This document shows positions 1 through 64,000 of a stretch of DNA of 64,000 nucleotides, in pieces. The stretch is from positions 2,420,501 to 2,484,500 of the forward strand of contig NC_013173.1 in assembly GCF_000023225.1 (NCBI RefSeq), in the 5' to 3' direction. How positions within the stretch are numbered: position 1 is the first letter of the stretch; each line of letters begins with the position of its first letter. The stretch comes from Desulfomicrobium baculatum DSM 4028. GTDB lineage: Bacteria; Desulfobacterota; Desulfovibrionia; Desulfovibrionales; Desulfomicrobiaceae. The notes beneath the pieces are model-generated. The model saw only the letters and a list, made by a program, of their open reading frames with translations. It did not search any database and was not told the origin of the DNA. Both the position numbers and the translations under genes were made by a program.

Positions 1-184
1 CTGGATATTGCTATCTCAAAATCAATGGAATTACCTTGTAGCGCAACACAAAGTATTATTAGAATATTCCAAGGAGGCAAAGGGATGCGACCATTGCAAG
101 GGCGTCCCGGCCCTCACCGCGCTCTTCAGGAAGTGGAAGGGGGCAATGGACGCGACTGGTCTGAAAAGAGCCGGGCAGATCAGA

Positions 185-1057
185 TTAACAAGGGATGGTC
201 CGAAACAGCACCACTCGATTCTTTGATCCCTTGGCTTCATACATCGCCATATCGGCATTTTTGAAAAGAATATCAACCGTTTTTCCATCTTCAGGATACA
301 TGGCAATACCGATACTGCTTGTTATGGAAAGAACCGTTCCGTTAAACTCGCACGGTTCTGCAATCCGAGTCACCAACTGCTCTGCAATGCGAGTCACGTC
401 GGATTCCTGCTTGACTTCAAGCAGCAGACACACAAATTCATCGCCTCCCCAGCGACTGACCATATCTGCGCCTCGCACAAATGACTTCAAACGGTTCGCC
501 AGCGTCCGCAGCACATGGTCTCCCATGTCATGACCATAAGAGTCGTTGATATTCTTGAATTTGTCGATATCGATAAAGAGGACGGCGAGTCCCCAATCGT
601 GCCGTTTTGCCTGGATCAACCCGTGGGCGAGACCCTGTTCAAACGACGCACGGTTCGGCAGGCCGGTGAGTACGTCCTGAAGCGCAAGCTGCTGTGCTAT
701 TTCCACGTTCCCTTCCGCTTTTGACAAATCCTCACGCACTTCGGCCAAGTCGATCTTCATACCGGCGAGTTCGGATTCAATACCCATCCGCTCGGCCACT
801 TCATTGGCGAGTTTGACATTAACCATTCTCAAATCGTCAGCGGCTTGCGCGACTTTTTGTTCGACATCCTTATTCTGAACGAGGGCCTGCTCCATAATCT
901 GAACAGTGACATTTTCCTGCTTGAGGACTTTATTTACCGAGGTGAGGTCACCGGCAGCCTTCTTGACATTTTTTTTAATTTTTTCATTTTTTTTAAGCAC
1001 TTGTCCGAGCAAAGCTTTCTTGTCGAAAGCATTTTTTTTAGAATCTTTTGATTTCAT
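185..1057 (-). CDS. Diguanylate cyclase (coiled coil + GGDEF)
   Basis: This 290-residue soluble protein should make cyclic di-GMP from two GTP. The C-terminal half is a GGDEF domain with an intact GGDEF signature at residues 204-208. An RxxD product-inhibition site (R195-D198) lies five residues upstream, so feedback inhibition is expected. Residues about 1-120 are lysine- and glutamate-rich and look like a long coiled coil, with no membrane segment or recognisable sensor. I chose the ATG at 1057 because AGGGTGAT lies just before it; a TTG 30 bases further upstream has no such site. It stands alone, about 115 bases beyond the end of the polyketide synthase gene on the same strand. Confidence 0.9.
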   Translation of the reverse strand: MKSKDSKKNAFDKKALLGQVLKKNEKIKKNVKKAAGDLTSVNKVLKQENVTVQIMEQALVQNKDVEQKVAQAADDLRMVNVKLANEVAERMGIESELAGMKIDLAEVREDLSKAEGNVEIAQQLALQDVLTGLPNRASFEQGLAHGLIQAKRHDWGLAVLFIDIDKFKNINDSYGHDMGDHVLRTLANRLKSFVRGADMVSRWGGDEFVCLLLEVKQESDVTRIAEQLVTRIAEPCEFNGTVLSITSSIGIAMYPEDGKTVDILFKNADMAMYEAKGSKNRVVLFRTIPC

Positions 1058-1171
1058 AAGTATCACCCTGCGCCTAAAGCGGGCCAACGTTGATCATCCA
1101 AATATCTCTGCCATAAATGCATGACGCCCGGGACAACCCCATAACACCTTGAAATTTCTATCTCACAACCC

Positions 1172-2257
1172 CTAACAAAGCCTTGAAGGGGTGCCGGAAA
1201 ATTCGATGAGCCCCGCAAAGGCGGAAAAACCGACGCCAAACGCGAGGAGCATGCCCCTCTGGCCTGGCTTTGCAAGACCACTGTCGAGAAGTTTCCGCAG
1301 CACAAACAGAACCGTAGGCGACGACATGTTGCCGTAGTTTTGGAAGACATCGTAGGAAAAACGCAGATCCTCGCGGGTCAGTTCCAGTTCCTTGGAGACC
1401 TGGTCCAGCACGACCGTGCCGCCCGGATGCACCGCCCACCAGTCGATGTCACTCGGCGAAAGGCCGTGCCAGGCCAGCAGCCGGGATGCCACCTCCTTGC
1501 CGGTGCGCGCCCCGACGATCGGCACACGCATGCTCAGGTGATTGCGCAAAAGGCCTCCTTCAGTCCGGTAACACAGCTCCGCGCGGTGTTTGGGAAACAG
1601 GCCGGTGGCAAAGTCCACCATGCGCAGCAGCCCGCCCGGACTGTCATCAGGCAGGAAGTCGAGCACTGCAGCGGCGGCGCCGTCTCCGAATATGCAATTG
1701 CTCACCACCTGTTCCGGATCATGGCTGGGGAATATGGTGGCCGTACAGACCTCCACCGCGATGCTCAGGATCGGCCCCTCCACGCTGCGCATCAGCATGC
1801 CCGCAGCAGATTCAAGATTCGGGATGGCCGCGCCGCACCCCATGCCCATCAGGTCCTGAAAACGGATGGACGTCCGAAGCCCCAGATCCTGCGCGATATA
1901 TGAGGACAGGCCCGGGCAGAGGTAGCCGGTGCAGGTGTTAACGATCAGACCCGCGATCTCGGCGGGTTCGACGCCGGCCTCCGCCAGGGCCTCGCGCGCG
2001 GCGGCGACGGCCGTGGAGCGGCCGAAAGTCAGGAAGCGGGCCAGGAGCTTGTCGGGGTTGGTTTCAAGAGCGTCCTCCGTGGTCTCCATCCCCAGATAGC
2101 GGCCCTTGATCTTCCCATCCAGGAGAATGCGGCGGTACAGATCCTGTTCACTCTGTTTCAAGGGGTAGCGCGTGTTGAAGAACTCATAGGCCTCCTCTTG
2201 CGTTGCATAGAGGGGCGGCGTGGCCGTGCCCAGGCCTCTGAGGATGACGCTGTTCAT
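1172..2257 (-). CDS. Type III polyketide synthase (chalcone/stilbene synthase family)
   Basis: A 361-residue thiolase-fold enzyme that would extend an acyl-CoA starter with malonyl-CoA units and cyclise the product to a pyrone, resorcinol or similar ring. The catalytic triad is visible: Cys141 in MGMGCGAA, His277 in WAVHPGG and Asn310 in YGNMSSPT. Length is usual for bacterial type III synthases. Its start codon overlaps the stop of the upstream methyltransferase by four bases, so the two are translationally coupled. The methyltransferase partner resembles alkylpyrone/alkylresorcinol operons, but the starter and product cannot be read from the sequence. Confidence 0.88.
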   Translation of the reverse strand: MNSVILRGLGTATPPLYATQEEAYEFFNTRYPLKQSEQDLYRRILLDGKIKGRYLGMETTEDALETNPDKLLARFLTFGRSTAVAAAREALAEAGVEPAEIAGLIVNTCTGYLCPGLSSYIAQDLGLRTSIRFQDLMGMGCGAAIPNLESAAGMLMRSVEGPILSIAVEVCTATIFPSHDPEQVVSNCIFGDGAAAAVLDFLPDDSPGGLLRMVDFATGLFPKHRAELCYRTEGGLLRNHLSMRVPIVGARTGKEVASRLLAWHGLSPSDIDWWAVHPGGTVVLDQVSKELELTREDLRFSYDVFQNYGNMSSPTVLFVLRKLLDSGLAKPGQRGMLLAFGVGFSAFAGLIEFSGTPSRLC

Positions 2258-3006
2258 GTATTTTCTCCCTGGTTGAATCGAATGATGGCGGCAATCCGGA
2301 ACCAGCGGGCCGGAGCCACCGAAACCGTGGTCCCGCCCAGTTGCCCGAGCAACGCCTTCAGTTCACGGATTGTGAAACCGCGCCGGATGGAAAGCAGGGC
2401 GTCATGCCGGACTCCGGCCGACATGCCGGTCCCCGTCAGCAGCAGCCGCGCAGCAAAGTCCGCCAGCCGGGAGCGCCGCAGGTCGTTGATCAGCACGCTG
2501 CCGCGCACGAAGCCTCGCAGCCGCCGCAGCAGCGCGAGGATGTGCTCATTGCTGAAATGATGAAAACACATGGAGGCCACGGCGCAATCGTACGGTTCTG
2601 CAGGGTGGTGACTGAAGACGTCTTCCTGCAGCAGCCGCACCGCCGGGTCGCCAGCTTTTGCGAGCTGTCCGCGCGCGATGTCCATGGCATGATCGGCCAT
2701 TTCCAAGCACGTGAAATGCAGGGGAATGCCGCGCACCTGCGCCCACCGGCTCACCGCGAGCGGGATGTCGCAGCTGCCCGAGCCGATGTCGAGCACCCGC
2801 AGCGGGGCAGCGTCATGACGCCCCGCCGTTTCGGCGTGCAGGAAACGCCGCACGACCCGGATGCCGCCGAAGTAGCCATTGACCAGCTCCATGAATCGGT
2901 AGCTTGCGGCGGCCAGTTCGGGGTCACAGTCCGGCCGATCCAGAAATTCGTGCGCCGTTGCGCGGGAATCAAACACCCCAGAGCCCTCCCGTTGCCATGG
3001 CGTCAT
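2254..3006 (-). CDS. SAM-dependent methyltransferase paired with the polyketide synthase
   Basis: A 250-residue class I methyltransferase. The SAM-binding motif I is VLDIGSGSCDIP near residue 71, followed by an acidic motif II (CLEMADHAM) and the DCAVASMCFHHFS segment typical of UbiE-like small-molecule methyltransferases. It lies between the U32-type gene, which it overlaps by 38 bases, and the polyketide synthase, which it overlaps by four. It therefore probably methylates the polyketide or a related phenolic product. A GTG start about ten codons downstream would remove most of the overlap with the upstream gene and is a reasonable alternative. Confidence 0.82.
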   Translation of the reverse strand: MTPWQREGSGVFDSRATAHEFLDRPDCDPELAAASYRFMELVNGYFGGIRVVRRFLHAETAGRHDAAPLRVLDIGSGSCDIPLAVSRWAQVRGIPLHFTCLEMADHAMDIARGQLAKAGDPAVRLLQEDVFSHHPAEPYDCAVASMCFHHFSNEHILALLRRLRGFVRGSVLINDLRRSRLADFAARLLLTGTGMSAGVRHDALLSIRRGFTIRELKALLGQLGGTTVSVAPARWFRIAAIIRFNQGENT

Positions 3007-4207
3007 CCATCTCTTCGTATTTTTTTAGCACTTCGGCCCGGTAGCCGGGCGAAATCGAAACGGCCTGCGCGGCAATCCCCTCGCAATAGCCACACGTCCG
3101 GCAATCCAGGGAGGCGCAGTCCCGAGCGCGAAAACCGTCCAGGAACGTATCCGGAATTTGCGATGCGTCTATGCGGATCGGGCTCTCAGTCAGCGGCGAG
3201 AGCCAGCCTTGCAGCCGCGCCAGATCGGTCAACGGTTTGAGCCGCAGCGGGCTGACCTGCCTCGGTTTCCAGAAATTCCGCAGCATCCAGCGAGACTCCT
3301 TGCGGACCGGTTCCTTGAAACCATACGAGAGCAGCAGCTCGGCCAGATTCCCTTCGAACCGCCGCTCACTGTAGGCTTTGACACGCCGCAGCAACTCGGT
3401 CGATGGAATGCCGCGTTCCAGAAGTTTGAATGTCGTATAGCCCATTGCTTCATAAACGGCGATATCTTCGGGCCTAATCCAGGCCGATTTGATGAATTGC
3501 GACGGGTCCGTAAGACGCGTGCGCGAACAGCGCATCAGGCAGTAATCGATGAAAAGCGTGCCGGTGTCGCCGGAGGCGTGGGCAAAACCGTTCTGATGAT
3601 AGCTTTGCAGCGGGCAGTTCAAAAGGCAGCTGTGGTTCGCGATCAGCTCCAGGTCGCAATCGACCGCCTGCCGGATGGCCTCAAGGCGCGGAAAATTACG
3701 GTTGATCGAAAAGCTCTCCAAAACAATGGCGTCCGCCCCGAGATCCTCCCAGAAACGGGCCCGCCGGGGCGTATCCACCTGGGCGTAGATCCCGACCCTG
3801 ACCCGGAACTCGGGAAAGCGGCGTTTGACCAATTCCAGCAAAAAAGGGGTGGACACGGTCACCCTGCGCACACCCAGGTCCCCCAGGGTGGTCAGGAGGG
3901 CCGTGACCCGTTTCTGCCAGGGGCGTGTCCATTCACGGTTGCCGAAACAGGCGCCGTTCAGGAGATAATTGAAGGCAATGCCCTGCTCGCCCAGCAGGCC
4001 GACATAACGGCGCAGATTTGCTTCGGACAGCGGCGTGGCCAGATAGCGGGGACGGCCGCCACTGATACCGTCGCCCGGCAACTTGCCGTACACTTCATCA
4101 ACCGGGTAGGCTTTGAGCTCCGGAACCAGTTCAGGATCATAATTTGCCGCCAGTGAAAATTTCGTTGCACAGGGGGCGCGGCTGGAACCGGTCGGCTCGG
4201 TCGGCAT
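2969..4207 (-). CDS. U32-family Fe-S protein (UbiU/UbiV-like), first gene of the polyketide cluster
   Basis: A 412-residue protein of the peptidase U32 fold. Best-known members are UbiU/UbiV (oxygen-independent hydroxylation of quinone rings) and RlhA. Cys194, Cys198, Cys223 and Cys227 form two CxxxC pairs in the region where U32 hydroxylases bind a [4Fe-4S] cluster. A second Cys group (364, 369, 372, 375) sits near the C terminus. The WIRPED motif is typical of the family. I chose the ATG at 4207 because AGGAGG lies eight bases upstream. It is first in a tight operon with the methyltransferase and type III synthase, suggesting action on their aromatic product; the substrate is unknown. Confidence 0.75.
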   Translation of the reverse strand: MPTEPTGSSRAPCATKFSLAANYDPELVPELKAYPVDEVYGKLPGDGISGGRPRYLATPLSEANLRRYVGLLGEQGIAFNYLLNGACFGNREWTRPWQKRVTALLTTLGDLGVRRVTVSTPFLLELVKRRFPEFRVRVGIYAQVDTPRRARFWEDLGADAIVLESFSINRNFPRLEAIRQAVDCDLELIANHSCLLNCPLQSYHQNGFAHASGDTGTLFIDYCLMRCSRTRLTDPSQFIKSAWIRPEDIAVYEAMGYTTFKLLERGIPSTELLRRVKAYSERRFEGNLAELLLSYGFKEPVRKESRWMLRNFWKPRQVSPLRLKPLTDLARLQGWLSPLTESPIRIDASQIPDTFLDGFRARDCASLDCRTCGYCEGIAAQAVSISPGYRAEVLKKYEEMDDAMATGGLWGV

Positions 4208-4612
4208 AGGGTTCACGCCTCCTTTTTTGAGTTTCAAAGCCTTTGCTCACTTCTTCCACGTTTACTTGATCGTCTCATGCCACAGAACATCAAACACCAG
4301 CCGACTGGCTTTATCTGGATTTGCCGCACAATTTTGTCGCGGGCGGTCATCATTTCCTCCTAGACCATGTCGTGAAACACATCAATCCATCTCTCGAAAT
4401 CTGGACGTCTCTCGCCAGTGTTCCTCGCGCATCTGATGTATACAGAACGATGGCAGTGCCTGGCACGTAGCTGAAGGATGAACCCATGAAGAAAAGCGCT
4501 GTGAGCAAAATCCAAAATTAATCACGATCTCTTTTCATTTTTACATTAAGATCAATAGCAACAAGCGTTCCACGTAAACGCTTAAATATTTTTGTTATAA
4601 TGCACTGAATTT
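4208..4612. other. Intergenic region, divergent promoters
   Basis: About 400 bases between the divergent U32-type gene and the Fic remnant. No gene is seen. The right end is AT-rich and holds the TATAAT box and inverted repeat listed separately. The left end carries the AGGAGG ribosome site of the U32 gene. Confidence 0.5.
4563..4601 (+). promoter_or_regulatory. Perfect inverted repeat next to a TATAAT box
   Basis: AAGCGTT (4563-4569) and AACGCTT (4577-4583) form a perfect 7-bp inverted repeat with a 7-base spacer. It sits immediately upstream of TATAAT at 4596-4601, where a -35 box would be expected, and no good -35 hexamer is visible. This arrangement suggests an operator overlapping a promoter for the short reading frame that starts at 4613. 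Functional assignment is inference. Confidence 0.4.
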
Positions 4613-5026
4613 ATGATCGAACATAATCCCAAAAGCATTTTCGAAATAAATTCGGTCACAAAAACCGTCATATTTGCCGGCGGTACCATTAACGACCATC
4701 CGTGGCGTCATGAGGATACCCCGTCGCCTTCGCATTATAAAAAGGCAACAGGGAAGTGCATGGGGTCTTGCTGGCCAAGGGAAGGGGCAGCGTCAATGCT
4801 GTACGTAGGCCTCTATTTCAAGACCCACCGGCAGTGTTATTATGAGTTGCTTGATGCCGCGCGCGTGACCGGTGATTGGGAAGCATGGCTTGATTTCTTT
4901 CCCGAGGCGGTCATCATCACGGAACTCACGGCCCAAAAACGCAAACGGCTGTTCAGCTACACGGGATACATCGAGATCATGAGTCGCGGCACGGAACTGC
5001 CGGACAGGAAGGACGGCCAGGTTTGA
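4613..5026 (+). pseudogene. Remnant of a Fic-family protein (C-terminal part)
   Basis: Residues 62-100 of this 137-codon frame (4796-4912) read MLYVGLYFKTHRQCYYELL followed by GDWEAWLDFF. This strongly resembles the C-terminal part of Fic/DOC AMP-transferases, where LYLSxYFKxHRxxYYxxL and GDWExWLxFFLEGV follow the catalytic HPFxxGNGR motif. That motif is absent here. The first 60 residues have no Fic likeness, and the end departs from the family after FFPEAV. I read it as a decayed or recombined fragment that cannot be an active transferase. A short working protein under the TATAAT box cannot be excluded. Confidence 0.55.
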
Positions 5027-5209
5027 TCATGAATATTGAGGAAGAAAACATCCGAGTCGTTACCTGCTACAGGGCATGGATGCCTGCGTGGACACGCCCT
5101 TCATTCGTAGTGCGTCCACATGCGGATCCGCTCCCAGTTCCGTGACAAACCCAATCGGCCAGCGGTTTACCTCGGAAGCTCCGCTGGAAGGGCGAAGATC
5201 CACCCGGGT

Positions 5210-5830
5210 TCAACCGTTGTAGAGATAGAGCACCAGATTATGCCCCGGGCTCACGACGATCACGCCAATCCGTCCATATGCGTAGTAGCTGCCGGGAGCG
5301 CTCACGATCCCGTTCGCCAGGCTCTCGATTTCCGGCTTGATGTCGATACAAAAGCCATACGCGCAAATGTAGTCGTAGATATCAAGCAGCTTGCCTTCCT
5401 TTCCCAAATTCCAATGTCTCCCGGTCTTGATCGGCGTCTCTTCCCAATTCGTGTAGCGCCCGCGCCACTCACGCTCGTTCTGATCCGTGTTGGGGGGCAT
5501 GGTAGTGAAAAAATCGATCCCGCGCGCCTCAATTTCTTTGGATACGTGTTCCGGAAGCGGATACACCCTGATCCCGGCCTCATTTCCGCCAGGGCCAAAT
5601 CCCCATGATTCCTCCTCGCTGTACACGATGGAACTGACGCCAAGTGCGTCCGGAACGGCACTCAGCATGAACCGCCGTTCATACATCTTGAAGCTCGCCA
5701 CCGGCACGGCAACGAGGGTAAGAATGAGGGCAATGAAAATACATTTCGGAAGCTTTCTATAGGCGAAAACAAGCCCGCCGATGAAGGCGGCCGCAATGAG
5801 GAGGAGAGCAAGCAGAAAGAGATGTATCAT
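5210..5830 (-). CDS. Hypothetical membrane-anchored protein
   Basis: A 206-residue protein I do not recognise. Residues 1-23 and about 29-48 are two strongly hydrophobic segments, followed by a roughly 150-residue polar domain rich in Tyr, Trp and Gly with a CAYGFC segment. The topology suggests a hairpin anchor with the polar domain on one side of the cytoplasmic membrane. It is followed on the same strand by nothing close, and the cytochrome P460 gene upstream ends about 120 bases away, so it may be a distal member of that group. Confidence 0.6.
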   Translation of the reverse strand: MIHLFLLALLLIAAAFIGGLVFAYRKLPKCIFIALILTLVAVPVASFKMYERRFMLSAVPDALGVSSIVYSEEESWGFGPGGNEAGIRVYPLPEHVSKEIEARGIDFFTTMPPNTDQNEREWRGRYTNWEETPIKTGRHWNLGKEGKLLDIYDYICAYGFCIDIKPEIESLANGIVSAPGSYYAYGRIGVIVVSPGHNLVLYLYNG

Positions 5831-5952
5831 GACCGTTCAAGGTTCGACCCGATGCGGCGTGTGCGGTCCATGCGCCCCTCCCGTGTTTTTAAAAACGTAG
5901 TCCACCGCAGCAATCGAGAAAGTCGAAGAGGTCAGGCCTGCCGTTGGCATTT

Positions 5953-6480
5953 TTACTTCGGAAACACCGCCGGATGGGTGAAGACCCAGTCCCTGTCCTG
6001 CACCGGGGTATGGCAGGACGTGCATGACTCGGCGCCCTTGTCGAAGGGCTTCTGCTCCATGCCCAGCCAGCGCCCCCAGCCCCAGCCGTAGGTGCTGGCG
6101 TATTTCTTCGAGTCCTTGAACATGAACTCGGCGTGGACCAGCTCGCCCGGAACATTGGCCTCCGCCCAGGCATCGAGCGGCACCACTTTCCAGACCACCT
6201 TGCCCAGAACCGCGCCATCGGGCCAGGGGTTGATCTGTCCGGCGCGGGCCGCCTTCACGGCGACGTCGTTTCCGACGATGAGACGAACCGTGTCGTTATC
6301 CGTGCGATGGGCCACGCCAATGGCGGCCCAGTCCTGCCATCCGGCCGGGTATTCGATGCCGTTTGAAGGAGCCGGGACCGACTCAGTCGGAACCGACGCA
6401 GTCGGAACCGACGCAGCCGCCACCGCTTGCGCCGCCAACGCAGCCGCGAACATCACCGCAAGAAACATGAGCTTTCGCAT
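5953..6480 (-). CDS. Periplasmic cytochrome P460-family protein
   Basis: A 175-residue exported protein with a signal peptide (residues 1 to about 23, ending AQAVAAA) and one CTSCH haem c motif near the C terminus. The YPAGWQDWAAIGVAHR start and GWGWGRW segment are typical of cytochrome P460 proteins, which act on hydroxylamine or nitric oxide, though many are uncharacterised. ATG 6480 is preceded by GGAGGGGG. A low-complexity SVPTASVPTESVPAP stretch follows the signal, encoded by a 15-bp triplicate. It lies 62 bases downstream of a Crp/Fnr regulator gene, so a nitrosative-stress role is a reasonable guess. Confidence 0.82.
   Translation of the reverse strand: MRKLMFLAVMFAAALAAQAVAAASVPTASVPTESVPAPSNGIEYPAGWQDWAAIGVAHRTDNDTVRLIVGNDVAVKAARAGQINPWPDGAVLGKVVWKVVPLDAWAEANVPGELVHAEFMFKDSKKYASTYGWGWGRWLGMEQKPFDKGAESCTSCHTPVQDRDWVFTHPAVFPK
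6374..6418 (-). repeat. Three tandem 15-bp repeats inside the P460 gene
   Basis: Three nearly identical 15-base units (6374-6388, 6389-6403, 6404-6418) encode the repeated SVPTx linker just after the signal peptide. Units differ at one to three positions. Being in frame, copy-number change would only alter linker length. Confidence 0.85.
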
Positions 6481-6542
6481 CGCACCCCCTCCTTGAAATT
6501 GCACATTCATGGATAAATAGCCCCAGCGTCGGCGCGCCCAGG

Positions 6543-7226
6543 CTACAGTCTGATCTCCCCGCCCGCCAATTCCTGCAACCGCTCCGCGTTCAGGATGCTG
6601 ATCTCCTTGCCCTGCACATCGATCAGCCCCTCCTGGCTGAGCTTGCCCAGCACGCGCGAGAGCGTCTCCTGGGACGTGCCCAGGATGTTGGAGAGCACCC
6701 CCTTGGTCACGCTGAGCTTGACCCGCGCCGAGACGGGTTTGAGGGACTGCTGGTGCAGCAGGTAGGTGGCCAGGCGTTGCGGGATCTCCTTTAACGACAG
6801 ATTTTCGATCAGGACCGTGAACTCGCGCAATCGCCGCGACAGCACGGCCAGCATGTTCATGGCCAGGGACGGGCTCTCGCGGTACAGTTCGATGAGTTTC
6901 TGGCGGGGAAAGAAGTACAGGCTCGACTTCACCAAGGCCTGGGCATTGGCCGGGTAGGTCTGCCCGGCAAAGACCGGCACCTCGCCCAGGGGGTCGCCGG
7001 GCCCCAGAATGTGCAGGATCTGCTCCCGGCCGTCGAAGGACATCTTGAAGACCTTCACCTGGCCTGCGGCCACGACATAAAACCCCACGCCTTCCCTGCC
7101 CTCCAGGAAAAGAATGTCGCCCTTGTCAAACTCGCGCGGCTCGCTGATGCGCTCCAGCTGCCGCAGCTCATCCTCGGGCAGGCCCTTGAAGAGCGTGCTC
7201 CCGGCCATGGTGGTCATGAAATCCAT
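6543..7226 (-). CDS. Crp/Fnr-family transcription regulator
   Basis: A 227-residue regulator with an N-terminal cyclic-nucleotide-binding fold (residues about 10-125; GDILFLEGREGVGFYVVAAG and the LGEVPVFAG hairpin) and a C-terminal winged helix (TKGVLSNILGTSQETLSRVLGKLSQEGLI). There is no N-terminal cysteine cluster, so it is not an Fe-S Fnr. Dnr/HcpR-type haem-dependent NO sensors in sulfate reducers share this layout. It sits between a methyltransferase and the cytochrome P460 gene with short gaps, suggesting that it controls this small group. Confidence 0.85.
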   Translation of the reverse strand: MDFMTTMAGSTLFKGLPEDELRQLERISEPREFDKGDILFLEGREGVGFYVVAAGQVKVFKMSFDGREQILHILGPGDPLGEVPVFAGQTYPANAQALVKSSLYFFPRQKLIELYRESPSLAMNMLAVLSRRLREFTVLIENLSLKEIPQRLATYLLHQQSLKPVSARVKLSVTKGVLSNILGTSQETLSRVLGKLSQEGLIDVQGKEISILNAERLQELAGGEIRL

Positions 7227-7237
7227 TCAAACCGTCC

Positions 7238-7942
7238 TTATCGCTTGAAAACAAAAATGTTCGCCGAAAAAACCTCCGCATCGAACCCGCTGCCGGCATA
7301 GTCGGACACGTGTTCGACCAGCCGGAATCCGCGCTCCTCATGCCCCGCGATGATCTCGGCCGAGGTCAGGGGATAGAGGCGCACCTGGTCGTCAAAGACC
7401 CTGCGGCCTTCGATGTCGAGACCGGTATGGAAGGTCAGGCCTTCCGGGGTGATGTCCTCATAGGCGCGATGAAAGACCGCCCCGTCCATGACCTTGGCCG
7501 GGAAGGCGAAGGCGGGCAGGCCCAACACATAGTCCCAGTTCATGACCTGCACGATCCAGATGCCGCCGGGCAGAAGCCTCGCGGCCACGTCCTCGACGCA
7601 CCCCCAGAAACGGTCCTCTGGCAGGTGGGCCGCAGTGTTGCCGATGGAGTAGATCATGTTCCAGGGACCGCCGATGGTCGCAAATTCCGCCATGTCCAAA
7701 ACATGAAACTCGGTCTCCGGCCCACGGGCGCGGGCCTGGGAGATCATGGATGAATCGAGGTCCACGCCCACGGCCCGCACGCCGTCGCGGGTGAACGCCG
7801 CGCAATAGTCGCCCGTACCGCAGCCCAGATCCAAAACCGGCCCGCCGAGGTCTCCCAAGTGGTGCGTCAAGTAGGCATAGACACCGGGGCTAAAGGGAAA
7901 AATGCGATCGTACCAGACAGCGAACTTGGAATACATGGACAT
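7238..7942 (-). CDS. Class I SAM-dependent methyltransferase
   Basis: A 234-residue methyltransferase with motif I VLDLGCGTGDYCAAF (about residue 36), motif II VGVDLDSSMISQAR and a post-motif GNTAAHL. The N-terminal YSKFAVWYDRIFPF is common in UbiE/MenG-like and putative small-molecule methyltransferases. Its stop is only 11 bases before the Crp/Fnr gene, so the two are likely co-transcribed. The substrate is not evident. Confidence 0.8.
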   Translation of the reverse strand: MSMYSKFAVWYDRIFPFSPGVYAYLTHHLGDLGGPVLDLGCGTGDYCAAFTRDGVRAVGVDLDSSMISQARARGPETEFHVLDMAEFATIGGPWNMIYSIGNTAAHLPEDRFWGCVEDVAARLLPGGIWIVQVMNWDYVLGLPAFAFPAKVMDGAVFHRAYEDITPEGLTFHTGLDIEGRRVFDDQVRLYPLTSAEIIAGHEERGFRLVEHVSDYAGSGFDAEVFSANIFVFKR

Positions 7943-8285
7943 GACGACCTCCTAGCATACGTGTTCATACGAATATTCTGAATATGTCCTCCCCGCTCAG
8001 AGGTCCAGTCCGAAGGAAAGCAAACAGGGGACCCGAACCGGGAGTCCGTATAAAAGTGGACGAAATTCATCCACAAAATGGTTGATAATCATCCATCAGA
8101 TGGATGATTATCAACCAAATTTTCAACATGTTTTATTCATAATATTCTAATATTATTTTCTATTTTTACAGAAACCCATCCATCTCTCCAATCAAATTGC
8201 TTTCCATTGCGCGGTTCAGTATTGCCATGAAAAAATTTGTCTAAGTACACACTCAATAAGCCCACTCACGAGGAAAACCCCAGAT
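7943..8285. other. Divergent intergenic region with a long perfect palindrome
   Basis: This gap of 343 bases separates two genes that point away from each other. Apart from the 39-bp palindrome at 8079-8117 it is AT-rich on its right half (8110-8200). No small gene or RNA is recognised. Confidence 0.55.
8079..8117. promoter_or_regulatory. Perfect 39-bp palindrome, candidate operator
   Basis: A 19-base left arm (8079-8097, starting TGGTTGATAATC) is matched exactly by its reverse complement (8099-8117) around a single central A. Neither flanking gene is transcribed into it as a terminator, since both diverge from it. A two-sided operator is therefore more likely than a terminator. GATAAT/ATTATC half-sites recall Fur-type boxes but in a different arrangement. 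Confidence 0.55.
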
Positions 8286-9923
8286 ATGAACATCACCATG
8301 CATGGAAGTCAGCAACTCCTCATCAAAAACATCTTTGAGTCCCCGATCCAGGACCATCCGGACCAGGAGATCGTCTACGCAGGCATCCTGCGCTTCACCT
8401 ACGCGCAGTTCCGGGAACGCGTGGCGAGGCTCGCGGCCATGCTGCTGGCTCAGGGCGTAAAGGCCGGCGATACCGTGGCCGTCATGGACTACGACAGCCA
8501 TCGCTACCTGGAATGCTACTTCGCCATCCCCATGATCGGCGCGGTCATGCACACCATCAACATCCGCCTCTCCCCCGAGCAGATGGTCTATACCATCGGG
8601 CACGCCGAGGATGACATCATCCTCGTCAACTCGGATTTTTTGCCTCTCCTGGAGCAGATCAAGGGCCGCCTCGACACCGTGGAAAAATTCATCCTGCTCT
8701 CGGACACGGGCGACACGCCCGCGACCACCCTGCCCCTGGCCGGTGAATACGAAGCGCTGCTGGCCGCAAGCACGCCCCTGCAGGACTTCCCGGACTTCGA
8801 CGAGAACACCCGCGCCACGACCTTCTACACCACCGGCACCACCGGGCTGCCCAAGGGCGTGTTCTTCAGCCACCGCCAACTCGTCCTGCACACCCTGGCC
8901 AGCATCGCGGCGCTGAGTTCGAACGCCACCCAGGGCCGCTTTCACCGTGAAGATGTGTACATGCCCATCACCCCCATGTTCCATGTCCACGCCTGGGGCA
9001 TCCCGTACATGGCCACCATGCTCGGCGTGAAGCAGGTCTATCCGGGCAGGTACATCCCCGAGGTCCTGGCGCGGCTCATCGCCACCGAAAAGGTCACCTT
9101 CAGCCATTGCGTGCCGACCATCCTGCACATGCTCCTGTCCGACCCCAAATGCGCCCAGTTCGACCTTGCCGGATGGAAAGTGGTCATCGGCGGCGCGGCC
9201 ATGCCCAAGGCCATCTGCGCGGCGGCCCTGGACCGGGGCATCGACGTCTTCACCGGCTACGGCATGTCCGAGACCTGCCCCATTCTGAGTCTGGCGCACC
9301 TCTCCGACGCCGAACTGCAGCTTGACCGCGAGACGCAGATCGCCCTGCGCACGCGCACGGGCAAGGGTCTGCCCATGGTCCGCCTGCGTCTGGTGGACGA
9401 CAATGGGACCGAAGTGCCCAGTGACGACAAGACCCCCGGAGCCCTGCAGGTCCGCGCGCCCTGGCTGACCGCGTCCTACCTGAAAGACGAGAGCAACTCC
9501 AAAAAGCTGTGGACCGACGGCTGGCTGAACACAGGCGATGTGGCCTGCCGCAACGCGGAAGGCAGCCTGCGCATCACGGACCGCACCAAGGACGTGATCA
9601 AGGTCGGCGGTGAATGGATAAGTTCGCTTGAACTCGAAGACATCATCCTGCAGCACCCCGACGTGGCCGAGACCGCGGTCATCGGCAAGCCGGACCTGCG
9701 CTGGGGCGAGACTCCGCTGGCCCTGGTGGTGCCCAGGAAAGGCACGACCCCGCAGGAAAAGGAGATCGCCCAGCACGTGAAAAGCTTCGTGGACAAAGGG
9801 GTGCTGCCCAAGGAAGCCATCCTGCTCAAGGCCCGACTGGTCGAGACCATCGCCAAGACCAGCGTCGGCAAGATCAGCAAGGTGACCATGCGCGAGCTGT
9901 ATTTGAAAGACGGCGAGGAATAG
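8286..9923 (+). CDS. Acyl-CoA synthetase (AMP-forming fatty-acid CoA ligase)
   Basis: A 545-residue ANL-superfamily enzyme that activates a carboxylic acid with ATP and joins it to CoA. Visible motifs in order: the P-loop-like FYTTGTTGLPKGVFF (about residues 180-195), GYGMSETCP (about 325), TDRTKDVIKVGGEWIS (about 435) and the C-terminal KTSVGKISK with the adenylation lysine. The motif set fits medium/long-chain fatty acyl-CoA synthetases, though chain length cannot be read. It is single, with a strong terminator just after it, and the palindrome at 8079-8117 upstream may control it. Confidence 0.9.
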   Translation: MNITMHGSQQLLIKNIFESPIQDHPDQEIVYAGILRFTYAQFRERVARLAAMLLAQGVKAGDTVAVMDYDSHRYLECYFAIPMIGAVMHTINIRLSPEQMVYTIGHAEDDIILVNSDFLPLLEQIKGRLDTVEKFILLSDTGDTPATTLPLAGEYEALLAASTPLQDFPDFDENTRATTFYTTGTTGLPKGVFFSHRQLVLHTLASIAALSSNATQGRFHREDVYMPITPMFHVHAWGIPYMATMLGVKQVYPGRYIPEVLARLIATEKVTFSHCVPTILHMLLSDPKCAQFDLAGWKVVIGGAAMPKAICAAALDRGIDVFTGYGMSETCPILSLAHLSDAELQLDRETQIALRTRTGKGLPMVRLRLVDDNGTEVPSDDKTPGALQVRAPWLTASYLKDESNSKKLWTDGWLNTGDVACRNAEGSLRITDRTKDVIKVGGEWISSLELEDIILQHPDVAETAVIGKPDLRWGETPLALVVPRKGTTPQEKEIAQHVKSFVDKGVLPKEAILLKARLVETIAKTSVGKISKVTMRELYLKDGEE

Positions 9924-9950
9924 ACGAGCTTCCCCGAACGCCCAGATAAA

Positions 9951-9984
9951 AAAAGCTTTCCCGCACAGTTGCGGGAAAGCTTTT
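9951..9984 (+). terminator. Rho-independent terminator after the acyl-CoA synthetase
   Basis: A perfect 15-bp stem (9951-9965 with 9970-9984, loop CAGT). The right arm ends in TTTT and the left arm begins AAAA, so it could act in both directions. Confidence 0.85.
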
Positions 9985-10025
9985 GTTTGGTAGAGTAGCA
10001 ATGAACACACATCAGGGAGTCAAAC

Positions 10026-10550
10026 ATGAAAAAAGCAAATCGAGCCCTCCTCGTCATCGACCTGCAAAACGACTACTTTCCCGATGGAAAATTCCCCCTG
10101 TGGAACACCGAAAGCACGCTGACCAACGTTCAGAATGCCATCAAAAAGGCCATCTCAAACGACATCCCGGTCATCCTCGTTCAGCACGTCGCAAGCGGCA
10201 AAGCAGGAGCCGCGCCCTTCTTCAATGCGGGAACTCCTGGAGTCGCCTTGCATCCCGGCATTCTTGAAGTCGCGCACGACGCGAAAATCGTCATCAAGAA
10301 ATTCGCGGACAGCTTTCTTGAGACCAATCTTGAAAATATACTTGCTGAGGAAAAGATCGAGGAAATACTCTTGTGCGGGATGATGACCCAGAACTGCGTT
10401 ACGCACACTGCGCTTTCAAAGTCGGCGGAAAAATACAAGATCTCCATCCTGGCGGACTGCTGCACCACGGTCAGCGAAATGATTCACAACATCGCCTTAA
10501 ACGGCCTGGCCCCGCGAGTGACGCTGACAACGTCCACGGACGCTCTTTAA
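10026..10550 (+). CDS. Isochorismatase-family cysteine hydrolase
   Basis: A 174-residue cytosolic alpha/beta hydrolase of the isochorismatase/nicotinamidase superfamily. The catalytic triad is apparent: Asp12 in VIDLQNDYF, Lys91 or Lys92 in IVIKKFADSF and Cys124 in GMMTQNCVTHTA with a preceding cis-peptide-type segment. Length matches small amidohydrolases of this family. It stands alone and convergent to a LysR gene, so the context gives no substrate. Confidence 0.87.
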   Translation: MKKANRALLVIDLQNDYFPDGKFPLWNTESTLTNVQNAIKKAISNDIPVILVQHVASGKAGAAPFFNAGTPGVALHPGILEVAHDAKIVIKKFADSFLETNLENILAEEKIEEILLCGMMTQNCVTHTALSKSAEKYKISILADCCTTVSEMIHNIALNGLAPRVTLTTSTDAL

Positions 10551-10598
10551 GCTGCTACGGGAGAGGGGGGATGCCAGATCTTCCCCCTTGGGCAGGCC

Positions 10599-11489
10599 TT
10601 AGGGACAGCTGGCGCATTCCCAGACCGACGCCACCACATCCCGCACGGCCCCCAGAACAGGCTCGACCTTCCTGGCTTCCCGGCACACAAAGGACAATGG
10701 CAGGCCCAGCCGCTCTCCTGGCCAGATTGCGAACTGCCCGCGCTCCCGGCCGACAAGCGCCTCGTCCTCGCGCATGAGGGTCACGCCTTCTCCGGCAAGG
10801 ACCAGGGCGCGCAGAATGCTCTCGTGATCGGCCTCGATGCGTTTCTGCGGGTGCTGCCCGAGCTCGGAGAATTTCCGGTCCAGGATGTCCAGGAAAGGAC
10901 AATTATGGGCCATCCAGATCCAGGGCATGGCCGCGATCTCCGGCCATCCGGCGCTCTCCAGCCGCGCGGCCCATCCGGCCGGGCCCACGACGCGAAAGGG
11001 AACCCGGGCCAAGACCGTCGCCAGCACGCCCTCCTCCGAAATCTCGCCATACGCGAATCCCGCATCCAGCACGCCCCGACGCACATCGCGCACGATTTCC
11101 CAGGAATTGGAGTTGACCAGCGACATGGTGATGCCCGGATAATCCGTGCGCATCAGGGCCGAGATCTCGACCAGGCGAATGAAGACCGAATCCGTGTTGA
11201 TGCCGAGGGTAATCTGGCCGTTCAACTCGCCGCTCATGTTCCTGGCCGCGCCGAGCAGCGACTCGGCATCATCGAGAATGCGCCGGACGCGGCCCAGGAG
11301 CTTCTCGCCTTCCCGGGACAGGATCATGCCCTTGGGCGTGCGATGAAAGAGGACAACGCCAAGCTCCCCCTCCAGCGCCTTGATGTGGCTGCTGACCGCA
11401 GGCTGGCTGACGAAAAGGCGCTCGGCCGCGCGGGTCAGGTGATTCTCTTCGGCCACAGCCACAAAAGTCCGCAGATGGTGCAAATCCAT
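10599..11489 (-). CDS. LysR-family transcription regulator
   Basis: A 296-residue LysR-type regulator. The N-terminal winged helix is textbook (MDLHHLRTFVAVAEENHLTRAAERL, then SQPAVSSHIKALEGELG), followed by a periplasmic-binding-protein-like effector domain (about residues 90-290). It diverges from a small membrane-protein gene and the quinone oxidoreductase gene, its most likely targets by the usual LysR arrangement. The effector is unknown. Confidence 0.9.
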   Translation of the reverse strand: MDLHHLRTFVAVAEENHLTRAAERLFVSQPAVSSHIKALEGELGVVLFHRTPKGMILSREGEKLLGRVRRILDDAESLLGAARNMSGELNGQITLGINTDSVFIRLVEISALMRTDYPGITMSLVNSNSWEIVRDVRRGVLDAGFAYGEISEEGVLATVLARVPFRVVGPAGWAARLESAGWPEIAAMPWIWMAHNCPFLDILDRKFSELGQHPQKRIEADHESILRALVLAGEGVTLMREDEALVGRERGQFAIWPGERLGLPLSFVCREARKVEPVLGAVRDVVASVWECASCP

Positions 11490-11591
11490 ATTTTCTCCAT
11501 AACGAAATCAGAACGGCATCATCACATAATCACATTGGATTGAAAACAACGCCAGGTGGTACCTCCGCAGGCATCAACCAAGGAGGACCTC

Positions 11592-11765
11592 ATGGACATG
11601 ACTCGACTGGCAGGCATGCTGCGCTATTTCCTGATCCCCGAAGACACCATCCTGACCCGGCCCGAAGCGCAATGCTTCGCGGGCGGCGCGGCTTCGGCAT
11701 TCAAGACTTTGATCTGGATCGCCCTGGCCCTGGGGCTCGGCTTTCTGCTGGCCCGGCTGAACTGA
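11592..11765 (+). CDS. Small single-span membrane protein
   Basis: A 57-residue protein of unknown function starting MDMTRLAGMLRYFLIPED, ending in one clear transmembrane helix (about residues 35-54). ATG 11592 is preceded by AGGAGG. A longer frame from an upstream codon is possible but lacks a ribosome site. It lies between the divergent LysR gene and the quinone oxidoreductase. Confidence 0.6.
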   Translation: MDMTRLAGMLRYFLIPEDTILTRPEAQCFAGGAASAFKTLIWIALALGLGFLLARLN

Positions 11766-11912
11766 CCGTGCGGCGACCGGCGAACGATTCCGGCGTGGTC
11801 CGGCGGAAGCACATTTTTCAAGACACGACGGGGACCATGAAAACAAAAATTTCAGTTCATCAAACCCGCGCTTGGAGGTAGTGTCTCCTCAACACGTTCC
11901 ATGGAGGAAAAC

Positions 11913-12899
11913 ATGAAAGCGCAACTCTTGCAAACATACGGGGATACGCCCGATTTTCGGCTGGCGGATACTGACATTCCCGCAGTCAAACCCGGTCATG
12001 TGCTGGTGCGCGTGGCCGCGACCAGCGTGAACCCCATCGATATCAAGATTCGGAAGATGAAACCGGCCTTCGCCCCGGCGCTGCCCGCCATTCTGGGCAT
12101 GGACGTGGCCGGGACGGTAGAGGCCGTAGGCGAGGGCGTGAGCGGCCTTAAACCCGGCGACGAGGTCTTCGGCTGCGCGGGAGGCCTTGCGGACATGCCC
12201 GGCGCCCTGGCTGAATACATGCTGGCCGACGCGAGGCTCCTGGCCCTCAAACCGGCGAACCTGACCATGGCGCAGGCGGCGGCGCTGCCGCTGGTGACCA
12301 TCACTGCCTGGGACGCGCTCTTCGACCGGGCCAGGATCAAGGCCGGGCAGTTCGTGCTGATCCATGCTGGCACGGGCGGGGTCGGACATGTGGCCGTGCA
12401 GCTGGCCAAATCCTGCGGAGCCCGCGTGGCCACGACCGTGTCCTCGACCGACAAGGCCGAGCTGGCCCGGTCTCTGGGCGCGGACGAGATCATCAACTAC
12501 CGCGAGGAGAAGCCCGAGGAGTATGTCGCAAGGCTGACCGGCGGGCGAGGCTTCGACGTCGTCTTCGACACTGTGGGCGGAGCCAACCTGGACGCGTCGT
12601 TCCTGGCGGCCGGAGCTGGCGGGGTGGTCGTCTCCACCAACACCCGCTCCACGCACGACCTGTCCCTCCTGCACGCCAAGGCGCTGACCCTGTCGGTGGT
12701 CTTCATGCTTCTGCCGCTCGTCACCGGACAGGGCCGCGAGCGCCACGGCGAGATCATAGCCCAGGCCGCCGCGCTGGCCCAAGGCGGCAAGCTCAGACCG
12801 CATCTGGGCGAGGTCTTTCCCCTGGAGGACATCGCAAAAGCCCACGACTTCCTGGACAGCGGCCGGGCCGTGGGCAAGGTCGTGATCCAGGTCGCATGA
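11913..12899 (+). CDS. Zinc-independent quinone oxidoreductase (MDR family)
   Basis: A 328-residue medium-chain dehydrogenase/reductase. The N-terminal GroES-like domain (NPIDIKIRKM; GMDVAGTVEAVGEGV) is followed by a Rossmann domain with HAGTGGVGHVAVQLAKSCGARV, the NADPH-binding AxGxGGVG motif. The catalytic and structural zinc ligands of alcohol dehydrogenases are absent, so a quinone/enone reductase role is likely. GGAGG precedes the chosen ATG; an in-frame ATG twelve bases upstream overlaps that site. It is downstream of the LysR/small membrane protein pair. Confidence 0.87.
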   Translation: MKAQLLQTYGDTPDFRLADTDIPAVKPGHVLVRVAATSVNPIDIKIRKMKPAFAPALPAILGMDVAGTVEAVGEGVSGLKPGDEVFGCAGGLADMPGALAEYMLADARLLALKPANLTMAQAAALPLVTITAWDALFDRARIKAGQFVLIHAGTGGVGHVAVQLAKSCGARVATTVSSTDKAELARSLGADEIINYREEKPEEYVARLTGGRGFDVVFDTVGGANLDASFLAAGAGGVVVSTNTRSTHDLSLLHAKALTLSVVFMLLPLVTGQGRERHGEIIAQAAALAQGGKLRPHLGEVFPLEDIAKAHDFLDSGRAVGKVVIQVA

Positions 12900-13022
12900 T
12901 CCTGACCGACGAGGCGGCTTCGGTGCGTCCGGGGCCGCCCCCGAGTTGCCCGGCGGAGGATCGTGCTTATTTGAGTGCGGTCGGCATTTTTCGCCGTGCG
13001 ACCAAAGAAACCGGAGCCCGAC

Positions 13023-13988
13023 ATGCACCAGCCCCCCATCGATCCCGAGCGTTTTTTCTCCCACCGGGGAGTGAACCGCCTCCAGACCCTGCTTCTGCTC
13101 GGCCTCATGACCGGCTACGCTTGGCTGGTGAGCTGGCTGCTGTGGGGAGCGGACGGATTGTGGTTCGTCGTTGCATGGAGCGCGGTCCTGCTTTTCTTCT
13201 CTCCGCAGCTCTCGGGCCGCTGGGTGCTCCGGATGTACAGCGCAAGGCCCGTACCCCCCGCCCAGGCCGCCCAATATCATCAGGCCCTGACAGTTCTCGC
13301 GCAACGGGCCGGCCTGCCCAGACCGCCATCCCTGTGGTGGGTGCCAAGCCCCATGGTCAACGCCTTCGCCGTCGGCGGCCGGGACGAGTCCGCCATCGCC
13401 GTGACCGACGGTCTGCTGCGCACGCTCTCCCCGCGTGAGCTGGTCGCGGTCCTGGCGCATGAAGCCGCGCACATCGCCCACGGCGACCTCTTCGTCATGA
13501 GCCTGGCCGACACCATCTCCCGCATCACTTCGGCCATGAGCTTCGCGGGCCTCATCCTCATCTTCCTGTCCCTGCCCCAGGCCCTGGCCGGCGGCGATGT
13601 GGACTGGTGGCCGCTCATCCTCCTGGCGGCCGCCCCGCAGGTCAACCTGCTGGCCCAGCTCGGGCTGTCCCGCACCCGCGAGTTCGACGCGGACCTGACC
13701 GCCGCCCAGTTGACTGGCGACCCCGAAGGGTTGGCCTCGGCCCTGGTCAAGCTGGAGAGGATCGAGCGCGGCTTACTGCGCCGCATCTTCTTTCCGGGCC
13801 AGGGCGTACCCGAACCCTCTTGGCTGCGCACCCATCCGACCACGGAGGAACGTATCCGACGCCTCATGGATCTGCAGCGAAGCCGCTACAGTCCCTGGTC
13901 CGACGACTATTCCTTCGAACCTCCCCAGTTCCCGCACATCAGGGTACGACAACGCTCCAAAGGCGGCTGGTGGGGATTCTGGTACTGA
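13023..13988 (+). CDS. M48-family membrane zinc metalloprotease (HtpX-like)
   Basis: A 321-residue integral membrane protease. The zinc-binding HEAAH motif lies at about residues 145-149 with the third ligand Glu in the SRTREFDADLTAAQL segment, as in HtpX. Two hydrophobic segments near residues 22-60 and another pair after the HExxH helix place the active site at the cytoplasmic face. Start ATG 13023 has GGAG eight bases upstream. HtpX-like proteases degrade damaged membrane proteins; nothing nearby suggests a specific target. Confidence 0.88.
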   Translation: MHQPPIDPERFFSHRGVNRLQTLLLLGLMTGYAWLVSWLLWGADGLWFVVAWSAVLLFFSPQLSGRWVLRMYSARPVPPAQAAQYHQALTVLAQRAGLPRPPSLWWVPSPMVNAFAVGGRDESAIAVTDGLLRTLSPRELVAVLAHEAAHIAHGDLFVMSLADTISRITSAMSFAGLILIFLSLPQALAGGDVDWWPLILLAAAPQVNLLAQLGLSRTREFDADLTAAQLTGDPEGLASALVKLERIERGLLRRIFFPGQGVPEPSWLRTHPTTEERIRRLMDLQRSRYSPWSDDYSFEPPQFPHIRVRQRSKGGWWGFWY

Positions 13989-14011
13989 AGACCAACGGAA
14001 GGCGCCTGCGA

Positions 14012-14866
14012 TCAATATGACGTCAAAAAGTCATCATACATGCCTCGAAAATCCTCGACGACCGAAGGCGTAAGCCAGCGTTCCAAGGCCTGCCTGTACT
14101 GGAGCGAGCCTCGATTCCGGAGCAGAATTTCGTTGACGCGATCGATCATGGCCGTGCCCCAAGCGGTGCGTGGCGCCGCAATGCGGCCCTGCAGGGGGAC
14201 CATGCTTTCGCGCAATGGAGCGATGGTTATCCGGTCTTCCAGGTTCTTCATCCGTGCGCTGTACACCGCTTCGAAAGGGTAGGCGAGGATCCCATCCACC
14301 CGGCCCAGAAGCAGCATCTCAAGCAGGCTTTCAAAAAGATTTGATCCCTGATTGACAACCACGCGGGACAGATCGGGAGACGAGAGCAGAACGGAATCAA
14401 GCTCCGGACCGTACGACCTGTCAGCGGCCACGCCCAGGCGTTTGCGGGCGATGAAATCACGCAGGCTGACGTGTCCGCCCAGCCCCAGGGAATCCTGCTC
14501 CCCGGCCCGAACCACGAGACAGACCGGAGGAACCAGAACGCAAGGCACGGAATACTGCATCACCCGGTCGCGCTGCGAATTGGGAATGATGCCCACGGCC
14601 AGAACGTTCCGGCCGTTCTCCATCCAGTTGAGGGTCCGGCTCAGGTTGGCGGTGACAATAGCGTGTTCGAATTCGACCAGTTCGCGACCCATCAGTTCGT
14701 GAATCATGTCCGAGATGCCCTGTCCGGCATAAGGGCCGCTGGTGATGCGCAGGGGCGGAAATTCGGCATGCATCCACGTCACTTCATCACGCGATTGCGC
14801 CATGGCCACGCAAGGCAGGAAAACAACCAAAAACAGCAGGGTAGTTCTGAATGATTTCGAAAACAT
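14012..14866 (-). CDS. Periplasmic solute-binding-like protein (SBP family 3 type)
   Basis: A 284-residue secreted protein with a signal peptide (residues 1-23, ending CVAMAQS). It resembles amino-acid-type periplasmic binding proteins but has no ABC permease genes beside it. Such solitary proteins with HAEFPPLRI and an aromatic-lined cleft are often of unknown ligand, or feed sensor proteins. ATG 14866 is chosen because the signal peptide begins there; the open frame extends upstream without one. Confidence 0.7.
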   Translation of the reverse strand: MFSKSFRTTLLFLVVFLPCVAMAQSRDEVTWMHAEFPPLRITSGPYAGQGISDMIHELMGRELVEFEHAIVTANLSRTLNWMENGRNVLAVGIIPNSQRDRVMQYSVPCVLVPPVCLVVRAGEQDSLGLGGHVSLRDFIARKRLGVAADRSYGPELDSVLLSSPDLSRVVVNQGSNLFESLLEMLLLGRVDGILAYPFEAVYSARMKNLEDRITIAPLRESMVPLQGRIAAPRTAWGTAMIDRVNEILLRNRGSLQYRQALERWLTPSVVEDFRGMYDDFLTSY

Positions 14867-15041
14867 AGCCGAATTGTAAGACAAGCAGCACAAAACAGCA
14901 ACATTCGAACGCCATGTCTTACAAGCTATCGACAAGCGATTTTCATGCTCACTTCCGGCATTCCAAAGCCACAAAAGCCACATTTTTCCTTTATTTGCGG
15001 CCAAGTCGGGCTTATGCTCCCGCCAAAAAGAAGGAGGAGAA

Positions 15042-16325
15042 ATGTCGCACCATTCGCATCGCTCGGGATATTCCGAACTGACCGACCGGCTGAACCGCTG
15101 CCCGCAGGGAGCTCCCCCCTCCGAATCGCTGCACAAAATCCTGAAAATCCTCTTTTCCGAGCGCGAGGCCGAGCTCATTGCCATCCTGCCCATCAAACCG
15201 TTCACGGTCGAAAAGGCGGCCGAGGTCTGGAAGATGGACCCGGTCAAGACCAGGAACATCCTCGAAGATCTGGCCGGACGGGCCATGCTCGTGGACATCG
15301 AAGGCGAGGACGGGCAGACGACCTATGTCCTGCCCCCGCCCATGGCCGGTTTCTTCGAATTTTCCATGATGCGCACGCGCGGCGACATCGACCAGAAAGC
15401 CCTGGGCGAACTCTTCTACCAGTACCTGAACGTGGAGGAGGATTTCATCAAGGCCCTCTTCGTCGACGGCGAGACGCAGCTCGGCCGCGTCTTCGTACAG
15501 GAGCCCATGCTCCCGGCCGGGAGCGCCGTGCACGTCCTCGACTACGAGCGGGCCACCGAGGTCATCCGCACCGCCAGCCACCTGGCCATCAGCACCTGCT
15601 ACTGCCGCCACAAGATGCAGCACATGGGCCGGGACTGCGATGCGCCCAAAGACATCTGCATGACCTTCAACACCTCGGCGGCATCCCTCTCGCGCCACGG
15701 TCATGCCCGGCCCGTGGACACTGCCGAGTGCCTGGATCTGCTGGACCTGGCCCAGGAGCACGGACTGGTGCAGTTCGGGGAAAACGTGCGCGAGCGCGTC
15801 AACTTCATCTGCAACTGCTGCGGCTGCTGCTGCGAGGCCATGATCGCGGCCCGCAAGTTCGGCAATCTCCACCCCGTGCACACCACCAACTTTCTGCCCG
15901 TGGTGGACGAGGATCTGTGCAACGGCTGCGGCAAATGCGCGAGCGCCTGCCCGGTGGAGGCCATGAGCATCGTGTCCGCCAACGACCCTCGCCAGCCCAA
16001 ACGCAAAAAGGCCCGCGTGGACGAAAACATCTGCCTGGGCTGCGGAGTCTGCGTGCGGGCCTGCCCGGAAAAGACGCTGTCCCTCAAATCCCGTGAAAAG
16101 CGGGTCATCACCCCGCTCAACTCCGTGCACCGCACCGTGGTCATGGCCCTGGAGCGCGGCAAGCTGCAGGACCTCATCTTCGACAACCGCGTGCTCTGGA
16201 ACCACCGCGCCCTGGCAGCGGTGTTGGGCGTGATCCTGAAGCTTCCGCCCGTGAAGCAGGTCATGGCCACGACGCAGGTCAAGTCGCGGTTCATGGAGTA
16301 TCTGGTGAGAAAGTTCCCGGTCTGA
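15042..16325 (+). CDS. 4Fe-4S ferredoxin-domain protein with winged-helix-like N terminus
   Basis: A 427-residue cytosolic protein. Residues 40-110 look like a helix-turn-helix (ELIAILPIKPFTVEKAAEVW). The centre has Cys-rich motifs STCYCRHKMQHMG and CNCCGCCCEAM. Residues about 295-350 carry two ferredoxin motifs (CNGCGKCASACPVEA and CLGCGVCVRACPEKT), each binding one [4Fe-4S]. The composition fits a family common in sulfate reducers and methanogens, presumed to be an electron-transfer or redox-sensing protein. GGAGGAG precedes ATG 15042. It stands between divergently and convergently placed genes and no partner is evident. Confidence 0.82.
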   Translation: MSHHSHRSGYSELTDRLNRCPQGAPPSESLHKILKILFSEREAELIAILPIKPFTVEKAAEVWKMDPVKTRNILEDLAGRAMLVDIEGEDGQTTYVLPPPMAGFFEFSMMRTRGDIDQKALGELFYQYLNVEEDFIKALFVDGETQLGRVFVQEPMLPAGSAVHVLDYERATEVIRTASHLAISTCYCRHKMQHMGRDCDAPKDICMTFNTSAASLSRHGHARPVDTAECLDLLDLAQEHGLVQFGENVRERVNFICNCCGCCCEAMIAARKFGNLHPVHTTNFLPVVDEDLCNGCGKCASACPVEAMSIVSANDPRQPKRKKARVDENICLGCGVCVRACPEKTLSLKSREKRVITPLNSVHRTVVMALERGKLQDLIFDNRVLWNHRALAAVLGVILKLPPVKQVMATTQVKSRFMEYLVRKFPV

Positions 16326-16341
16326 GCAGCGGGGAGGCGCG

Positions 16342-16713
16342 TCACAGCACTCCGAGCACCAGATACACGCAAAGCATCACGCCCATGAAACCGACCACCG
16401 CGTTTATGCCCATGGCCGCCTTGGTGTTATAGCCGAGAGGGATGTCCATCTCGTGCAGCGTGGCCAGAAAATGGCGATGCTGCAGCACCGAGTAGACCTC
16501 GACAAAGGCGCCAAGCAGGATGAAGCCGATGCCGCCGATGAAGGACAGATGACGCTGGGCTCCGAGCCCGCCCTGCACGCCCAAAAGCTGCATGTAGAGG
16601 CCGAAACGCTCCACCACGAAGCCGAAAGCCATCAGGGAAATGCCTGTCCTGTTCCAAGAGAAGAGAGTCCGTTCCGCGGCGAAAAGAACGCGGGGGTCTG
16701 TCTGGCCGATCAT
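16342..16713 (-). CDS. DUF202 small membrane protein
   Basis: A 123-residue protein with the DUF202 opening (DPRVLFAAERTLFSWNRTGISLMAFGFVVERFG) and three hydrophobic helices. The family (related to YidH) is of unknown function. ATG 16713 has GGAGG six bases upstream. It follows the phosphofructokinase gene start on the opposite side with a 40-base gap, so both may be unrelated neighbours. Confidence 0.8.
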   Translation of the reverse strand: MIGQTDPRVLFAAERTLFSWNRTGISLMAFGFVVERFGLYMQLLGVQGGLGAQRHLSFIGGIGFILLGAFVEVYSVLQHRHFLATLHEMDIPLGYNTKAAMGINAVVGFMGVMLCVYLVLGVL

Positions 16714-16754
16714 TATGCCTCCGTGTGAGAACAAAAAAAAGCAAGGAAAGGCCG

Positions 16755-17858
16755 CTACATGGCCCCGCGCCCCAGGTTCACGCCCGTGGCCTCGGCCGCG
16801 CGGATGAGCTGATGATCCACCGGCACGGTGCGGCACAGCCCGGCCAGCTCCGAGAGAGGCACGAGCACGATGTCCGGGGTTTTGAGGGCCACCATGGTCC
16901 CAAAATCCCCGCGTGCCGCAGCATCCACGGCCGCCGCGCCCAGCCGCGTGCCCAGCACCCGGTCAAAGGCCGTGGGCGATCCGCCGCGCTGGATATGGCC
17001 AAGCACAGTGGTGCGCACTTCCAGCGGAATCCGTTCCCTGATCCGGCAGGCCAGATGAAAGCCGACGCCGCCCAGTTGCTCCACGCCCTGCAGCCGCGTC
17101 GTGGCCGTGCTCTGGGTGATGCGCTCCCCGCCCTCCTCCCTGGCCCCTTCCGCCACCATGATGATGCTGAACGGACTCTTGCCGCGGATGCGGTGCTGGA
17201 TCTTGGCCACCACGTTATCGAGGTTGTAGGGAATCTCGGGGATGAGGATGATATGCGCGCCCCCGGCCAGCCCCGCCTCCAGGGCGATCCACCCGGCGTT
17301 GCGGCCCATGACCTCAAGGATCATGACCCGGTCGTGACTGCGACCGGTCGTGTGCAGACGGTCCATGGCGTCACAGGCCACCTGCACGGCGGTCTGGAAA
17401 CCGAAGGTATAGTCCGTGCCTTCGAGGTCATTATCGATGGTTTTGGGGATGCCGACCACGGGCATGCCCATCTGCTGAAATTTGTGCGCCAGCTCCAGGG
17501 TGCCTTCACCGCCGACCACGAAGAGGCAATCCAGCCCCTGCGACGTGAACGTATCCATGGCCTGCGCGGAAAGGTCGCGGACCGTGATATGCCCGTCTTC
17601 GTCGAACTCGCGGTAGGCGAAGGGGTTGCCCTTGTTGGTGGTGCCGAGGATCGTCCCGCCCAGGGTCAGAATGTCCTTGGTGTTGCCGGTGGTCAGCCGC
17701 ATGGTCCGGCCGAAGATGAGTCCGTCGAAACCGTTCTCAAGCCCCAGCACTTCAGCTCCGTACTGTATGATCGCCGTCCGGGTCACGGCCCTGATCACGG
17801 CGTTGAGGCCGGAGCAATCACCGCCGCCGGTCAGAATTCCAACACGCTGCAAACCCAT
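16755..17858 (-). CDS. pfkA: 6-phosphofructokinase (PfkA family, group III type)
   Basis: A 367-residue enzyme that phosphorylates fructose 6-phosphate. Visible: GGGDCSGLN (phosphate donor loop), GGEGTLELAHKF, PKTIDNDLEGTDYTFGFQTA (catalytic Asp), EVMGRNAGWIAL and GHIQRGGSPTAFDR. At the donor-specificity positions it has Gly in GGEGT (ATP type) but Lys in PKTIDND (as in PPi-type enzymes). This G/K combination is known for group III ATP-dependent enzymes. AGGAGG precedes ATG 17858. It is probably an ATP-PFK; the donor is not certain. Confidence 0.87.
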   Translation of the reverse strand: MGLQRVGILTGGGDCSGLNAVIRAVTRTAIIQYGAEVLGLENGFDGLIFGRTMRLTTGNTKDILTLGGTILGTTNKGNPFAYREFDEDGHITVRDLSAQAMDTFTSQGLDCLFVVGGEGTLELAHKFQQMGMPVVGIPKTIDNDLEGTDYTFGFQTAVQVACDAMDRLHTTGRSHDRVMILEVMGRNAGWIALEAGLAGGAHIILIPEIPYNLDNVVAKIQHRIRGKSPFSIIMVAEGAREEGGERITQSTATTRLQGVEQLGGVGFHLACRIRERIPLEVRTTVLGHIQRGGSPTAFDRVLGTRLGAAAVDAAARGDFGTMVALKTPDIVLVPLSELAGLCRTVPVDHQLIRAAEATGVNLGRGAM

Positions 17859-18114
17859 AATTCCTCCTGGAAGATGCGGTGATCACATGACATTTGTTCC
17901 GACATCGGGCCCCGCCGCGCGTCCATCCCCAGGGTCAGAACCACGAGGCGGGCCATGACGAGCGTGAAAGAGGACGCAACTCATTTCATGCCACTGCATC
18001 CGCATCCGCTTCTGCGTTGCATATCGTTAAAAGATGCCGGCCCGGCGGCGGGTCTGCTCGAACCTGCTGATCATCTTTGGAACCGAAGGCGAAGAGCGGA
18101 AAAACTCCCGGCGA

Positions 18115-19707
18115 TCACGCCCCTCCGCACCAGAGACAGCAGGTGTTCTTACCTGAACATTTCGAATCATAGAGCGCGATATCCGCTTTCTTGAACAGCG
18201 ACCCGAAATCCTCATCGTCCGAAGAAGTCACTGCGATGCCGATGCTTACCGAAAGATCCTGGTGTATGGATAATTTTTCAAGTTCCGAGATGATGACCCT
18301 GGCGCAACGGTGTGCCGTTTCCAGCATCTGTTCTTTGGCGTGCCGAGTCCCGGGAAAGAGGACGGCGAATTCATCGCCCCCTAAACGAAAAATGTTCTCC
18401 GGGTCAAAATTATCCCGCAGTATGTGTGCAAACGCGACAAGTATCCTGTCCCCTTCATCATGGCCGTACTGATCGTTGATCTGTTTGAAATTATCGAGGT
18501 CGGCCAGCAGCAACGCCGTTCCGGACATGCACGGGGTATCCCGCAAAAAATCATGCAGTTTACGGCGGTTGTTCAGCTTGGTCAGATAGTCCGTATTGGC
18601 GTCGAAGATGAGTTGGTGCTTCTGATAGTACTCTTTTGTAACATCGAGAAACAAATAGATATATCCGGCGAATTCGCTGAATACATCAAGCAGCTTTTCC
18701 TGTTGTATTTTGAAAACACGCTCACTGGCGAGAAGAAAAACCCCATCCCTGGAATCCTCGATCAACCGTTGTTCCGATGAACAGTCATCCGCAAAGGCTT
18801 TGAGCAGCCCATCAAATTTTTTCCCAAGCAATCCCTTCGACTGGGCGGAAAACAAAGCGAGGGATTTCTGGTTCCCCCCCGTGACGTGCTGATCCTTGTC
18901 GGTGGCAATCACGCCGAAGGGCAAACTCTCGAAAAGGATGTTCATTTCTATCTGAAGATTCTGCAGGTCCGTGACATCGCGCGCGACCCCTACCGTGCCG
19001 AGCACATCCCCGTTGCGGTCGAACAGAGGCGACTTGTACGTCTTGAATTTACGCATGGAGTCTTTGATCTTGACCATCTCGTCGAAAAGGCAGTTCTTCT
19101 TTTCCCGAAGAACTATTTCCTCCGACTCAAGGCAGACATATTCCCCTTTGGCATATTCATCAGGTTCGATGTCCCATATATAATAATGACCACGGCCTTG
19201 AACATCCGCCTTCGTTTTGCCGACCGCTTCACAGAAGCTCTTGTTCACCCGCAAATGAGCTCCACGGGCATCCTTGAACCATATCAGATCAGGCAGGCTG
19301 TCAATGAGCGTATCGAGATATTTTTCCGTCAGACAGGAATCTTCATTCTTTTTTATGCGTGAAACAATCTTGCCAAACAGAAATGCAATTTTTTCAGCAT
19401 CCAACGGCCCTGTCCACAATTCATCGAAATACTTGTAATTCTCTGAACAGACTCTAAAATCTTGAAAATTTGAACACACAACGAAAATTGATTCGCTTTT
19501 TTTCGCGTCATATATTTTACGAATCATTTGTGAGCTGAATGCAGTATTCAAAATGATTATTGAAAAATCTCTTAATACTTCGAAATCAACTACTTCAGAT
19601 GTGAATATCTCATACTCAAGATTTGGAAGCGGATCCACACTCTTCAGTACGCCGGAAATAATAAAATCATCTGCAAATATGCATACTTTCACGAGTCTGT
19701 GGTACAT
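18115..19707 (-). CDS. PAS-GGDEF signalling protein
   Basis: A 530-residue cytosolic diguanylate cyclase. Residues about 1-115 look like a response-regulator-like or novel input domain beginning VKVCIFADDFIISGVL. Two PAS domains follow (about 130-255, with IDSLPDLIWFKDARG and VGVARDVTD; and about 255-365, with FESLPFGVIATD). The C-terminal GGDEF domain has an intact RLGGDEF and DYLTKLNNRRKL. No RxxD inhibitory site is present, so feedback inhibition is not expected. It lies directly downstream of the histidine kinase fragment (19721-19916), which may be what is left of its former partner. Confidence 0.85.
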   Translation of the reverse strand: MYHRLVKVCIFADDFIISGVLKSVDPLPNLEYEIFTSEVVDFEVLRDFSIIILNTAFSSQMIRKIYDAKKSESIFVVCSNFQDFRVCSENYKYFDELWTGPLDAEKIAFLFGKIVSRIKKNEDSCLTEKYLDTLIDSLPDLIWFKDARGAHLRVNKSFCEAVGKTKADVQGRGHYYIWDIEPDEYAKGEYVCLESEEIVLREKKNCLFDEMVKIKDSMRKFKTYKSPLFDRNGDVLGTVGVARDVTDLQNLQIEMNILFESLPFGVIATDKDQHVTGGNQKSLALFSAQSKGLLGKKFDGLLKAFADDCSSEQRLIEDSRDGVFLLASERVFKIQQEKLLDVFSEFAGYIYLFLDVTKEYYQKHQLIFDANTDYLTKLNNRRKLHDFLRDTPCMSGTALLLADLDNFKQINDQYGHDEGDRILVAFAHILRDNFDPENIFRLGGDEFAVLFPGTRHAKEQMLETAHRCARVIISELEKLSIHQDLSVSIGIAVTSSDDEDFGSLFKKADIALYDSKCSGKNTCCLWCGGA

Positions 19708-19720
19708 AGAATAATTTCCC

Positions 19721-19916
19721 TCAACACACAGTAATGTCCAGATCGAAGATGATTCCCCGGCCTTCCGCGCATTGAAAATCCTGTATCCCGCCGAATACGT
19801 TTCGCGCTTTGTTGAAAGCGAGATTCAGCCTGAGTTCTGTTCCGCAACGCCCATGCGCTTGGGTGGAAAAAGGGATTGAAAACCCTTTTGCGCAGAATCG
19901 GCAATGTCCATCCCAA
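19721..19916 (-). pseudogene. Decayed histidine kinase fragment (HATPase C terminus)
   Basis: Two overlapping minus-strand frames together resemble the end of a histidine kinase ATPase domain. One reads LRKRVFNPFF (19866-19890, like the F-box), the other continues from 19867 with FSTQAHGRCGTELRLNLAFN and then GGIQDFQCAEGRGIIFDLDI. Intact kinases have GTGLGL where this has GTELRL, so the G2 box is lost, and a frameshift near 19866 separates the halves. No kinase core remains upstream. It cannot be functional; it records loss of a two-component system. Confidence 0.6.
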
Positions 19917-20016
19917 CCAGCGTGAAGGTGACGAGAAGGGCGGCCCGGCAGACGATGGATCAACGGAATTTCAGGACGGTGCGTCAACTCCCTGCACGGG
20001 AGCAAAGCCACGTGGG

Positions 20017-20052
20017 GAGCTTTGACTCAGTACACCCACTGAGTCAAAGCTC
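20017..20052. repeat. Perfect 15-bp inverted repeat
   Basis: GAGCTTTGACTCAGT (20017-20031) pairs exactly with 20038-20052 across a 6-base loop. No T-run follows on either strand, so a simple terminator is doubtful; it may be an operator or the scar of a lost element beside the kinase remnant. Confidence 0.5.
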
Positions 20053-20174
20053 ATAAATGCCAAAAAAATGGAATATTCAAGAACTAGTAAAAATCATTAC
20101 TATTTTTATAATCACTTAAAAAGGCGCCTGATCTTTAGCAGCCAGAACCGCCCTGCGCAAAACATAAAGAAAGA

Positions 20175-20197
20175 GCCCGCCGGAGTCACCGACAGGC
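20175..20197 (-). terminator. Terminator after the DUF4242 gene
   Basis: Read on the minus strand, a 9-bp stem with two G-U pairs (20189-20197 with 20175-20183), loop TGACT, followed by TCTTTCTTT. Confidence 0.65.
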
Positions 20198-20239
20198 TTT
20201 TTCTTCTGGATCATGATGCGACGGAGCGTTCTTTGGCTC

Positions 20240-20515
20240 TCAACCCTCGGACGTGGTCGGGTCGATGATGGTCTTGACTTCGCTCACGCTGTTGGCCGGG
20301 AAGCCGCCCTTGGTGGCGTGCTCGCGCACCGCCGCTTCGCTTGGGGCGATGTATACGCAATAAATCTTGTCCGACGTCACGAAACTCTCCACCCACTGGA
20401 TGGACGGCCCCATTTCCTTAAGCACGCCGCAGGAATGCTGGGCGATGCCCTGCAGGGTTTCGGCGGTCATGTTACCCGCGCCGGGGATCTCGCGTTCAAT
20501 GATGTACTTCGGCAT
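20240..20515 (-). CDS. DUF4242 family protein
   Basis: A 91-residue protein starting MPKYIIEREIPGAG, matching the small ferredoxin-like-fold DUF4242 family, for which a nickel-binding member has been described in Streptomyces. Function here is unknown. ATG 20515 has GGAG upstream. A terminator-like hairpin at 20563-20583 lies only about 50 bases before the start, so either a very close promoter or an attenuated leader drives it. Confidence 0.75.
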   Translation of the reverse strand: MPKYIIEREIPGAGNMTAETLQGIAQHSCGVLKEMGPSIQWVESFVTSDKIYCVYIAPSEAAVREHATKGGFPANSVSEVKTIIDPTTSEG

Positions 20516-20562
20516 ACAGTCTCCTCTCGGGTTAAAAGTCCATGCTGCATGGATGGCTCCCT

Positions 20563-20583
20563 GAAAAAAAGCCCCCTTCGGGC
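20563..20583 (-). terminator. Terminator downstream of metY (or attenuator before DUF4242)
   Basis: On the minus strand GGCCCGAAGGGGGC is followed by seven T residues (20563-20569). It is about 220 bases after the metY stop and about 50 bases before the DUF4242 start. Confidence 0.6.
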
Positions 20584-20803
20584 CATACAAAAATGCGGCC
20601 AAAAGTACGTTTGATCCGAAAATCGGCCCACCGCCTGCCTATCCGGCCTGTGCACCTCGCCATGGGAAGTTCAAAGATGCGCATTTGGGCTCCGGTCTGT
20701 ATCCATAACGACCAGCTTCCGCGCCCTCGACTGTGTCAAAAAGAGCCAAATATAAAATCGCAGCCCCTCTTCTTCAAATGGATCACGTTTTTTTGCAGTT
20801 TCA

Positions 20804-22072
20804 TCATTCCAGAGCCTGATCCAGATCCGCCAGGATATCGTCGATGTGTTCGATGCCCACGGAAAACCGGACCAGATCCGGGGTGATGCCCCCTGCCGTC
20901 TGCTCCTCTTCCGAGAGCTGGGAATGGGTGGTGCTGGCCGGGTGGATGGCCAGGCTCTTGGCGTCGCCGACATTGGCCAGATGCGAGATCAGGCGCAGGC
21001 GATTGATAAAATCCCGTCCGGCCTCAAGACCTCCCTTGACCCCGAAAACGACCATGCCGCCGAAGCCGCGCGGGAACATGGTCCGGGCCAGATCGTAGGA
21101 CGGGTCGCCCGGAAGGCCGGGATAGCGCACCCAGGACACCTTGGGGTGTCCGGCCAGAAATTCCGCCGCCTGCAGGGCGTTCTCGCTGTGCCGCTCCATG
21201 CGCAGGGCCAGGGTTTCAAGCCCCTGCAGGAAGATCCAGCAGTTGTCGGGCGAAAGGCACGCGCCGAGGTTGCGCAAGGGGACCAGACGCATGCGCATGA
21301 TGAAGGCCAGCGGGCTAAGCTCGCCCAGGTCATGGGCGTAGCGCAGGCCGTGGTAGGACGGGTCGGGCTCGTTGTAGAGGGCGAATTTGGGGTCGGTCCA
21401 GTCGAAGGTTCCGCCGTCGATGACCGCCCCGCCGATGGCCGTGCCGTGCCCGCCGATCCATTTGGTCAGCGAATGCACGACGATGTCCGCCCCGTATTCC
21501 AGCGGCCGGAACAGATAGGGCGTGGTGAAGGTCGCGTCCACCACCAGGGGCAGGTTATGCTCATGGGCGATGAGGGACAGGGCTTCGATGTTGGCCACAT
21601 CGAGGGCCGGGTTGCCGATGACCTCGGTGTAGATGAGCCGGGTGCGCTCGTTTATGGCCGCGTGCACGGCATCCGCATTGTGGATGTCCACGAAGCGGGT
21701 GGTGATCCCGGCATCAGGCAGGATGGCGGCGAACATGGTATGCGTGCCGCCGTAAAGGGTGCTGGACGAGACCAGCTCGTCACCCTGGCGGCAGATGTTG
21801 ATGACCGTGTAATGAATGGCCGCCGTCCCAGAGGCCAGGGCCAGGGCGGCCTTGCCGCCTTCGAGCTGGGCCAGGCGCGTCTCCAGCGCCTCCTGGGTCG
21901 GCCCGCCCAGGCGGGTGTAGATGTTGCCCAGCTGGCGCAGGGCAAAGAGGTCGGCGACGTGGTCCGCATCCTTGAACAGGTAGGCCGAGGTGCGATGCAC
22001 CGGAACGGCGCGGGAGCCCGTGGCGTCGGGAGCATAGCCGCCGTGCAGGGCCTTGGTTTCAAATCGTTGCAT
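20804..22072 (-). CDS. metY: O-acetylhomoserine sulfhydrylase (MetY)
   Basis: A 422-residue PLP enzyme of the Cys/Met metabolism family that makes homocysteine from O-acetylhomoserine and sulfide. The PLP lysine is Lys204 in SLTKWIGGHG; YTRLGGPTQEALE, the substrate-phosphate Tyr/Arg segment, and SSSTLYGGT are typical of the long O-acetylhomoserine sulfhydrylase group. It lies downstream of metX and metW on the same strand, separated by a 139-bp palindrome. In a sulfide-producing organism, direct sulfhydrylation is the expected route to methionine. Confidence 0.93.
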   Translation of the reverse strand: MQRFETKALHGGYAPDATGSRAVPVHRTSAYLFKDADHVADLFALRQLGNIYTRLGGPTQEALETRLAQLEGGKAALALASGTAAIHYTVINICRQGDELVSSSTLYGGTHTMFAAILPDAGITTRFVDIHNADAVHAAINERTRLIYTEVIGNPALDVANIEALSLIAHEHNLPLVVDATFTTPYLFRPLEYGADIVVHSLTKWIGGHGTAIGGAVIDGGTFDWTDPKFALYNEPDPSYHGLRYAHDLGELSPLAFIMRMRLVPLRNLGACLSPDNCWIFLQGLETLALRMERHSENALQAAEFLAGHPKVSWVRYPGLPGDPSYDLARTMFPRGFGGMVVFGVKGGLEAGRDFINRLRLISHLANVGDAKSLAIHPASTTHSQLSEEEQTAGGITPDLVRFSVGIEHIDDILADLDQALE

Positions 22073-22147
22073 GGTTCCTCCTGTCCGGAATCTGCCGGAC
22101 TGCGCGTCCGTCAGAAGACTTTTTGACGTTGAAATATATCTCCCCGA

Positions 22148-22286
22148 GACCGTTCATAAGCCGTTCTGGCAAGGCGCGCTTGTGCCCAGCATGGGTAAAC
22201 CGATTTTGGCGGGCGCGGTGTAGCCGACTACATAAGCCCGCCAAAAACGGGGAGCAACGCAGTCCAGAACGGATTTTTCAACGGTC
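22148..22286. repeat. Long imperfect palindrome between metW and metY
   Basis: Nested inverted arms share one centre near 22225: GACCGTT (22148-22154) with 22280-22286; CCGTTCTGG (22161-22169) with 22264-22272; TTTTGGCGGGC (22204-22214) with 22236-22246; TGTAG (22219-22223) with CTACA (22228-22232). The right edge includes the last codons of metW. The structure resembles a small non-coding mobile palindrome (REP/MITE-like) rather than a simple terminator. No target duplication was identified. Confidence 0.55.
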
Positions 22287-22910
22287 CCGTATCATGAAGA
22301 TTCCGTACGAGGCGAGCAGATTGGGCCAGAACCGGACCTCGCGCATGCTCCCGTCGCCGGACGGATTCACGGCCAGGGAGCGGATGATGGAAAAGGGCAC
22401 GGCCCGCGAATAGGCCCGGAAATCCTCCAGGCTCAGCACCCTGATGTTGGGCGTGTTATACCATTGGTAGGGCAGCTCCGGCGTGACCGGCACATGCCCG
22501 GAAAAAGCCATCTGCAACCGGATGGGCAGACAGCAGAAATTGGGAAAACTGACGATGCCCCGGCGACCGACCCGAAGCATCTGCTGCAGCAGGGCGGTGG
22601 GCTCGTAGGCCTGTTGCAGGGTCTGGGACACGACCACGTAGTCGAAAGCCTTGTCCGGAAAACCCGGCAGCTCCGTGTTGATGTCCCCGTGGATGACCGA
22701 CAGGCCCTGGGCTATGCAGGACACGACCTCGTCCTCGTCGTGCTCGATGCCAAGACCGTTCACTTGCCTTGTGTCGCGCAGAAAGCGCAAGAGCTTGCCG
22801 TCGGCGCAGCCAAGGTCCAGCACCCGGCTGCCCGGCTCGATCCAGGAAGCCACCACGCGCAGGTCGAAACGCAGCTCGTGCCCGTCCATGGCGCAATGCT
22901 CAGCAGCCAT
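22278..22910 (-). CDS. metW: MetW-family methyltransferase-like protein
   Basis: A 210-residue MetW protein: SRVLDLGCADGKLLRFLRD (SAM motif I), GIEHDEDEVVSCIAQGLSVIHGDIN, FDYVVVSQTLQQ and the family's VSFPNFCCLPIRLQ segment. MetW partners with MetX in many proteobacteria and is needed for methionine synthesis or its control. It overlaps the end of metX by 11 bases, which supports the pairing. A start at an internal ATG (22889) would remove the overlap and is possible. Its final codons lie inside the 22148-22286 palindrome. Confidence 0.9.
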   Translation of the reverse strand: MAAEHCAMDGHELRFDLRVVASWIEPGSRVLDLGCADGKLLRFLRDTRQVNGLGIEHDEDEVVSCIAQGLSVIHGDINTELPGFPDKAFDYVVVSQTLQQAYEPTALLQQMLRVGRRGIVSFPNFCCLPIRLQMAFSGHVPVTPELPYQWYNTPNIRVLSLEDFRAYSRAVPFSIIRSLAVNPSGDGSMREVRFWPNLLASYGIFMIRDR

Positions 22911-24033
22911 GCAGCCCTCCCAGAAATCCCCGGATCACGGTTTCCAGGCGCTCGTCCGGCAGCAGGAAGGCGTCGTGACCCCAGGGGGCGGTGATTTCGC
23001 AAAAGCTCACGTCCCGGCCCAACGTCTTGAGCACGTCCACGACCTGCCGGGACTGGTAGGTCGGGTAGAGCCAGTCCGAAGTGAAGGACACCAGCTGAAA
23101 ACGCGCCCCGGTCCCGGCCAGGGCGCGCCGGGCCGGGCTGTCCGGGTTGCCCAGGTCCAGGTCGAAATAGTCGGCGGCCTTGGTCACGTAGAGAAAGGCG
23201 TTGGCGTCGAAGCGCTCCACGAATTTCCTGCCCTGATGGTGCAGGTAGCTCTCGACCTGGAAATCGCCCTCGAAATTGAAGGCAAACGCCCCGCTGCGCA
23301 ACTCGCGGCCGAACTTCACGTGCATGGACTCGTCGGAAAGATAGGTGATATGCCCGATCATGCGGGCCACGGCCAAACCCAGGTCCGGGCGCACGCCGTC
23401 GTAATAGTCCCCGTTCTTCCAGTTGGGGTCGCTCATGATGGACTGCCGGGCGACCTCGTTGAAGGCGATGGCCTGCGGGGAATGGCGGCTGGTGGTGGCC
23501 AGGGCCAGGATGCCGTCCATCATGTCCGGATAGCTTGCGGCCCATTGCAGGGTCTGCATCCCGCCCAAAGAGCCGCCGGTCACGGCCAGCAGGCGCTCGA
23601 CGCCAAGGTGGCGAACCAGCTCGCGCTGGGCGCGGACCATGTCGGGGATGGTCACGATGGGAAAATCAAGGCCCCAGTAACGCCCCGTGGCAGGATTGAT
23701 GGACGACGGCCCGCAGGAGCCCATGCAACTGCCGATGACGTTGGAGCAGATCACGAAATAGCGGTCCGTGTCGATGGGCTTGCCCGGGCCCACGTAATGC
23801 TCCCACCAGCCGGGCTTGTCGTCGCCGTCGTGGTATCCGGCCACGTGGGCGTCGCCGGTCAGGGCGTGGCAGATGAGCACGGCGTTGGAGCGCTCGGCGT
23901 TCAGCTCGCCGTAGGTCTCGTAGGCCAGGGAAACGGGCCCGAGCCCCACTCCGCTGTCCAGAACCATGGAATGCGGGGGATGGGCGAAGGTGAAGGACTG
24001 GGTGCGGACAATGCCGACAGAGGGCTGGGTCAT
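22900..24033 (-). CDS. metX: Homoserine O-acetyltransferase (MetX)
   Basis: A 377-residue alpha/beta-hydrolase-fold acyltransferase that activates homoserine for methionine synthesis. The nucleophile is Ser155 in GGSLGGMQ; SDWLYP and GHDAFL carry the acid and histidine of the triad. MetX proteins can use acetyl- or succinyl-CoA; acetyl is assumed here because a metY gene is nearby. The ATG at 24033 is preferred over one 12 bases upstream because GGAGA precedes it. Confidence 0.92.
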   Translation of the reverse strand: MTQPSVGIVRTQSFTFAHPPHSMVLDSGVGLGPVSLAYETYGELNAERSNAVLICHALTGDAHVAGYHDGDDKPGWWEHYVGPGKPIDTDRYFVICSNVIGSCMGSCGPSSINPATGRYWGLDFPIVTIPDMVRAQRELVRHLGVERLLAVTGGSLGGMQTLQWAASYPDMMDGILALATTSRHSPQAIAFNEVARQSIMSDPNWKNGDYYDGVRPDLGLAVARMIGHITYLSDESMHVKFGRELRSGAFAFNFEGDFQVESYLHHQGRKFVERFDANAFLYVTKAADYFDLDLGNPDSPARRALAGTGARFQLVSFTSDWLYPTYQSRQVVDVLKTLGRDVSFCEITAPWGHDAFLLPDERLETVIRGFLGGLHGC

Positions 24034-24174
24034 CGAATTCTCCATGATTGAAACGACAATTCAAGCGTCTATGAAGCTCCGGCCCCCAGGTCAAGGTCCG
24101 CGCTTGAGCTCTGGCCCTCCCGGCTCCGCCGTGATATGCACCTGCGCACAAAGAAAAACATCCTGGAGGCAGCC

Positions 24175-25734
24175 ATGCTCAGATCGGATATCATCGACCA
24201 ACTCGGCCCAGGCACAACCTGGGACATGATCATCATCGGCGGCGGGGCCACGGGGCTGGGCTGCGGCGTGGACGCGGCCGGCCGTGGATACAAGACCCTG
24301 CTGCTGGAGGAGCGCGACTTCTCCCAGGGCACCTCCAGCCGCTCCACCAAACTTGTCCACGGCGGGGTGCGCTACCTGCAGCAAGGCAACCTGGCCCTGG
24401 TCATGGACGCCCTGCACGAACGCGGCGTGCTGCTCCGAAACGCACCGCATCTGGTCTACAACCAGGCCTTTGTCGTGCCGGACTACAAATGGTGGGAGCG
24501 CCCGTTCTACGGCGTGGGCCTCAAGCTCTACGACATGCTGGCCGGCAAGCTGGGCTTCGGGCGCTCGCGCGTCCTGTCGCGCGCCAAGACCCTGAACATG
24601 ATCCCCAACCTCGAACCCACGGACCTGCGCGGCGGGGTCATCTACTACGACGGCCAGTTCGACGACTCCCGCCTGGCCATCACCCTGGCCCGCACCATGA
24701 AAGACCTGGGCGGGCTGCCGGTCAACCACATGGGCGTAACCGGACTCATCAAGGACGAGGACGGACTGGTTTGCGGCGTGCATGCCAGAAACTCTTTGAC
24801 GGGCGAGAGCCGCGAGCTGCGCGCCAAGATCGTCATCAACGCCACGGGCGTGTTCGTCGACGACATCCGGCGCATGGACGACGAGGGCGCGGCCAGACTC
24901 ATCGCCCCGTCCCAGGGCATCCATCTGGTCCTGGACAAGTCCTTCTCCCCCGGCGACACGGCCATCATGGTCCCGCATACCGACGACGGCCGGGTCATCT
25001 TCCTCGTGCCCTGGCACGGACGCGTGCTGGTCGGAACCACGGACGTGGCCCTGGACAGCGCAAGCCCCGAACCACGACCCATGGAGGAAGAGATCACCTT
25101 CCTGCTTGAACACGCGGGCCGCTACCTGACCCGCGACCCCAAGCGCAGCGACATCTTGAGCGTCTTCGCCGGCATCCGGCCCCTGATCCGGGCCGAAGGC
25201 GAAGGCAAGACCTCGTCCCTGTCCCGCGACCATCACCTGACCATCTCCCAGAGCGGGCTGGTGACCATCGCGGGCGGCAAATGGACCACCTACCGCAAGA
25301 TGGGCGAGGACGCCGTGACCCAGGCCGCGCGCTTCGCGGGCCTGCCCCCCCACTCCTGCAAGACCGAGAACCTGCCCCTGCACGGCTGGCTGAGCGGGGT
25401 GGACCCGCGCGACCACCTCTCGGTCTACGGCAGCGACATTGAGGAAATCCGCGAGATGATCCGCCGCGACCCGGAACTGGGCAAGCCCCTGCACTACAAG
25501 CTGCCCTACCTGCGGGCCGAGGTGGTCTGGGCCGTGCGACGTGAATGGGCCCGGACCCTGTCCGACGTGCTGCGCCACCGCACCCGCGCGCTGATCCTGG
25601 ACGCGGCCGTGAGCATGATCATCGCCCGCGACGTGGCCGAGATCATGGCCCGTGAACTGGACCAGGGTAAAGACTGGATCGAGGAACAGGTGGGGTCTTT
25701 CCGGGAACTGGCGCGAACCTATCTGGCGGGCTGA
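24175..25734 (+). CDS. glpD: Glycerol-3-phosphate dehydrogenase, FAD-dependent
   Basis: A 519-residue flavoenzyme oxidising glycerol 3-phosphate to dihydroxyacetone phosphate, passing electrons to the quinone pool. The N-terminal IIIGGGATGLGCGVDAAGRGYKTLLLEERDF is the FAD-binding Rossmann motif; TSSRSTKLVHGGVRYL and the C-terminal GGKWTTYRKMGEDAV are typical of GlpD/GlpA. No Fe-S tail or GlpB/GlpC genes follow. ATG 24175 is chosen for its GGAGG site. A glycerophosphodiesterase and a HAD phosphatase converge from the other side, together suggesting glycerophospholipid-derived glycerol phosphate use. Confidence 0.9.
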   Translation: MLRSDIIDQLGPGTTWDMIIIGGGATGLGCGVDAAGRGYKTLLLEERDFSQGTSSRSTKLVHGGVRYLQQGNLALVMDALHERGVLLRNAPHLVYNQAFVVPDYKWWERPFYGVGLKLYDMLAGKLGFGRSRVLSRAKTLNMIPNLEPTDLRGGVIYYDGQFDDSRLAITLARTMKDLGGLPVNHMGVTGLIKDEDGLVCGVHARNSLTGESRELRAKIVINATGVFVDDIRRMDDEGAARLIAPSQGIHLVLDKSFSPGDTAIMVPHTDDGRVIFLVPWHGRVLVGTTDVALDSASPEPRPMEEEITFLLEHAGRYLTRDPKRSDILSVFAGIRPLIRAEGEGKTSSLSRDHHLTISQSGLVTIAGGKWTTYRKMGEDAVTQAARFAGLPPHSCKTENLPLHGWLSGVDPRDHLSVYGSDIEEIREMIRRDPELGKPLHYKLPYLRAEVVWAVRREWARTLSDVLRHRTRALILDAAVSMIIARDVAEIMARELDQGKDWIEEQVGSFRELARTYLAG

Positions 25735-25740
25735 AAACGG

Positions 25741-25764
25741 CGCGGCGGGTGTGAGCCCGCCGCG
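25741..25764. terminator. GC-rich hairpin between convergent genes
   Basis: CGCGGCGGG (25741-25749) and CCCGCCGCG (25756-25764) form a perfect 9-bp stem, loop TGTGAG. There is no T-run, but its place between converging genes suggests a shared terminator. Confidence 0.55.
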
Positions 25765-25777
25765 ATCCAACAAAAAC

Positions 25778-26437
25778 TCAGGCCTCGAACGCGGCCCAGG
25801 GAAAGTCGGCGTCGTCACGCAGCGTCAGTGTCGCACCGGGCAGTTCCACTGGCGCTCCCGCATCCGCTTCGGGCCAGGCCAGAGTGACGAGGCCGCCCGT
25901 GACCGCCGAGGTCACGCCTACGATGGAATCCTCCACGGCCATGCACTCGTGCGGAGCCAGCCCGGCCCGCCGCGCGGCCTCCTGGTACGGGTCCGGCGCG
26001 GGCTTGCCGCAGGCCACGTCGTTGCCGCAGACCGTGAAGGCCATCAGCTCCCACAGCCCGAGCACGCGCAGGTTGGCCTCGATGACCGGGGCCTCGCCGT
26101 TGGACACGGCGGCCTGGAGCACGCCGAGCGTGTGCAGGCGTTTCACCGCGGCCACGGGGCCGGGGCGCATCATGTCCGCGCGCAGCCCTGCCATGTAGGC
26201 GCAGGCGCAATCGGCGCGGAAAGCGTCCTCGGTCAGTCCGGCGGGCAGACGCGGCTGCAGGATGGCCCACTTCTCCGGCATGGTCTTGCCCAGAAGTTCG
26301 ATGTTGGCTTCCTCGGTCAAGAGGTAACCATGCCCCGCGCACCAGTCGCGGATGACCTCAAAATGCAGGCCCTCGGTGGTGATGAGGGTGCCGTCGATAT
26401 CCCAGAAAACGGCCTTGGGCCGCTCCACAAGCTTCAT
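25778..26437 (-). CDS. HAD-superfamily phosphatase (beta-phosphoglucomutase-like)
   Basis: A 219-residue HAD hydrolase. Motif I is FWDIDGTLITTEG (nucleophile Asp, acid/base Asp two later), motif II is AAVSNGEAP, motif III is the Lys in CGKPAPDPY and motif IV is MAVEDSIVG. A cap domain follows motif I, as in phosphoglycolate- and sugar-phosphate phosphatases. AGGAGG precedes ATG 26437, which overlaps the stop of the upstream glycerophosphodiesterase by a few bases. A role in removing phosphate from glycerol phosphate or a sugar phosphate is possible. Confidence 0.87.
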   Translation of the reverse strand: MKLVERPKAVFWDIDGTLITTEGLHFEVIRDWCAGHGYLLTEEANIELLGKTMPEKWAILQPRLPAGLTEDAFRADCACAYMAGLRADMMRPGPVAAVKRLHTLGVLQAAVSNGEAPVIEANLRVLGLWELMAFTVCGNDVACGKPAPDPYQEAARRAGLAPHECMAVEDSIVGVTSAVTGGLVTLAWPEADAGAPVELPGATLTLRDDADFPWAAFEA

Positions 26438-27294
26438 TTTTCCTCCTGTTTGCATGCTTCCAGCACCGCCTTGGCCCGGGCCGGAAAATCGGTGATGATG
26501 CCGGCCGCCCCTTCGCGGGCCAGCCACAGTATGTCTTCCTCACGGTTCACGGTGTAGACGTTGGTTTCAAATCCGGCCTCGGCAAAGGCCGCGATGCGTC
26601 CCGGAAAAAGCCCCTTGAAGGACGGATGCACCGCCACGGCCTCAAGGCTCCTGAGCCGCGCCACGATGTCCTGCGTTGAGCCGGCCATGGCCTTTTCGTC
26701 CAGCAGCAGACCCACGGGCACTTCCGGGCAGAGCTCGCGGAACAGCTCCAGCGACTTCTGCCTGAAGGACGAGACCAGCACCCGGCCATCCAGCCCTGCG
26801 GCACGGATCAGCCCTACGACAGCGTAGACCAGCCCTTCGTCATCCCCGCCGAGCATGTCCTTGATCTCGACATTGACGGCCAGCCCGCTTTCACGGGTCC
26901 AGGCCAGCGCTTCGGCCAGGGTCGGGATCGCCTCGCCGGCGAAGGCGGCCAGCTGCCCGGCTTCCACCTCGCCGCCGGCCACGGTCCCGAACGGGTCGCG
27001 CCGCGCGAACCAACTCCCCGCGTCCAGGCTGCGGATCTGATCCAGGGTCAGCCGATTCACCACATGATGCCTGCGCGGGGGCATCCCCGGCCGCGATGCG
27101 ATGTCCGTGACGCGGCGCAGACCGTGGTCGTGAGTGACGACGACCTTGCCGTCAAGGGTGAGGTGCACGTCCAGTTCCCAGCCGTCCGCACCCTGGGCCA
27201 GGGCGGCGCGGGCCGCGGCCATGGTGTTTTCCGGGGCCGCGCTGCGCGCCCCGCGATGCGCCCAGACTTCCGGCAAGGCGAATGTTTTTCTCAT
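26434..27294 (-). CDS. Glycerophosphodiester phosphodiesterase
   Basis: A 286-residue TIM-barrel enzyme hydrolysing glycerophosphodiesters to glycerol 3-phosphate and an alcohol. Motif WAHRGARSAAPENTMAA (catalytic His, Arg, Glu/Asn), ELDVHLTLDGKVVVTHDHGL (metal-binding Glu/Asp and second His) and the C-terminal VNREEDILWLAREGAAGIITDFP are all present. No signal peptide is seen, so it is cytosolic. It is translationally coupled to the HAD phosphatase gene, and glpD converges on the pair. Confidence 0.93.
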   Translation of the reverse strand: MRKTFALPEVWAHRGARSAAPENTMAAARAALAQGADGWELDVHLTLDGKVVVTHDHGLRRVTDIASRPGMPPRRHHVVNRLTLDQIRSLDAGSWFARRDPFGTVAGGEVEAGQLAAFAGEAIPTLAEALAWTRESGLAVNVEIKDMLGGDDEGLVYAVVGLIRAAGLDGRVLVSSFRQKSLELFRELCPEVPVGLLLDEKAMAGSTQDIVARLRSLEAVAVHPSFKGLFPGRIAAFAEAGFETNVYTVNREEDILWLAREGAAGIITDFPARAKAVLEACKQEEK

Positions 27295-27447
27295 GAAATG
27301 ATCCTCTCCTTCAAAATATCCTCCCGCACGGACGCGCCTATCGAACTTCGTCCGTCAAACCATGCGCAACGTCTTCGCGCGTGCTACCTGATCCGGGAGA
27401 AAAGCAAAAGAAGGGAGGATGCCCGAAGGCGGCGAGACGGGATGAGT

Positions 27448-29268
27448 TCACACCTCTCGAACGGGACAATGCACAGGCCCTGAAATGCTTTCATCCGCCT
27501 TCAGCCCGGAAGGATCTGAGAGCCTACGTTTGATGGCTTCCAGCTCGTCCAGGTTTTCGAAGAACAGATCGACGATCCTGGGGTCGAACATCCCTCCCCG
27601 CTCCTCGCGAATGAACCGCAGCACCTTTTCCTTGGGCCAGGCGGGCTTGTAGACCCGGCCCAGCGACAACGCGTCATAGACGTCCGCTAGGGCGCAGATC
27701 CGCGCCAGCAGGTTGATCTCCTCTCCCTTCAGGCCGCAGGGATAACCGGTCCCGTCCCAGCGCTCGTGATGCTGCAGGGCGATGGCGCGGGCGCCGGCCA
27801 TGAGCTTGCGGTCGGAGGTGTGCAGAATGCGCTGCCCGATGACCGTGTGGTGCTTGATCTTCTCGAATTCCGCCTCGGTGAGCTTGCCGGGCTTGTTCAG
27901 GATCGCGTCCGGAATTCCGATCTTGCCGATGTCGTGCATCGGGGCCGCGGCCTGAATGAGCGCGATGTCTTCCGTGGACAGCCCGTATTTCTCCCCGAGC
28001 AGGGCCGAATAGGCGGCCACCCTGCGCACATGGTTGGCCGTGTCCTGCGAACGTGTCTCGATGACATCGCCCAGGGTGGACAAAAGCTCTGTCTGCGTCT
28101 CGATCATCTCGCGGTTCAAGTCCATTATTTCGGCATTGCCGAGATTGATCTTGCGCTGCTTGAGCACGTTTTGGACCAGGAGCACGATGATCACCCCGAG
28201 AATGGCGATGACCACCAGGGCGCTCAAAATGACGGAGCGATGGACCTCGAAATAGGACAACGGACGGTTCAGCAGGACCGCGTTCTCCGGCAGGACGGAC
28301 ACGGGGATGGCGAAGCGCTGCAGCGCCACGTAGTCGTAGGTGTGCCGGTTCACACCCTGCAACTTGCTGTAGGTCGCGGGCGGATTCTTTCCGGCCAGAC
28401 GTTCGAGCAGCGTCTGTGCGGCTTTGCGTCCGTGCCCGAAGGCGCTGGTCACGCACCCGCCGACCACGCCTGAATTCAGCTGAAAATCCCAGGCCACGTA
28501 CACCGGCACGGGCGAAGCGGCGGCAATGGCCCGGGGAATCTCTTCCGCCGTGAACACCTGTCCCGCCGCGTCCTGAAAATAGACCAGCAGGTAGATCAGT
28601 TCGCCGGGAACGCGCTGCCGGGCAAATTCGACCAGCTGCTCACGGGTCATGGGAGGGACGACCTCCACCCGGCTGGCCACAGCATGGGTCTGCTGCAGCA
28701 GATCGCGCAGGATGGTCTGTCCGGTCAACGTGCCGTCGATCATGACGAAAATTTTCCGCGTGCCCGGATTTTGCTTCAATGCCGCGCCAAGCGTCTCCAG
28801 ATGCGCCAGGCTTTCGATGATGATGTTCATGTCCCTGGCGTTGGTCGGGATGGAACTTATGTCGTTTATTCCGCAGGCAACGATGGGTGTCTTCGGGAAC
28901 AGCTCGTCCCGGTATCTGGCTACCAGCTCCAAGGCATGGTCGTCGGTGAGAATGATCCCGTCGAAGCGGGACCTGGTGTACTTCTCGCGATAAAGAAGCA
29001 GCAACTGCTTGAGATAGGCGGAGGATCCGTGGTGCTTGGCGTCCATGTATTCCACGCGGTAGCGCCCCCGCACGTCCGGGGCCTGCAGCACCGACACTAT
29101 CCCGTCATGCAGGTCCCTGGTCCAGGAATAGTCCGGCGCGTAGGAATGCAGCACCAGCACGCTGGGCCCCGCCCCGTCTTCGGCAGGCGCATCCGACTTC
29201 CAGACGACAAGCAGCGCCGCAAGGACGAAAAGCGGAAACAAAAGCCAAGAGCGCATGGAAGGGTTCAT
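27448..29268 (-). CDS. HD-GYP cyclic-di-GMP phosphodiesterase with ABC-substrate-binding-like sensor
   Basis: A 606-residue membrane sensor enzyme. A signal anchor (residues 5-25) precedes a periplasmic domain (about 35-330; VLVLHSYAPDYSWTRDL) of the ABC-transporter-substrate-like sensor type. A transmembrane helix (about 345-370) leads to a coiled coil and an HD-GYP domain (about 385-580). MHDIGKIGIPD and HHERWDGTGYP carry the metal and GYP motifs. It would degrade cyclic di-GMP in response to a ligand. It is monocistronic. Together with the two GGDEF proteins it points to cyclic di-GMP control in this genome. Confidence 0.9.
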   Translation of the reverse strand: MNPSMRSWLLFPLFVLAALLVVWKSDAPAEDGAGPSVLVLHSYAPDYSWTRDLHDGIVSVLQAPDVRGRYRVEYMDAKHHGSSAYLKQLLLLYREKYTRSRFDGIILTDDHALELVARYRDELFPKTPIVACGINDISSIPTNARDMNIIIESLAHLETLGAALKQNPGTRKIFVMIDGTLTGQTILRDLLQQTHAVASRVEVVPPMTREQLVEFARQRVPGELIYLLVYFQDAAGQVFTAEEIPRAIAAASPVPVYVAWDFQLNSGVVGGCVTSAFGHGRKAAQTLLERLAGKNPPATYSKLQGVNRHTYDYVALQRFAIPVSVLPENAVLLNRPLSYFEVHRSVILSALVVIAILGVIIVLLVQNVLKQRKINLGNAEIMDLNREMIETQTELLSTLGDVIETRSQDTANHVRRVAAYSALLGEKYGLSTEDIALIQAAAPMHDIGKIGIPDAILNKPGKLTEAEFEKIKHHTVIGQRILHTSDRKLMAGARAIALQHHERWDGTGYPCGLKGEEINLLARICALADVYDALSLGRVYKPAWPKEKVLRFIREERGGMFDPRIVDLFFENLDELEAIKRRLSDPSGLKADESISGPVHCPVREV

Positions 29269-29419
29269 GGCCGTTTTCTAGCACACCGCTTCCACAAGCG
29301 GCAAGGCGCAAGGCGTCCGGCGCGCCTCTTTGCCGAAGAAAGACACTCCAATATACATATCACCCCCGATTCCTTTCCAGTCCTCAAATTTGATACCCCC
29401 ACGCATGGACCCAAACACC

Positions 29420-29447
29420 TTGACTCCGTACCAATAATTAGTACAAA
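29420..29447 (+). promoter_or_regulatory. Promoter and palindromic operator of the toxin-antitoxin pair
   Basis: TTGACT (29420-29425) and TACAAA (29442-29447), spaced 16 bases, form a plausible promoter. The palindrome GTACCAATAATTAGTAC (29428-29444), with one mismatch between arms, lies between them, where an autorepressing antitoxin would bind. Confidence 0.55.
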
Positions 29448-29456
29448 GGATGCAAC

Positions 29457-29735
29457 ATGACATGGACTGTCACCCTTTCCTCCAGAGTTGCAAAGGGATG
29501 CAAGACTCTGCCAAAAGCGGTCAAAAAAGCCCTGGCGCTGCTTTTGACGGATATTGAAGATTCAGGACCCGTTCGAGGAGATTGGCCAAATTATTCGAAG
29601 CTGGGCCATGGCCGACATCATTGCCACATCAGGAAAGGGCGCCCAACCTATGTGGCCGTGTGGGAAGAAAATAACGGAAAAGTGAAGCTCGTCGAGGTGA
29701 CATATGTTGGAACGCACGAAAAAGCCCCATACTGA
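29457..29735 (+). CDS. HigB/RelE-like toxin
   Basis: A 92-residue basic protein with the RelE-fold pattern (SSRVAKGCKTLPKAVKKALALLLTDIE, RGDWPNYSKLGHGRHHCHIRKG, YVAVWEENNGKVKLVEVTYVGTHE). Related HigB/RelE toxins cut mRNA on the ribosome. The catalytic residues of the family are not fully conserved between subgroups, so activity is inferred. It overlaps the downstream antitoxin gene by 32 bases, toxin first, as is usual in higBA systems. Confidence 0.8.
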   Translation: MTWTVTLSSRVAKGCKTLPKAVKKALALLLTDIEDSGPVRGDWPNYSKLGHGRHHCHIRKGRPTYVAVWEENNGKVKLVEVTYVGTHEKAPY

Positions 29736-30066
29736 GAACGTGACCATCCGCATCACCGGCCCTGCAAGCAGGAAAAAAGAAGCTGTAAAGATACTCGCAC
29801 ACCTTGGTTTCGCAATTCAGGAAGAAACTTCTACCACGCCATGGCGCGAAACGTTGGGCTTCGAGAATTCGCAGCTGCCTGGCGTATTTCTGGCCGGAGC
29901 CCGGCATCGGGAAGGAATGACCCAGGAGCAGCTGGCCAAGGCCACGGGCATTGCACGGCGGCACATCTCCGAGATGGAGAACAACAAGCGCCCCATCGGC
30001 AAGCTGAACGCCCGCAAACTGGCCGCAGCCCTGCATGTCGATCCCAGACGCTTTCTGTCGGCCTGA
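29704..30066 (+). CDS. HigA-like antitoxin (XRE family)
   Basis: A 120-residue protein ending in an XRE helix-turn-helix (MTQEQLAKATGIARRHISEMENNKRPIGKLNARKLAAAL is spread over about residues 70-105). The N-terminal half is basic and probably binds the toxin. Translationally coupled to the toxin gene. Likely represses its own promoter through the palindrome at 29428-29444. Confidence 0.82.
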   Translation: MLERTKKPHTENVTIRITGPASRKKEAVKILAHLGFAIQEETSTTPWRETLGFENSQLPGVFLAGARHREGMTQEQLAKATGIARRHISEMENNKRPIGKLNARKLAAALHVDPRRFLSA

Positions 30067-30182
30067 TCCGGTGATATCGAAAAACCTGAAATGATCAGCC
30101 GACACTCGAACTGCAGGCCAAAGCAAATAAAAAGCCAATAGATCCAGATAAATACTTATCCATTATCATCAGGAAAGCACAT

Positions 30183-30698
30183 ATGGAATACACGTTACGA
30201 CGCACAAGCAGAAAAAGAGAGAATGATGAAGCATGGGGAGTTCTTCGTCGGTGCACATGGGGTTTTCTCTCCGTAGTCGGACCGAATGCGACGCCTTATG
30301 GGGTCCCCCTCAATTACGCACTCCTTGAGCAGGATGATGAAAAACACCTCATCTTCCACTGCGCCAATGAAGGTCGCAAGACAGATTACCTGAAACTCAA
30401 CCCTCAAGCCGCCTTCGTCGCGGTCGAAAATGCCGAAACGCTTCCCGAGAAATTCAGCACCGCATATGCCAGCGCCATGGTTTCCGGATACATTGAAAGA
30501 GTCGATGACCCGGAAACGAAAAGGGCTTTGTTGAAATTTTTTGTGCAAAAACTCGCCCCAGGCTTTCAGGAACGCGGCGACAGGCACATCGAACACCGAC
30601 TGAGCGACTGCTGCGTTTTGAAACTCAAAATCGAGCACATTTGCGGAAAAGGTCGCAAGAAAGAAGAACCATACGCCTTGGCCGATCTGGGATTCTAG
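30183..30698 (+). CDS. Pyridoxamine-phosphate-oxidase-like flavin-binding protein
   Basis: A 171-residue split-barrel FMN-binding protein of the PNPOx-like group that includes NimA nitroimidazole-resistance proteins. It starts with LRRTSRKRENDEAWGVLRRCTWGFLSVVG and continues with the GVPLNYALLE beta-barrel region and HLIFHCANEGRKTDYL, typical of the family. The substrate is unknown. It precedes the sulfonate island with its own short upstream region and no operon partner. Confidence 0.78.
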   Translation: MEYTLRRTSRKRENDEAWGVLRRCTWGFLSVVGPNATPYGVPLNYALLEQDDEKHLIFHCANEGRKTDYLKLNPQAAFVAVENAETLPEKFSTAYASAMVSGYIERVDDPETKRALLKFFVQKLAPGFQERGDRHIEHRLSDCCVLKLKIEHICGKGRKKEEPYALADLGF

Positions 30699-30726
30699 CT
30701 CCTCGCGCGACAGGCAAAGCGCCTCT

Positions 30727-30761
30727 TTGCCCGCATACGGACATGATGCCCGTATGCGGAC
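30727..30761. promoter_or_regulatory. Two tandem 16-bp palindromes, candidate activator sites
   Basis: TGCCCGCATACGGACA (30727-30742) and TGCCCGTATGCGGACA (30746-30761) share the pattern TGCCCG-N4-CGGACA, start to start 19 bases. They lie about 120-155 bases upstream of the -24 element at 30881. The same pattern, with CGGGCA or a one-base change, is found at 37968-37983 and 48008-48023, each ahead of a sigma-54-type promoter. Confidence 0.65.
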
Positions 30762-30880
30762 ATGACACGCCGCAAAGTATGTCTTTCTTGATACAACTCC
30801 AATGCGACGACTCCATTCAATAATCAAAATTCGCTACTAATCCAGATTATTATAACGACTACCTGAGATTGCATGCAAAG

Positions 30881-30896
30881 AGGATCACTTCTTGCT
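30881..30896 (+). promoter_or_regulatory. Sigma-54-type promoter of the aldehyde dehydrogenase
   Basis: AGGATCACTTCTTGCT has GG and GC separated by exactly ten bases and matches 8 of 11 positions of TGGCACG-N4-TTGCW. Expected transcription start near 30907, leaving an 80-base leader. Confidence 0.55.
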
Positions 30897-30986
30897 TTGA
30901 GACCTGCATGCGTATTCATCAAGAACTCCATTGATTTCAATCGACAAACACGAACATCAAAATTTCAAGCGGAGGTTTATAAAAAC

Positions 30987-32447
30987 ATGCGATTACAGGA
31001 CGCGTCACTCCTTTGTTCCAAGTGTCATATCGGCGGTGTATGGGTTGAGGCAGACGGCAACGGTTCATTCCCGGTCATAAACAAAACAACCGGCGACGTG
31101 ATCTGCACAGTCCCGAATTGCGGAAAATCCGAAACAGACCGTGCGATCGCCTCAGCAGCCGAAGCTTTCAAGACCTGGGGCGCAATGACCGGAAAAGAAC
31201 GCGGCCTTGTCCTGCACCGATGGCATGCTCTCATCCACGAAAACATTGACGACCTCGCCCTGATACTGACTCTGGAGCAGGGAAAGCCCCTTGCGGAATC
31301 CAGAGGGGAAATACTTCTGGGATGCACCTATATAGACTGGTTCGCAGAGGAGGGACGCCGGGCATACGGTGAAGTCATTCCTTCCCCGTGGAGCGGCAAG
31401 CAGCCCCTGGCCATACGCCAGCCGATCGGCGTGGCGGCGGCCATAACACCCTGGAATTTCCCGAACTCCATGATCACGCGAAAAGCCGCGCCAGCCTTGG
31501 CGGCCGGGTGCCCGGTCATCGTCAAACCCGCATCCGCGACCCCCTTGTCCGCGCTTGCGCTCGGGGTCCTGGCTGAGCGCGCAGGTTTTCCTGCGGGCGT
31601 ATTCTCCGTGATCACCGGCAACGCGCGCGAAATCGGAGACGCCTTGTGCCAGAGCCCAACAGTGCGCGCGCTCAGCTTTACCGGCTCCACTCCTGTCGGG
31701 AAGAAACTCATGGCCCAATGTGCGCAGACCATGAAAAAGCTGTCCCTTGAACTGGGCGGCAACGCGCCGTTTCTTGTTTTTGAAAAAGGGGATGTGGAGG
31801 ACGCCGTGCGCAGCGCAGTGGGCTGCAAATTTCGGAATGCCGGGCAAACCTGCATCTGCGCCAACCGTTTTCTGGTGGAGGACGCTGTGCACGATGAATT
31901 CGTGGAGCGCCTCAAGACGGAAGTCGGCAGGATCATCCTGGGAGACGGAACCAAGACCGGAGTAACCCAAGGCCCGCTCATCGACGGCAAGGCTTTCGCC
32001 TTCATGCACGAGTTGCTGCAGGACGCGACAAGCAAAGGAGCCACCATCGTGTGCGGCGGCAAGCCGTCGGCCCTGGGCGGGAACTTCTTCAAGCCCACCA
32101 TCGTCACCGACGTGACCAGGGACATGCGTCTCTTCCAGGAGGAAATCTTCGGCCCCATCGCCCCGATCATTCGCTTCTCCAGCGAAGAAGAGGCCATCGA
32201 ACTTGCAAACGACACGCCCTACGGACTGGCCAGCTATGTCTTCACCCGCGATCTGCCCCAGCTGTGGAGAGTCGTGACCAGGCTCGAATATGGACTGGTC
32301 GGCGCCAACGAGGTCGCCCTCGCCTCGGGCGAAGTCCCGTTTGGAGGCGTGAAGGATAGCGGACTTGGCCGGGAAGGCGGTCGGCAGGGATTGGATGAGT
32401 ACCTGGAAACCAAGTACATCCTGCTTGGAGGTCTGGACAAGCGCTAG
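30987..32447 (+). CDS. NAD(P)-dependent aldehyde dehydrogenase (GabD-like), candidate sulfolactaldehyde dehydrogenase
   Basis: A 486-residue aldehyde dehydrogenase of the succinate-semialdehyde type. Cys289 (NAGQTCICANRF) is the nucleophile and Glu255 (LELGGNAP) the general base; TPWNFP and KPASATP form the cofactor-binding region. GabD-like enzymes serve as sulfolactaldehyde dehydrogenases (SlaB) in known sulfoquinovose and dihydroxypropanesulfonate pathways. ATG 30987 is chosen for GGAGG upstream. Two palindromic sites and a sigma-54 promoter upstream match those ahead of the dehydrogenase-LarA operon and suyAB. That placement supports a sulfonate-aldehyde role; succinate semialdehyde is the alternative. 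Confidence 0.85.
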   Translation: MRLQDASLLCSKCHIGGVWVEADGNGSFPVINKTTGDVICTVPNCGKSETDRAIASAAEAFKTWGAMTGKERGLVLHRWHALIHENIDDLALILTLEQGKPLAESRGEILLGCTYIDWFAEEGRRAYGEVIPSPWSGKQPLAIRQPIGVAAAITPWNFPNSMITRKAAPALAAGCPVIVKPASATPLSALALGVLAERAGFPAGVFSVITGNAREIGDALCQSPTVRALSFTGSTPVGKKLMAQCAQTMKKLSLELGGNAPFLVFEKGDVEDAVRSAVGCKFRNAGQTCICANRFLVEDAVHDEFVERLKTEVGRIILGDGTKTGVTQGPLIDGKAFAFMHELLQDATSKGATIVCGGKPSALGGNFFKPTIVTDVTRDMRLFQEEIFGPIAPIIRFSSEEEAIELANDTPYGLASYVFTRDLPQLWRVVTRLEYGLVGANEVALASGEVPFGGVKDSGLGREGGRQGLDEYLETKYILLGGLDKR

Positions 32448-32569
32448 TGCGCCCGGCGTGGAAATCCTCCAAGAGCATTCACCTGAAAAAGTGATGCCAG
32501 GGGCTGCCTTCTCGGCGGTCCCTGGACGCTGATCAGCCCCTTTTCGGTTTGCCGGGATGACCGTCAGCT

Positions 32570-33961
32570 TTAGCCGCCGTCCCTGGGCGTCTCACCGAGC
32601 TCCTTGAGCTTGCGGAAGACCGTGCTGCGGTTGATGCCGAGTTTCTTGGCCGCATCGTTCACGGATCCGAACTGGTCGATCGCCTTCCGCAGGACGCTCC
32701 CTTCCAGGTCCTGCATTATTTCCTTGAAAGTGCGGCCCTCCAGATCCACATCGGCGAGATTTTCAGGGCAGACGCAGGGCTTGCCGCGCGTGCCACGGGC
32801 GAAAGGAAGATCCTCCACGCCGATAAAGCTTTTCCGGCTGGTGACCACCAGCCCTTGAATCAGATTTTCAAGCTCCCGCGCGTTGCCCGGCCAGGAATGA
32901 CGCAACAGGGCGTCGTCGGCCTCGGCGCTGATCTTCATCTCGCGTCTGTATTTGGCGCAAAAGAAATCCAGGAATCCGTGAGCCATGGGCAGTATGTCCG
33001 CTCTGCGCTCGCGCAGGGGCGGCAGTTTCAGGACGGCCACCTTCAGACGGTAGTAGAGGTCGGAGCGGAAGTTGCCCAGACGCACTTCCTTCTCGAGATC
33101 CTTGTTCGTCGCAGCCAGGACGCGCACATCGACCTTGCTTGCAGATGTGGCGCCGACCCGCATCACCTCCCTGTCCTGAAGCAGTCGGAGCAGGCTCGAC
33201 TGCATGGTCAGGGGCAGATCTCCAATCTCATCCAGAAACAGGGTGCCGGACGCGGCCGCCTCTATGAGCCCGATCTTGCCGTGCCTGCTGCCCCCGGAAA
33301 AAGTGCCGCTGGTGTAGCCGAAGAGCATCGTCTCAATCAGGCTTTCGGGGATACTCGAACAGTCGGCCTTGATGAAGGGTTTTTCGGACCTGGGGCTGAC
33401 CGAGTGGATATGCCGGGCGACGACGTCCTTGCCTACGCCGGTTTCGCCGATGAGCAGCACCGTGGCATCCGTCTCGGCGATGTTGTCGATCTGGCTGTAG
33501 ATTTTGCGCATGGCCGGGCTGTGGACGACGCGAGGATACTCGGCCGCATATTTCTGATCGGCCATATTCATGGTCTGGTACGCGTCGAGAAGTTCCTTCT
33601 GGATCGCGAGCTTGCGCTTCAAGTCCATGAGGGTGGTCACGTCGCGCATAAAGGTGATGACAAACGCCACCTCTCCCGATTCGTCGAGGATGGGCGTTCC
33701 TTCCAGGATGAGCTTGCGGCCTCCCGCGTTCTGGATGCTGGAGTGGCTCCGCTTGGTCTTGACGATCTCGGGATTGATGACAACGTCGAAGAGCCCGTGC
33801 TCCATCATCTCCACGGCCGACTTTCCGAGCAAGGATTCTCTGGGGATTCCGGTCAGTTCGCTGTGCCGGTTATTCAGATAGACAACGATTCCGGCGTGAT
33901 CGGTGATGCACACGGCGTCTTTGAAGCTGTCGAGAAACTGTTCGAAGAATTTTGAAAACAT
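32570..33961 (-). CDS. PAS-domain sigma-54 activator beside the sulfonate lyase
   Basis: A 463-residue enhancer-binding protein. A PAS domain (about residues 10-110), an AAA+ domain (about 145-375; Walker A GETGVGKD at 172-179; Walker B FLDEIGD) and a Fis-type helix-turn-helix (SVNDAAKKLGINRSTVFRKLKEL) are all in order. The sigma-54-contacting GAFTGA loop reads GTFSGG at residues 219-224, a non-canonical form. It is downstream of the activase on the same strand beyond a terminator, so it has a separate transcript. Likely activates the lyase promoter, perhaps through the palindrome at 37810-37827. Confidence 0.88.
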   Translation of the reverse strand: MFSKFFEQFLDSFKDAVCITDHAGIVVYLNNRHSELTGIPRESLLGKSAVEMMEHGLFDVVINPEIVKTKRSHSSIQNAGGRKLILEGTPILDESGEVAFVITFMRDVTTLMDLKRKLAIQKELLDAYQTMNMADQKYAAEYPRVVHSPAMRKIYSQIDNIAETDATVLLIGETGVGKDVVARHIHSVSPRSEKPFIKADCSSIPESLIETMLFGYTSGTFSGGSRHGKIGLIEAAASGTLFLDEIGDLPLTMQSSLLRLLQDREVMRVGATSASKVDVRVLAATNKDLEKEVRLGNFRSDLYYRLKVAVLKLPPLRERRADILPMAHGFLDFFCAKYRREMKISAEADDALLRHSWPGNARELENLIQGLVVTSRKSFIGVEDLPFARGTRGKPCVCPENLADVDLEGRTFKEIMQDLEGSVLRKAIDQFGSVNDAAKKLGINRSTVFRKLKELGETPRDGG

Positions 33962-34113
33962 GGATTGTCTTGGAAGAATGTTCGGAGTCAAAAGAAATTT
34001 CTTCTTCCGATCCCGCGCGCTCTGTCAAGGCGGGAGTTGGGGCGGTTCATGGCGGCGTGCGTTCATGCGCCGTGAACGTGTGCGTGCGGGGCCTGAACCG
34101 GACGGCCGGCATG

Positions 34114-34143
34114 AAAAAGCCCCGTCAGATGGACCTGCGGGGC
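34114..34143 (-). terminator. Terminator after the lyase-activase operon
   Basis: On the minus strand GCCCCG (34138-34143) pairs with CGGGGC (34119-34124) across a 13-base loop and is followed by TTTTT. Confidence 0.75.
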
Positions 34144-34163
34144 GTCGGAGGGAGAGGACGGGG

Positions 34164-35060
34164 CTAAGCGGCTATGGCCTTCAGCCTTGCCATGAGGGCG
34201 GGGGCGAGCTTCGCGTCTCCCATGGGAAAGGGTCGCTTCAGGAATTGGTACTTGGGCTGCCCCATGCGGTGATAAGGCAGGAGTTCGTAGGTCAGCCGTT
34301 CGCGCTTGGGCAGATGCGCGACAATGGCCCTGATGTCTTCCTCGGTGTCGTTGAATCCGGGAATGACCGGAGTGCGCACCGTGATGGGCAGGTCAGGATA
34401 GGCGCGGAGCACGCTCTCAAAGTTTTCGAGGATGAGTTCGTTTCCGACGCCTGTGCCCTGCCTGTGCCGTGCCGAGGACATGGACTTGATGTCGAAGATG
34501 AGGCCGTCAAGGAGCCCGCAGGCTTCGAGCAGCGCCTCTGTGGAACAGTGGCCGCAAGTTTCCATGACGGTGTTGATCCGTCTGCGCCTGGCGTCGCGCA
34601 GCAGGGCCAGCGCGAATTCGGGCTGAAACATGGCTTCGCCGCCGCTCAGGGTCATGCCGCCGCCGGAACGGGCATAGAAGACGCCGTCCTGTTCAACCGC
34701 GTTCAGGACCGCGTCCACGGTCATGGCCTTGCCGTAGACGCTCAAAGCTCCCGTCGGACAGGCGTCGACGCAATCCGGCGCAGTCCCGCAGAGGGCGCAG
34801 TCGATGGCCGGCAGCCCTTCGATGTCCATGATGCGGGAGCTTGGACAACTGGTGATGCACCGCCCGCAGACGGCCGGGGTCAGGCATTTCGCCATATTGA
34901 AGGCCAGCTCGGGCCGCAGATGCTGGGATTCGGGATTACTGCACCAGTCGCAGCGCAGCGGGCAGCCTTTGAGGAAGACCATGGTGCGGATGCCTGCCCC
35001 GTCATGGACGGTGTATTTCTGGATGTTGAAGACGTATCCTTGCTGATTCATGTCACTCAT
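34164..35060 (-). CDS. islB: Glycyl-radical enzyme activase (radical SAM), IslB-type
   Basis: A 298-residue radical SAM protein that installs the glycyl radical on the neighbouring lyase. The CxxxCxxC cluster is Cys33, Cys37, Cys40 (GCPLRCDWCSNPES). Two further ferredoxin-like Cys sets follow (59, 65, 68, 72 and 88, 91, 97, 101), as in activases of the dehydratase/lyase class. SGGGMTLSGGE is the SAM-contact region. It lies 60 bases after the lyase gene on the same strand. The symbol assumes the lyase is IslA-like; if it is HpsG, the activase would be HpsH. Confidence 0.9.
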   Translation of the reverse strand: MSDMNQQGYVFNIQKYTVHDGAGIRTMVFLKGCPLRCDWCSNPESQHLRPELAFNMAKCLTPAVCGRCITSCPSSRIMDIEGLPAIDCALCGTAPDCVDACPTGALSVYGKAMTVDAVLNAVEQDGVFYARSGGGMTLSGGEAMFQPEFALALLRDARRRRINTVMETCGHCSTEALLEACGLLDGLIFDIKSMSSARHRQGTGVGNELILENFESVLRAYPDLPITVRTPVIPGFNDTEEDIRAIVAHLPKRERLTYELLPYHRMGQPKYQFLKRPFPMGDAKLAPALMARLKAIAA

Positions 35061-35120
35061 GTCTTTCTCGTCGTTGTCGAAAGGGTGCGAGGGGAGCGCG
35101 GCCCCCTCGCACGGATTGAT

Positions 35121-37592
35121 TCACATGTCGCCGTGTTCGGTACGTTCGATGATGTCGTTCTGGAGGTCGCGGGACAGGTCGCAGAAGTATGCGCTGTACC
35201 CGGCGATGCGGACCAGCAGCGAACGGTAGCTGTCCGGATCTTTCTGGGCGGCGAGCAGCGTTTCGCGATTCACGATGTTGAACTGCAGGTGCCACAGCTT
35301 CAGGTCGCACCAGGTGCGGATCATGTCCATGACCTTCCTGGTGCCCACGTCGCCCGCCACGCACTTGGGTGAGAGCTTTATGTTCAGCAGCCGGGACGCG
35401 CGGTTGGTCAGGCCGTAGTTTTTGGTATGGTAGTTGGACAGCATGACCGCGGTGGGACCGTTCCTGTCGGCGCCGTGGGACGCGGACGAGCCGTCGGACA
35501 GGGCGGTCCAGGCCAGGCGGCCGTTGGGCGTGGCGGACACGACCTTGCCGAAGGGCACATGCGAGGTGATGGGCACGTAGCGGACGTCGACGTGGATACC
35601 GCGTTCTTCGGAGCAGCGTCTGGCTTCGAGCTGGGTGAACCGGTCGATATCCTTGGCGATGCTGTCGGCGTATGGATCGTTGTTGCCGTAGCAGGGAGCG
35701 CCCTTGAGCATTTCCCGCACGGGCAGGTACCCTTCGAAGTTGGCCTTCAGGGCCGCGACGACTTCGGCCATGCTCAGCTTCTTGTCCTCGAAGACCAGCT
35801 TTTTGATGGCCGCCAGGGAATCGACGACGGTGCCGTAGCCCAGGAACTCAAAGTAGGAGTAGTCGACGCCGCCTTCGATCTTGTATTCGTGCAGGTCCTG
35901 CATATTTTCCATGCAGAGGTTGTGCATAAGAGATGAAAAAGGCGCGGCGAAGTGCATGGGCCTCAGGCGGTCGACGACGTATTGCTGCTGGAAGGCCTTG
36001 CGCAGCAGATTCAGATGCTGGGCCTTGTAAGCTTCATAGAATTCCTCCCAGGTCTGCATGGCGCAGGGATCGCCGGTCTCAAGGCCGATGACCTCGTCAC
36101 CGTAGTGCGGCATGCGGCCTTCGTGCATCAGCATCTCAAGCGCGGAAGCGAAATTGATGTAGACGCAGCCGGAGGTGTAGGTGTCGCGGTTGGGCATACG
36201 CGCCTCGGTGCAGCCGGAGACGGCGTAGTCCAAGGCTTCGCTCATGGGTGCGCCCTTGATGGCGTACAGCGGCACGACCTCCTCGTCGTTGATCAGCTTG
36301 GGAAAGCCGGAGCCATCCTTCACGGTCAGGGCCACCTCATGCAGAAACCGTTCGGGGGAGCGGCTATGGATGCGCGCCGCCAAGTCGGGATAGTTCAGGG
36401 GGAAGTCCCGCTTGGATTCGAGAAAGAGGTAGGAGAGGTCGTTGGTGGCGTCCTCGCCGTCCGGGGTCTGACCGCCGATGGTCACCGCCTCCCAGTGCGC
36501 GTATCCCTCCTGGAATTCATTACCCGTGGGGTTGATGTACAGGTCGATGAACTGGGCCATGTCGACCCACATGCATTCCAGCAGCTCGCGGGCCTCTTCG
36601 CGGGTGATGACCCCGTTTCTGATGTCGGCCTCGTAGTAGGGAAAGAGGTACTGGTCCATGCGGCCATTGGAGATGATGGCGCTGGCCTTCTGCTCGATGC
36701 GGGAAAACATCTGTACGAACCACTGGCACTGCATGGCTTCGCGAAAGCTGCGGGCGGGGTATGCGGGCACATGCTCGCAGGTCTCGGCGATCTGGAGCAG
36801 TTCCGCCTTGCGCCTCGGGTCCGTTTCCCCGGCGGCCAGATCTCTGGCCAGTTCGACGTGTCGCCTGGCCCAGATCATGACCGCGTCACAGACCAGAATC
36901 ATGGCTTCGAGGAAAGGCTTCTTGTCCCACATGTCGCGGGAATTGGTCGTATCGAGGGCGGCAAGCCTGGTCTTGGCCTCGTTCTGCATGTCCACAAGGC
37001 CGCGTTTCAGGACTTTCTCGTAGTCCGGAACCCACTGCAGGGCCGAGCGGTAGGAGGATGTCTCGCTGACCACGAATTTGGATTTGAGGCCGCGCTCGTC
37101 ATGGTAGGTCACGTTGCGGAGCTCGGCCGGCAGCACCTGATTCAGGTGTTCGTGGTAGGTCTTGCCCTCCCAATACGGTGCAATTTCCTCCACAAGGATC
37201 TTCATGTCGGAGTCCGAAATCAGAAACGGGCTCTTCGTGCGATTGGGCAGGTCCTTCATGACTTCGATGTAGAAGTCGCCGTCGATTTCCGGGTACAGGA
37301 TGCCGTACCGTCCAAGCTTGCCCACGCGACCGGCGAGGAGCTGGTCGGGAGTGATGTAAACGTTCATGTTTTCAGCGACATGCTTCAGGGCCTTGGCCCA
37401 GCGCAGGGTCAGCAGCTCGCCCTCGCTCTCCTGCATGGAGCGGGTAAAATACAGGGCGCGCTCAATGTCGACATGAGGTACCGCAAACTGGTTGCGTTCA
37501 AGGATCTTGTAGACCCGTTCACGACCGTTCCGGTTGATTTGAGTTGCTCCCGAGATGCGTTCTTCCTGGGGGGACTGGCAGCAGGTGGTCAT
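35121..37592 (-). CDS. islA: Glycyl-radical sulfite-lyase (isethionate or dihydroxypropanesulfonate type)
   Basis: An 823-residue glycyl-radical enzyme cleaving a C-S bond to release sulfite. Thiyl Cys461 and Glu463 lie in [16 protein letters not shown]; the radical glycine is Gly798 (RIAGYSAYF). From memory, Bilophila IslA has 830 residues with Arg189, Gln193, Trp374, Cys468, Glu470, Arg678 and Gly805; every counterpart here (Arg182, Gln186, Trp367, Cys461, Glu463, Arg671, Gly798) is shifted by exactly seven. The position of IslA Phe680 is Val673, so substrate size may differ. GGAG precedes ATG 37592, and a sigma-54-type promoter and palindrome lie upstream. Related HpsG cleaves dihydroxypropanesulfonate; sequence alone does not settle which. 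Confidence 0.88.
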
Positions 37593-37658
37593 ATTCGTCT
37601 CCTCAGCCTTGCGGCGTGAATGTTTTTTTCAAAGCACGTCATGTGCTTTTTCCTCAAA

Positions 37659-37674
37659 AGCAGATGGCATGCCA
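37659..37674 (-). promoter_or_regulatory. Sigma-54-type promoter of the sulfonate lyase operon
   Basis: On the minus strand TGGCATGCCATCTGCT has GG and GC ten bases apart and matches 9 of 11 consensus positions (TGGCACG-N4-TTGCW). Expected start near 37648, about 55 bases before the lyase ATG. Confidence 0.7.
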
Positions 37675-37809
37675 TAATCATAACAAACTGTTTTTATGAG
37701 ACAAAATATTCATAGCCGCATTCAGGTTATGAGGCGCAGGGGTTGCGCAATGATGCGAAACAGAGACTTTTTAATTTTTTAAACAATGATTTCAACGATA
37801 AAGCCATAT

Positions 37810-37827
37810 TGTCTCAGTTTTGAGACA
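37810..37827. promoter_or_regulatory. Perfect 18-bp palindrome, candidate activator site for the lyase operon
   Basis: TGTCTCAGTTTTGAGACA has perfect 7-bp arms and a 4-base spacer. It lies about 135 bases upstream of the lyase -24 element, a usual distance for enhancer-binding proteins. The half-site TGAGACA recurs at 37697-37703. It is unlike the TGCCCG palindrome of the other promoters, suggesting a second activator. Confidence 0.6.
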
Positions 37828-37967
37828 GGTCTGGTTGTTGCGAAAGTGCGGGAAGAACCGTGATTGCGCCCCGGAAGGACCGCAGGCCGGGATGACCCGC
37901 GCAATCGAACCCTTGAGGGCATTATCTTGCCCGGACGCGCCCACTTCTTGCCCGAAAACAACCAAAG

Positions 37968-37983
37968 TGCCCGCTTACGGGCA
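37968..37983. promoter_or_regulatory. 16-bp palindrome, candidate activator site for the dehydrogenase-LarA operon
   Basis: TGCCCGCTTACGGGCA has perfect 6-bp arms. It is about 90-100 bases upstream of the -24 element at 38071. Matches the pattern at 30727-30761 and 48008-48023. Direct TGCCCG half-sites lie 19 and 40 bases further upstream. Confidence 0.65.
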
Positions 37984-38070
37984 GACGCGACTCCCGCCCC
38001 AAATCTGCTCATCTACAAAAATGTCCCGTAGTCTGAGCACATAACGACATCCTCTCATCAGGGAATGCCT

Positions 38071-38086
38071 TGGAACGCTCTTTGCT
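38071..38086 (+). promoter_or_regulatory. Sigma-54-type promoter of the dehydrogenase-LarA operon
   Basis: TGGAACGCTCTTTGCT matches 10 of 11 positions of TGGCACG-N4-TTGCW with correct spacing. Expected start near 38097, about 85 bases before the ATG at 38182. Confidence 0.75.
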
Positions 38087-38181
38087 CAAGGTTCGGAAGG
38101 ATGGACGTGACAGGAGTTCTCCTTTTTTTGAACTCGTTAATTTTCCAGAATAATTACATGACAACTTCAACGGAGGCAGAC

Positions 38182-39042
38182 ATGCAGATCGGATTCATCG
38201 GAGTAGGACTGATGGGAGGCCCACTGGCCCGCAACCTGATTCGCGCCGGCAAGAATGTGCTCGTTTTCGACCTCAGCGAAGAGGCCGTGAAGCGCACCCT
38301 CGCCGTCGGCACCACCGGCAAGGCTGCCGCCGCCGTGGCGGACCTGGCCTCCTGCGACATCGTCTTCACCAGCCTGCCCCTGCCGCAGCACATCAAGGGC
38401 GTCGTCCTCGGTGAAACAGGACTCTATGCCAAGATGCGCAAGGGCGCGCTGCACATTGAACTTTCCACCATTGATCCGGGTGCCGCCAACGAGATGCGGG
38501 CCGCTGCGGAAAAAGCGGGCCTGGGGTATCTGCAGTGCACCCTGGGCAAGACTCCGGCCCATGCGGAAAAGGCCGAAGAACCCATGTTCATCGGTGGCGA
38601 AAAGGCCCTGTATGCCGCCAATGAAGACCTGTTCAAGGTCATCGGCATCCCCAGCTATGTCGGAACCGTCGATGCGTCCTGCGCCGTCAAGCTCATCTCC
38701 AACATGATCGGCATGACCAACCTCGCCGTGCTCGCCGAAGGCATCAAGGTCGGCGACAAGGCCGGCCTGGATCGAACCCTGCTGCTCGAACTTTTGTCCG
38801 ACACCGGCGCCCGCAGCTTCCAGATGGACGTGCGCGGTCCGTGGATCGCGGCCGATGACTACAATCCTCGCTTCGGACTGGATCTGGCGCTCAAAGACGT
38901 GCGCCTTGGGCTGGAAATGGCCCGCGCCTGGGATCTTGATCTAAAAGCCATGGAAGCCGCCCTGGTCTACTACAAAAACGCCAGCGCCGAAGGCTACGGC
39001 AAGGAAGACTGCAACGCAGTCGCCAAGGTCGTCGGCAAATAA
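38182..39042 (+). CDS. Beta-hydroxyacid dehydrogenase, YihU-like (candidate sulfolactaldehyde/dihydroxypropanesulfonate oxidoreductase)
   Basis: A 286-residue NAD(P)-dependent 3-hydroxyisobutyrate-dehydrogenase-family enzyme. The Rossmann loop GFIGVGLMGGP, the substrate-loop Ser95 in ELSTIDP and the catalytic Lys170 (CAVKLISNM) are in place. At the substrate site it has GKTPAHA (122-128). E. coli YihU, the sulfolactaldehyde reductase, has GRTSANA there from memory, whereas most relatives have a PVSGG-type loop. Lys in place of Arg could bind a sulfonate. ATG 38182 is chosen for GGAGG. First gene of a long operon with the TRAP transporter, AOR, MoaD, LarA and ThiF genes. In the oxidising direction it would turn dihydroxypropanesulfonate into sulfolactaldehyde (inference). 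Confidence 0.82.
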   Translation: MQIGFIGVGLMGGPLARNLIRAGKNVLVFDLSEEAVKRTLAVGTTGKAAAAVADLASCDIVFTSLPLPQHIKGVVLGETGLYAKMRKGALHIELSTIDPGAANEMRAAAEKAGLGYLQCTLGKTPAHAEKAEEPMFIGGEKALYAANEDLFKVIGIPSYVGTVDASCAVKLISNMIGMTNLAVLAEGIKVGDKAGLDRTLLLELLSDTGARSFQMDVRGPWIAADDYNPRFGLDLALKDVRLGLEMARAWDLDLKAMEAALVYYKNASAEGYGKEDCNAVAKVVGK

Positions 39043-39218
39043 CCGTTTTTTCTCAAGTTCGAGGGTTTTCGCGATAACGCAGTGAGAAACGCCTTACCAT
39101 GAGTCCTGCGGGAAGCGGCAAAACCGCTTCCCATATCCTTCAGATACGGTGAATGCCCTGCATGGATGTCCTGTGCAGGCGGAGATATAACCCAGCCAGA
39201 GATCAAAGGAGAGACCGC

Positions 39219-40214
39219 ATGAGACGAGTTCTGTACGCCATCACGGCCCTAGTTTTTCTGTTCAGCGTGACGACGGCTTCCGCCGCCGAGTACAAGAAAA
39301 TGACCATCAGGGCTGCCACGGCCAACCCCGAAGGCAGCCTGCACACCACGGCGATCAACAAGTTCAAAGAGATCATCGAAAAAGAATCCGGAGGACAGAT
39401 CACCGTCCAGACCTTCTACGGCGGCTCCATGGGCGACGAACAGTCCAATGTCCGCCAGCTTCGCAGCCAGGAAATCCACTTGGCCGTCCTGGCCGTGGGC
39501 AACCTGACCCCCTTCGCCTCCCAGGCCAACATCTTTTACCTGCCCTACATGTTCCCCAAGATTGACTCGGCCTACCAGCTGCTGGGCCATGACGACTTCA
39601 CCGCCAAGGTCGCCGACAAGGTCGTCGAACAAAGCGGCACCCGGCCCCTGTCCTGGCTCATCGGCGGCTACCGTCACATCACCAACTCCAAGCACCCCAT
39701 CGCCAAGATCGACGACCTGCAGGGGCTGAAAATCCGCGTGCCCCCCGTGGCCGTGCAGCTCGAAGCCTTCAAGTCCTGGGGCGTAGAACCTCACCCCCTG
39801 GCCTGGTCCGAGACCTTCAATGCCCTGCAGCAGGGTGTCATCGACGGCCAGGAAAACCCGCACACCGTCAACCGCGACCAGAAGTTCTGGGAAGTCCAGA
39901 AGCACATCACCGAACTGCACTACATGCTCTGGGTAGGCCCCATGCTGGTCAGCGAAGCCTGGTACGCCAAGCTTGACGCCGACACCAAGGCCCTCGTGGA
40001 CAAGGCCGCCAAGGAAGCTGCGCAGCACGAATGGAAGTGGGCAGCAGAACAGGATGCCGTGGCCAAGCAACAGTGCATCGACAAGGGCATGGAAGTCACG
40101 GAACTGACCGACGAACCCGTATGGCAGGAAAAAGCCCGCACCGTATGGCCCCAGTTCGAGGAGCAGGTCGGCGGCAAGGCCATGATCGACGAAGCCGTCT
40201 CCCTTATGAACTAA
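39219..40214 (+). CDS. dctP: TRAP transporter substrate-binding protein (DctP family)
   Basis: A 331-residue periplasmic receptor with a signal peptide (residues 1-23, ending TTASAAE). The TRAP pattern is present: a long hinge helix and the IRVPPVAVQLEAFKSWGVEP and WSETFNALQQGVIDGQENP segments near residues 165-210. The Arg in IRVPP normally grips an acidic group of the ligand, here plausibly a sulfonate or carboxylate. GGAGA precedes ATG 39219. Cotranscribed with dctQ and dctM. TRAP systems carry isethionate and dihydroxypropanesulfonate in related organisms. Confidence 0.92.
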   Translation: MRRVLYAITALVFLFSVTTASAAEYKKMTIRAATANPEGSLHTTAINKFKEIIEKESGGQITVQTFYGGSMGDEQSNVRQLRSQEIHLAVLAVGNLTPFASQANIFYLPYMFPKIDSAYQLLGHDDFTAKVADKVVEQSGTRPLSWLIGGYRHITNSKHPIAKIDDLQGLKIRVPPVAVQLEAFKSWGVEPHPLAWSETFNALQQGVIDGQENPHTVNRDQKFWEVQKHITELHYMLWVGPMLVSEAWYAKLDADTKALVDKAAKEAAQHEWKWAAEQDAVAKQQCIDKGMEVTELTDEPVWQEKARTVWPQFEEQVGGKAMIDEAVSLMN

Positions 40215-40240
40215 ACAAACACTGAAGGAGGCAGGCAATC

Positions 40241-40771
40241 ATGTCGACTCAGACGACGTCAATCATTCGCAAGCTGTACGATAATTTCGAGGAAATCCTG
40301 AGCGTCGTGTGCGTCGGGGTCATGGTCGCCTGCCTCATGCTTCAGGTCGGAGCGCGCTGGATCGGTGGGCAAGGCTTACCCTGGACGGAGGAGCTCAGCC
40401 GCTTCGCCTTTCTGTGGGCCGTATTTTCCGCGGCGGCCCTCGTAGCCAAGCACGGGTCCCATGTCCGCATCACCGCCCAGTATCTGCTCATGCCGCCGAA
40501 ATACCGGCTGGGCTTCCGGATGTTCACCGACACCATCTGGATAATCTTCAACATCTACATAGCCTGGATAAGCTGGCAGGTGGTCAGCAGCGGGCTGGAA
40601 TTCCCGGAGCTTTCGCCCACCCTGAATATCGTCAGAGGCTATATAGAAATGATCATCCCGTTCGGCTTCGTGCTCATGAGCTGGCGAATCGTGGAAGGCT
40701 ACGTCATCAGGTTCAGAAACGGAACCCTCATCGAACTTGTGCAAGAAGAATTTGAAAAGGGGGACAAATAA
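40241..40771 (+). CDS. dctQ: TRAP transporter small membrane subunit (DctQ family)
   Basis: A 176-residue membrane protein with four hydrophobic segments and the ISWQVVSSGLEFPELSPTL region typical of DctQ. It stabilises the large subunit. It starts 27 bases after the binding-protein gene and its stop shares a base with the start of the next gene. Confidence 0.9.
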   Translation: MSTQTTSIIRKLYDNFEEILSVVCVGVMVACLMLQVGARWIGGQGLPWTEELSRFAFLWAVFSAAALVAKHGSHVRITAQYLLMPPKYRLGFRMFTDTIWIIFNIYIAWISWQVVSSGLEFPELSPTLNIVRGYIEMIIPFGFVLMSWRIVEGYVIRFRNGTLIELVQEEFEKGDK

Positions 40772-42075
40772 TGGAACTCTCCGTCTTGCAAATGGTCCTT
40801 ATCACCCTGGGCGTATTCTTCCTGCTGGGGATGCCGGTCTTCATGAGCCTGGCCATCTCGGCCGTCGTGGCCCTGACCTTTGGCGGTTATCTCCCCATGT
40901 CCGTCATCCACAACTCGATTTTCGACGGGCTGAACATCTTTCCACTCCTGGCCATCCCCTGCTTCGTCATCGCCGGCACCCTCATGGAGTACGGCAACAT
41001 CACGAACCAGATCGTTGAAGTGGTCAAGCAGATGGTCGGCCGCATGCACGGGGGCCTTGGAATCACCACCATCCTGGCCTGCACCTTCTTCGCGGCCATC
41101 TCGGGCTCGGGCCCGGGCACCGTTGCCGCGGTGGGAACCATCCTGATCCCGGCCATGATCCGCAGCGGTTACAGCAAGGATTACGCGGCGTCCGTGGCCT
41201 CATCCGGCGGCACAATCGGTCTGCTCATCCCGCCCAGCAACCCCATGATCATCTATTCCATCCTCGGCAACGTGTCGGTCACGGCCATGTTCACCGCCGG
41301 TTTCATCCCCGGCTTCATGGTCGGTCTGGTCATGTGCCTCACGGCCTGGTCCGTGGCGAGGAGGAAAGGATTCCGCGGCGACGAGAATACCCCGCCGTTC
41401 AACCTGGTCACTTTTCTGAAAACCCTCTGGAAAAGCTTTTTCTCGCTGCTGACCCCCTTCGTCATCCTGGGCTCCATCTATTCAGGGCTATGCACCCCCG
41501 TCGAAGCGGCCGTCCTGGCTATCGCCTACGCCATGTTCGTCGGCATAGTCATCAATCGCGCCCTGCGGCCCGTTCATATTTACAAGGCCTTGCTGGAAGG
41601 CGCCCTGCTCTGCGGAGCCGTGCTGCTCATCGTCGGCACCTCGACCCTGTTCGGCAAGATCCTGACCTTCGAGGAAGCCCCCCAGCGCTTGGCCGCAGCC
41701 GTCATGAGCATCTCCCAGGACCCCAAGATCGTCCTGCTGCTCATCATCGGCGTGCTGATCATCCTCGGCATGTTCATGGAGACCCTGTCCACCATCATCA
41801 TCCTGGTACCGGTCCTCATGCCCATGCTGCACGTGGTCGGCATCGATCCCATCCACTTCGGCATCATCCTGGTGGTGACCAACGAAATGGCCCTGCTCAC
41901 GCCGCCTCTGGGGGTCAACCTGTTCGTGGCGTCGCGATTGGCGAACATCTCGGTGGAGCGCATCTCTATCGGCGTGCTGCCCTTCCTTGCCGCGCTTCTG
42001 GTCTGCATCCTGATCCTGACATTCTTCCCCGAAATATCCACCTGGCTGCCGTACACGCTGGGCATGGGACAATAA
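40771..42075 (+). CDS. dctM: TRAP transporter large permease (DctM family)
   Basis: A 434-residue protein with about twelve hydrophobic helices. The GSGPGTVAAVGTILIPAMIRSGYSKDYAASVASSGGTIGLLIPPSNP stretch is split over the DctM signature region, and the GMFMETLSTIIILVPVLMP region is also typical. It should bring the ligand in with sodium. Single-base overlap with dctQ shows coupling. The three genes together form one complete TRAP importer inside the sigma-54 operon. Confidence 0.92.
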   Translation: MELSVLQMVLITLGVFFLLGMPVFMSLAISAVVALTFGGYLPMSVIHNSIFDGLNIFPLLAIPCFVIAGTLMEYGNITNQIVEVVKQMVGRMHGGLGITTILACTFFAAISGSGPGTVAAVGTILIPAMIRSGYSKDYAASVASSGGTIGLLIPPSNPMIIYSILGNVSVTAMFTAGFIPGFMVGLVMCLTAWSVARRKGFRGDENTPPFNLVTFLKTLWKSFFSLLTPFVILGSIYSGLCTPVEAAVLAIAYAMFVGIVINRALRPVHIYKALLEGALLCGAVLLIVGTSTLFGKILTFEEAPQRLAAAVMSISQDPKIVLLLIIGVLIILGMFMETLSTIIILVPVLMPMLHVVGIDPIHFGIILVVTNEMALLTPPLGVNLFVASRLANISVERISIGVLPFLAALLVCILILTFFPEISTWLPYTLGMGQ

Positions 42076-42144
42076 ACAGATACTTCCGGCGACGGGCATT
42101 CCGTCGCCGGAAATTGGCTACATAAAATTCCAAGGAGAGCGAAA

Positions 42145-44004
42145 ATGCCGTATGGTTATAACGGAAAAATCCTGGTGGTTGACCTGACTGCGGGCACGTG
42201 GTCCGTGGATGAACACGATGAAACATGGTACCGCACCTACTGGGGCGGCGGTGCCCTGGCCAGCTGGTACATGCACAAATTCATCCCGACGAAGACCGAT
42301 CCCCTCGGTCCGGAAAACGTTCTCATTTTCGCGGCCTCGGTGCTCTGCGGCTGCGGCATGTCGGGTTTCAACCGCTACACGGTGGCGGCCATGAGTCCCC
42401 TGACAGGGGGCTTTGGCGAATCCGAAGCGGCCGGATATTTCGGCCCGGAGATGAAGCACGCCGGCTTTGACGCCGTTGTCTTCAAGGGCAAATCGTCCAA
42501 ACCCGTTTATCTGTGGATCAACAAGGGGCAGGTCGAACTGCGCCCCGCCGGTCAGCTTTGGGGCATGGAAAACGCGCCGTTCCTGGACGCCGTCCGCGAG
42601 GAACTGGGCGACAAGAAGATCCGCATCGCCTCCATCGGGCCCGCCGGCGAGAAGATGAGCCGCCTGGCCTGCATCATCAACGAACTGGCCCACGCCAACG
42701 GCCGCAGCGGCATGGGCGCGGTCATGGGCTCCAAGAATTTGAAAGCCGTCATCGTGCGCGGAGAGGAAGGCGGCATCGAACTCGCCAACCCCGAGGCCTT
42801 CAAGGAACTCAATCTGTTCCACCGCAAGCGCATCGGCGAACACATGCCAAACGTCGGCATGCGCAAGTTCGGCACGGTCCAGCACATGATGGCCCAGCAG
42901 AACTCCGGCATCCTGCCGACCCGCAACTGGAAGGACTGCCAGTTCGAAGACGCGGCCAAGCTCGGCTGGGAAGGCTACGAAAAAGTCTTCGACGGCAACC
43001 ACACCTGTTACAAATGCACCGTGGCCTGCAAGCGCAAGGTCAACAACATCGCCGAAAAGCGCTACGGCGGACCCGAGTACGAAACCCTGGCCGCCCTTGG
43101 TTCCATGTGCGGCGTGGGCGATCTGGACGCGGTTTGCCGGGGTCACGAGCTCTGCAACGCCATGGGCCTTGATACCGTAGGGGCCGGAGCCGCCGTGGCC
43201 TTTGCCATGGAACTGGCCCAAAAGGGCATCCTCGACGCCAAGGACATGGGCGGACGGCTGATCACCTTCGGTGACGGCGCGGGCATGCTCGAACTGCTGG
43301 GCAAAATCGCTCGCCGTGAAGGACTTGGCGACATCCTCGCCGATGGTGTCAAACGTGCGGCCGAGCGCATCGGCAAGGGCTCCGAGGAATACGCATTCCA
43401 CGTCAAGGGACAGGAACCGGCCTTTCATGATCCGCGCGGCAAGACCGGCGTGGGCCTTGGTTTTGCCCTGTCCCCCACGGGCGCGGACCATATCGAGGCC
43501 CCGCATGAGGTCCCCTTCCAGGGTGAAGGCGTGAAACTCGTCAACCCGCTCGGCATCATCGTGGCCCCCAAGGCTCTGGACAACGGCCTGGGCAAAGTGC
43601 GCTACTTCATCGCGGGTGAAAAGACCTGGGCCATGAACAACACGCTCGGCATCTGCAATTTCGTGGTCGCGCCCCTCTTCGCGCTGAGTTACGCCAAGCT
43701 GTGCGAAGTCGTCGAAGCGGTGACGGGCTGGTCAACCAGCCTGCACGAACTCATGCTCGTCGCGGAGCGCTCCATGGTCCTCGCACGCATGTTCAACATA
43801 CGGGAAGGCATGGACAGCAAGGACGACACACTGTTCCGCCGCATGTTCGAGCCTCTGCCGGAAGGCCCCCTCAAAGGCACGACCATTGATCCGACGGAAT
43901 TCAAGAACATGCTGGGCATGTATTATGCCATGATGAACTGGACTGAAAAAGGCATCCCGCGTGAAGGGGCTCTCTACAACCTGAGCCTCGATTGGCTGAA
44001 TTAG
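42145..44004 (+). CDS. aor: Tungsten aldehyde:ferredoxin oxidoreductase (AOR family)
   Basis: A 619-residue cytosolic enzyme oxidising aldehydes to acids with ferredoxin as acceptor. Cluster ligands are Cys288, Cys291, Cys295 (CYKCTVACK) and Cys504 (LGICNF). Pyrococcus AOR uses 288, 291, 295 and 494. Glu313 in GPEYETLAALG and His449 in GADHIEAP match the catalytic pair. The NRYTVAAMSPLTGGFGES loop binds tungstopterin. GGAGA precedes ATG 42145. It is in the operon with its own MoaD-like and ThiF-like cofactor genes. Likely substrates by context are acetaldehyde (from isethionate) or sulfolactaldehyde. Confidence 0.92.
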   Translation: MPYGYNGKILVVDLTAGTWSVDEHDETWYRTYWGGGALASWYMHKFIPTKTDPLGPENVLIFAASVLCGCGMSGFNRYTVAAMSPLTGGFGESEAAGYFGPEMKHAGFDAVVFKGKSSKPVYLWINKGQVELRPAGQLWGMENAPFLDAVREELGDKKIRIASIGPAGEKMSRLACIINELAHANGRSGMGAVMGSKNLKAVIVRGEEGGIELANPEAFKELNLFHRKRIGEHMPNVGMRKFGTVQHMMAQQNSGILPTRNWKDCQFEDAAKLGWEGYEKVFDGNHTCYKCTVACKRKVNNIAEKRYGGPEYETLAALGSMCGVGDLDAVCRGHELCNAMGLDTVGAGAAVAFAMELAQKGILDAKDMGGRLITFGDGAGMLELLGKIARREGLGDILADGVKRAAERIGKGSEEYAFHVKGQEPAFHDPRGKTGVGLGFALSPTGADHIEAPHEVPFQGEGVKLVNPLGIIVAPKALDNGLGKVRYFIAGEKTWAMNNTLGICNFVVAPLFALSYAKLCEVVEAVTGWSTSLHELMLVAERSMVLARMFNIREGMDSKDDTLFRRMFEPLPEGPLKGTTIDPTEFKNMLGMYYAMMNWTEKGIPREGALYNLSLDWLN

Positions 44005-44012
44005 CCGCACAG

Positions 44013-44252
44013 ATGGACGAACGCATGCGCATCAGCCTGACCCTGGAGGCCATCCTCGCCAAATACGCGCCGGAAAACCCGGAGGCATACGAAATTCCCG
44101 GCCCCCTGACGGTGGAGGAACTCATCCTCCACCTGGGCATTCCCGAGGATCTCGTCATGTTTGTCATCGTCAACGGACAGATGGCGCCCCTGAAGACACG
44201 GCTGCAGGACAATGCGTCCGTATCCCTGTGTCCTTACATATGCGGAGGCTAG
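44013..44252 (+). CDS. MoaD/ThiS-like ubiquitin-fold sulfur carrier
   Basis: A 79-residue beta-grasp protein ending in the GG required for activation (YICGG). An upstream TTG frame exists, but ATG 44013 gives the usual length; the gene starts just after the AOR stop. MoaD-like proteins beside AOR genes are thought to supply sulfur to the pterin cofactor. The ThiF-like E1 gene two positions downstream would adenylate it. The ribosome site of the next gene, GGAGG, lies in its last codons. Confidence 0.82.
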   Translation: MDERMRISLTLEAILAKYAPENPEAYEIPGPLTVEELILHLGIPEDLVMFVIVNGQMAPLKTRLQDNASVSLCPYICGG

Positions 44253-44256
44253 CATC

Positions 44257-45522
44257 ATGAACATCACGCTTAAATACGGGTCCCAGTACAGGGATCTCGA
44301 ACTGCCGGACGACTCGGACGTCACGATAATGAAACCGCGGGATCTTCCGGTCCTCGACGATCTTGGCCTCGCCCTCGATGATGCCCTGGATCATCCCATC
44401 GGCACGCCGCCGCTGGAAGGCAGACCCAGACCGCAAAGCGTCGCCATCGCCGTACCCGACGAGACCAGACCGGCGCCCCTGAAGGCCCTTCTGCCCGTCC
44501 TGCTGGACCGCTTGTTCCGCATCTGGCCGGACCTTGATCCGGCCGGGGTGCGCATCGTCGTCGGCGGCGGCCTGCACCCGGCGCCCGACCAGGCCCAGCT
44601 GGCGCGCATCCTGCCCGAAGACCTGCGCGGCTGCACCGTGGTGTCCCACGACGCCCTGGCCTCGCCCATGACCAGCTTCGGCGTCACCAGCCGCGGCACG
44701 CCCGTGGAGATCAACGCCGCCTACGGCGAGGCGGAGCTCAAACTCGTCATCGGCATGATCGATCCCCACCAGTTCCAGGGCATGACCGGCGGGGCCAAGG
44801 GCGTGGCCATCGGCTGCGCCTCCGCAGCCTTGATCCAGCACAACCACAGCCTCATGTCGAGCCCCGAAGCCCGGGTCGGCAACATCCTCGATAACCCTAC
44901 CCGCCTGGACATCAACGAAGCCGGACAGATGATCGGCATCGACCTGGCCATCAACGTCAGCCTCAACCCGGCCAAGCAGGCCGTCGCCCTTCTGGCCGGC
45001 GAGCCCGTGGCGGTCCTGAAGGCCGGGGCGGCCTTCTCCGAAAAGGTCTATGGGCTCCCCCTGGAAAAACCCTTCGACATCGTCATCGCCTCCTGCGGCG
45101 GCGACCCCAAGGACATCTGCCTCTATCAGGCCCAGAAAGGCCTCAACCTGGCCTCCCAGTGCGCCGCCGAAGGCGGGAAGATCCTGCTCCTGGCCGCCTG
45201 TACCCAGGGCGTGGGCGATGACCACTACCTAAACTATGTACGGCAGTTCGCCAGCCCCGAAGAACAGATGCGGGAATTCGAGGAGCGGGGCTTTCGCATG
45301 GGCGCGCACAAGGCCTTCCTGTTCAGCAGGACACTGACGCGCTTCACGGTGGTGGTGGACTCGAAGATGGACACCAAGGAACTGGCCGAATGCCATCTGA
45401 AGAAGGGCGATGCCCAGCAGACCCTGGACCGTTGGCTCGGAGACGTTCCGCCCGGTCCGAAACCACGCATCGCAGTGATCCCCAACGCCAACACGACCTA
45501 TTTCTACAGGACCGCGCCATGA
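44257..45522 (+). CDS. LarA-family nickel-pincer-dependent 2-hydroxyacid racemase
   Basis: A 421-residue protein of the LarA superfamily, which uses a nickel-pincer nucleotide to racemise or epimerise 2-hydroxyacids. The active-site set is intact: DETRP (68-72), His107 (GGGLHP), His171 (IDPHQF), Lys181 (GGAKGVAIG, cofactor-tethering lysine), His197 (HNHSLM) and Tyr290, Gln291, Lys294 (YQAQK). Each is one to four positions from Lactiplantibacillus LarA (His108, His174, Lys184, His200, Tyr294, Gln295, Lys298). ATG 44257 has GGAGG upstream. LarB, LarC and LarE, which make the cofactor, are not in the window. Lactate is unlikely in this context; sulfolactate is proposed (see findings). Confidence 0.88.
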   Translation: MNITLKYGSQYRDLELPDDSDVTIMKPRDLPVLDDLGLALDDALDHPIGTPPLEGRPRPQSVAIAVPDETRPAPLKALLPVLLDRLFRIWPDLDPAGVRIVVGGGLHPAPDQAQLARILPEDLRGCTVVSHDALASPMTSFGVTSRGTPVEINAAYGEAELKLVIGMIDPHQFQGMTGGAKGVAIGCASAALIQHNHSLMSSPEARVGNILDNPTRLDINEAGQMIGIDLAINVSLNPAKQAVALLAGEPVAVLKAGAAFSEKVYGLPLEKPFDIVIASCGGDPKDICLYQAQKGLNLASQCAAEGGKILLLAACTQGVGDDHYLNYVRQFASPEEQMREFEERGFRMGAHKAFLFSRTLTRFTVVVDSKMDTKELAECHLKKGDAQQTLDRWLGDVPPGPKPRIAVIPNANTTYFYRTAP

Positions 45523-46322
45523 GCGGCAACGACGCGCTCATCCCGCTCCCGGATCACATCTACCTTGACAGGGCGGCCCAATCGGGCCGCAGCGTCCAGC
45601 AGGAAGTCGCCGCAGGCATCGAAAGCGGCGAGATGCCCATCCGCTACCAGCGCAACGCCGAGACCATCCGTCCCATGGAACAGGCCACTCTGGCGCGCTC
45701 CCGGATTCTCCTCGTTGGCTGTGGAGGACTTGGCGGACATGTGCTGGAATTTCTGGTCCGGGCCGGAGTGGGCACCATCCTGGCCTGCGACCCGGACCGG
45801 TTCGACCTCACCAACGCCAACCGGCAGGTGCTGGCAACCTCGGACAACTTGGGCCGGACAAAGGTCGAGGTCGCGGTTGAACGCGCCGAGCGGATAAATC
45901 CCCTGGTCAGAGTGGTGCCCCTGGCCACGGATTTCCGGAAAGAAGAATCCCCGGCCGCCGACCTCGTCGTCGATTGCCTCGGCGGGGCGGAGTGCCGGAG
46001 GGATTTGCAGCGTTTGGCCACGGAAGCGAAAGTGCCGCTCGTTTCGGCCGGAATTTCGGGCTGGACGGCCCTCGTTAGCACGACATGGCCCGGCGAGACG
46101 GGACTGGCGGAATTCATGAACGAAAAACAGGCGGGCAGCGAACTCGTTCAGGGCGTTCCGAGCCCGGTGGCCGGTTTCGCGGCTTCGCTGCAGGCCACGG
46201 AAGTGCTGCGAATTCTGACCGGCCACATTCCGGCCCTGCGCGGCAGCCTGCTGTTGGCCGACCTGTCCGAAATGCGCTTCTCCTCCATCAGCCTGCAGAC
46301 AGGCCTGGATTTCTCGATCTGA
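45519..46322 (+). CDS. ThiF/MoeB/HesA-like E1 adenylating enzyme
   Basis: A 267-residue E1-type enzyme. RYQRNAETIRPMEQATL, the ATP-binding VGCGGLGGHVLEFLVRAG, DPDRFDLTNANRQVLATSDNLGRTK and the final DLVVDCLGG all match ThiF/MoeB. These adenylate the C-terminal glycine of MoaD/ThiS partners. The gene overlaps larA by four bases, the last gene of the operon, and presumably activates the MoaD-like protein for AOR tungstopterin assembly. Confidence 0.88.
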   Translation: MSGNDALIPLPDHIYLDRAAQSGRSVQQEVAAGIESGEMPIRYQRNAETIRPMEQATLARSRILLVGCGGLGGHVLEFLVRAGVGTILACDPDRFDLTNANRQVLATSDNLGRTKVEVAVERAERINPLVRVVPLATDFRKEESPAADLVVDCLGGAECRRDLQRLATEAKVPLVSAGISGWTALVSTTWPGETGLAEFMNEKQAGSELVQGVPSPVAGFAASLQATEVLRILTGHIPALRGSLLLADLSEMRFSSISLQTGLDFSI

Positions 46323-46370
46323 TCCACAGGTCGGTCCATCCCAGGCAGGACAGACCTCTCTTCGCTCGCG

Positions 46371-47960
46371 TCACCGCGCCCCGTTTTTCGAAGCCGAAGC
46401 ATCTATCCCCAGCTTGAGCATGCGCCTCTGCAGCGTCGAACGCGACAGGCCGAGCATCTTCGCCGCGCCCTTGGGCCCGGAAATGACGCCGCCGGAGCGG
46501 AACAGGGCCTCTTTGATATGCTGCCGCTCCACCTCCTCAAGACTGCAGCTCGAAGGGGGCATCGGCGGTGCCGGAAGGGACTCAGGCGACGCCTGCGGAT
46601 AAGCCAGCGCATCCGTACGCAGCGCATCCTGGACATCCTGGCGACTCAGCTTTCCGGAAAGCCCATGCTTTATGAGCAGGGTGCTGATGACATTTCGCAA
46701 TTCGCGGGCATTGCCCGGCCAGCAGTGCGTCTGGAGTTGGTGCAGCAGATCCTGGGATAGCTGGATTTGCGGCAGGGAGTACTGCGAACAGAGCTGGCTG
46801 ACAAAATAGCTCGACAATGCGGGGATGTCTTCAATCCTGTCGCGCAGGGGCGGAATCTCCAGCGTGCAGGACGACAGTCTGTAGTAAAAGTCGCTGCGCA
46901 CCTTCCCCTGCGTGACGGCCTCGCGCATCTTGACGTTGGTCGCGGCGATAATCCGGGCATCGACGGAAAAAGACACGCTTTCCCCGACCCGCTCGAAACA
47001 GCTGTCATCGAGGACATGCAGCAGCTTGCTCTGCATTTCCTGATTGAGTTCGGCGATCTCATCCAGAAACAGCGTCCCCTGGTGGGCCAGCTCGAACCGG
47101 CCGACGCGTTTCGTCGCCGCCCCGGTGAACGCCCCCTTGGCATGGCCGAAGAGTTCGCTCTCAAAAAGCGTCGAGGCCATGGCCGGACAGTTGACCTTCA
47201 CGAACTGCTTCTCGCGGCGCTGGCTGCGGCAATGTATGTAATGGGCCAGCCGCGACTTGCCGGTTCCCGTCTCTCCGAGGATAAGCACGGGAATATCCAG
47301 CACCGCCACGGCGTGTACCCTGGCCATGAAGCGACGCATGGACTGGCTTTCGAAAAAGAACGTCTCGCTCTCACCCGTCTCGCCGGTGTACGGAACCTGA
47401 TTCAGGCTGGCGCCCTGTTCAAGGTGCTCCATGGCCAGAAGCGCCCCCAGGCCCGCGGCCACATAGGGGGAAAGCTCCAGCAAGAACTCCATGATCTCGT
47501 AGAGGTTCTCCGGTTTCTTCCGGAAGGAGCAGTGCAGGGTGCCGATGATCTTGTCGTTGAGGATGAGCGGAAAAGCCATGGTCGTGGTCAGACCCGCCTC
47601 GGCCATGGGATGGAGCATGGATTCCACGAAATGCTGCGAAACGTCGGTGATGACGACAGGCTTGCGCGACTCGATGACATGCCCGGCGACGGTGGTCTTC
47701 TCGGCCTTGCGAATCGGGGAAAGGGAATTGATGACCGCTCCCTCCGCAGCGGTGAAGTAGCTCAGCAGCTCGCTGTTGGGATCGTAGAGGTTGATGCAAA
47801 GACGGTCAAAACTGAATTGCTGGCGGAAAAGCCGAGACAGGTTCTGCAGAAACAGGTTGCGCGAAGAGACCTTGCCCAGGGACGAGACAAGCTCGCGGCC
47901 CATGGCCTGCGCACCGATCATGCGCGACGAGTGCGTCCTCATATTTGTTGCCGAATCCAT
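46371..47960 (-). CDS. GAF-domain sigma-54 activator (FhlA/NorR-like)
   Basis: A 529-residue enhancer-binding protein with an N-terminal GAF sensor (about 25-180), AAA+ domain (about 205-430; GETGTGKS, canonical GAFTGA in [23 protein letters not shown]) and Fis-type C terminus ([27 protein letters not shown]). It converges on the thiF gene and diverges from suyA. The palindrome TGCCC-N6-GGGCA (48008-48023) lies just upstream of its start and the same element precedes the other promoters of the regulon. It is the best candidate regulator of the suyAB and dehydrogenase-LarA promoters. Confidence 0.9.
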
Positions 47961-48007
47961 GCTCCGAGTCCCCCTCTCAAAATAAAGTGCTTCAGGTGCC
48001 CATCATT

Positions 48008-48023
48008 TGCCCAAATCCGGGCA
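48008..48023. promoter_or_regulatory. 16-bp palindrome, candidate activator site for suyAB
   Basis: TGCCCAAATCCGGGCA has five-base perfect arms (one mismatch pair against the 6-bp version). It lies about 110 bases upstream of the -24 element at 48126. Same pattern as 37968-37983 and the pair at 30727-30761. A single TGCCC also lies at 47997-48001. Confidence 0.6.
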
Positions 48024-48125
48024 CATTGTCCAGCTACGCGCACGTCAGGATTGACCGCAGACGATCCGCCTCAGAAAAATTCTTTAATATCAAAATGTTA
48101 TTTTTTTTATCAAAGACTATCTTTT

Positions 48126-48141
48126 TGGAATGCTCCTTGCT
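48126..48141 (+). promoter_or_regulatory. Sigma-54-type promoter upstream of suyAB
   Basis: TGGAATGCTCCTTGCT matches 9 of 11 positions of TGGCACG-N4-TTGCW with correct spacing. The start would be near 48153, giving a leader of about 250 bases, unusually long for a sigma-54 unit. Confidence 0.6.
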
Positions 48142-48405
48142 TGTACTTCTCCAGAAAGCATCAAGGCAGTGTGCGGATGATGCATATGACACATAAAAGA
48201 GTTTATACAACTCAATATTTGCAACAAAAATTTATTTTAATAGTGTTATTACAAATTCAGCTATTTTTCTGAGTTGATAACAAATCAATAATTGCAAACA
48301 TTGAGACAGAATTGAGGCAGATCGAGGCCGTTATTTCGGTATAATACAGTCAATAATATTACTGTATTCCTCGATTCTACAATTTAACCGTTTTAGGAGG
48401 CATAC

Positions 48406-48690
48406 ATGGCTATCGATTTTTTGGTACACGAAGCCGCGGATGGCGTTGGGGTAGTGGTTGTTGAGGGCTTGAAAGCCAATCAGGAAATCACTGGCTGGGT
48501 CATGAAAGAAGACCAGACCATCAAAATCAAGATCATCAGCGACATCCCGATCGGACACAAGCTGGCCCTCAAAGATTTTGCCGCCGGAGATACAGTTTTC
48601 AAATACAATACCGACATCGGAAAGGTCGTGGCCCCCATCAAGAAAGGCGAACACTTGCACGTCCACAACGTCAAAACCAAGAGGTGGTAA
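48406..48690 (+). CDS. suyA: Sulfolactate sulfite-lyase small subunit (SuyA)
   Basis: A 94-residue protein of the altronate-dehydratase N-terminal SAF-domain type. It starts MAIDFLVHEAADGVGVVVVEG and ends HVHNVKTKRW, matching SuyA. With SuyB it cleaves (2R)-sulfolactate to pyruvate and sulfite. GGAGG precedes the ATG. The next gene starts after a three-base gap, and the pairing of a separate 94-residue subunit with SuyB is typical of sulfolactate lyase rather than of fused altronate dehydratase. Confidence 0.85.
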   Translation: MAIDFLVHEAADGVGVVVVEGLKANQEITGWVMKEDQTIKIKIISDIPIGHKLALKDFAAGDTVFKYNTDIGKVVAPIKKGEHLHVHNVKTKRW

Positions 48691-48693
48691 CTC

Positions 48694-49854
48694 ATGCAGA
48701 CTAAATTTTTCGGATACCGTCGTGAAAATGGCCGTGTGGGCATTCGTAACCATGTTGTCATCCTGCCCCTGGACGACCTGTCCAACGCCGCTTGCGAAGC
48801 GGTGGCGAACAACGTTCAGGGCACCATGGCCCTGCCGCACGCCTATGGCCGCCTGCAGTTCGGTGACGACCTGGACCTGTATTTCCGCACCTTGATCGGC
48901 ACGGGCTGCAACCCGAACGTCGCCGCCGTCATCGTCATCGGCATCGAGCCGCAGTGGACCAATCGCATCGTCGAAGGCATCGCCAAGACCGGCAAGCCGG
49001 TTGTCGGTTTCGCCATCGAGCAGAACGGCCAGTACAACACCATCTGCTCCGCCTCCCGCAAGGCCCAGGAATTTGTGCAGATGGCCACCGAATACCAGCG
49101 CACCGAGTGTGACGTAAGCGAACTGTGGGTCTCCACCAAGTGCGGCGAATCCGACACCACCTCCGGCATCGCCACCAACCCCACCGTCGGCAACGCCTAC
49201 GACAAGCTGTATGAAAAGGGCTCGACCCTGCTCTTCGGCGAAACCACGGAACTGACCGGCGGCGAGCACCTGGTGCTCGAACGTTGCGTCAACGACGAAG
49301 TGCGCAAGGATTTCCAGTTCTATTTCGACCGCTATGCCAAGGTTGTCGACGACCACAAGACCAGCGACCTGTCCGACTCCCAGCCGACCAAGGGCAACAT
49401 CGAGGGCGGACTGACCACTATCGAGGAAAAGGCCCTCGGCAACATCCAGAAGATCGGCCGCAAGGCCCCCGTTGTCGGTTGCCTGGAAAAGGCCGTCGCC
49501 CCCACCGGCCCCGGCCTGTGGTTCCAGGATTCCTCCTCGGCCGCCGCTGAACAGGTCACCTTGTGCGCCGCTTCCGGCTTCGTGGTTCATCTGTTCCCCA
49601 CCGGCCAGGGCAACATCATCGGCAACCCGATCCTGCCCGTCATCAAGCTGTGCTCCAATCCCCGCACCCTGCGGACCATGTCGGAGCACTTTGACGTGAA
49701 CGTTTCCGGCCTGCTGCGCCGCGAAATCAACATGGATCAGGCCGGCGACATGCTGCTCGAAATGATGATCCGCACGTGCAATGGCCGCATGACCGCCGCC
49801 GAAGTGCTCAATCATCGTGAATTCATCATCACCCGTCTGTACGAAAGCGCATAA
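48694..49854 (+). CDS. suyB: Sulfolactate sulfite-lyase large subunit (SuyB)
   Basis: A 386-residue Fe-S lyase of the UxaA large-domain family. The signature [20 protein letters not shown] (about residues 146-165) is the SuyB form of the altronate-dehydratase KCGGSD motif; conserved cysteines here and in GTGCNPNV and VVGCLEKA may bind the cluster. SuyAB releases sulfite from (R)-sulfolactate. Codon overlap with suyA is absent but the gap is three bases. The TTT transporter genes follow on the same strand. The assignment rests on motif and context; altronate dehydratase is the alternative. Confidence 0.87.
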
Positions 49855-50165
49855 CCTCCTGAAAAATCCCCCTCTCCCGATTCATGCTGGGAGGGGGGGA
49901 CAATTGCATGCCGCCATGGCGGCACTGAACATCGCAACGAATCGAATGAGAATGAACGAAATGTGCAGGAACAACTCAGTACAAAATACGACAGGCGGAA
50001 ATTCAATTTCAGCCGTGCCTGTCATTACGGATAATAGCGCATAATGTAGGGATAAGCATATCGAATCTGCGCAAAGATCACTCGTACTGACTTTTTCTGC
50101 TGTTACCTTTTCAAGGGAAATGTTTCGCATGTCGCGAACATATAAATAGTGAACAAGGAGTTGGT
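49855..50165. other. Gap between suyB and the TTT transporter genes
   Basis: About 310 bases. It holds the hairpin at 49867-49899, a perfect 12-bp palindrome CCGCCATGGCGG (49911-49922) and an inverted repeat GACAGGC / GCCTGTC (49990-49996 with 50017-50023) enclosing further pairing. No sigma-54 element or gene is seen. The transporter may have its own promoter or depend on read-through. Confidence 0.5.
49867..49899 (+). terminator. GC-rich hairpin after suyB
   Basis: CCCCCTCTCCC (49868-49878) pairs with GGGAGGGGGGG (49889-49899), one G-U pair, loop GATTCATGCT. No T-run follows. It could reduce read-through into the transporter genes. Confidence 0.45.
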
Positions 50166-51125
50166 ATGAAATTGCGCAAAAGCATGTGTCTTTTCTTGAT
50201 GGTGCTCTTTATCGGTCTTGCTGCCTCCGGTAGCGTCTTTGCCAAATACCCCGACAAGTCGATCAACATGATCATCGCCTTCACGGCTGGCGGCTCAAGC
50301 GACGTGCAGGCCAGGATCATGCAGAAGTACTGGAACAAGTACTCCGATCAGCAATGGGTCTTCATCTACAAACCCGGCGCCGGCGGAGCCATCGGTTTCG
50401 GCGAAATCGCCATGTCCAAGCCTGATGGCTACACCATCGGCGGCATCAACATCCCCCACCTCGTTCTCCAGCCCCTGGTCCAGAAAGCCCAATTCTCCCC
50501 CGATGATTTCGCCTACATCTGCCAGGTGGTCAACGACCCCCAGGCCGTGGCCGTGCGCAAGGACAGCAAGCTCAAATCCGTCAAGGACGTCTTCGAGTTC
50601 GCCAAGGCCAACCCCGGCAAGCTTAAAGTCGGCCTCGTCGGCCCCAACAGCGGCCATCACCTCATGTTTCTTGACGTGAAGGGCAAGTTCGACTTCCCGG
50701 TCACGGAAGTTTTCTACAAAGGCGCCGCGGACCAGAATGCCGCTCTGCTTGGCGGCGAAATCGACGTCATGTTCGGCAACCTGAACGACGTCATGCGCAG
50801 CCTGGAAGAGATGACCGTGCTGGGTCTGGCCGCTGAAAAACGCAACGCATTCCTGCCCGAGGTCTCGACCCTGCGCGAACTGGGCTACGACGTGGTCTCC
50901 GACATCCGCCGCGCTTATGTCGCACCCAAGGCCATCGACACGGCGCAGCTCGACTTCCTGCGCGAAACATTCAAGAAAATTTGTGAAGATCCCGAGTACC
51001 TGGCCGACATGAAGACCGCGGGTCAGCCGACAGAATACATGGATGGCGAGGCATTTGCCGTCTACGTCAAGGAGCAGAGCGAATTTGCCAAGACGTCCCT
51101 CGAAAAGGCCGGCCTGCTGAAGTAA
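50166..51125 (+). CDS. Tripartite tricarboxylate-type transporter binding protein (TctC/SlcH-like)
   Basis: A 319-residue periplasmic protein of the Bug/TctC family. The signal peptide ends at about residue 27 (SGSVFAKYP). The family opening KYPDKSINMIIAFTAGGSSDVQAR and YKPGAGGAIGFGEIAMSKPDGYTIG are intact. Members bind carboxylates. Following suyAB and preceding tctA/tctB, it matches the SlcHFG sulfolactate uptake system described from sulfolactate degraders, so sulfolactate is the probable ligand. Confidence 0.87.
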   Translation: MKLRKSMCLFLMVLFIGLAASGSVFAKYPDKSINMIIAFTAGGSSDVQARIMQKYWNKYSDQQWVFIYKPGAGGAIGFGEIAMSKPDGYTIGGINIPHLVLQPLVQKAQFSPDDFAYICQVVNDPQAVAVRKDSKLKSVKDVFEFAKANPGKLKVGLVGPNSGHHLMFLDVKGKFDFPVTEVFYKGAADQNAALLGGEIDVMFGNLNDVMRSLEEMTVLGLAAEKRNAFLPEVSTLRELGYDVVSDIRRAYVAPKAIDTAQLDFLRETFKKICEDPEYLADMKTAGQPTEYMDGEAFAVYVKEQSEFAKTSLEKAGLLK

Positions 51126-51183
51126 GAGTACCCCTTCACGTATCGGGGGGGGCTCCCCTCCCCGATACTCTAAGGAGCAGCTG

Positions 51184-52734
51184 ATGATGGAATTCATTTG
51201 GCCCGCCATCGGGCACCTTTTCGAGCCTCTCAACATTTTCCTCATGATCGTCGGGCTTACGGGCGGAATCATCGTCGGAGCCCTGCCGGGCCTGACCGCC
51301 ACCATGGGCGTGGCCCTCATGGTCCCCGCCACCTTCGCCATGGACGCGACCAGCGGCCTGATCATGCTGGGCGCCATCTATGTGGGGGCGATCTATGGTG
51401 GCTCCAATTCCGCCGTTCTCATCTGCACGCCAGGCACCCCCTCTTCCGTGGCCACGACGTTTGACGGCTGGCCTCTTTGCAAGTCAGGCCACGCCGACAT
51501 CGGGCTCTTCACCTCCCTGTTGTCGTCGTCCTTCGGCGGCATTGTCGGGACTGTCATGCTCCTGTTCCTGGCCGCGCCCCTTGCCCGCTTCGCCCTCCAG
51601 TTCGGCGGGCCCGAAAATTTCTGGCTGTGCATCTTCGGCTTGTCGACCATTGCGGTCATGTCGTCGGGCAACATGGTCAAAGGGCTTCTGGGCGGCGCGC
51701 TGGGTCTGCTTGTTTCCACTGTCGGCATCGACCCCAACGTCGGCGTGCCCCGCTTTACATTCGGATACTACCCCTTGGTGCAAGGGATAGAGGTCATCCC
51801 GGCCATGATCGGGCTGTTTTCCTTTTCGCAGGTGCTTTACCTGGTCGGGAGCCACAAACCGTTCCTGGCCGATTATGTGCCGACTCCCGGCGCGCTCAAA
51901 AAAGTTTTCCACGCACTGACCTCACGATGCAAAGTCATCCTCATGCGCTCCTCGATCATCGGGGGCCTGGTGGGCATGCTGCCCGGCGCCGGAGGTGAAA
52001 TCGCCTCCATCATCGCCTACAACGAATCCAAGCGCTGGGACAAGCATCCGGAACGCTACGGAACCGGCGTCGTCGAAGGCCTCGCGGCCAGTGAAAGCGC
52101 CAACAATGCCGTTATCGGCGGCGCGCTCATTCCCATGCTGACCCTCGGCATTCCGGGCAGCGCCGTGGCGGCGGTCATCCTCGGCGCGCTTCTGGCCAAG
52201 GGCATCCAGCCCGGATTCAAGGTTTTCACCGCCACCGGCGACCTTGCGTACACATTCATCATGTCGCAGTTCGCAGTGAACCTGCTCATGATCCCGGTCG
52301 GACTGTTCCTGGCCCGGATCATGACAAAGTTGCTCAGCATCCGCCTGACTTTTGTCGCCATCGGCATCGTGGTCCTGTCCGTGATCGGCGCCTACGCCAT
52401 TCGCAACAGCATGCTCGATGTCTGGATTGTCATCGTTTTCGGATTCATCGGGTATTTCTCGAACCTTGTGGGCCTCGATACCGGCGCCATGGCCCTTGGC
52501 ATCATCCTTGGCCCCATGATCGAGGAAAACCTCGGCCGATGCGTTCATCTCTCAAAGGCTTCCGGCGGTTCCGTGATCGCTGTGTTTTTCGAAAGCCCCA
52601 TCGCCGTGCTGCTCATGGCCCTCACCGCGCTGTCCCTGCTCACGCCGCTTTTTCTCGACTGGAAACGCAAGCGCATGGAGGCCAAATGCGCCTGCGCACC
52701 GACATCCTTGAAGGAGGGCCCCCCTCATGCGTAG
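51184..52734 (+). CDS. Tripartite tricarboxylate-type transporter large permease (TctA/SlcG-like)
   Basis: A 516-residue membrane protein with about eleven hydrophobic helices. The family motifs GALPGLTATMGVALMVPATF, YGGSNSAVLICTPGTPSS and MLPGAGGEIASIIAYNESKR are present. It forms the channel with TctB and TctC. It starts 58 bases after the binding-protein gene with AAGGAG upstream, and overlaps tctB by eight bases. Confidence 0.9.
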   Translation: MMEFIWPAIGHLFEPLNIFLMIVGLTGGIIVGALPGLTATMGVALMVPATFAMDATSGLIMLGAIYVGAIYGGSNSAVLICTPGTPSSVATTFDGWPLCKSGHADIGLFTSLLSSSFGGIVGTVMLLFLAAPLARFALQFGGPENFWLCIFGLSTIAVMSSGNMVKGLLGGALGLLVSTVGIDPNVGVPRFTFGYYPLVQGIEVIPAMIGLFSFSQVLYLVGSHKPFLADYVPTPGALKKVFHALTSRCKVILMRSSIIGGLVGMLPGAGGEIASIIAYNESKRWDKHPERYGTGVVEGLAASESANNAVIGGALIPMLTLGIPGSAVAAVILGALLAKGIQPGFKVFTATGDLAYTFIMSQFAVNLLMIPVGLFLARIMTKLLSIRLTFVAIGIVVLSVIGAYAIRNSMLDVWIVIVFGFIGYFSNLVGLDTGAMALGIILGPMIEENLGRCVHLSKASGGSVIAVFFESPIAVLLMALTALSLLTPLFLDWKRKRMEAKCACAPTSLKEGPPHA

Positions 52735-53200
52735 CCGCACTTCCGATATTGCCGCCGGGCTGGCCACTCTTGCCGTTGCCGGCATCTTCCAGGCTCAAAG
52801 CGGGGACCTTGAAGGCGTAAGCCTGCTTTTCCCCAGGATGCTCATCATCTTCATGACCATTGGCGGCGTGTACGTTTTCGTATCCGGCCTTCTGACCCCC
52901 CGGGCACATGTCGACGAAGCCCCATGTGAACTCCCGCCAGAGGAACCGGTGGTTGTGAAACGCGTGGCGAGCATTGCCCTGGCCTCCATCGTGTACGTGG
53001 GCATCATCCCTGTGCTCGGATTTTATCCAGCCTCGGTGCTGTTCCTCTTCTGCATGGCCATGATCCTGAGCGATTCCAGCGTCACCACCGCCAGAAGGGC
53101 CCTGGCGTCGGCGATTTTCACCGTGGTGCTGTGTCTTGCCGTCTGGCTGGGATTTGCATTGCTCCTGGGTGTTCCGACACCGCAAAGCATGTTCTTCTAA
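52727..53200 (+). CDS. Tripartite tricarboxylate-type transporter small permease (TctB/SlcF-like)
   Basis: A 157-residue protein with four hydrophobic segments typical of TctB (LATLAVAGIFQAQ, MLIIFMTIGGVYVFVSGLL, a central pair and a C-terminal helix). AGGAGG lies upstream within tctA, with which it overlaps. It completes a TTT importer following suyAB. Confidence 0.85.
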   Translation: MRSRTSDIAAGLATLAVAGIFQAQSGDLEGVSLLFPRMLIIFMTIGGVYVFVSGLLTPRAHVDEAPCELPPEEPVVVKRVASIALASIVYVGIIPVLGFYPASVLFLFCMAMILSDSSVTTARRALASAIFTVVLCLAVWLGFALLLGVPTPQSMFF

Positions 53201-53223
53201 CCCTGCGCGCTCTGTTGTTACGA

Positions 53224-53266
53224 CACCCCTGCCAGGCACGAATTCGAAATGTGCGTGGCGGGGGTG
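53224..53266 (+). terminator. Hairpin after the TTT transporter genes
   Basis: CACCCC (53224-53229) pairs with GGGGTG (53261-53266), with further pairing of GCCA/TGGC and GCAC/GTGC inside. Followed by CATTTGG, so only a weak T-run. It lies 24 bases after the tctB stop and could end the operon. Confidence 0.55.
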
Positions 53267-53493
53267 CATTTGGTCAAAGATGCCCGCAAAAATAAAATCG
53301 TAGCCGGCATATGTTCCTCAAGGCCTCTGAATATCAGTCTCTGCGCCCTTTTCCAGATTTGAAGGACACCCCGCGCGACTTGCCGATTTCAGAGAATGAC
53401 CGTACGCGCTCCTGTACCACGCGGCACTGCCGAACCAAGTTTTTTCGCCCGAGTTCATGATTACGCTGCCAATTAACGTTTACGGAGAGATAT

Positions 53494-56400
53494 ATGTCGC
53501 TGACCCCACCCAGCTTTGAAGACGTCGCCCGGGAGATTCAGGGCAAGAAGATTCTTGTCGCCAACCGGGGCATCCCTGCTCGCAGAATTGTCCGCTCCAT
53601 CAAGGAAGTCTTTGGGGCCGTGCCCATGATCACGGCCACGGATGTGGACAAGACCGCGCCCTTCACCGCCGGCGCCCAGGAGCTCCTGCATCTCGGAGAG
53701 AACCCGCGCGCATATCTGGACATCGACAAGGTCATCGCCATGGCCAAGGCCAGGGGCGTGGCGGCCATCCATCCCGGATGGGGATTCGCCTCCGAGGACG
53801 AGTCCTTCCCCTCCAAATGCGCCGACGCGGGCATCATCTTCATCGGCCCCACCTCCGAGGCTATGCGTCTTCTGGGCAACAAGGTGCAGGTCCGGATGCT
53901 GGCCCAAAAGCTGGGCATCCCTGTCGTGCCGGGCTCCGATGGGGCTGTTTCCGTGGAGGAGGCCAAAGAGGTCGCCGCCCAGATCGGCCTGCCGGTCATG
54001 CTCAAGGCGGAAGGCGGCGGCGGTGGACGCGGAATCTACGAAGTGTTCAGCGAAGACCAGCTGGCCGACGCCTTCGTCAAGGCGTCCACCCTGGCCCAGG
54101 CCTCTTTCGGCAATCCGCGCCTGTATGTGGAGCGCCTGCTGACCTCCATCCGGCACATCGAAATCCAGGTCATCGCCGACAAATACGGCAACGTCTTCGC
54201 CTTCGACGAACGCGACTGCACGGTGCAGCGCAACCACCAGAAGCTGGTCGAGATCACCCCCTCCCCCTGGCCGGGCATGACCGAGGAGCTGCGCGACCAG
54301 CTCAAGGAGTATTCGCGCCAGCTGGTGCGCGCCGTGGGCTATCATTCCCTGTGCACGGTGGAATTTCTGGTGGACGCGACGGGCCGCGCCTACCTGATCG
54401 AGGTCAACACCCGCCTGCAGGTCGAGCACGGCATCACCGAATGCCGCTACGGCATCGACCTGGTCGAGGAGCAGATCGCCGTGGCCTTCGGAGCCCAGCT
54501 TCGTCTGAACGACGAGAACTGCAAGCCCCAGAGCCATGTCATGCAGGTCCGCATCAACTGCGAAGACCCGCAGCAGGACTTCAACCCCAATGCCGGACGC
54601 ATCACCCGCTACATGTCCCCGGGCGGCCCCGGCGTGCGCGTGGATTCCTGCGTCTGCGCCGGATATGAATTCCCGTCGCAATACGATTCCGCCGCCGCCC
54701 TACTCATCGCCTACGGCCCGGAGTGGAGCAAAGTGCTCGGCATCATGGAGCGCGCCCTGGGTGAATACGTCATCGGCGGCATCAAGACCACGATCCAGTT
54801 CCACCGCCAGATCATCGCGCACCCCCGCTTCCGCGGCGGCGACTACGACACCAATTTCGTGGCAAGCGCTCCCGAGCTCATGAACTACATGGACAAGGAG
54901 TCCGAGGCCGTGCGCCTGTCCCGTCTGGTGGCCGAGATCTCGGCCCACGGCTACAACCCGCACGTCAAGCTCGGGGACTACCGCACCCGGGAAAGCAAGC
55001 GCATGGACCCCTTCAGGCCGTCCCTGCCCGGCGTCGAGCCCGAATACTATCAGTACCCCTACCCACGCGGAGACCGGGACGCGATCCTGTCGTACGTCCG
55101 CGATTCCGGCCACGTCCATTTCACGGACACCACCGCCCGCGACATCACCCAGTCCAACTCGGGCAACCGTTTCCGGCTGGCCGAAGACCGCATCATCGGC
55201 CCCTATCTGGACAACTGCGGGTTCTTCTCCCTGGAGAACGGCGGCGGCGCGCATTTCCACGTGGCCATGCTGGCCAACATGACCTACCCCTTCTCCGAGG
55301 CCAGGGAGTGGAACGAATTCGCGCCCAAGACCTTGAAGCAGCTGCTCATCCGCTCCACCAACGTGCTCGGGTACAAGCCCCTGCCGCGCAACATCATGCG
55401 CCGCGCCGGCAAGATGATCTGCGAGCACTACGACGTGTTGCGCTGTTTCGATTTCCTGAACCACATCGAAAACATGCGCCCCTTCGCCGAAATGGCCCTG
55501 GCTTCAAGCAAAAACATCTGGGAACCGGCCATCTCCCTGTCCTTTGCCAAGGACTTCGACGTGCCGCATTATCTGGGCGTGGTGCGGGAGATCATCGCCA
55601 TGAACGCCGAGATTCTGGGCTGCTCCAGGGACGCGGCGGAAAAGACGTTCATCCTGGGACTTAAAGACATGGCCGGGTCATGCCCGCCGATCTTCATGAC
55701 CGAACTGGTCACCGCCATCCGCAAGGCCCACCCCGATCTGGTCCTGCACTACCACCGCCACTACACCGACGGCCTCTTTGTCCCGGCCGTGGCAGCGGCG
55801 GCCAAGGCCGGGGCGCACATCGTGGACACGGCCATCGGCGCCTCGGTGCGCTGGTACGGCCAGGGCGAGGTCCTCTCCACGGCGGCCTATATTGAGGAAC
55901 TCGGGCTCAAGACCAATCTGAACAAGGACATGATCCGCACCACCGGTTTCGTGCTGAAGCAGATCATGCCCTACTACGACCGCTACACGGCCCCCTACTT
56001 CCAGGGCATCGACTACGACGTCATCGAGCACGGCATGCCCGGCGGCGCGACGTCCTCGTCCCAGGAAGGGGCCATGAAGCAGGGCTACATCCACCTCTTG
56101 CCCTTCATGCTCAAGTTTCTGGCCGGAATCCGCAAGATCGTGCGCTACCACGACGTGACCCCGGGCTCCCAGATCACCTGGAACACGGCCTTCCTGGCCG
56201 TGACCGGCGCCTACAAGCGCGGCGGGCGGCGAGGCCTGCGCAAGCTTCTGTCCGTGCTGGACCAGGTGGTCACGCTGCCCGAAGAGGCGCTGACCAACGA
56301 AATCAGGACCGAGCGCCTGAATATCTATCAGGACGCCAACGACGCCTTCAGGAACCTGCTGCTCGGCAAGTTCGGCCGCCTGCCGCTCGGGTTCCCGCAG

Positions 56401-57183
56401 GACTGGGTCTATGAATCGGCCTTCGGCCCCGAGTACCGGGAGGCCATCGCCCGGCGCACGGAATGTTCCCCGCTGGCGACGCTTTCTGACATGGACGAAA
56501 CCAAGGAGCTGCAGAGCCTGGCCGAACACATCGGACGCACCCCGACGGAAGAGGAACTGCTCATGTATCTGAGCCATCCCGGCGATGCCCTGACGACCAT
56601 CAAGTTCGTGGGCCAGTACGGAGACTGCAACCGCCTGCCCCTGCACACATGGTTCGAAGGCATGGGAGCCGGAGAAGAGATCATGTTCAAGGATTCGGCA
56701 GGCAAGCATCATGTCCTGTGCATGCAGCACATCTCCCGCCCGGACGATCTGGGCATGAGCCTGGTCTCCTACACCCTGGACTCCGAATCCTTCACCCAGC
56801 AGGTCAAGGTGGCCGAAGCCACGGGCAAGAACGAGAGCGCGATAGAACTGGCCGACCAGCACGATCCCTATCAGGTCGGCTCGCCTTCCAGCGGAGATCT
56901 GTGGGTCATGCTCGTCAAACCGGGCGACATGGTCAAAAAGGGCGAGGAGCTCTTTAACATCTCCATCATGAAGCAGGAAAAATCGATCCTGGCCCCGGTG
57001 GACGGCATGGTCGAGCGCGTGCTCAAATTCGCCGACTATCAGGAAGACAAGAAGATGGTCCCGGTCAAGGAAGGCGAGCTGCTGGTCGTGCTTGTGCCGG
57101 CGCCCCGTAAATGTCCGACCTGCGCGGCTCCCGTGACCAGGGAAGAATTCAAGTTCTGCACCTCCTGCGGCCAGAAGGTATAA
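53494..57183 (+). CDS. pyc: Pyruvate carboxylase, divergent, with C-terminal zinc ribbon
   Basis: A 1229-residue biotin enzyme making oxaloacetate from pyruvate. The N-terminal biotin carboxylase (about 1-470) has EGGGGGRGIYE and EVNTRLQVEHGITE. The carboxyltransferase (about 540-1080) has FTDTTARDITQS where typical enzymes have TDTTxRDAHQS, LKDMAG, and HYHRHYTDG for HxHTHD. The biotin domain reads IMKQEKS instead of the usual AMKM. A zinc ribbon (CPTCAAP and CTSCGQ) ends the protein. Placed after suyAB and the transporter, it would turn the pyruvate formed into oxaloacetate. GGAGA precedes ATG 53494; a strong terminator follows. Confidence 0.82.
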   Translation: MSLTPPSFEDVAREIQGKKILVANRGIPARRIVRSIKEVFGAVPMITATDVDKTAPFTAGAQELLHLGENPRAYLDIDKVIAMAKARGVAAIHPGWGFASEDESFPSKCADAGIIFIGPTSEAMRLLGNKVQVRMLAQKLGIPVVPGSDGAVSVEEAKEVAAQIGLPVMLKAEGGGGGRGIYEVFSEDQLADAFVKASTLAQASFGNPRLYVERLLTSIRHIEIQVIADKYGNVFAFDERDCTVQRNHQKLVEITPSPWPGMTEELRDQLKEYSRQLVRAVGYHSLCTVEFLVDATGRAYLIEVNTRLQVEHGITECRYGIDLVEEQIAVAFGAQLRLNDENCKPQSHVMQVRINCEDPQQDFNPNAGRITRYMSPGGPGVRVDSCVCAGYEFPSQYDSAAALLIAYGPEWSKVLGIMERALGEYVIGGIKTTIQFHRQIIAHPRFRGGDYDTNFVASAPELMNYMDKESEAVRLSRLVAEISAHGYNPHVKLGDYRTRESKRMDPFRPSLPGVEPEYYQYPYPRGDRDAILSYVRDSGHVHFTDTTARDITQSNSGNRFRLAEDRIIGPYLDNCGFFSLENGGGAHFHVAMLANMTYPFSEAREWNEFAPKTLKQLLIRSTNVLGYKPLPRNIMRRAGKMICEHYDVLRCFDFLNHIENMRPFAEMALASSKNIWEPAISLSFAKDFDVPHYLGVVREIIAMNAEILGCSRDAAEKTFILGLKDMAGSCPPIFMTELVTAIRKAHPDLVLHYHRHYTDGLFVPAVAAAAKAGAHIVDTAIGASVRWYGQGEVLSTAAYIEELGLKTNLNKDMIRTTGFVLKQIMPYYDRYTAPYFQGIDYDVIEHGMPGGATSSSQEGAMKQGYIHLLPFMLKFLAGIRKIVRYHDVTPGSQITWNTAFLAVTGAYKRGGRRGLRKLLSVLDQVVTLPEEALTNEIRTERLNIYQDANDAFRNLLLGKFGRLPLGFPQDWVYESAFGPEYREAIARRTECSPLATLSDMDETKELQSLAEHIGRTPTEEELLMYLSHPGDALTTIKFVGQYGDCNRLPLHTWFEGMGAGEEIMFKDSAGKHHVLCMQHISRPDDLGMSLVSYTLDSESFTQQVKVAEATGKNESAIELADQHDPYQVGSPSSGDLWVMLVKPGDMVKKGEELFNISIMKQEKSILAPVDGMVERVLKFADYQEDKKMVPVKEGELLVVLVPAPRKCPTCAAPVTREEFKFCTSCGQKV

Positions 57184-57191
57184 ACGAGAGC

Positions 57192-57240
57192 GGGGAGCAA
57201 AAAGGCGTCGACCGGACGCTCTTTTTGCTCCCCTTTTTTT
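57192..57240 (+). terminator. Strong rho-independent terminator after pyc
   Basis: GGGGAGCAAAAAG (57192-57204) pairs with CTTTTTGCTCCCC (57221-57233), continued inside by GCGTC/GACGC, then seven T residues (57234-57240). Confidence 0.95.
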
Positions 57241-57297
57241 AGCACCCCGCACAGTTTGATGATTTTACGGACGCGGCGCCATCAGAGGATTTGAATC

Positions 57298-58122
57298 ATG
57301 CCATCCCCGAAAAGCCCGACGCGCATTGAAGAGCCGGTCGATCTGGACGCAGCCCTTGCGGCGGCCCTCGAAGCCGCAGACGAGGCCTGCGCGATCCTTA
57401 TCCAGGGACAGAGCCAACTCACCGAGGGCATGGTCAAGACCAAAAGTCCGGGAGACGTGACCACAATCATCGATCGTCGGGCCGAAGATGCCATCCGCAA
57501 CCGCTTGCAGGCCAGGTTCCCCGAGTTCGCCTTCACCGGCGAAGAAGGCGGCGCCAGCGGCCAGTCGCGTTGCCGCTGGATCGTGGACCCGCTCGACGGG
57601 ACCATGAACTACGTACACGGCTTTCCCTTCTATGCCGTCTCCCTGGCCCTGACCGTGGACGAGAGGATCGTCCTTGGTGTTGTCGCCGACCCGGTGCGCG
57701 GCGAGACCTTCTGGGCCGTGGCCGGTCGCGGGGCCTTTCTGGGCGGCAAGCCCATCACCGTTTCTCATGCGGACTCGATGGAAAAAGCGCTGGTGGGCAC
57801 GGTCTTCCCGCCGCCATCCTGGCCGGGACGGGACGACTACCTGAAACGATTTTGCCGGGTCGCCTCGCACGCGGCCGGTGTGCGCCGGGCCGGGGCCGCA
57901 GCCCTCGACCTGGCCTACGTCGCGGCCGGGAGACTGGACGCTTTTTTCGTGGAAAGCCTCAAGGCCTGGGACATCGCGGCCGGGATGCTGCTTGTCACGG
58001 AAGCGGGGGGACAGGTCTCGGACATTTTCACGGCAAAACCACCGCTGCAAACAAACCGGCTCGCCGCCGCAAACGCCCATCTCCTGCCCCCATTACTTGA
58101 ACTCCTTCGCCGAAAAGACTGA
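57298..58122 (+). CDS. Inositol-monophosphatase-family phosphatase
   Basis: A 274-residue Mg-dependent phosphatase. The metal-binding motifs are EEGGAS (about residue 82), WIVDPLDGTMNYVHG (about 98-112) and AWDIAAG (about 223). These fit inositol monophosphatase/SuhB or related 3'-nucleotidase members. The N-terminal 25 residues are extra and polar. It sits alone after the pyruvate carboxylase terminator. Confidence 0.88.
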   Translation: MPSPKSPTRIEEPVDLDAALAAALEAADEACAILIQGQSQLTEGMVKTKSPGDVTTIIDRRAEDAIRNRLQARFPEFAFTGEEGGASGQSRCRWIVDPLDGTMNYVHGFPFYAVSLALTVDERIVLGVVADPVRGETFWAVAGRGAFLGGKPITVSHADSMEKALVGTVFPPPSWPGRDDYLKRFCRVASHAAGVRRAGAAALDLAYVAAGRLDAFFVESLKAWDIAAGMLLVTEAGGQVSDIFTAKPPLQTNRLAAANAHLLPPLLELLRRKD

Positions 58123-58636
58123 AAAACCGCCCATTCACCCCTTGTCCTCTCGGCAGCCGGAAGCCGAGGTGGGCCAAGACCTGCGATTGCTTTCACTTCT
58201 GCTTTTTATTTCATCAATGATAGAGAAAAACAGAATCTCTGATACAAGAAGAGTTTCCACTTCACTTTGCTGACATTTACCCCAAAGGGTGTTACAAGGG
58301 CATTTACGGATGTCATACTGTGCCCCCATCCATCCTACACGACATCAACAAACCGCATGGCCTGCAGAATTCCTTGACCGGGCTATTTTTTTGGATATTC
58401 GGGAGCCATATTTCACGGCATCTTGAAAACACCCTGACTTTCTGCCTCCGCCGGATCACCGCGCCTTCGAAGAGTTGAGCCAAGATCATGAGCATCAAGC
58501 GATGGGTGCAAAGGCATTAAGGGGGACCATTTTCAAGGCGGCGATCTGTTTTTACCGTGGCAAACTCGGCCTGTATCCGACATCATTTTGAACACGTTCA
58601 CCACAGAGTTTCTGCCAGAACACAAATAAGAAGAGC
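58123..58636. other. Intergenic region before the CheB-CheR gene
   Basis: About 510 bases between genes on the same strand. AT-rich in the middle. No small gene, repeat or clear promoter is identified. A TGGATATTCGGGAGCC segment has sigma-54 spacing but matches only five consensus positions, so I do not call it. Confidence 0.5.
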
Positions 58637-61276
58637 ATGAATTCAAAATCCAAGCAAAAAGGCTCGCCACCCCTGAGCCACGAATCCGTACCGCCAGCGC
58701 ACGAATCTGCGGGACCCCCTATACCCATTGTCGGAGTTGGAGCTTCCGCCGGTGGATTGGAAGCCCTGGAGCAATTTTTAGGGCACGTGCCTGAAAAAAG
58801 CGGAATGGCCTTTGTCATCGTCCAGCACCTCGATCCGACGCGCAAGGGCCTCCTGCCGGAACTGCTGCAGCGCGCCACCGCGATGCCGGTGCATCAGGTC
58901 AGGGACAGGATGCCGGTCGAGGCGGACTGCGTGTACGTAATCCCGCCCAACCATGACATGTCCATCCTGCATGGCGTGCTGCATCTGTTCAAACCGGCCG
59001 CGCCTCGCGGCCTGCGCCTGCCCATCGACTTTTTCTTCCGCTCGCTGGCAGAGGACCAGCAGGAGCGAAGCATCGGCGTCATCCTGTCCGGCATGGGCTC
59101 CGATGGCACGCTCGGGCTGCGGGCCATCAAGGAAAAGGCGGGGCTGGCCCTGGCGCAGGACCCCGCCTCGGCCAAATTCGACAGCATGCCCAGAAACGTC
59201 ATCAATGCCGGGCTGGCCGATCTGGTCGCTCCGGTGGAAGAATTGCCCGCAAAGCTGCTCGACCTGATGCGCCATGCACGGGTTGTCACCGCGTTTGTCC
59301 CCTCGCTTGAGGAAAAAACCCAAAGCGGCCTCGAAAAAATCGTCCTCCTGCTGCGCACGAAGACCGGCCATGACTTTTCCCAGTACAAGAAGAACACCTT
59401 GTACCGTCGCATCGAACGGCGCATGAGCATTCACCAGATCGACGGGATCATGTCCTATGTCCGCTTTCTGCAGGAAAATTCCCAGGAAACCGAGATTCTG
59501 TTCAGGGAGCTTCTGATCGGAGTGACCAGCTTTTTTCGCGATCCGGCGACATGGGAGCATCTGCAAAAAAACGCTCTCCCGCTTCTGCTGAAGTCGTGTC
59601 CGCCGAATGGCATTCTGCGGGCCTGGACACCGGGCTGCTCCACAGGGGAGGAAGCCTATTCGCTGGCCATGGTCTTCAGGGAGACCGTGGCTCACGTGGC
59701 GCCGGAGTCGGGCATCAAGCTGCGCATCTTTGCCACGGACCTGGACAAGGACGCCATCGACAAGGCCCGCCGCGGCCTCTATCCGCCAAATATCGCTGCG
59801 GATGTTTCCGCCGAACGGCTGGATCAATTTTTCGTTCATGACGAACACGGTTATCGCGTCGGCAAAGATATCCGGGAAATGATCACCTTCGCCACGCAGA
59901 ATGTCATCATGGACGCCCCGTTCACCAGGCTTGATATCCTCATCTGCCGCAATCTCCTGATCTATCTTGCGCCGGAGTTGCAGCAGAAGCTGCTGTCACT
60001 TTTTCATTACAGTCTGAATCCGGATGGAGTCCTGTTTTTGGGAAGTTCGGAATCGATCAACTCCAGCACCGATCTCTTTGCTCCGATAGACAGCAAATCA
60101 AGGCTGTTTAGACGACGCGAATCAATCCCGACGGCCGCAAAGATTGCATTCCAGCCTTCATTCGTCCCGGTCTTGCCGGGCATTTCACAGGAGACCACAA
60201 TGCTCAAACCGGCGGTCAATATCCAGTCTCTGGCGGATCAGGTGCTGTTGCAGCACTTTTCACCGCCCGCCGTGCTGGTCAACAGCAAGGGGGATATCCT
60301 CTACATCAGCGGCAGGACGGGCAAATACCTTGAACCGCCGGCGGGCAAGGTCAATTGGAATATCCACGCCATGGCTCGGGAAGGACTGCGCTTCGACCTG
60401 GGGGTCGCCTTTCAAAATGCCCTGAGGCAGAAGAAGGCGGTCACGGTCAAGGGACTCAAAGTCACAGAAGGTGAAACGGTTCAGACCGTGGACCTCACCG
60501 TGCAGGAAATTCAGGAACCTGCGGCCCTGCGCGGCATGGTCATGGTCATCTTCACCGACGTGGCGACCCCTCCAAAACAAAAAAAAGCACGCCGTTCAAA
60601 ACCTGGCGATGCAGGAAGCGTTAAGGTCACGGAGCTGGAACAGGAGCTGTATCAATGCCGCGAAGAACTTCGGACCACACGCGAAGAAATGCAGGCTTCA
60701 CAGGAAGAACTCAAATCCTACAACGAAGAGATGCAGTCTACAAACGAGGAACTGCAGTCTACAAATGAGGAATTGACCACCTCTCGTGAAGAGATGCAAT
60801 CACTCAATGAGGAGCTGCAGACGGTGAACGCCGAGCAGCAATCAAAGATGGACGAGCTCGCGCGGATCAATGACGACATGCGCAACCTGCTCAACAGCAC
60901 GGAGATCGTCACGATTTTTCTCGACAACGACCTGCACGTCCGGCGCTTCACTCCCGGCGCCAACAAGATCTTCAAGCTCATCCCCGGCGATGTGGGCCGG
61001 CCCCTCTCCGATCTTGCCAGCGACCTGCTCTATCCCGAAATATCCGAGCAGGCGGCAGAGGTGCTCAGAACCCTGGCATTTTCGGAAAAACAGGTTTGCA
61101 CCGCCGACGGTCGCTGGTATGTGGTGCGCATCATGCCCTACAGAACCATGCAAGACATTATCGCAGGCCTGGTCATGACCTTCACGAACATCACCGTGGC
61201 CAAGGAGCTCGAAAGGAAACTGCGCGCAGAGAATGACGAGCTCAGGCTTCGGCTCGGCGCAGGAGGATCATCATGA
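58637..61276 (+). CDS. CheB-CheR fusion with coiled coil and PAS domain
   Basis: An 879-residue chemosensory-type fusion. The CheB methylesterase domain (about 30-210) has the triad Ser37 (VGASAGG), His64 (VQHLDP) and Asp156 (GMGSDGTLG). The CheR methyltransferase domain (about 215-480) has SFFRDPATWEHL, WTPGCSTGEEAYSLAM and FATDLDKDAIDKA. A segment of repeated NEELQSTNEEL coiled coil (about 680-745) leads to a C-terminal PAS domain (about 750-865). No receptor or kinase is beside it. It overlaps the following PAS/sigma-54 activator gene by four bases, so the two products likely work together. Confidence 0.9.
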   Translation: MNSKSKQKGSPPLSHESVPPAHESAGPPIPIVGVGASAGGLEALEQFLGHVPEKSGMAFVIVQHLDPTRKGLLPELLQRATAMPVHQVRDRMPVEADCVYVIPPNHDMSILHGVLHLFKPAAPRGLRLPIDFFFRSLAEDQQERSIGVILSGMGSDGTLGLRAIKEKAGLALAQDPASAKFDSMPRNVINAGLADLVAPVEELPAKLLDLMRHARVVTAFVPSLEEKTQSGLEKIVLLLRTKTGHDFSQYKKNTLYRRIERRMSIHQIDGIMSYVRFLQENSQETEILFRELLIGVTSFFRDPATWEHLQKNALPLLLKSCPPNGILRAWTPGCSTGEEAYSLAMVFRETVAHVAPESGIKLRIFATDLDKDAIDKARRGLYPPNIAADVSAERLDQFFVHDEHGYRVGKDIREMITFATQNVIMDAPFTRLDILICRNLLIYLAPELQQKLLSLFHYSLNPDGVLFLGSSESINSSTDLFAPIDSKSRLFRRRESIPTAAKIAFQPSFVPVLPGISQETTMLKPAVNIQSLADQVLLQHFSPPAVLVNSKGDILYISGRTGKYLEPPAGKVNWNIHAMAREGLRFDLGVAFQNALRQKKAVTVKGLKVTEGETVQTVDLTVQEIQEPAALRGMVMVIFTDVATPPKQKKARRSKPGDAGSVKVTELEQELYQCREELRTTREEMQASQEELKSYNEEMQSTNEELQSTNEELTTSREEMQSLNEELQTVNAEQQSKMDELARINDDMRNLLNSTEIVTIFLDNDLHVRRFTPGANKIFKLIPGDVGRPLSDLASDLLYPEISEQAAEVLRTLAFSEKQVCTADGRWYVVRIMPYRTMQDIIAGLVMTFTNITVAKELERKLRAENDELRLRLGAGGSS

Positions 61277-63000
61277 ACACGCCCAAAAATCGGAAAAAAT
61301 CCGCTCCCGGGCTGACGCAGCCTACGGACAAACCGGCGCGCGGCGATACTGCCGGCACTCGTTCCCTGCTGCCCGAAATCGAGATGAAGCGGCTCGTGCA
61401 AGAGCTTGAGGTCCACCAGGTCGAACTGGAGATGCAGAACGAAGAACTGCGTCAGACCCAAGAAGCGCTGGAGACCTCGCGCAATGCCTTTGCCGAACTT
61501 TATGACTTCGCTCCTGCGGGCTATTTTTCCTTTGACCCGCAAGGATTGGTGCGCAGCGTCAACCTTCTTGGCGCCCAGTTGCTTGGCCTTGAACGGGAGC
61601 ACCTGCTGGGCAAGCCCATGAGCCGGTGGATCCCCGACGCGGACGGACGGAAGGTTTTCTCTAAGCACTGCGCGGATGTTCTGCGCAGAGAGGGAAACGA
61701 TATCTGCGAAATCTGGCTGCAGAGAGCTAACGGAATGAAATTCCACGCCCGTCTGCGAAGCATCGCCAAGGAGTCGGTCGAAGGAACGCACGGCGCCATC
61801 CGGTCCATGATCGTTGACGTGACCGAAGAGGAGAAGCTGAAGATTGCTCTGCAAAACGCACATGGCGAGCTTGAGCAGAAGGTCATGGAGCGAACACGTG
61901 AACTGCTCCTGACCAACAAGCGTCTGGTGCTGGAAATCGGCGTGCGCAAAGACACGGAAGAATCGCTGCGCATGGCGATCAAGGAAATCAAGCAGCTGAA
62001 AGACCGCCTCCAGGCCGAGAACATCTACCTGCAGCACGAGGCTGCCCAAAAATTCAACTTCGGCGAAATCATCGGCCAGAGCAGCGCCATCGCGCATGTT
62101 TTCGACAAGATCGAGCAGATCGCATCCCAGAATACGACCGTGCTTCTCCAAGGCGAGACAGGGTGCGGCAAGGGGGTCGTAGCGCGGGCCATCCATGCCC
62201 GGAGTGCCCGCAAGGATCGGGCGATGGTCACCATCAACTGCACGGCGTTGCCGGCAAACCTCATTGAAAGCGAACTCTTCGGGCGCGAAAAAGGAGCCTT
62301 TACCGGAGCCAGCGCCCGGCAGATGGGACGCTTCGAGCTTGCCGACGGAGGAACCATCTTTCTGGATGAAATCGGCGAGATGCCGATGGAACTGCAATGC
62401 AAGCTCTTGCGGGTGATTCAGGACGGCGAGTTCGAGCGTCTGGGGAGCCCGCGTACCATCAAGGTCGACGTGCGGATCATCGCGGCCAGCAACCGCAAAC
62501 TGGAAGAAGAAATCAAAAATGGCAGTTTCCGCGAGGACCTCTATTACCGGCTCAATGTCTTCCCCATCACCATCCCGCCGCTGAGGGCGCGCAAGGACGA
62601 CATCCGCCTTCTCGTCAATTTTTTCGTCGCCAAGTTCAACAAGAAGATCGGCAAGAAAATTGAAACCATTCCCAAGGAAGCCCTCGAAGCGCTGGAAAAT
62701 TACGACTGGCCCGGCAACGTGCGGGAACTGGAAAGCGTGATCGAACGGGCGATAATAATCAGTAAAGGTCCGTCATTGCAGATTCTGGATCAATTCAATA
62801 CGTCGCCCAAACCCAGCGAAACGTCCGGCGCGGACGTCAAGGCTCTGGTGGACCTGGAGCGCGACCACATCATCCATGTGCTCCAGAAAACAAATTGGCG
62901 CGTCGAAGGGAAAAATGGCGCTGCGGCCATCCTCGACATCAATCCCAGCACGCTTCGAGCCCGCATGAGAAAATTCGGAATCAATCGCAACTCCATATAG
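61273..63000 (+). CDS. PAS-domain sigma-54 activator coupled to CheB-CheR
   Basis: A 575-residue enhancer-binding protein. An N-terminal coiled coil (LVQELEVHQVELEMQNEELR) and PAS domain (about 70-185) are followed by a second coiled coil and an AAA+ domain (about 260-490; GETGCGKG, canonical GAFTGA in REKGAFTGASARQ, FLDEIGEMP) and a Fis-type helix-turn-helix. There is no receiver domain. Coupled to the CheB-CheR gene by ATGA overlap. A sigma-54 promoter at 63312-63327 ahead of the next gene may be its target. Confidence 0.9.
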   Translation: MNTPKNRKKSAPGLTQPTDKPARGDTAGTRSLLPEIEMKRLVQELEVHQVELEMQNEELRQTQEALETSRNAFAELYDFAPAGYFSFDPQGLVRSVNLLGAQLLGLEREHLLGKPMSRWIPDADGRKVFSKHCADVLRREGNDICEIWLQRANGMKFHARLRSIAKESVEGTHGAIRSMIVDVTEEEKLKIALQNAHGELEQKVMERTRELLLTNKRLVLEIGVRKDTEESLRMAIKEIKQLKDRLQAENIYLQHEAAQKFNFGEIIGQSSAIAHVFDKIEQIASQNTTVLLQGETGCGKGVVARAIHARSARKDRAMVTINCTALPANLIESELFGREKGAFTGASARQMGRFELADGGTIFLDEIGEMPMELQCKLLRVIQDGEFERLGSPRTIKVDVRIIAASNRKLEEEIKNGSFREDLYYRLNVFPITIPPLRARKDDIRLLVNFFVAKFNKKIGKKIETIPKEALEALENYDWPGNVRELESVIERAIIISKGPSLQILDQFNTSPKPSETSGADVKALVDLERDHIIHVLQKTNWRVEGKNGAAAILDINPSTLRARMRKFGINRNSI

Positions 63001-63481
63001 TACGGCAAACACCTTTCTTTCATCCTCTCATTAAAGTCCGGTCAACCGGGGTAAGGCGCACTCCCCGGACCGGCCAATCCACCAGCGCGTTCCACAAAAC
63101 CATCTTTTTTGCACGCCCCCTGCGTGCACTCAAACATCCATTTTCCCCACGCCGGATTCAGGCGACTATCCGGCTCGCGCAGACTGCCATATACGGCATT
63201 TTTGCATAATTTGACGATTTCCAGTGACGGATTTCTCATATCCGCGCTCACTTCAATTTTATTCATTCCTTAAAATCAAATAGTTACACACACGAAATCG
63301 CACGGTCTTTCGGGCACGAAAGTTGCGCTTCGAATTTTGCCAGAGTCCGCACAGACTTGGGTTAATGGAATTTTGGGCAGCGCATCCTGAACAGGGATGA
63401 GTGCGACCAATCAGTTTCTCTCCGGAACGGAACACTCCATGACTACCTGGTCGTATCGGACCAACAACAGGAGGCAGAAAA
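63001..63481. other. Intergenic region with a sigma-54 promoter
   Basis: About 480 bases without a supported gene. A near-consensus sigma-54 promoter lies at 63312-63327. A minus-strand frame at 63042-63266 lacks a proper ribosome site and family likeness and was not called. The ribosome site AGGAGG for the next gene is at 63469-63474. Confidence 0.55.
63312..63327 (+). promoter_or_regulatory. Near-consensus sigma-54 promoter
   Basis: GGGCACGAAAGTTGCG has GGCACG, four bases and TTGC, differing from the TGGCACG-N4-TTGCW consensus only at the first and last positions. Expected start near 63338, giving a 145-base leader to the GTG at 63482. Confidence 0.7.
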
Positions 63482-64000
63482 GTGTTACAAATCAGATCAT
63501 CACCCACCGTTGAGTCTTTAGCCGAACTGACCGCACCGCATCAACCGCCGTGCCTGTCTTTGTACCAGCCGACGCATCGCCACGGCCCCGAAAACCAGCA
63601 GGACCTGATAAGATACCGCAACCTGCTGAAAATTTTCGAATCATCACTCAGTCTGAAATATCCAAAACCCGAGATCAGACACTTTCTGGAGCCGTTTGAA
63701 GAGCTCGCGCTTGATCACGAATTCTGGACTCAGACCCTGGATGGACTCGCCGTCTTTAGCAGTGCGGGCGTGTTTCGGGTGTTCCGACTCAGGCGACCGG
63801 TCGCCGAATTGGCCCTCGTGGCGGGCAGCTTTCACGTCAAGCCCTTACGACGTTTTTTGCAATTTGTCGGTCGCTACCAAATCCTCGGACTGAGCCTGAC
63901 CGAAATCAAACTCTTCGAGGGCGATATTGGCACGCTGGAAGAGATTGAACCCGCCCAGGGAGTCCCGCGGACAATCACCGATGCTCTTGGCGCTGAGTTG
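63482..64000 (+). CDS. Partial gene for a bacterial release-factor-1-like (baeRF-type) protein
   Basis: A reading frame that runs off the window (173 codons seen). It starts at GTG 63482, with AGGAGG seven bases upstream. The product begins VLQIRSSPTVESLAELTAP, then SLYQPTHRHGPENQQDLIRY, EFWTQTLDGLAVFSSAGVFRVFRLRRPV and SFHVKPLRRFLQFVGRYQILGLS. These match the baeRF families (bacterial relatives of archaeal aRF1), of unknown role, sometimes stress-associated. Behind the PAS/sigma-54 activator and a sigma-54 promoter, it may belong to that signalling unit. The C terminus is outside the window. Confidence 0.78.
   Translation, partial: MLQIRSSPTVESLAELTAPHQPPCLSLYQPTHRHGPENQQDLIRYRNLLKIFESSLSLKYPKPEIRHFLEPFEELALDHEFWTQTLDGLAVFSSAGVFRVFRLRRPVAELALVAGSFHVKPLRRFLQFVGRYQILGLSLTEIKLFEGDIGTLEEIEPAQGVPRTITDALGAEL

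Follow-up and report, generated by a model that had tools for sequence, protein, structure and literature searches.

Gene content of the locus

The window analysed here is a 64,000-nucleotide stretch of the genome of Desulfomicrobium baculatum DSM 4028, a single contig of 3,942,657 bases (PMC3035215) from a species previously listed as a suyB carrier (PMC6278857). It holds an operon with the gene order dhpA-TRAP-AOR-thiS-larA-thiF, which suyAB adjoins. On the 5' side of the operon lie an SSADH-type aldehyde dehydrogenase gene and the HpsG-HpsH genes for (2S)-DHPS; on the 3' side a divergent sigma-54 activator gene is followed by suyA, suyB and a tripartite tricarboxylate transporter (TTT). The features are as follows:

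30873..32447, + strand: SSADH-type aldehyde dehydrogenase, SlaB candidate
34164..35060, − strand: HpsH, activating enzyme of the DHPS glycyl-radical enzyme (NF048010, 440.8 bits; cut-off 430)
35121..37592, − strand: HpsG, (2S)-DHPS glycyl-radical enzyme (NF048011, 1486 bits; cut-off 1000)
38071..38086, + strand: -24/-12-like site TGGAACGCTCTTTGCT upstream of dhpA, suggestive only
38182..39042, + strand: dhpA-like NAD-dependent dehydrogenase of the YihU/3-hydroxyisobutyrate dehydrogenase family, predicted to convert DHPS to sulfolactaldehyde (SLA)
39153..42075, + strand: TRAP transporter, three genes (DctP, DctQ, DctM)
42145..44004, + strand: aldehyde ferredoxin oxidoreductase (AOR), 619 aa, a candidate for SLA oxidation
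43992..44252, + strand: ThiS/MoaD-like protein, 86 aa (ThiS, 32.5 bits)
44257..45522, + strand: larA, LarAH5-clade nickel-pincer nucleotide (NPN) racemase, 421 aa, candidate sulfolactate racemase
45519..46322, + strand: ThiF/MoeB-like adenylyltransferase, its start overlapping the larA stop (ATGA)
46371..47960, − strand: sigma-54-dependent activator, divergent from suyAB (assigned by sequence reading and by its resemblance to another sigma-54 activator, which Pfam identifies at 32570-33991)
48126..48141, + strand: -24/-12-like site TGGAATGCTCCTTGCT upstream of suyA, suggestive only
48406..48690, + strand: suyA, small subunit of (R)-sulfolactate sulfo-lyase (from its position before suyB and the conserved pair)
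48694..49854, + strand: suyB, large subunit of (R)-sulfolactate sulfo-lyase, UxaA family, 386 aa
50166..53200, + strand: TTT genes TctC, TctA and TctB (TctB by position)

The first-pass annotation had placed larA in an operon with a YihU-like dehydrogenase, a transporter and an AOR, and domain searches agree; the ThiS-like and ThiF-like genes were absent from its description. From the AOR gene through thiF, the genes overlap or almost touch. The dhpA reading frame opens at 38065, the probable gene start being 38182. Much of this neighbourhood recurs elsewhere: dhpA homologues adjoin larA/suyAB in the loci of other genomes, an 87% homologue of the SlaB candidate adjoins dhpA-AOR-larA in a Desulfomicrobium locus (L100), and homologues of the activator encoded at 46371..47960 adjoin suyAB/larA in most related loci. 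The suyA and suyB genes are adjacent (48406-49854), and the suyA product has no NCBIfam match. The TTT transporter is a possible sulfolactate importer, a role proposed for a TTT system in T. muris (PMC10507020).

The gene set resembles that of the DhpA-SlaB-SuyAB pathway of Desulfovibrio sp. DF1, a sulfite-reducing relative, in its DhpA-type dehydrogenase with adjacent AOR, its SSADH-type SLA dehydrogenase and SuyAB. The two differ in that the DF1 study neither addresses sulfolactate inversion nor names a racemase (PMC6278857). The AOR homologue of DF1 was inactive on SLA when produced in E. coli (PMC6278857). In the window (42145-46322, + strand), larA sits between the ThiS/MoaD-like and ThiF/MoeB-like genes that come after the AOR gene; the ThiS/MoaD-like protein probably serves pterin-cofactor maturation for the AOR, and the DF1 enzyme made in E. 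coli may have been without such maturation partners. HpsG and HpsH (34164-37592, − strand) adjoin the DhpA-SlaB-LarA-SuyAB genes, so that D. baculatum appears to encode two parallel anaerobic (S)-DHPS routes. HpsG is named a dehydratase in NCBIfam and a sulfolyase in the sulfonate literature.

It had also been claimed that one type of predicted site precedes both the larA operon and suyAB. Both -24/-12-like sites do exist, with 14 of 16 bases identical, which makes co-regulation of the dhpA operon and suyAB plausible from sequence. However, scanning the window for the sigma-54 consensus returned 11 sites against 9.6 expected, no excess over chance, and the two sites are therefore only suggestive.

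The LarA protein and its cofactor genes

The larA reading frame (44257-45522, + strand) gives a 421-residue translation with no internal stops. A longer version starting at 44212 was rejected because homologues begin at 44257. The product matches Lar_N (142 bits) and LarA_C (54 bits) in Pfam, and its best curated NCBIfam model is NF052595, 'nickel-dependent malate racemase, LarAH5 family', where it scores 582 bits and the equivalog cut-off is 462 bits. With LarA numbered as in PMC7583248, the NPN ligands R75, K184 and H200 correspond to R71, K181 and H197 here, and the catalytic set D72, H108, H174 and K298 to D68, H107, H171 and K294. All seven residues are present and invariant in an alignment of 28 homologues, confirming the earlier description of a LarA homologue with a full complement of cofactor and catalytic residues. 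The AlphaFold model (pLDDT 94.4) gave 19 significant Foldseek matches, all of them LarA-family entries. The nearest solved structure by both sequence and predicted fold is Mar2 (Foldseek E 5e-42, 32% identity), the LarAH6 malate racemase of Thermoanaerobacterium thermosaccharolyticum (PDB 6d6z/7s91), which shares with the D. baculatum protein the catalytic set, Q293 and an H-K pair. On every feature testable in sequence, then, the larA product is a member of the LarA/NPN-dependent racemase superfamily.

A functional enzyme of this type would be served by the cofactor genes larB, larC and larE, and all three, which the first-pass annotation had proposed to look for elsewhere in the genome, are present, each above its cut-off: LarB at 243-245 bits, LarC at 404 bits (Pfam) and LarE at 155-156 bits. 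LarE passes narrowly (cut-off 150), and its RCYACK and ACLLTRLPYG stretches can be read from the sequence. These genes also occur in relatives that have no LarAH5 protein. In one genome that has no LarAH5 protein (G256, locus L039, about 13625-14266), larB lies less than 3 kb from suyB.

What the enzyme acts on is a separate matter. Its H351-K352 is the counterpart of an H/Q-K pair in malate racemases, whose likely role there is to hold the second acid group (PMC11770544). Because true malate racemases have the H-K pair too, residues alone cannot separate malate from sulfolactate. Taken at face value, the NCBIfam name would make the protein a malate racemase that passes D-malate to central metabolism, its adjacency to suyAB reflecting nothing beyond shared regulation. 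The equivalog match and the H-K signature fit such a role, as do the malate activity measured for Mar1 and LarAH62 and the pyruvate carboxylase gene downstream. However, the family name rests on Mar1 of Desulfitobacterium hafniense, which racemises L-malate with a Km of 55 mM, as against 0.38 mM for Mar2, and whose authors doubted that malate is native and suggested that the native substrate may be another (PMC7583248). Furthermore, the annotated operon genes include neither a malic enzyme nor a D-malate gene.

Inversion of sulfolactate in D. baculatum

The original reason for considering sulfolactate was stereochemical: SuyAB was said to be (R)-specific, while SLA oxidation gives (S)-sulfolactate. 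The literature agrees on both points, the specificity of SuyAB for (R)-sulfolactate (PMC11131964; PMC12890257) and the formation of (S)-sulfolactate by SLA dehydrogenase (PMC11382572). The known means of inversion is the enzyme pair SlcC and ComC (PMC10507020; PMC12421959), and another known solution is HpsN, which acts on (R)-DHPS (PMC11382572). That SlcC and ComC are not visible had been noted for the window only; family searches extend this to the complete genome. ComC (Ldh_2, PF02615) has no match in the complete D. baculatum genome, and the best match there to the SlcC family (2-Hacid_dh_C, PF02826) scores 38 bits, which we read as a distant relationship and not as a true 2-hydroxyacid dehydrogenase. 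HpsN is likewise absent from the complete genome. With SlcC, ComC and HpsN all missing genome-wide, (S)-sulfolactate is left without any other known way to SuyAB.

Racemisation would be unnecessary, and the role of LarA unrelated, if DHPS were converted directly to (R)-sulfolactate by the HpsN route. One genome (G014) has HpsN beside suyAB and also carries larA. In D. baculatum, the only Histidinol_dh-family gene (PF00815) carries the HisD-type motif GGETPL and not the GRY(A/S)H motif of HpsN (GRYAH), and the cluster instead has DhpA- and SlaB-type genes together with the (2S)-DHPS enzyme HpsG. We regard this route as highly improbable here.

Strict mutual exclusion between larA and SlcC/ComC would have been expected, but was not found among the larA+suyAB loci examined. 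SlcC-like genes are present in none of these loci; ComC-like Ldh_2 genes lie near larA and suyAB in about ten loci from other genomes. These genes and the HpsN of G014 indicate that other routes sometimes exist beside larA. One suyAB locus without larA carries a gene of the enolase superfamily (MR/MLE), and several such loci carry RraA-like aldolase genes (L036, 5449-6594; L037, 7554-8225; L038 and L040 likewise); they might represent further stereochemical solutions, or other steps.

Linkage of larA and suyAB across genomes

Of 395 genomes sampled evenly across the phylum Desulfobacterota, nine encode a LarAH5 protein (eight above cut-off, one partial) and 18 encode SuyB. SuyB is found in six of the nine LarAH5 genomes, compared with 12 of the 386 others (Fisher p = 2.8e-7; p = 2.8e-5 when counted by genus), and in no genome of this sample matched only by other LarA subfamilies. 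In all six genomes having both, the genes lie 0.1-11 kb from each other within a single cluster. When 84,980 species genomes were scanned with a LarAH5 alignment, 80 loci emerged, picked by LarA similarity alone. Among distinct loci with LarA at least 50% identical, suyAB lies in the flanks of 28 and is lacking from those of two; the flanks of eight are too short to judge, three of these belong to genomes that encode a SuyB of 77-89% identity. The first-pass annotation had asked whether this clade co-occurs with suyAB or is widespread without it; the answer is tight linkage. SuyB of 57-65% identity also adjoins nine more divergent members, which come from Chloroflexota and Verrucomicrobiota. 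Within Desulfitobacteriaceae, suyAB is adjacent at each of the ten complete LarAH5 loci, as opposed to none of four LarA paralogues below the cut-off.

Altogether, 48 distinct linked loci come from four phyla (Desulfobacterota, Bacillota, Chloroflexota and Verrucomicrobiota), a count that excludes one divergent LarA (L047, see below). The two genes are on the same strand in every case and usually no more than 0.5 kb apart, with larA upstream in 20 loci and downstream in 28, as in L103, where the run is aldehyde dehydrogenase, suyA, suyB, larA. The occurrence of both gene orders means that the association has survived rearrangement or been rebuilt through it. In a 120-row tree made with a quick method, the linked enzymes, again except L047, fall into one 93-row clade with starred support, which excludes Mar2 and the unlinked paralogues. 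Mar2 further differs from the D. baculatum enzyme in having Y-K rather than Q-F after the catalytic histidine. The persistence of linkage over four phyla and two gene orders, and the position of Mar2 outside the linked clade, argue against malate as the substrate, and we consider the malate racemase reading improbable.

Family and residues, operon, cofactor genes, absent alternatives and conserved linkage together provide independent genomic evidence that strongly supports the earlier interpretation of the protein as a sulfolactate racemase, here broadened to the LarAH5 clade; each of its refuting conditions that sequence could address came out in its favour. We predict that the larA product very likely interconverts (S)- and (R)-3-sulfolactate in a single NPN-dependent step. 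Its mechanism, borrowed from the family, would be a proton-coupled hydride transfer: one of H107 and H171 would remove the 2-OH proton while C4 of the cofactor accepts the 2-hydrogen as hydride, leaving 3-sulfopyruvate in the bound state, and return of the hydride to the other face would produce the opposite enantiomer, with H351-K352 holding the sulfonate. In D. baculatum, catabolism of DHPS or sulfosugars would deliver (S)-sulfolactate through DhpA and SlaB/AOR, and LarA would join this supply to SuyAB, which cleaves only the (R) form to pyruvate and sulfite. The net conversion of (S)- to (R)-sulfolactate ahead of SuyAB would be the same as that by SlcC/ComC in Chromohalobacter and Taurinivorans. 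That detour, which LarA would replace, differs in using two NAD(P)-dependent proteins and free sulfopyruvate, and both protein families are missing from the D. baculatum genome.

The same reasoning may apply to Mar1. It belongs to the curated family of the D. baculatum protein and likewise has the full set of NPN and catalytic residues and the H-K acid-binding pair, and members from its bacterial family, Desulfitobacteriaceae, adjoin suyAB just as larA does in D. baculatum; it differs in having been named from its activity on malate. Sulfolactate reportedly serves D. hafniense DCB-2 as an electron acceptor (PMC12890257), and suyB is present in a D. hafniense strain (PMC6278857). Since sulfolactate use by DCB-2 coincides with family-wide larA-suyAB linkage, Mar1 is by analogy probably a sulfolactate racemase itself, the linkage being read from its bacterial family. 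Neither PMC7583248 nor PMC11770544 mentions sulfolactate. On balance, we think it somewhat more likely than not that the whole suyAB-linked LarAH5 clade, spanning at least four phyla and including Mar1, consists of one-step nickel sulfolactate racemases, the first LarA enzymes for sulfonates, with Chloroflexota also pairing the racemase with a second UxaA-type lyase, perhaps for another beta-substituted 2-hydroxy acid.

The breakdown of sulfoquinovose yields sulfolactate and DHPS as major products, from which anaerobes form H2S in guts and sediments. The published anaerobic pathways combine an (S)-producing upper part with an (R)-specific lyase and leave the inversion unnamed except where SlcC and ComC exist. 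The candidate enzyme, found in dozens of other anaerobes beside sulfolactate-splitting genes, very probably turns (S)- into (R)-sulfolactate in one step. If so, a nickel racemase closes the inversion gap, sulfonate respiration in such organisms depends on nickel and the NPN cofactor, sulfonates join the substrates of LarA, and a curated family name now being spread by automatic annotation is corrected. The claim that no such enzyme had been described holds for the searchable literature, where we found neither a sulfolactate racemase nor sulfolactate together with lactate racemase, and where recent sulfolactate papers name no nickel sulfolactate racemase; as this literature covers few subscription journals, priority is not guaranteed. 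The clade as such, however, already bore the name 'malate racemase (LarAH5)', taken from one weakly active enzyme.

The substrate range might also be broader, with sulfolactate only one of several physiological substrates beside malate or a related 2-hydroxy acid that carries a beta leaving group. Promiscuity is seen among LarA homologues (PMC11770544), and many Chloroflexota members of the clade are next to a second SuyAB-like pair with no more than 36-39% identity to SuyB, so that the substrate may differ there. Yet the linked partner in Desulfobacterota and Desulfitobacteriaceae is in every case SuyB, at 57-91% identity, and we judge a multi-substrate role quite improbable for the D. baculatum enzyme. 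Loci with the SuyAB-like pair of about 37% identity come from Chloroflexota and one Peptococcaceae (L104, L106, L108, L112-L114, L117, L120, L126-L128, L130 and L144).

The motif at the catalytic histidine was tried as a discriminator between linked and unlinked enzymes and dropped. It reads HQF in 47 of 47 linked clade members, but in ten unlinked ones as well, and is thus compatible with linkage without being diagnostic; none of the 8 clade members that have HHF and usable flanks is linked. Some members stand apart from suyAB. In one genome (G167; L033/L082), larA lies beside a TTT transporter, and no SuyB was found in the genome, a case that counts against the sulfolactate reading; in another (G047), it lies at a contig end beside the usual regulator, again with no SuyB found in the genome. 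One of the two loci at least 50% identical that lack suyAB in their flanks comes from a Desulfobacterales MAG (L093, 29-11918), whose SuyB (67% identity) is encoded elsewhere in the genome. Its larA is located inside an apparent sulfoquinovose operon with genes for an SftI-like isomerase (295 bits, below its 700-bit cut-off), GH31, an aldose epimerase, a class II aldolase, an FGGY kinase and a TRAP transporter; these different surroundings point to the same intermediate.

The LarA of L047 (G013, 7111-10641) was rejected as a clade member because of its long branch and a best model, LarAH6, that scores 199 bits, below cut-off. This very divergent protein is encoded directly 5' of suyAB and downstream of a transaldolase/FSA-like gene of the kind seen in sulfo-TAL pathways, and possibly represents a second, independent recruitment of LarA to sulfolactate.
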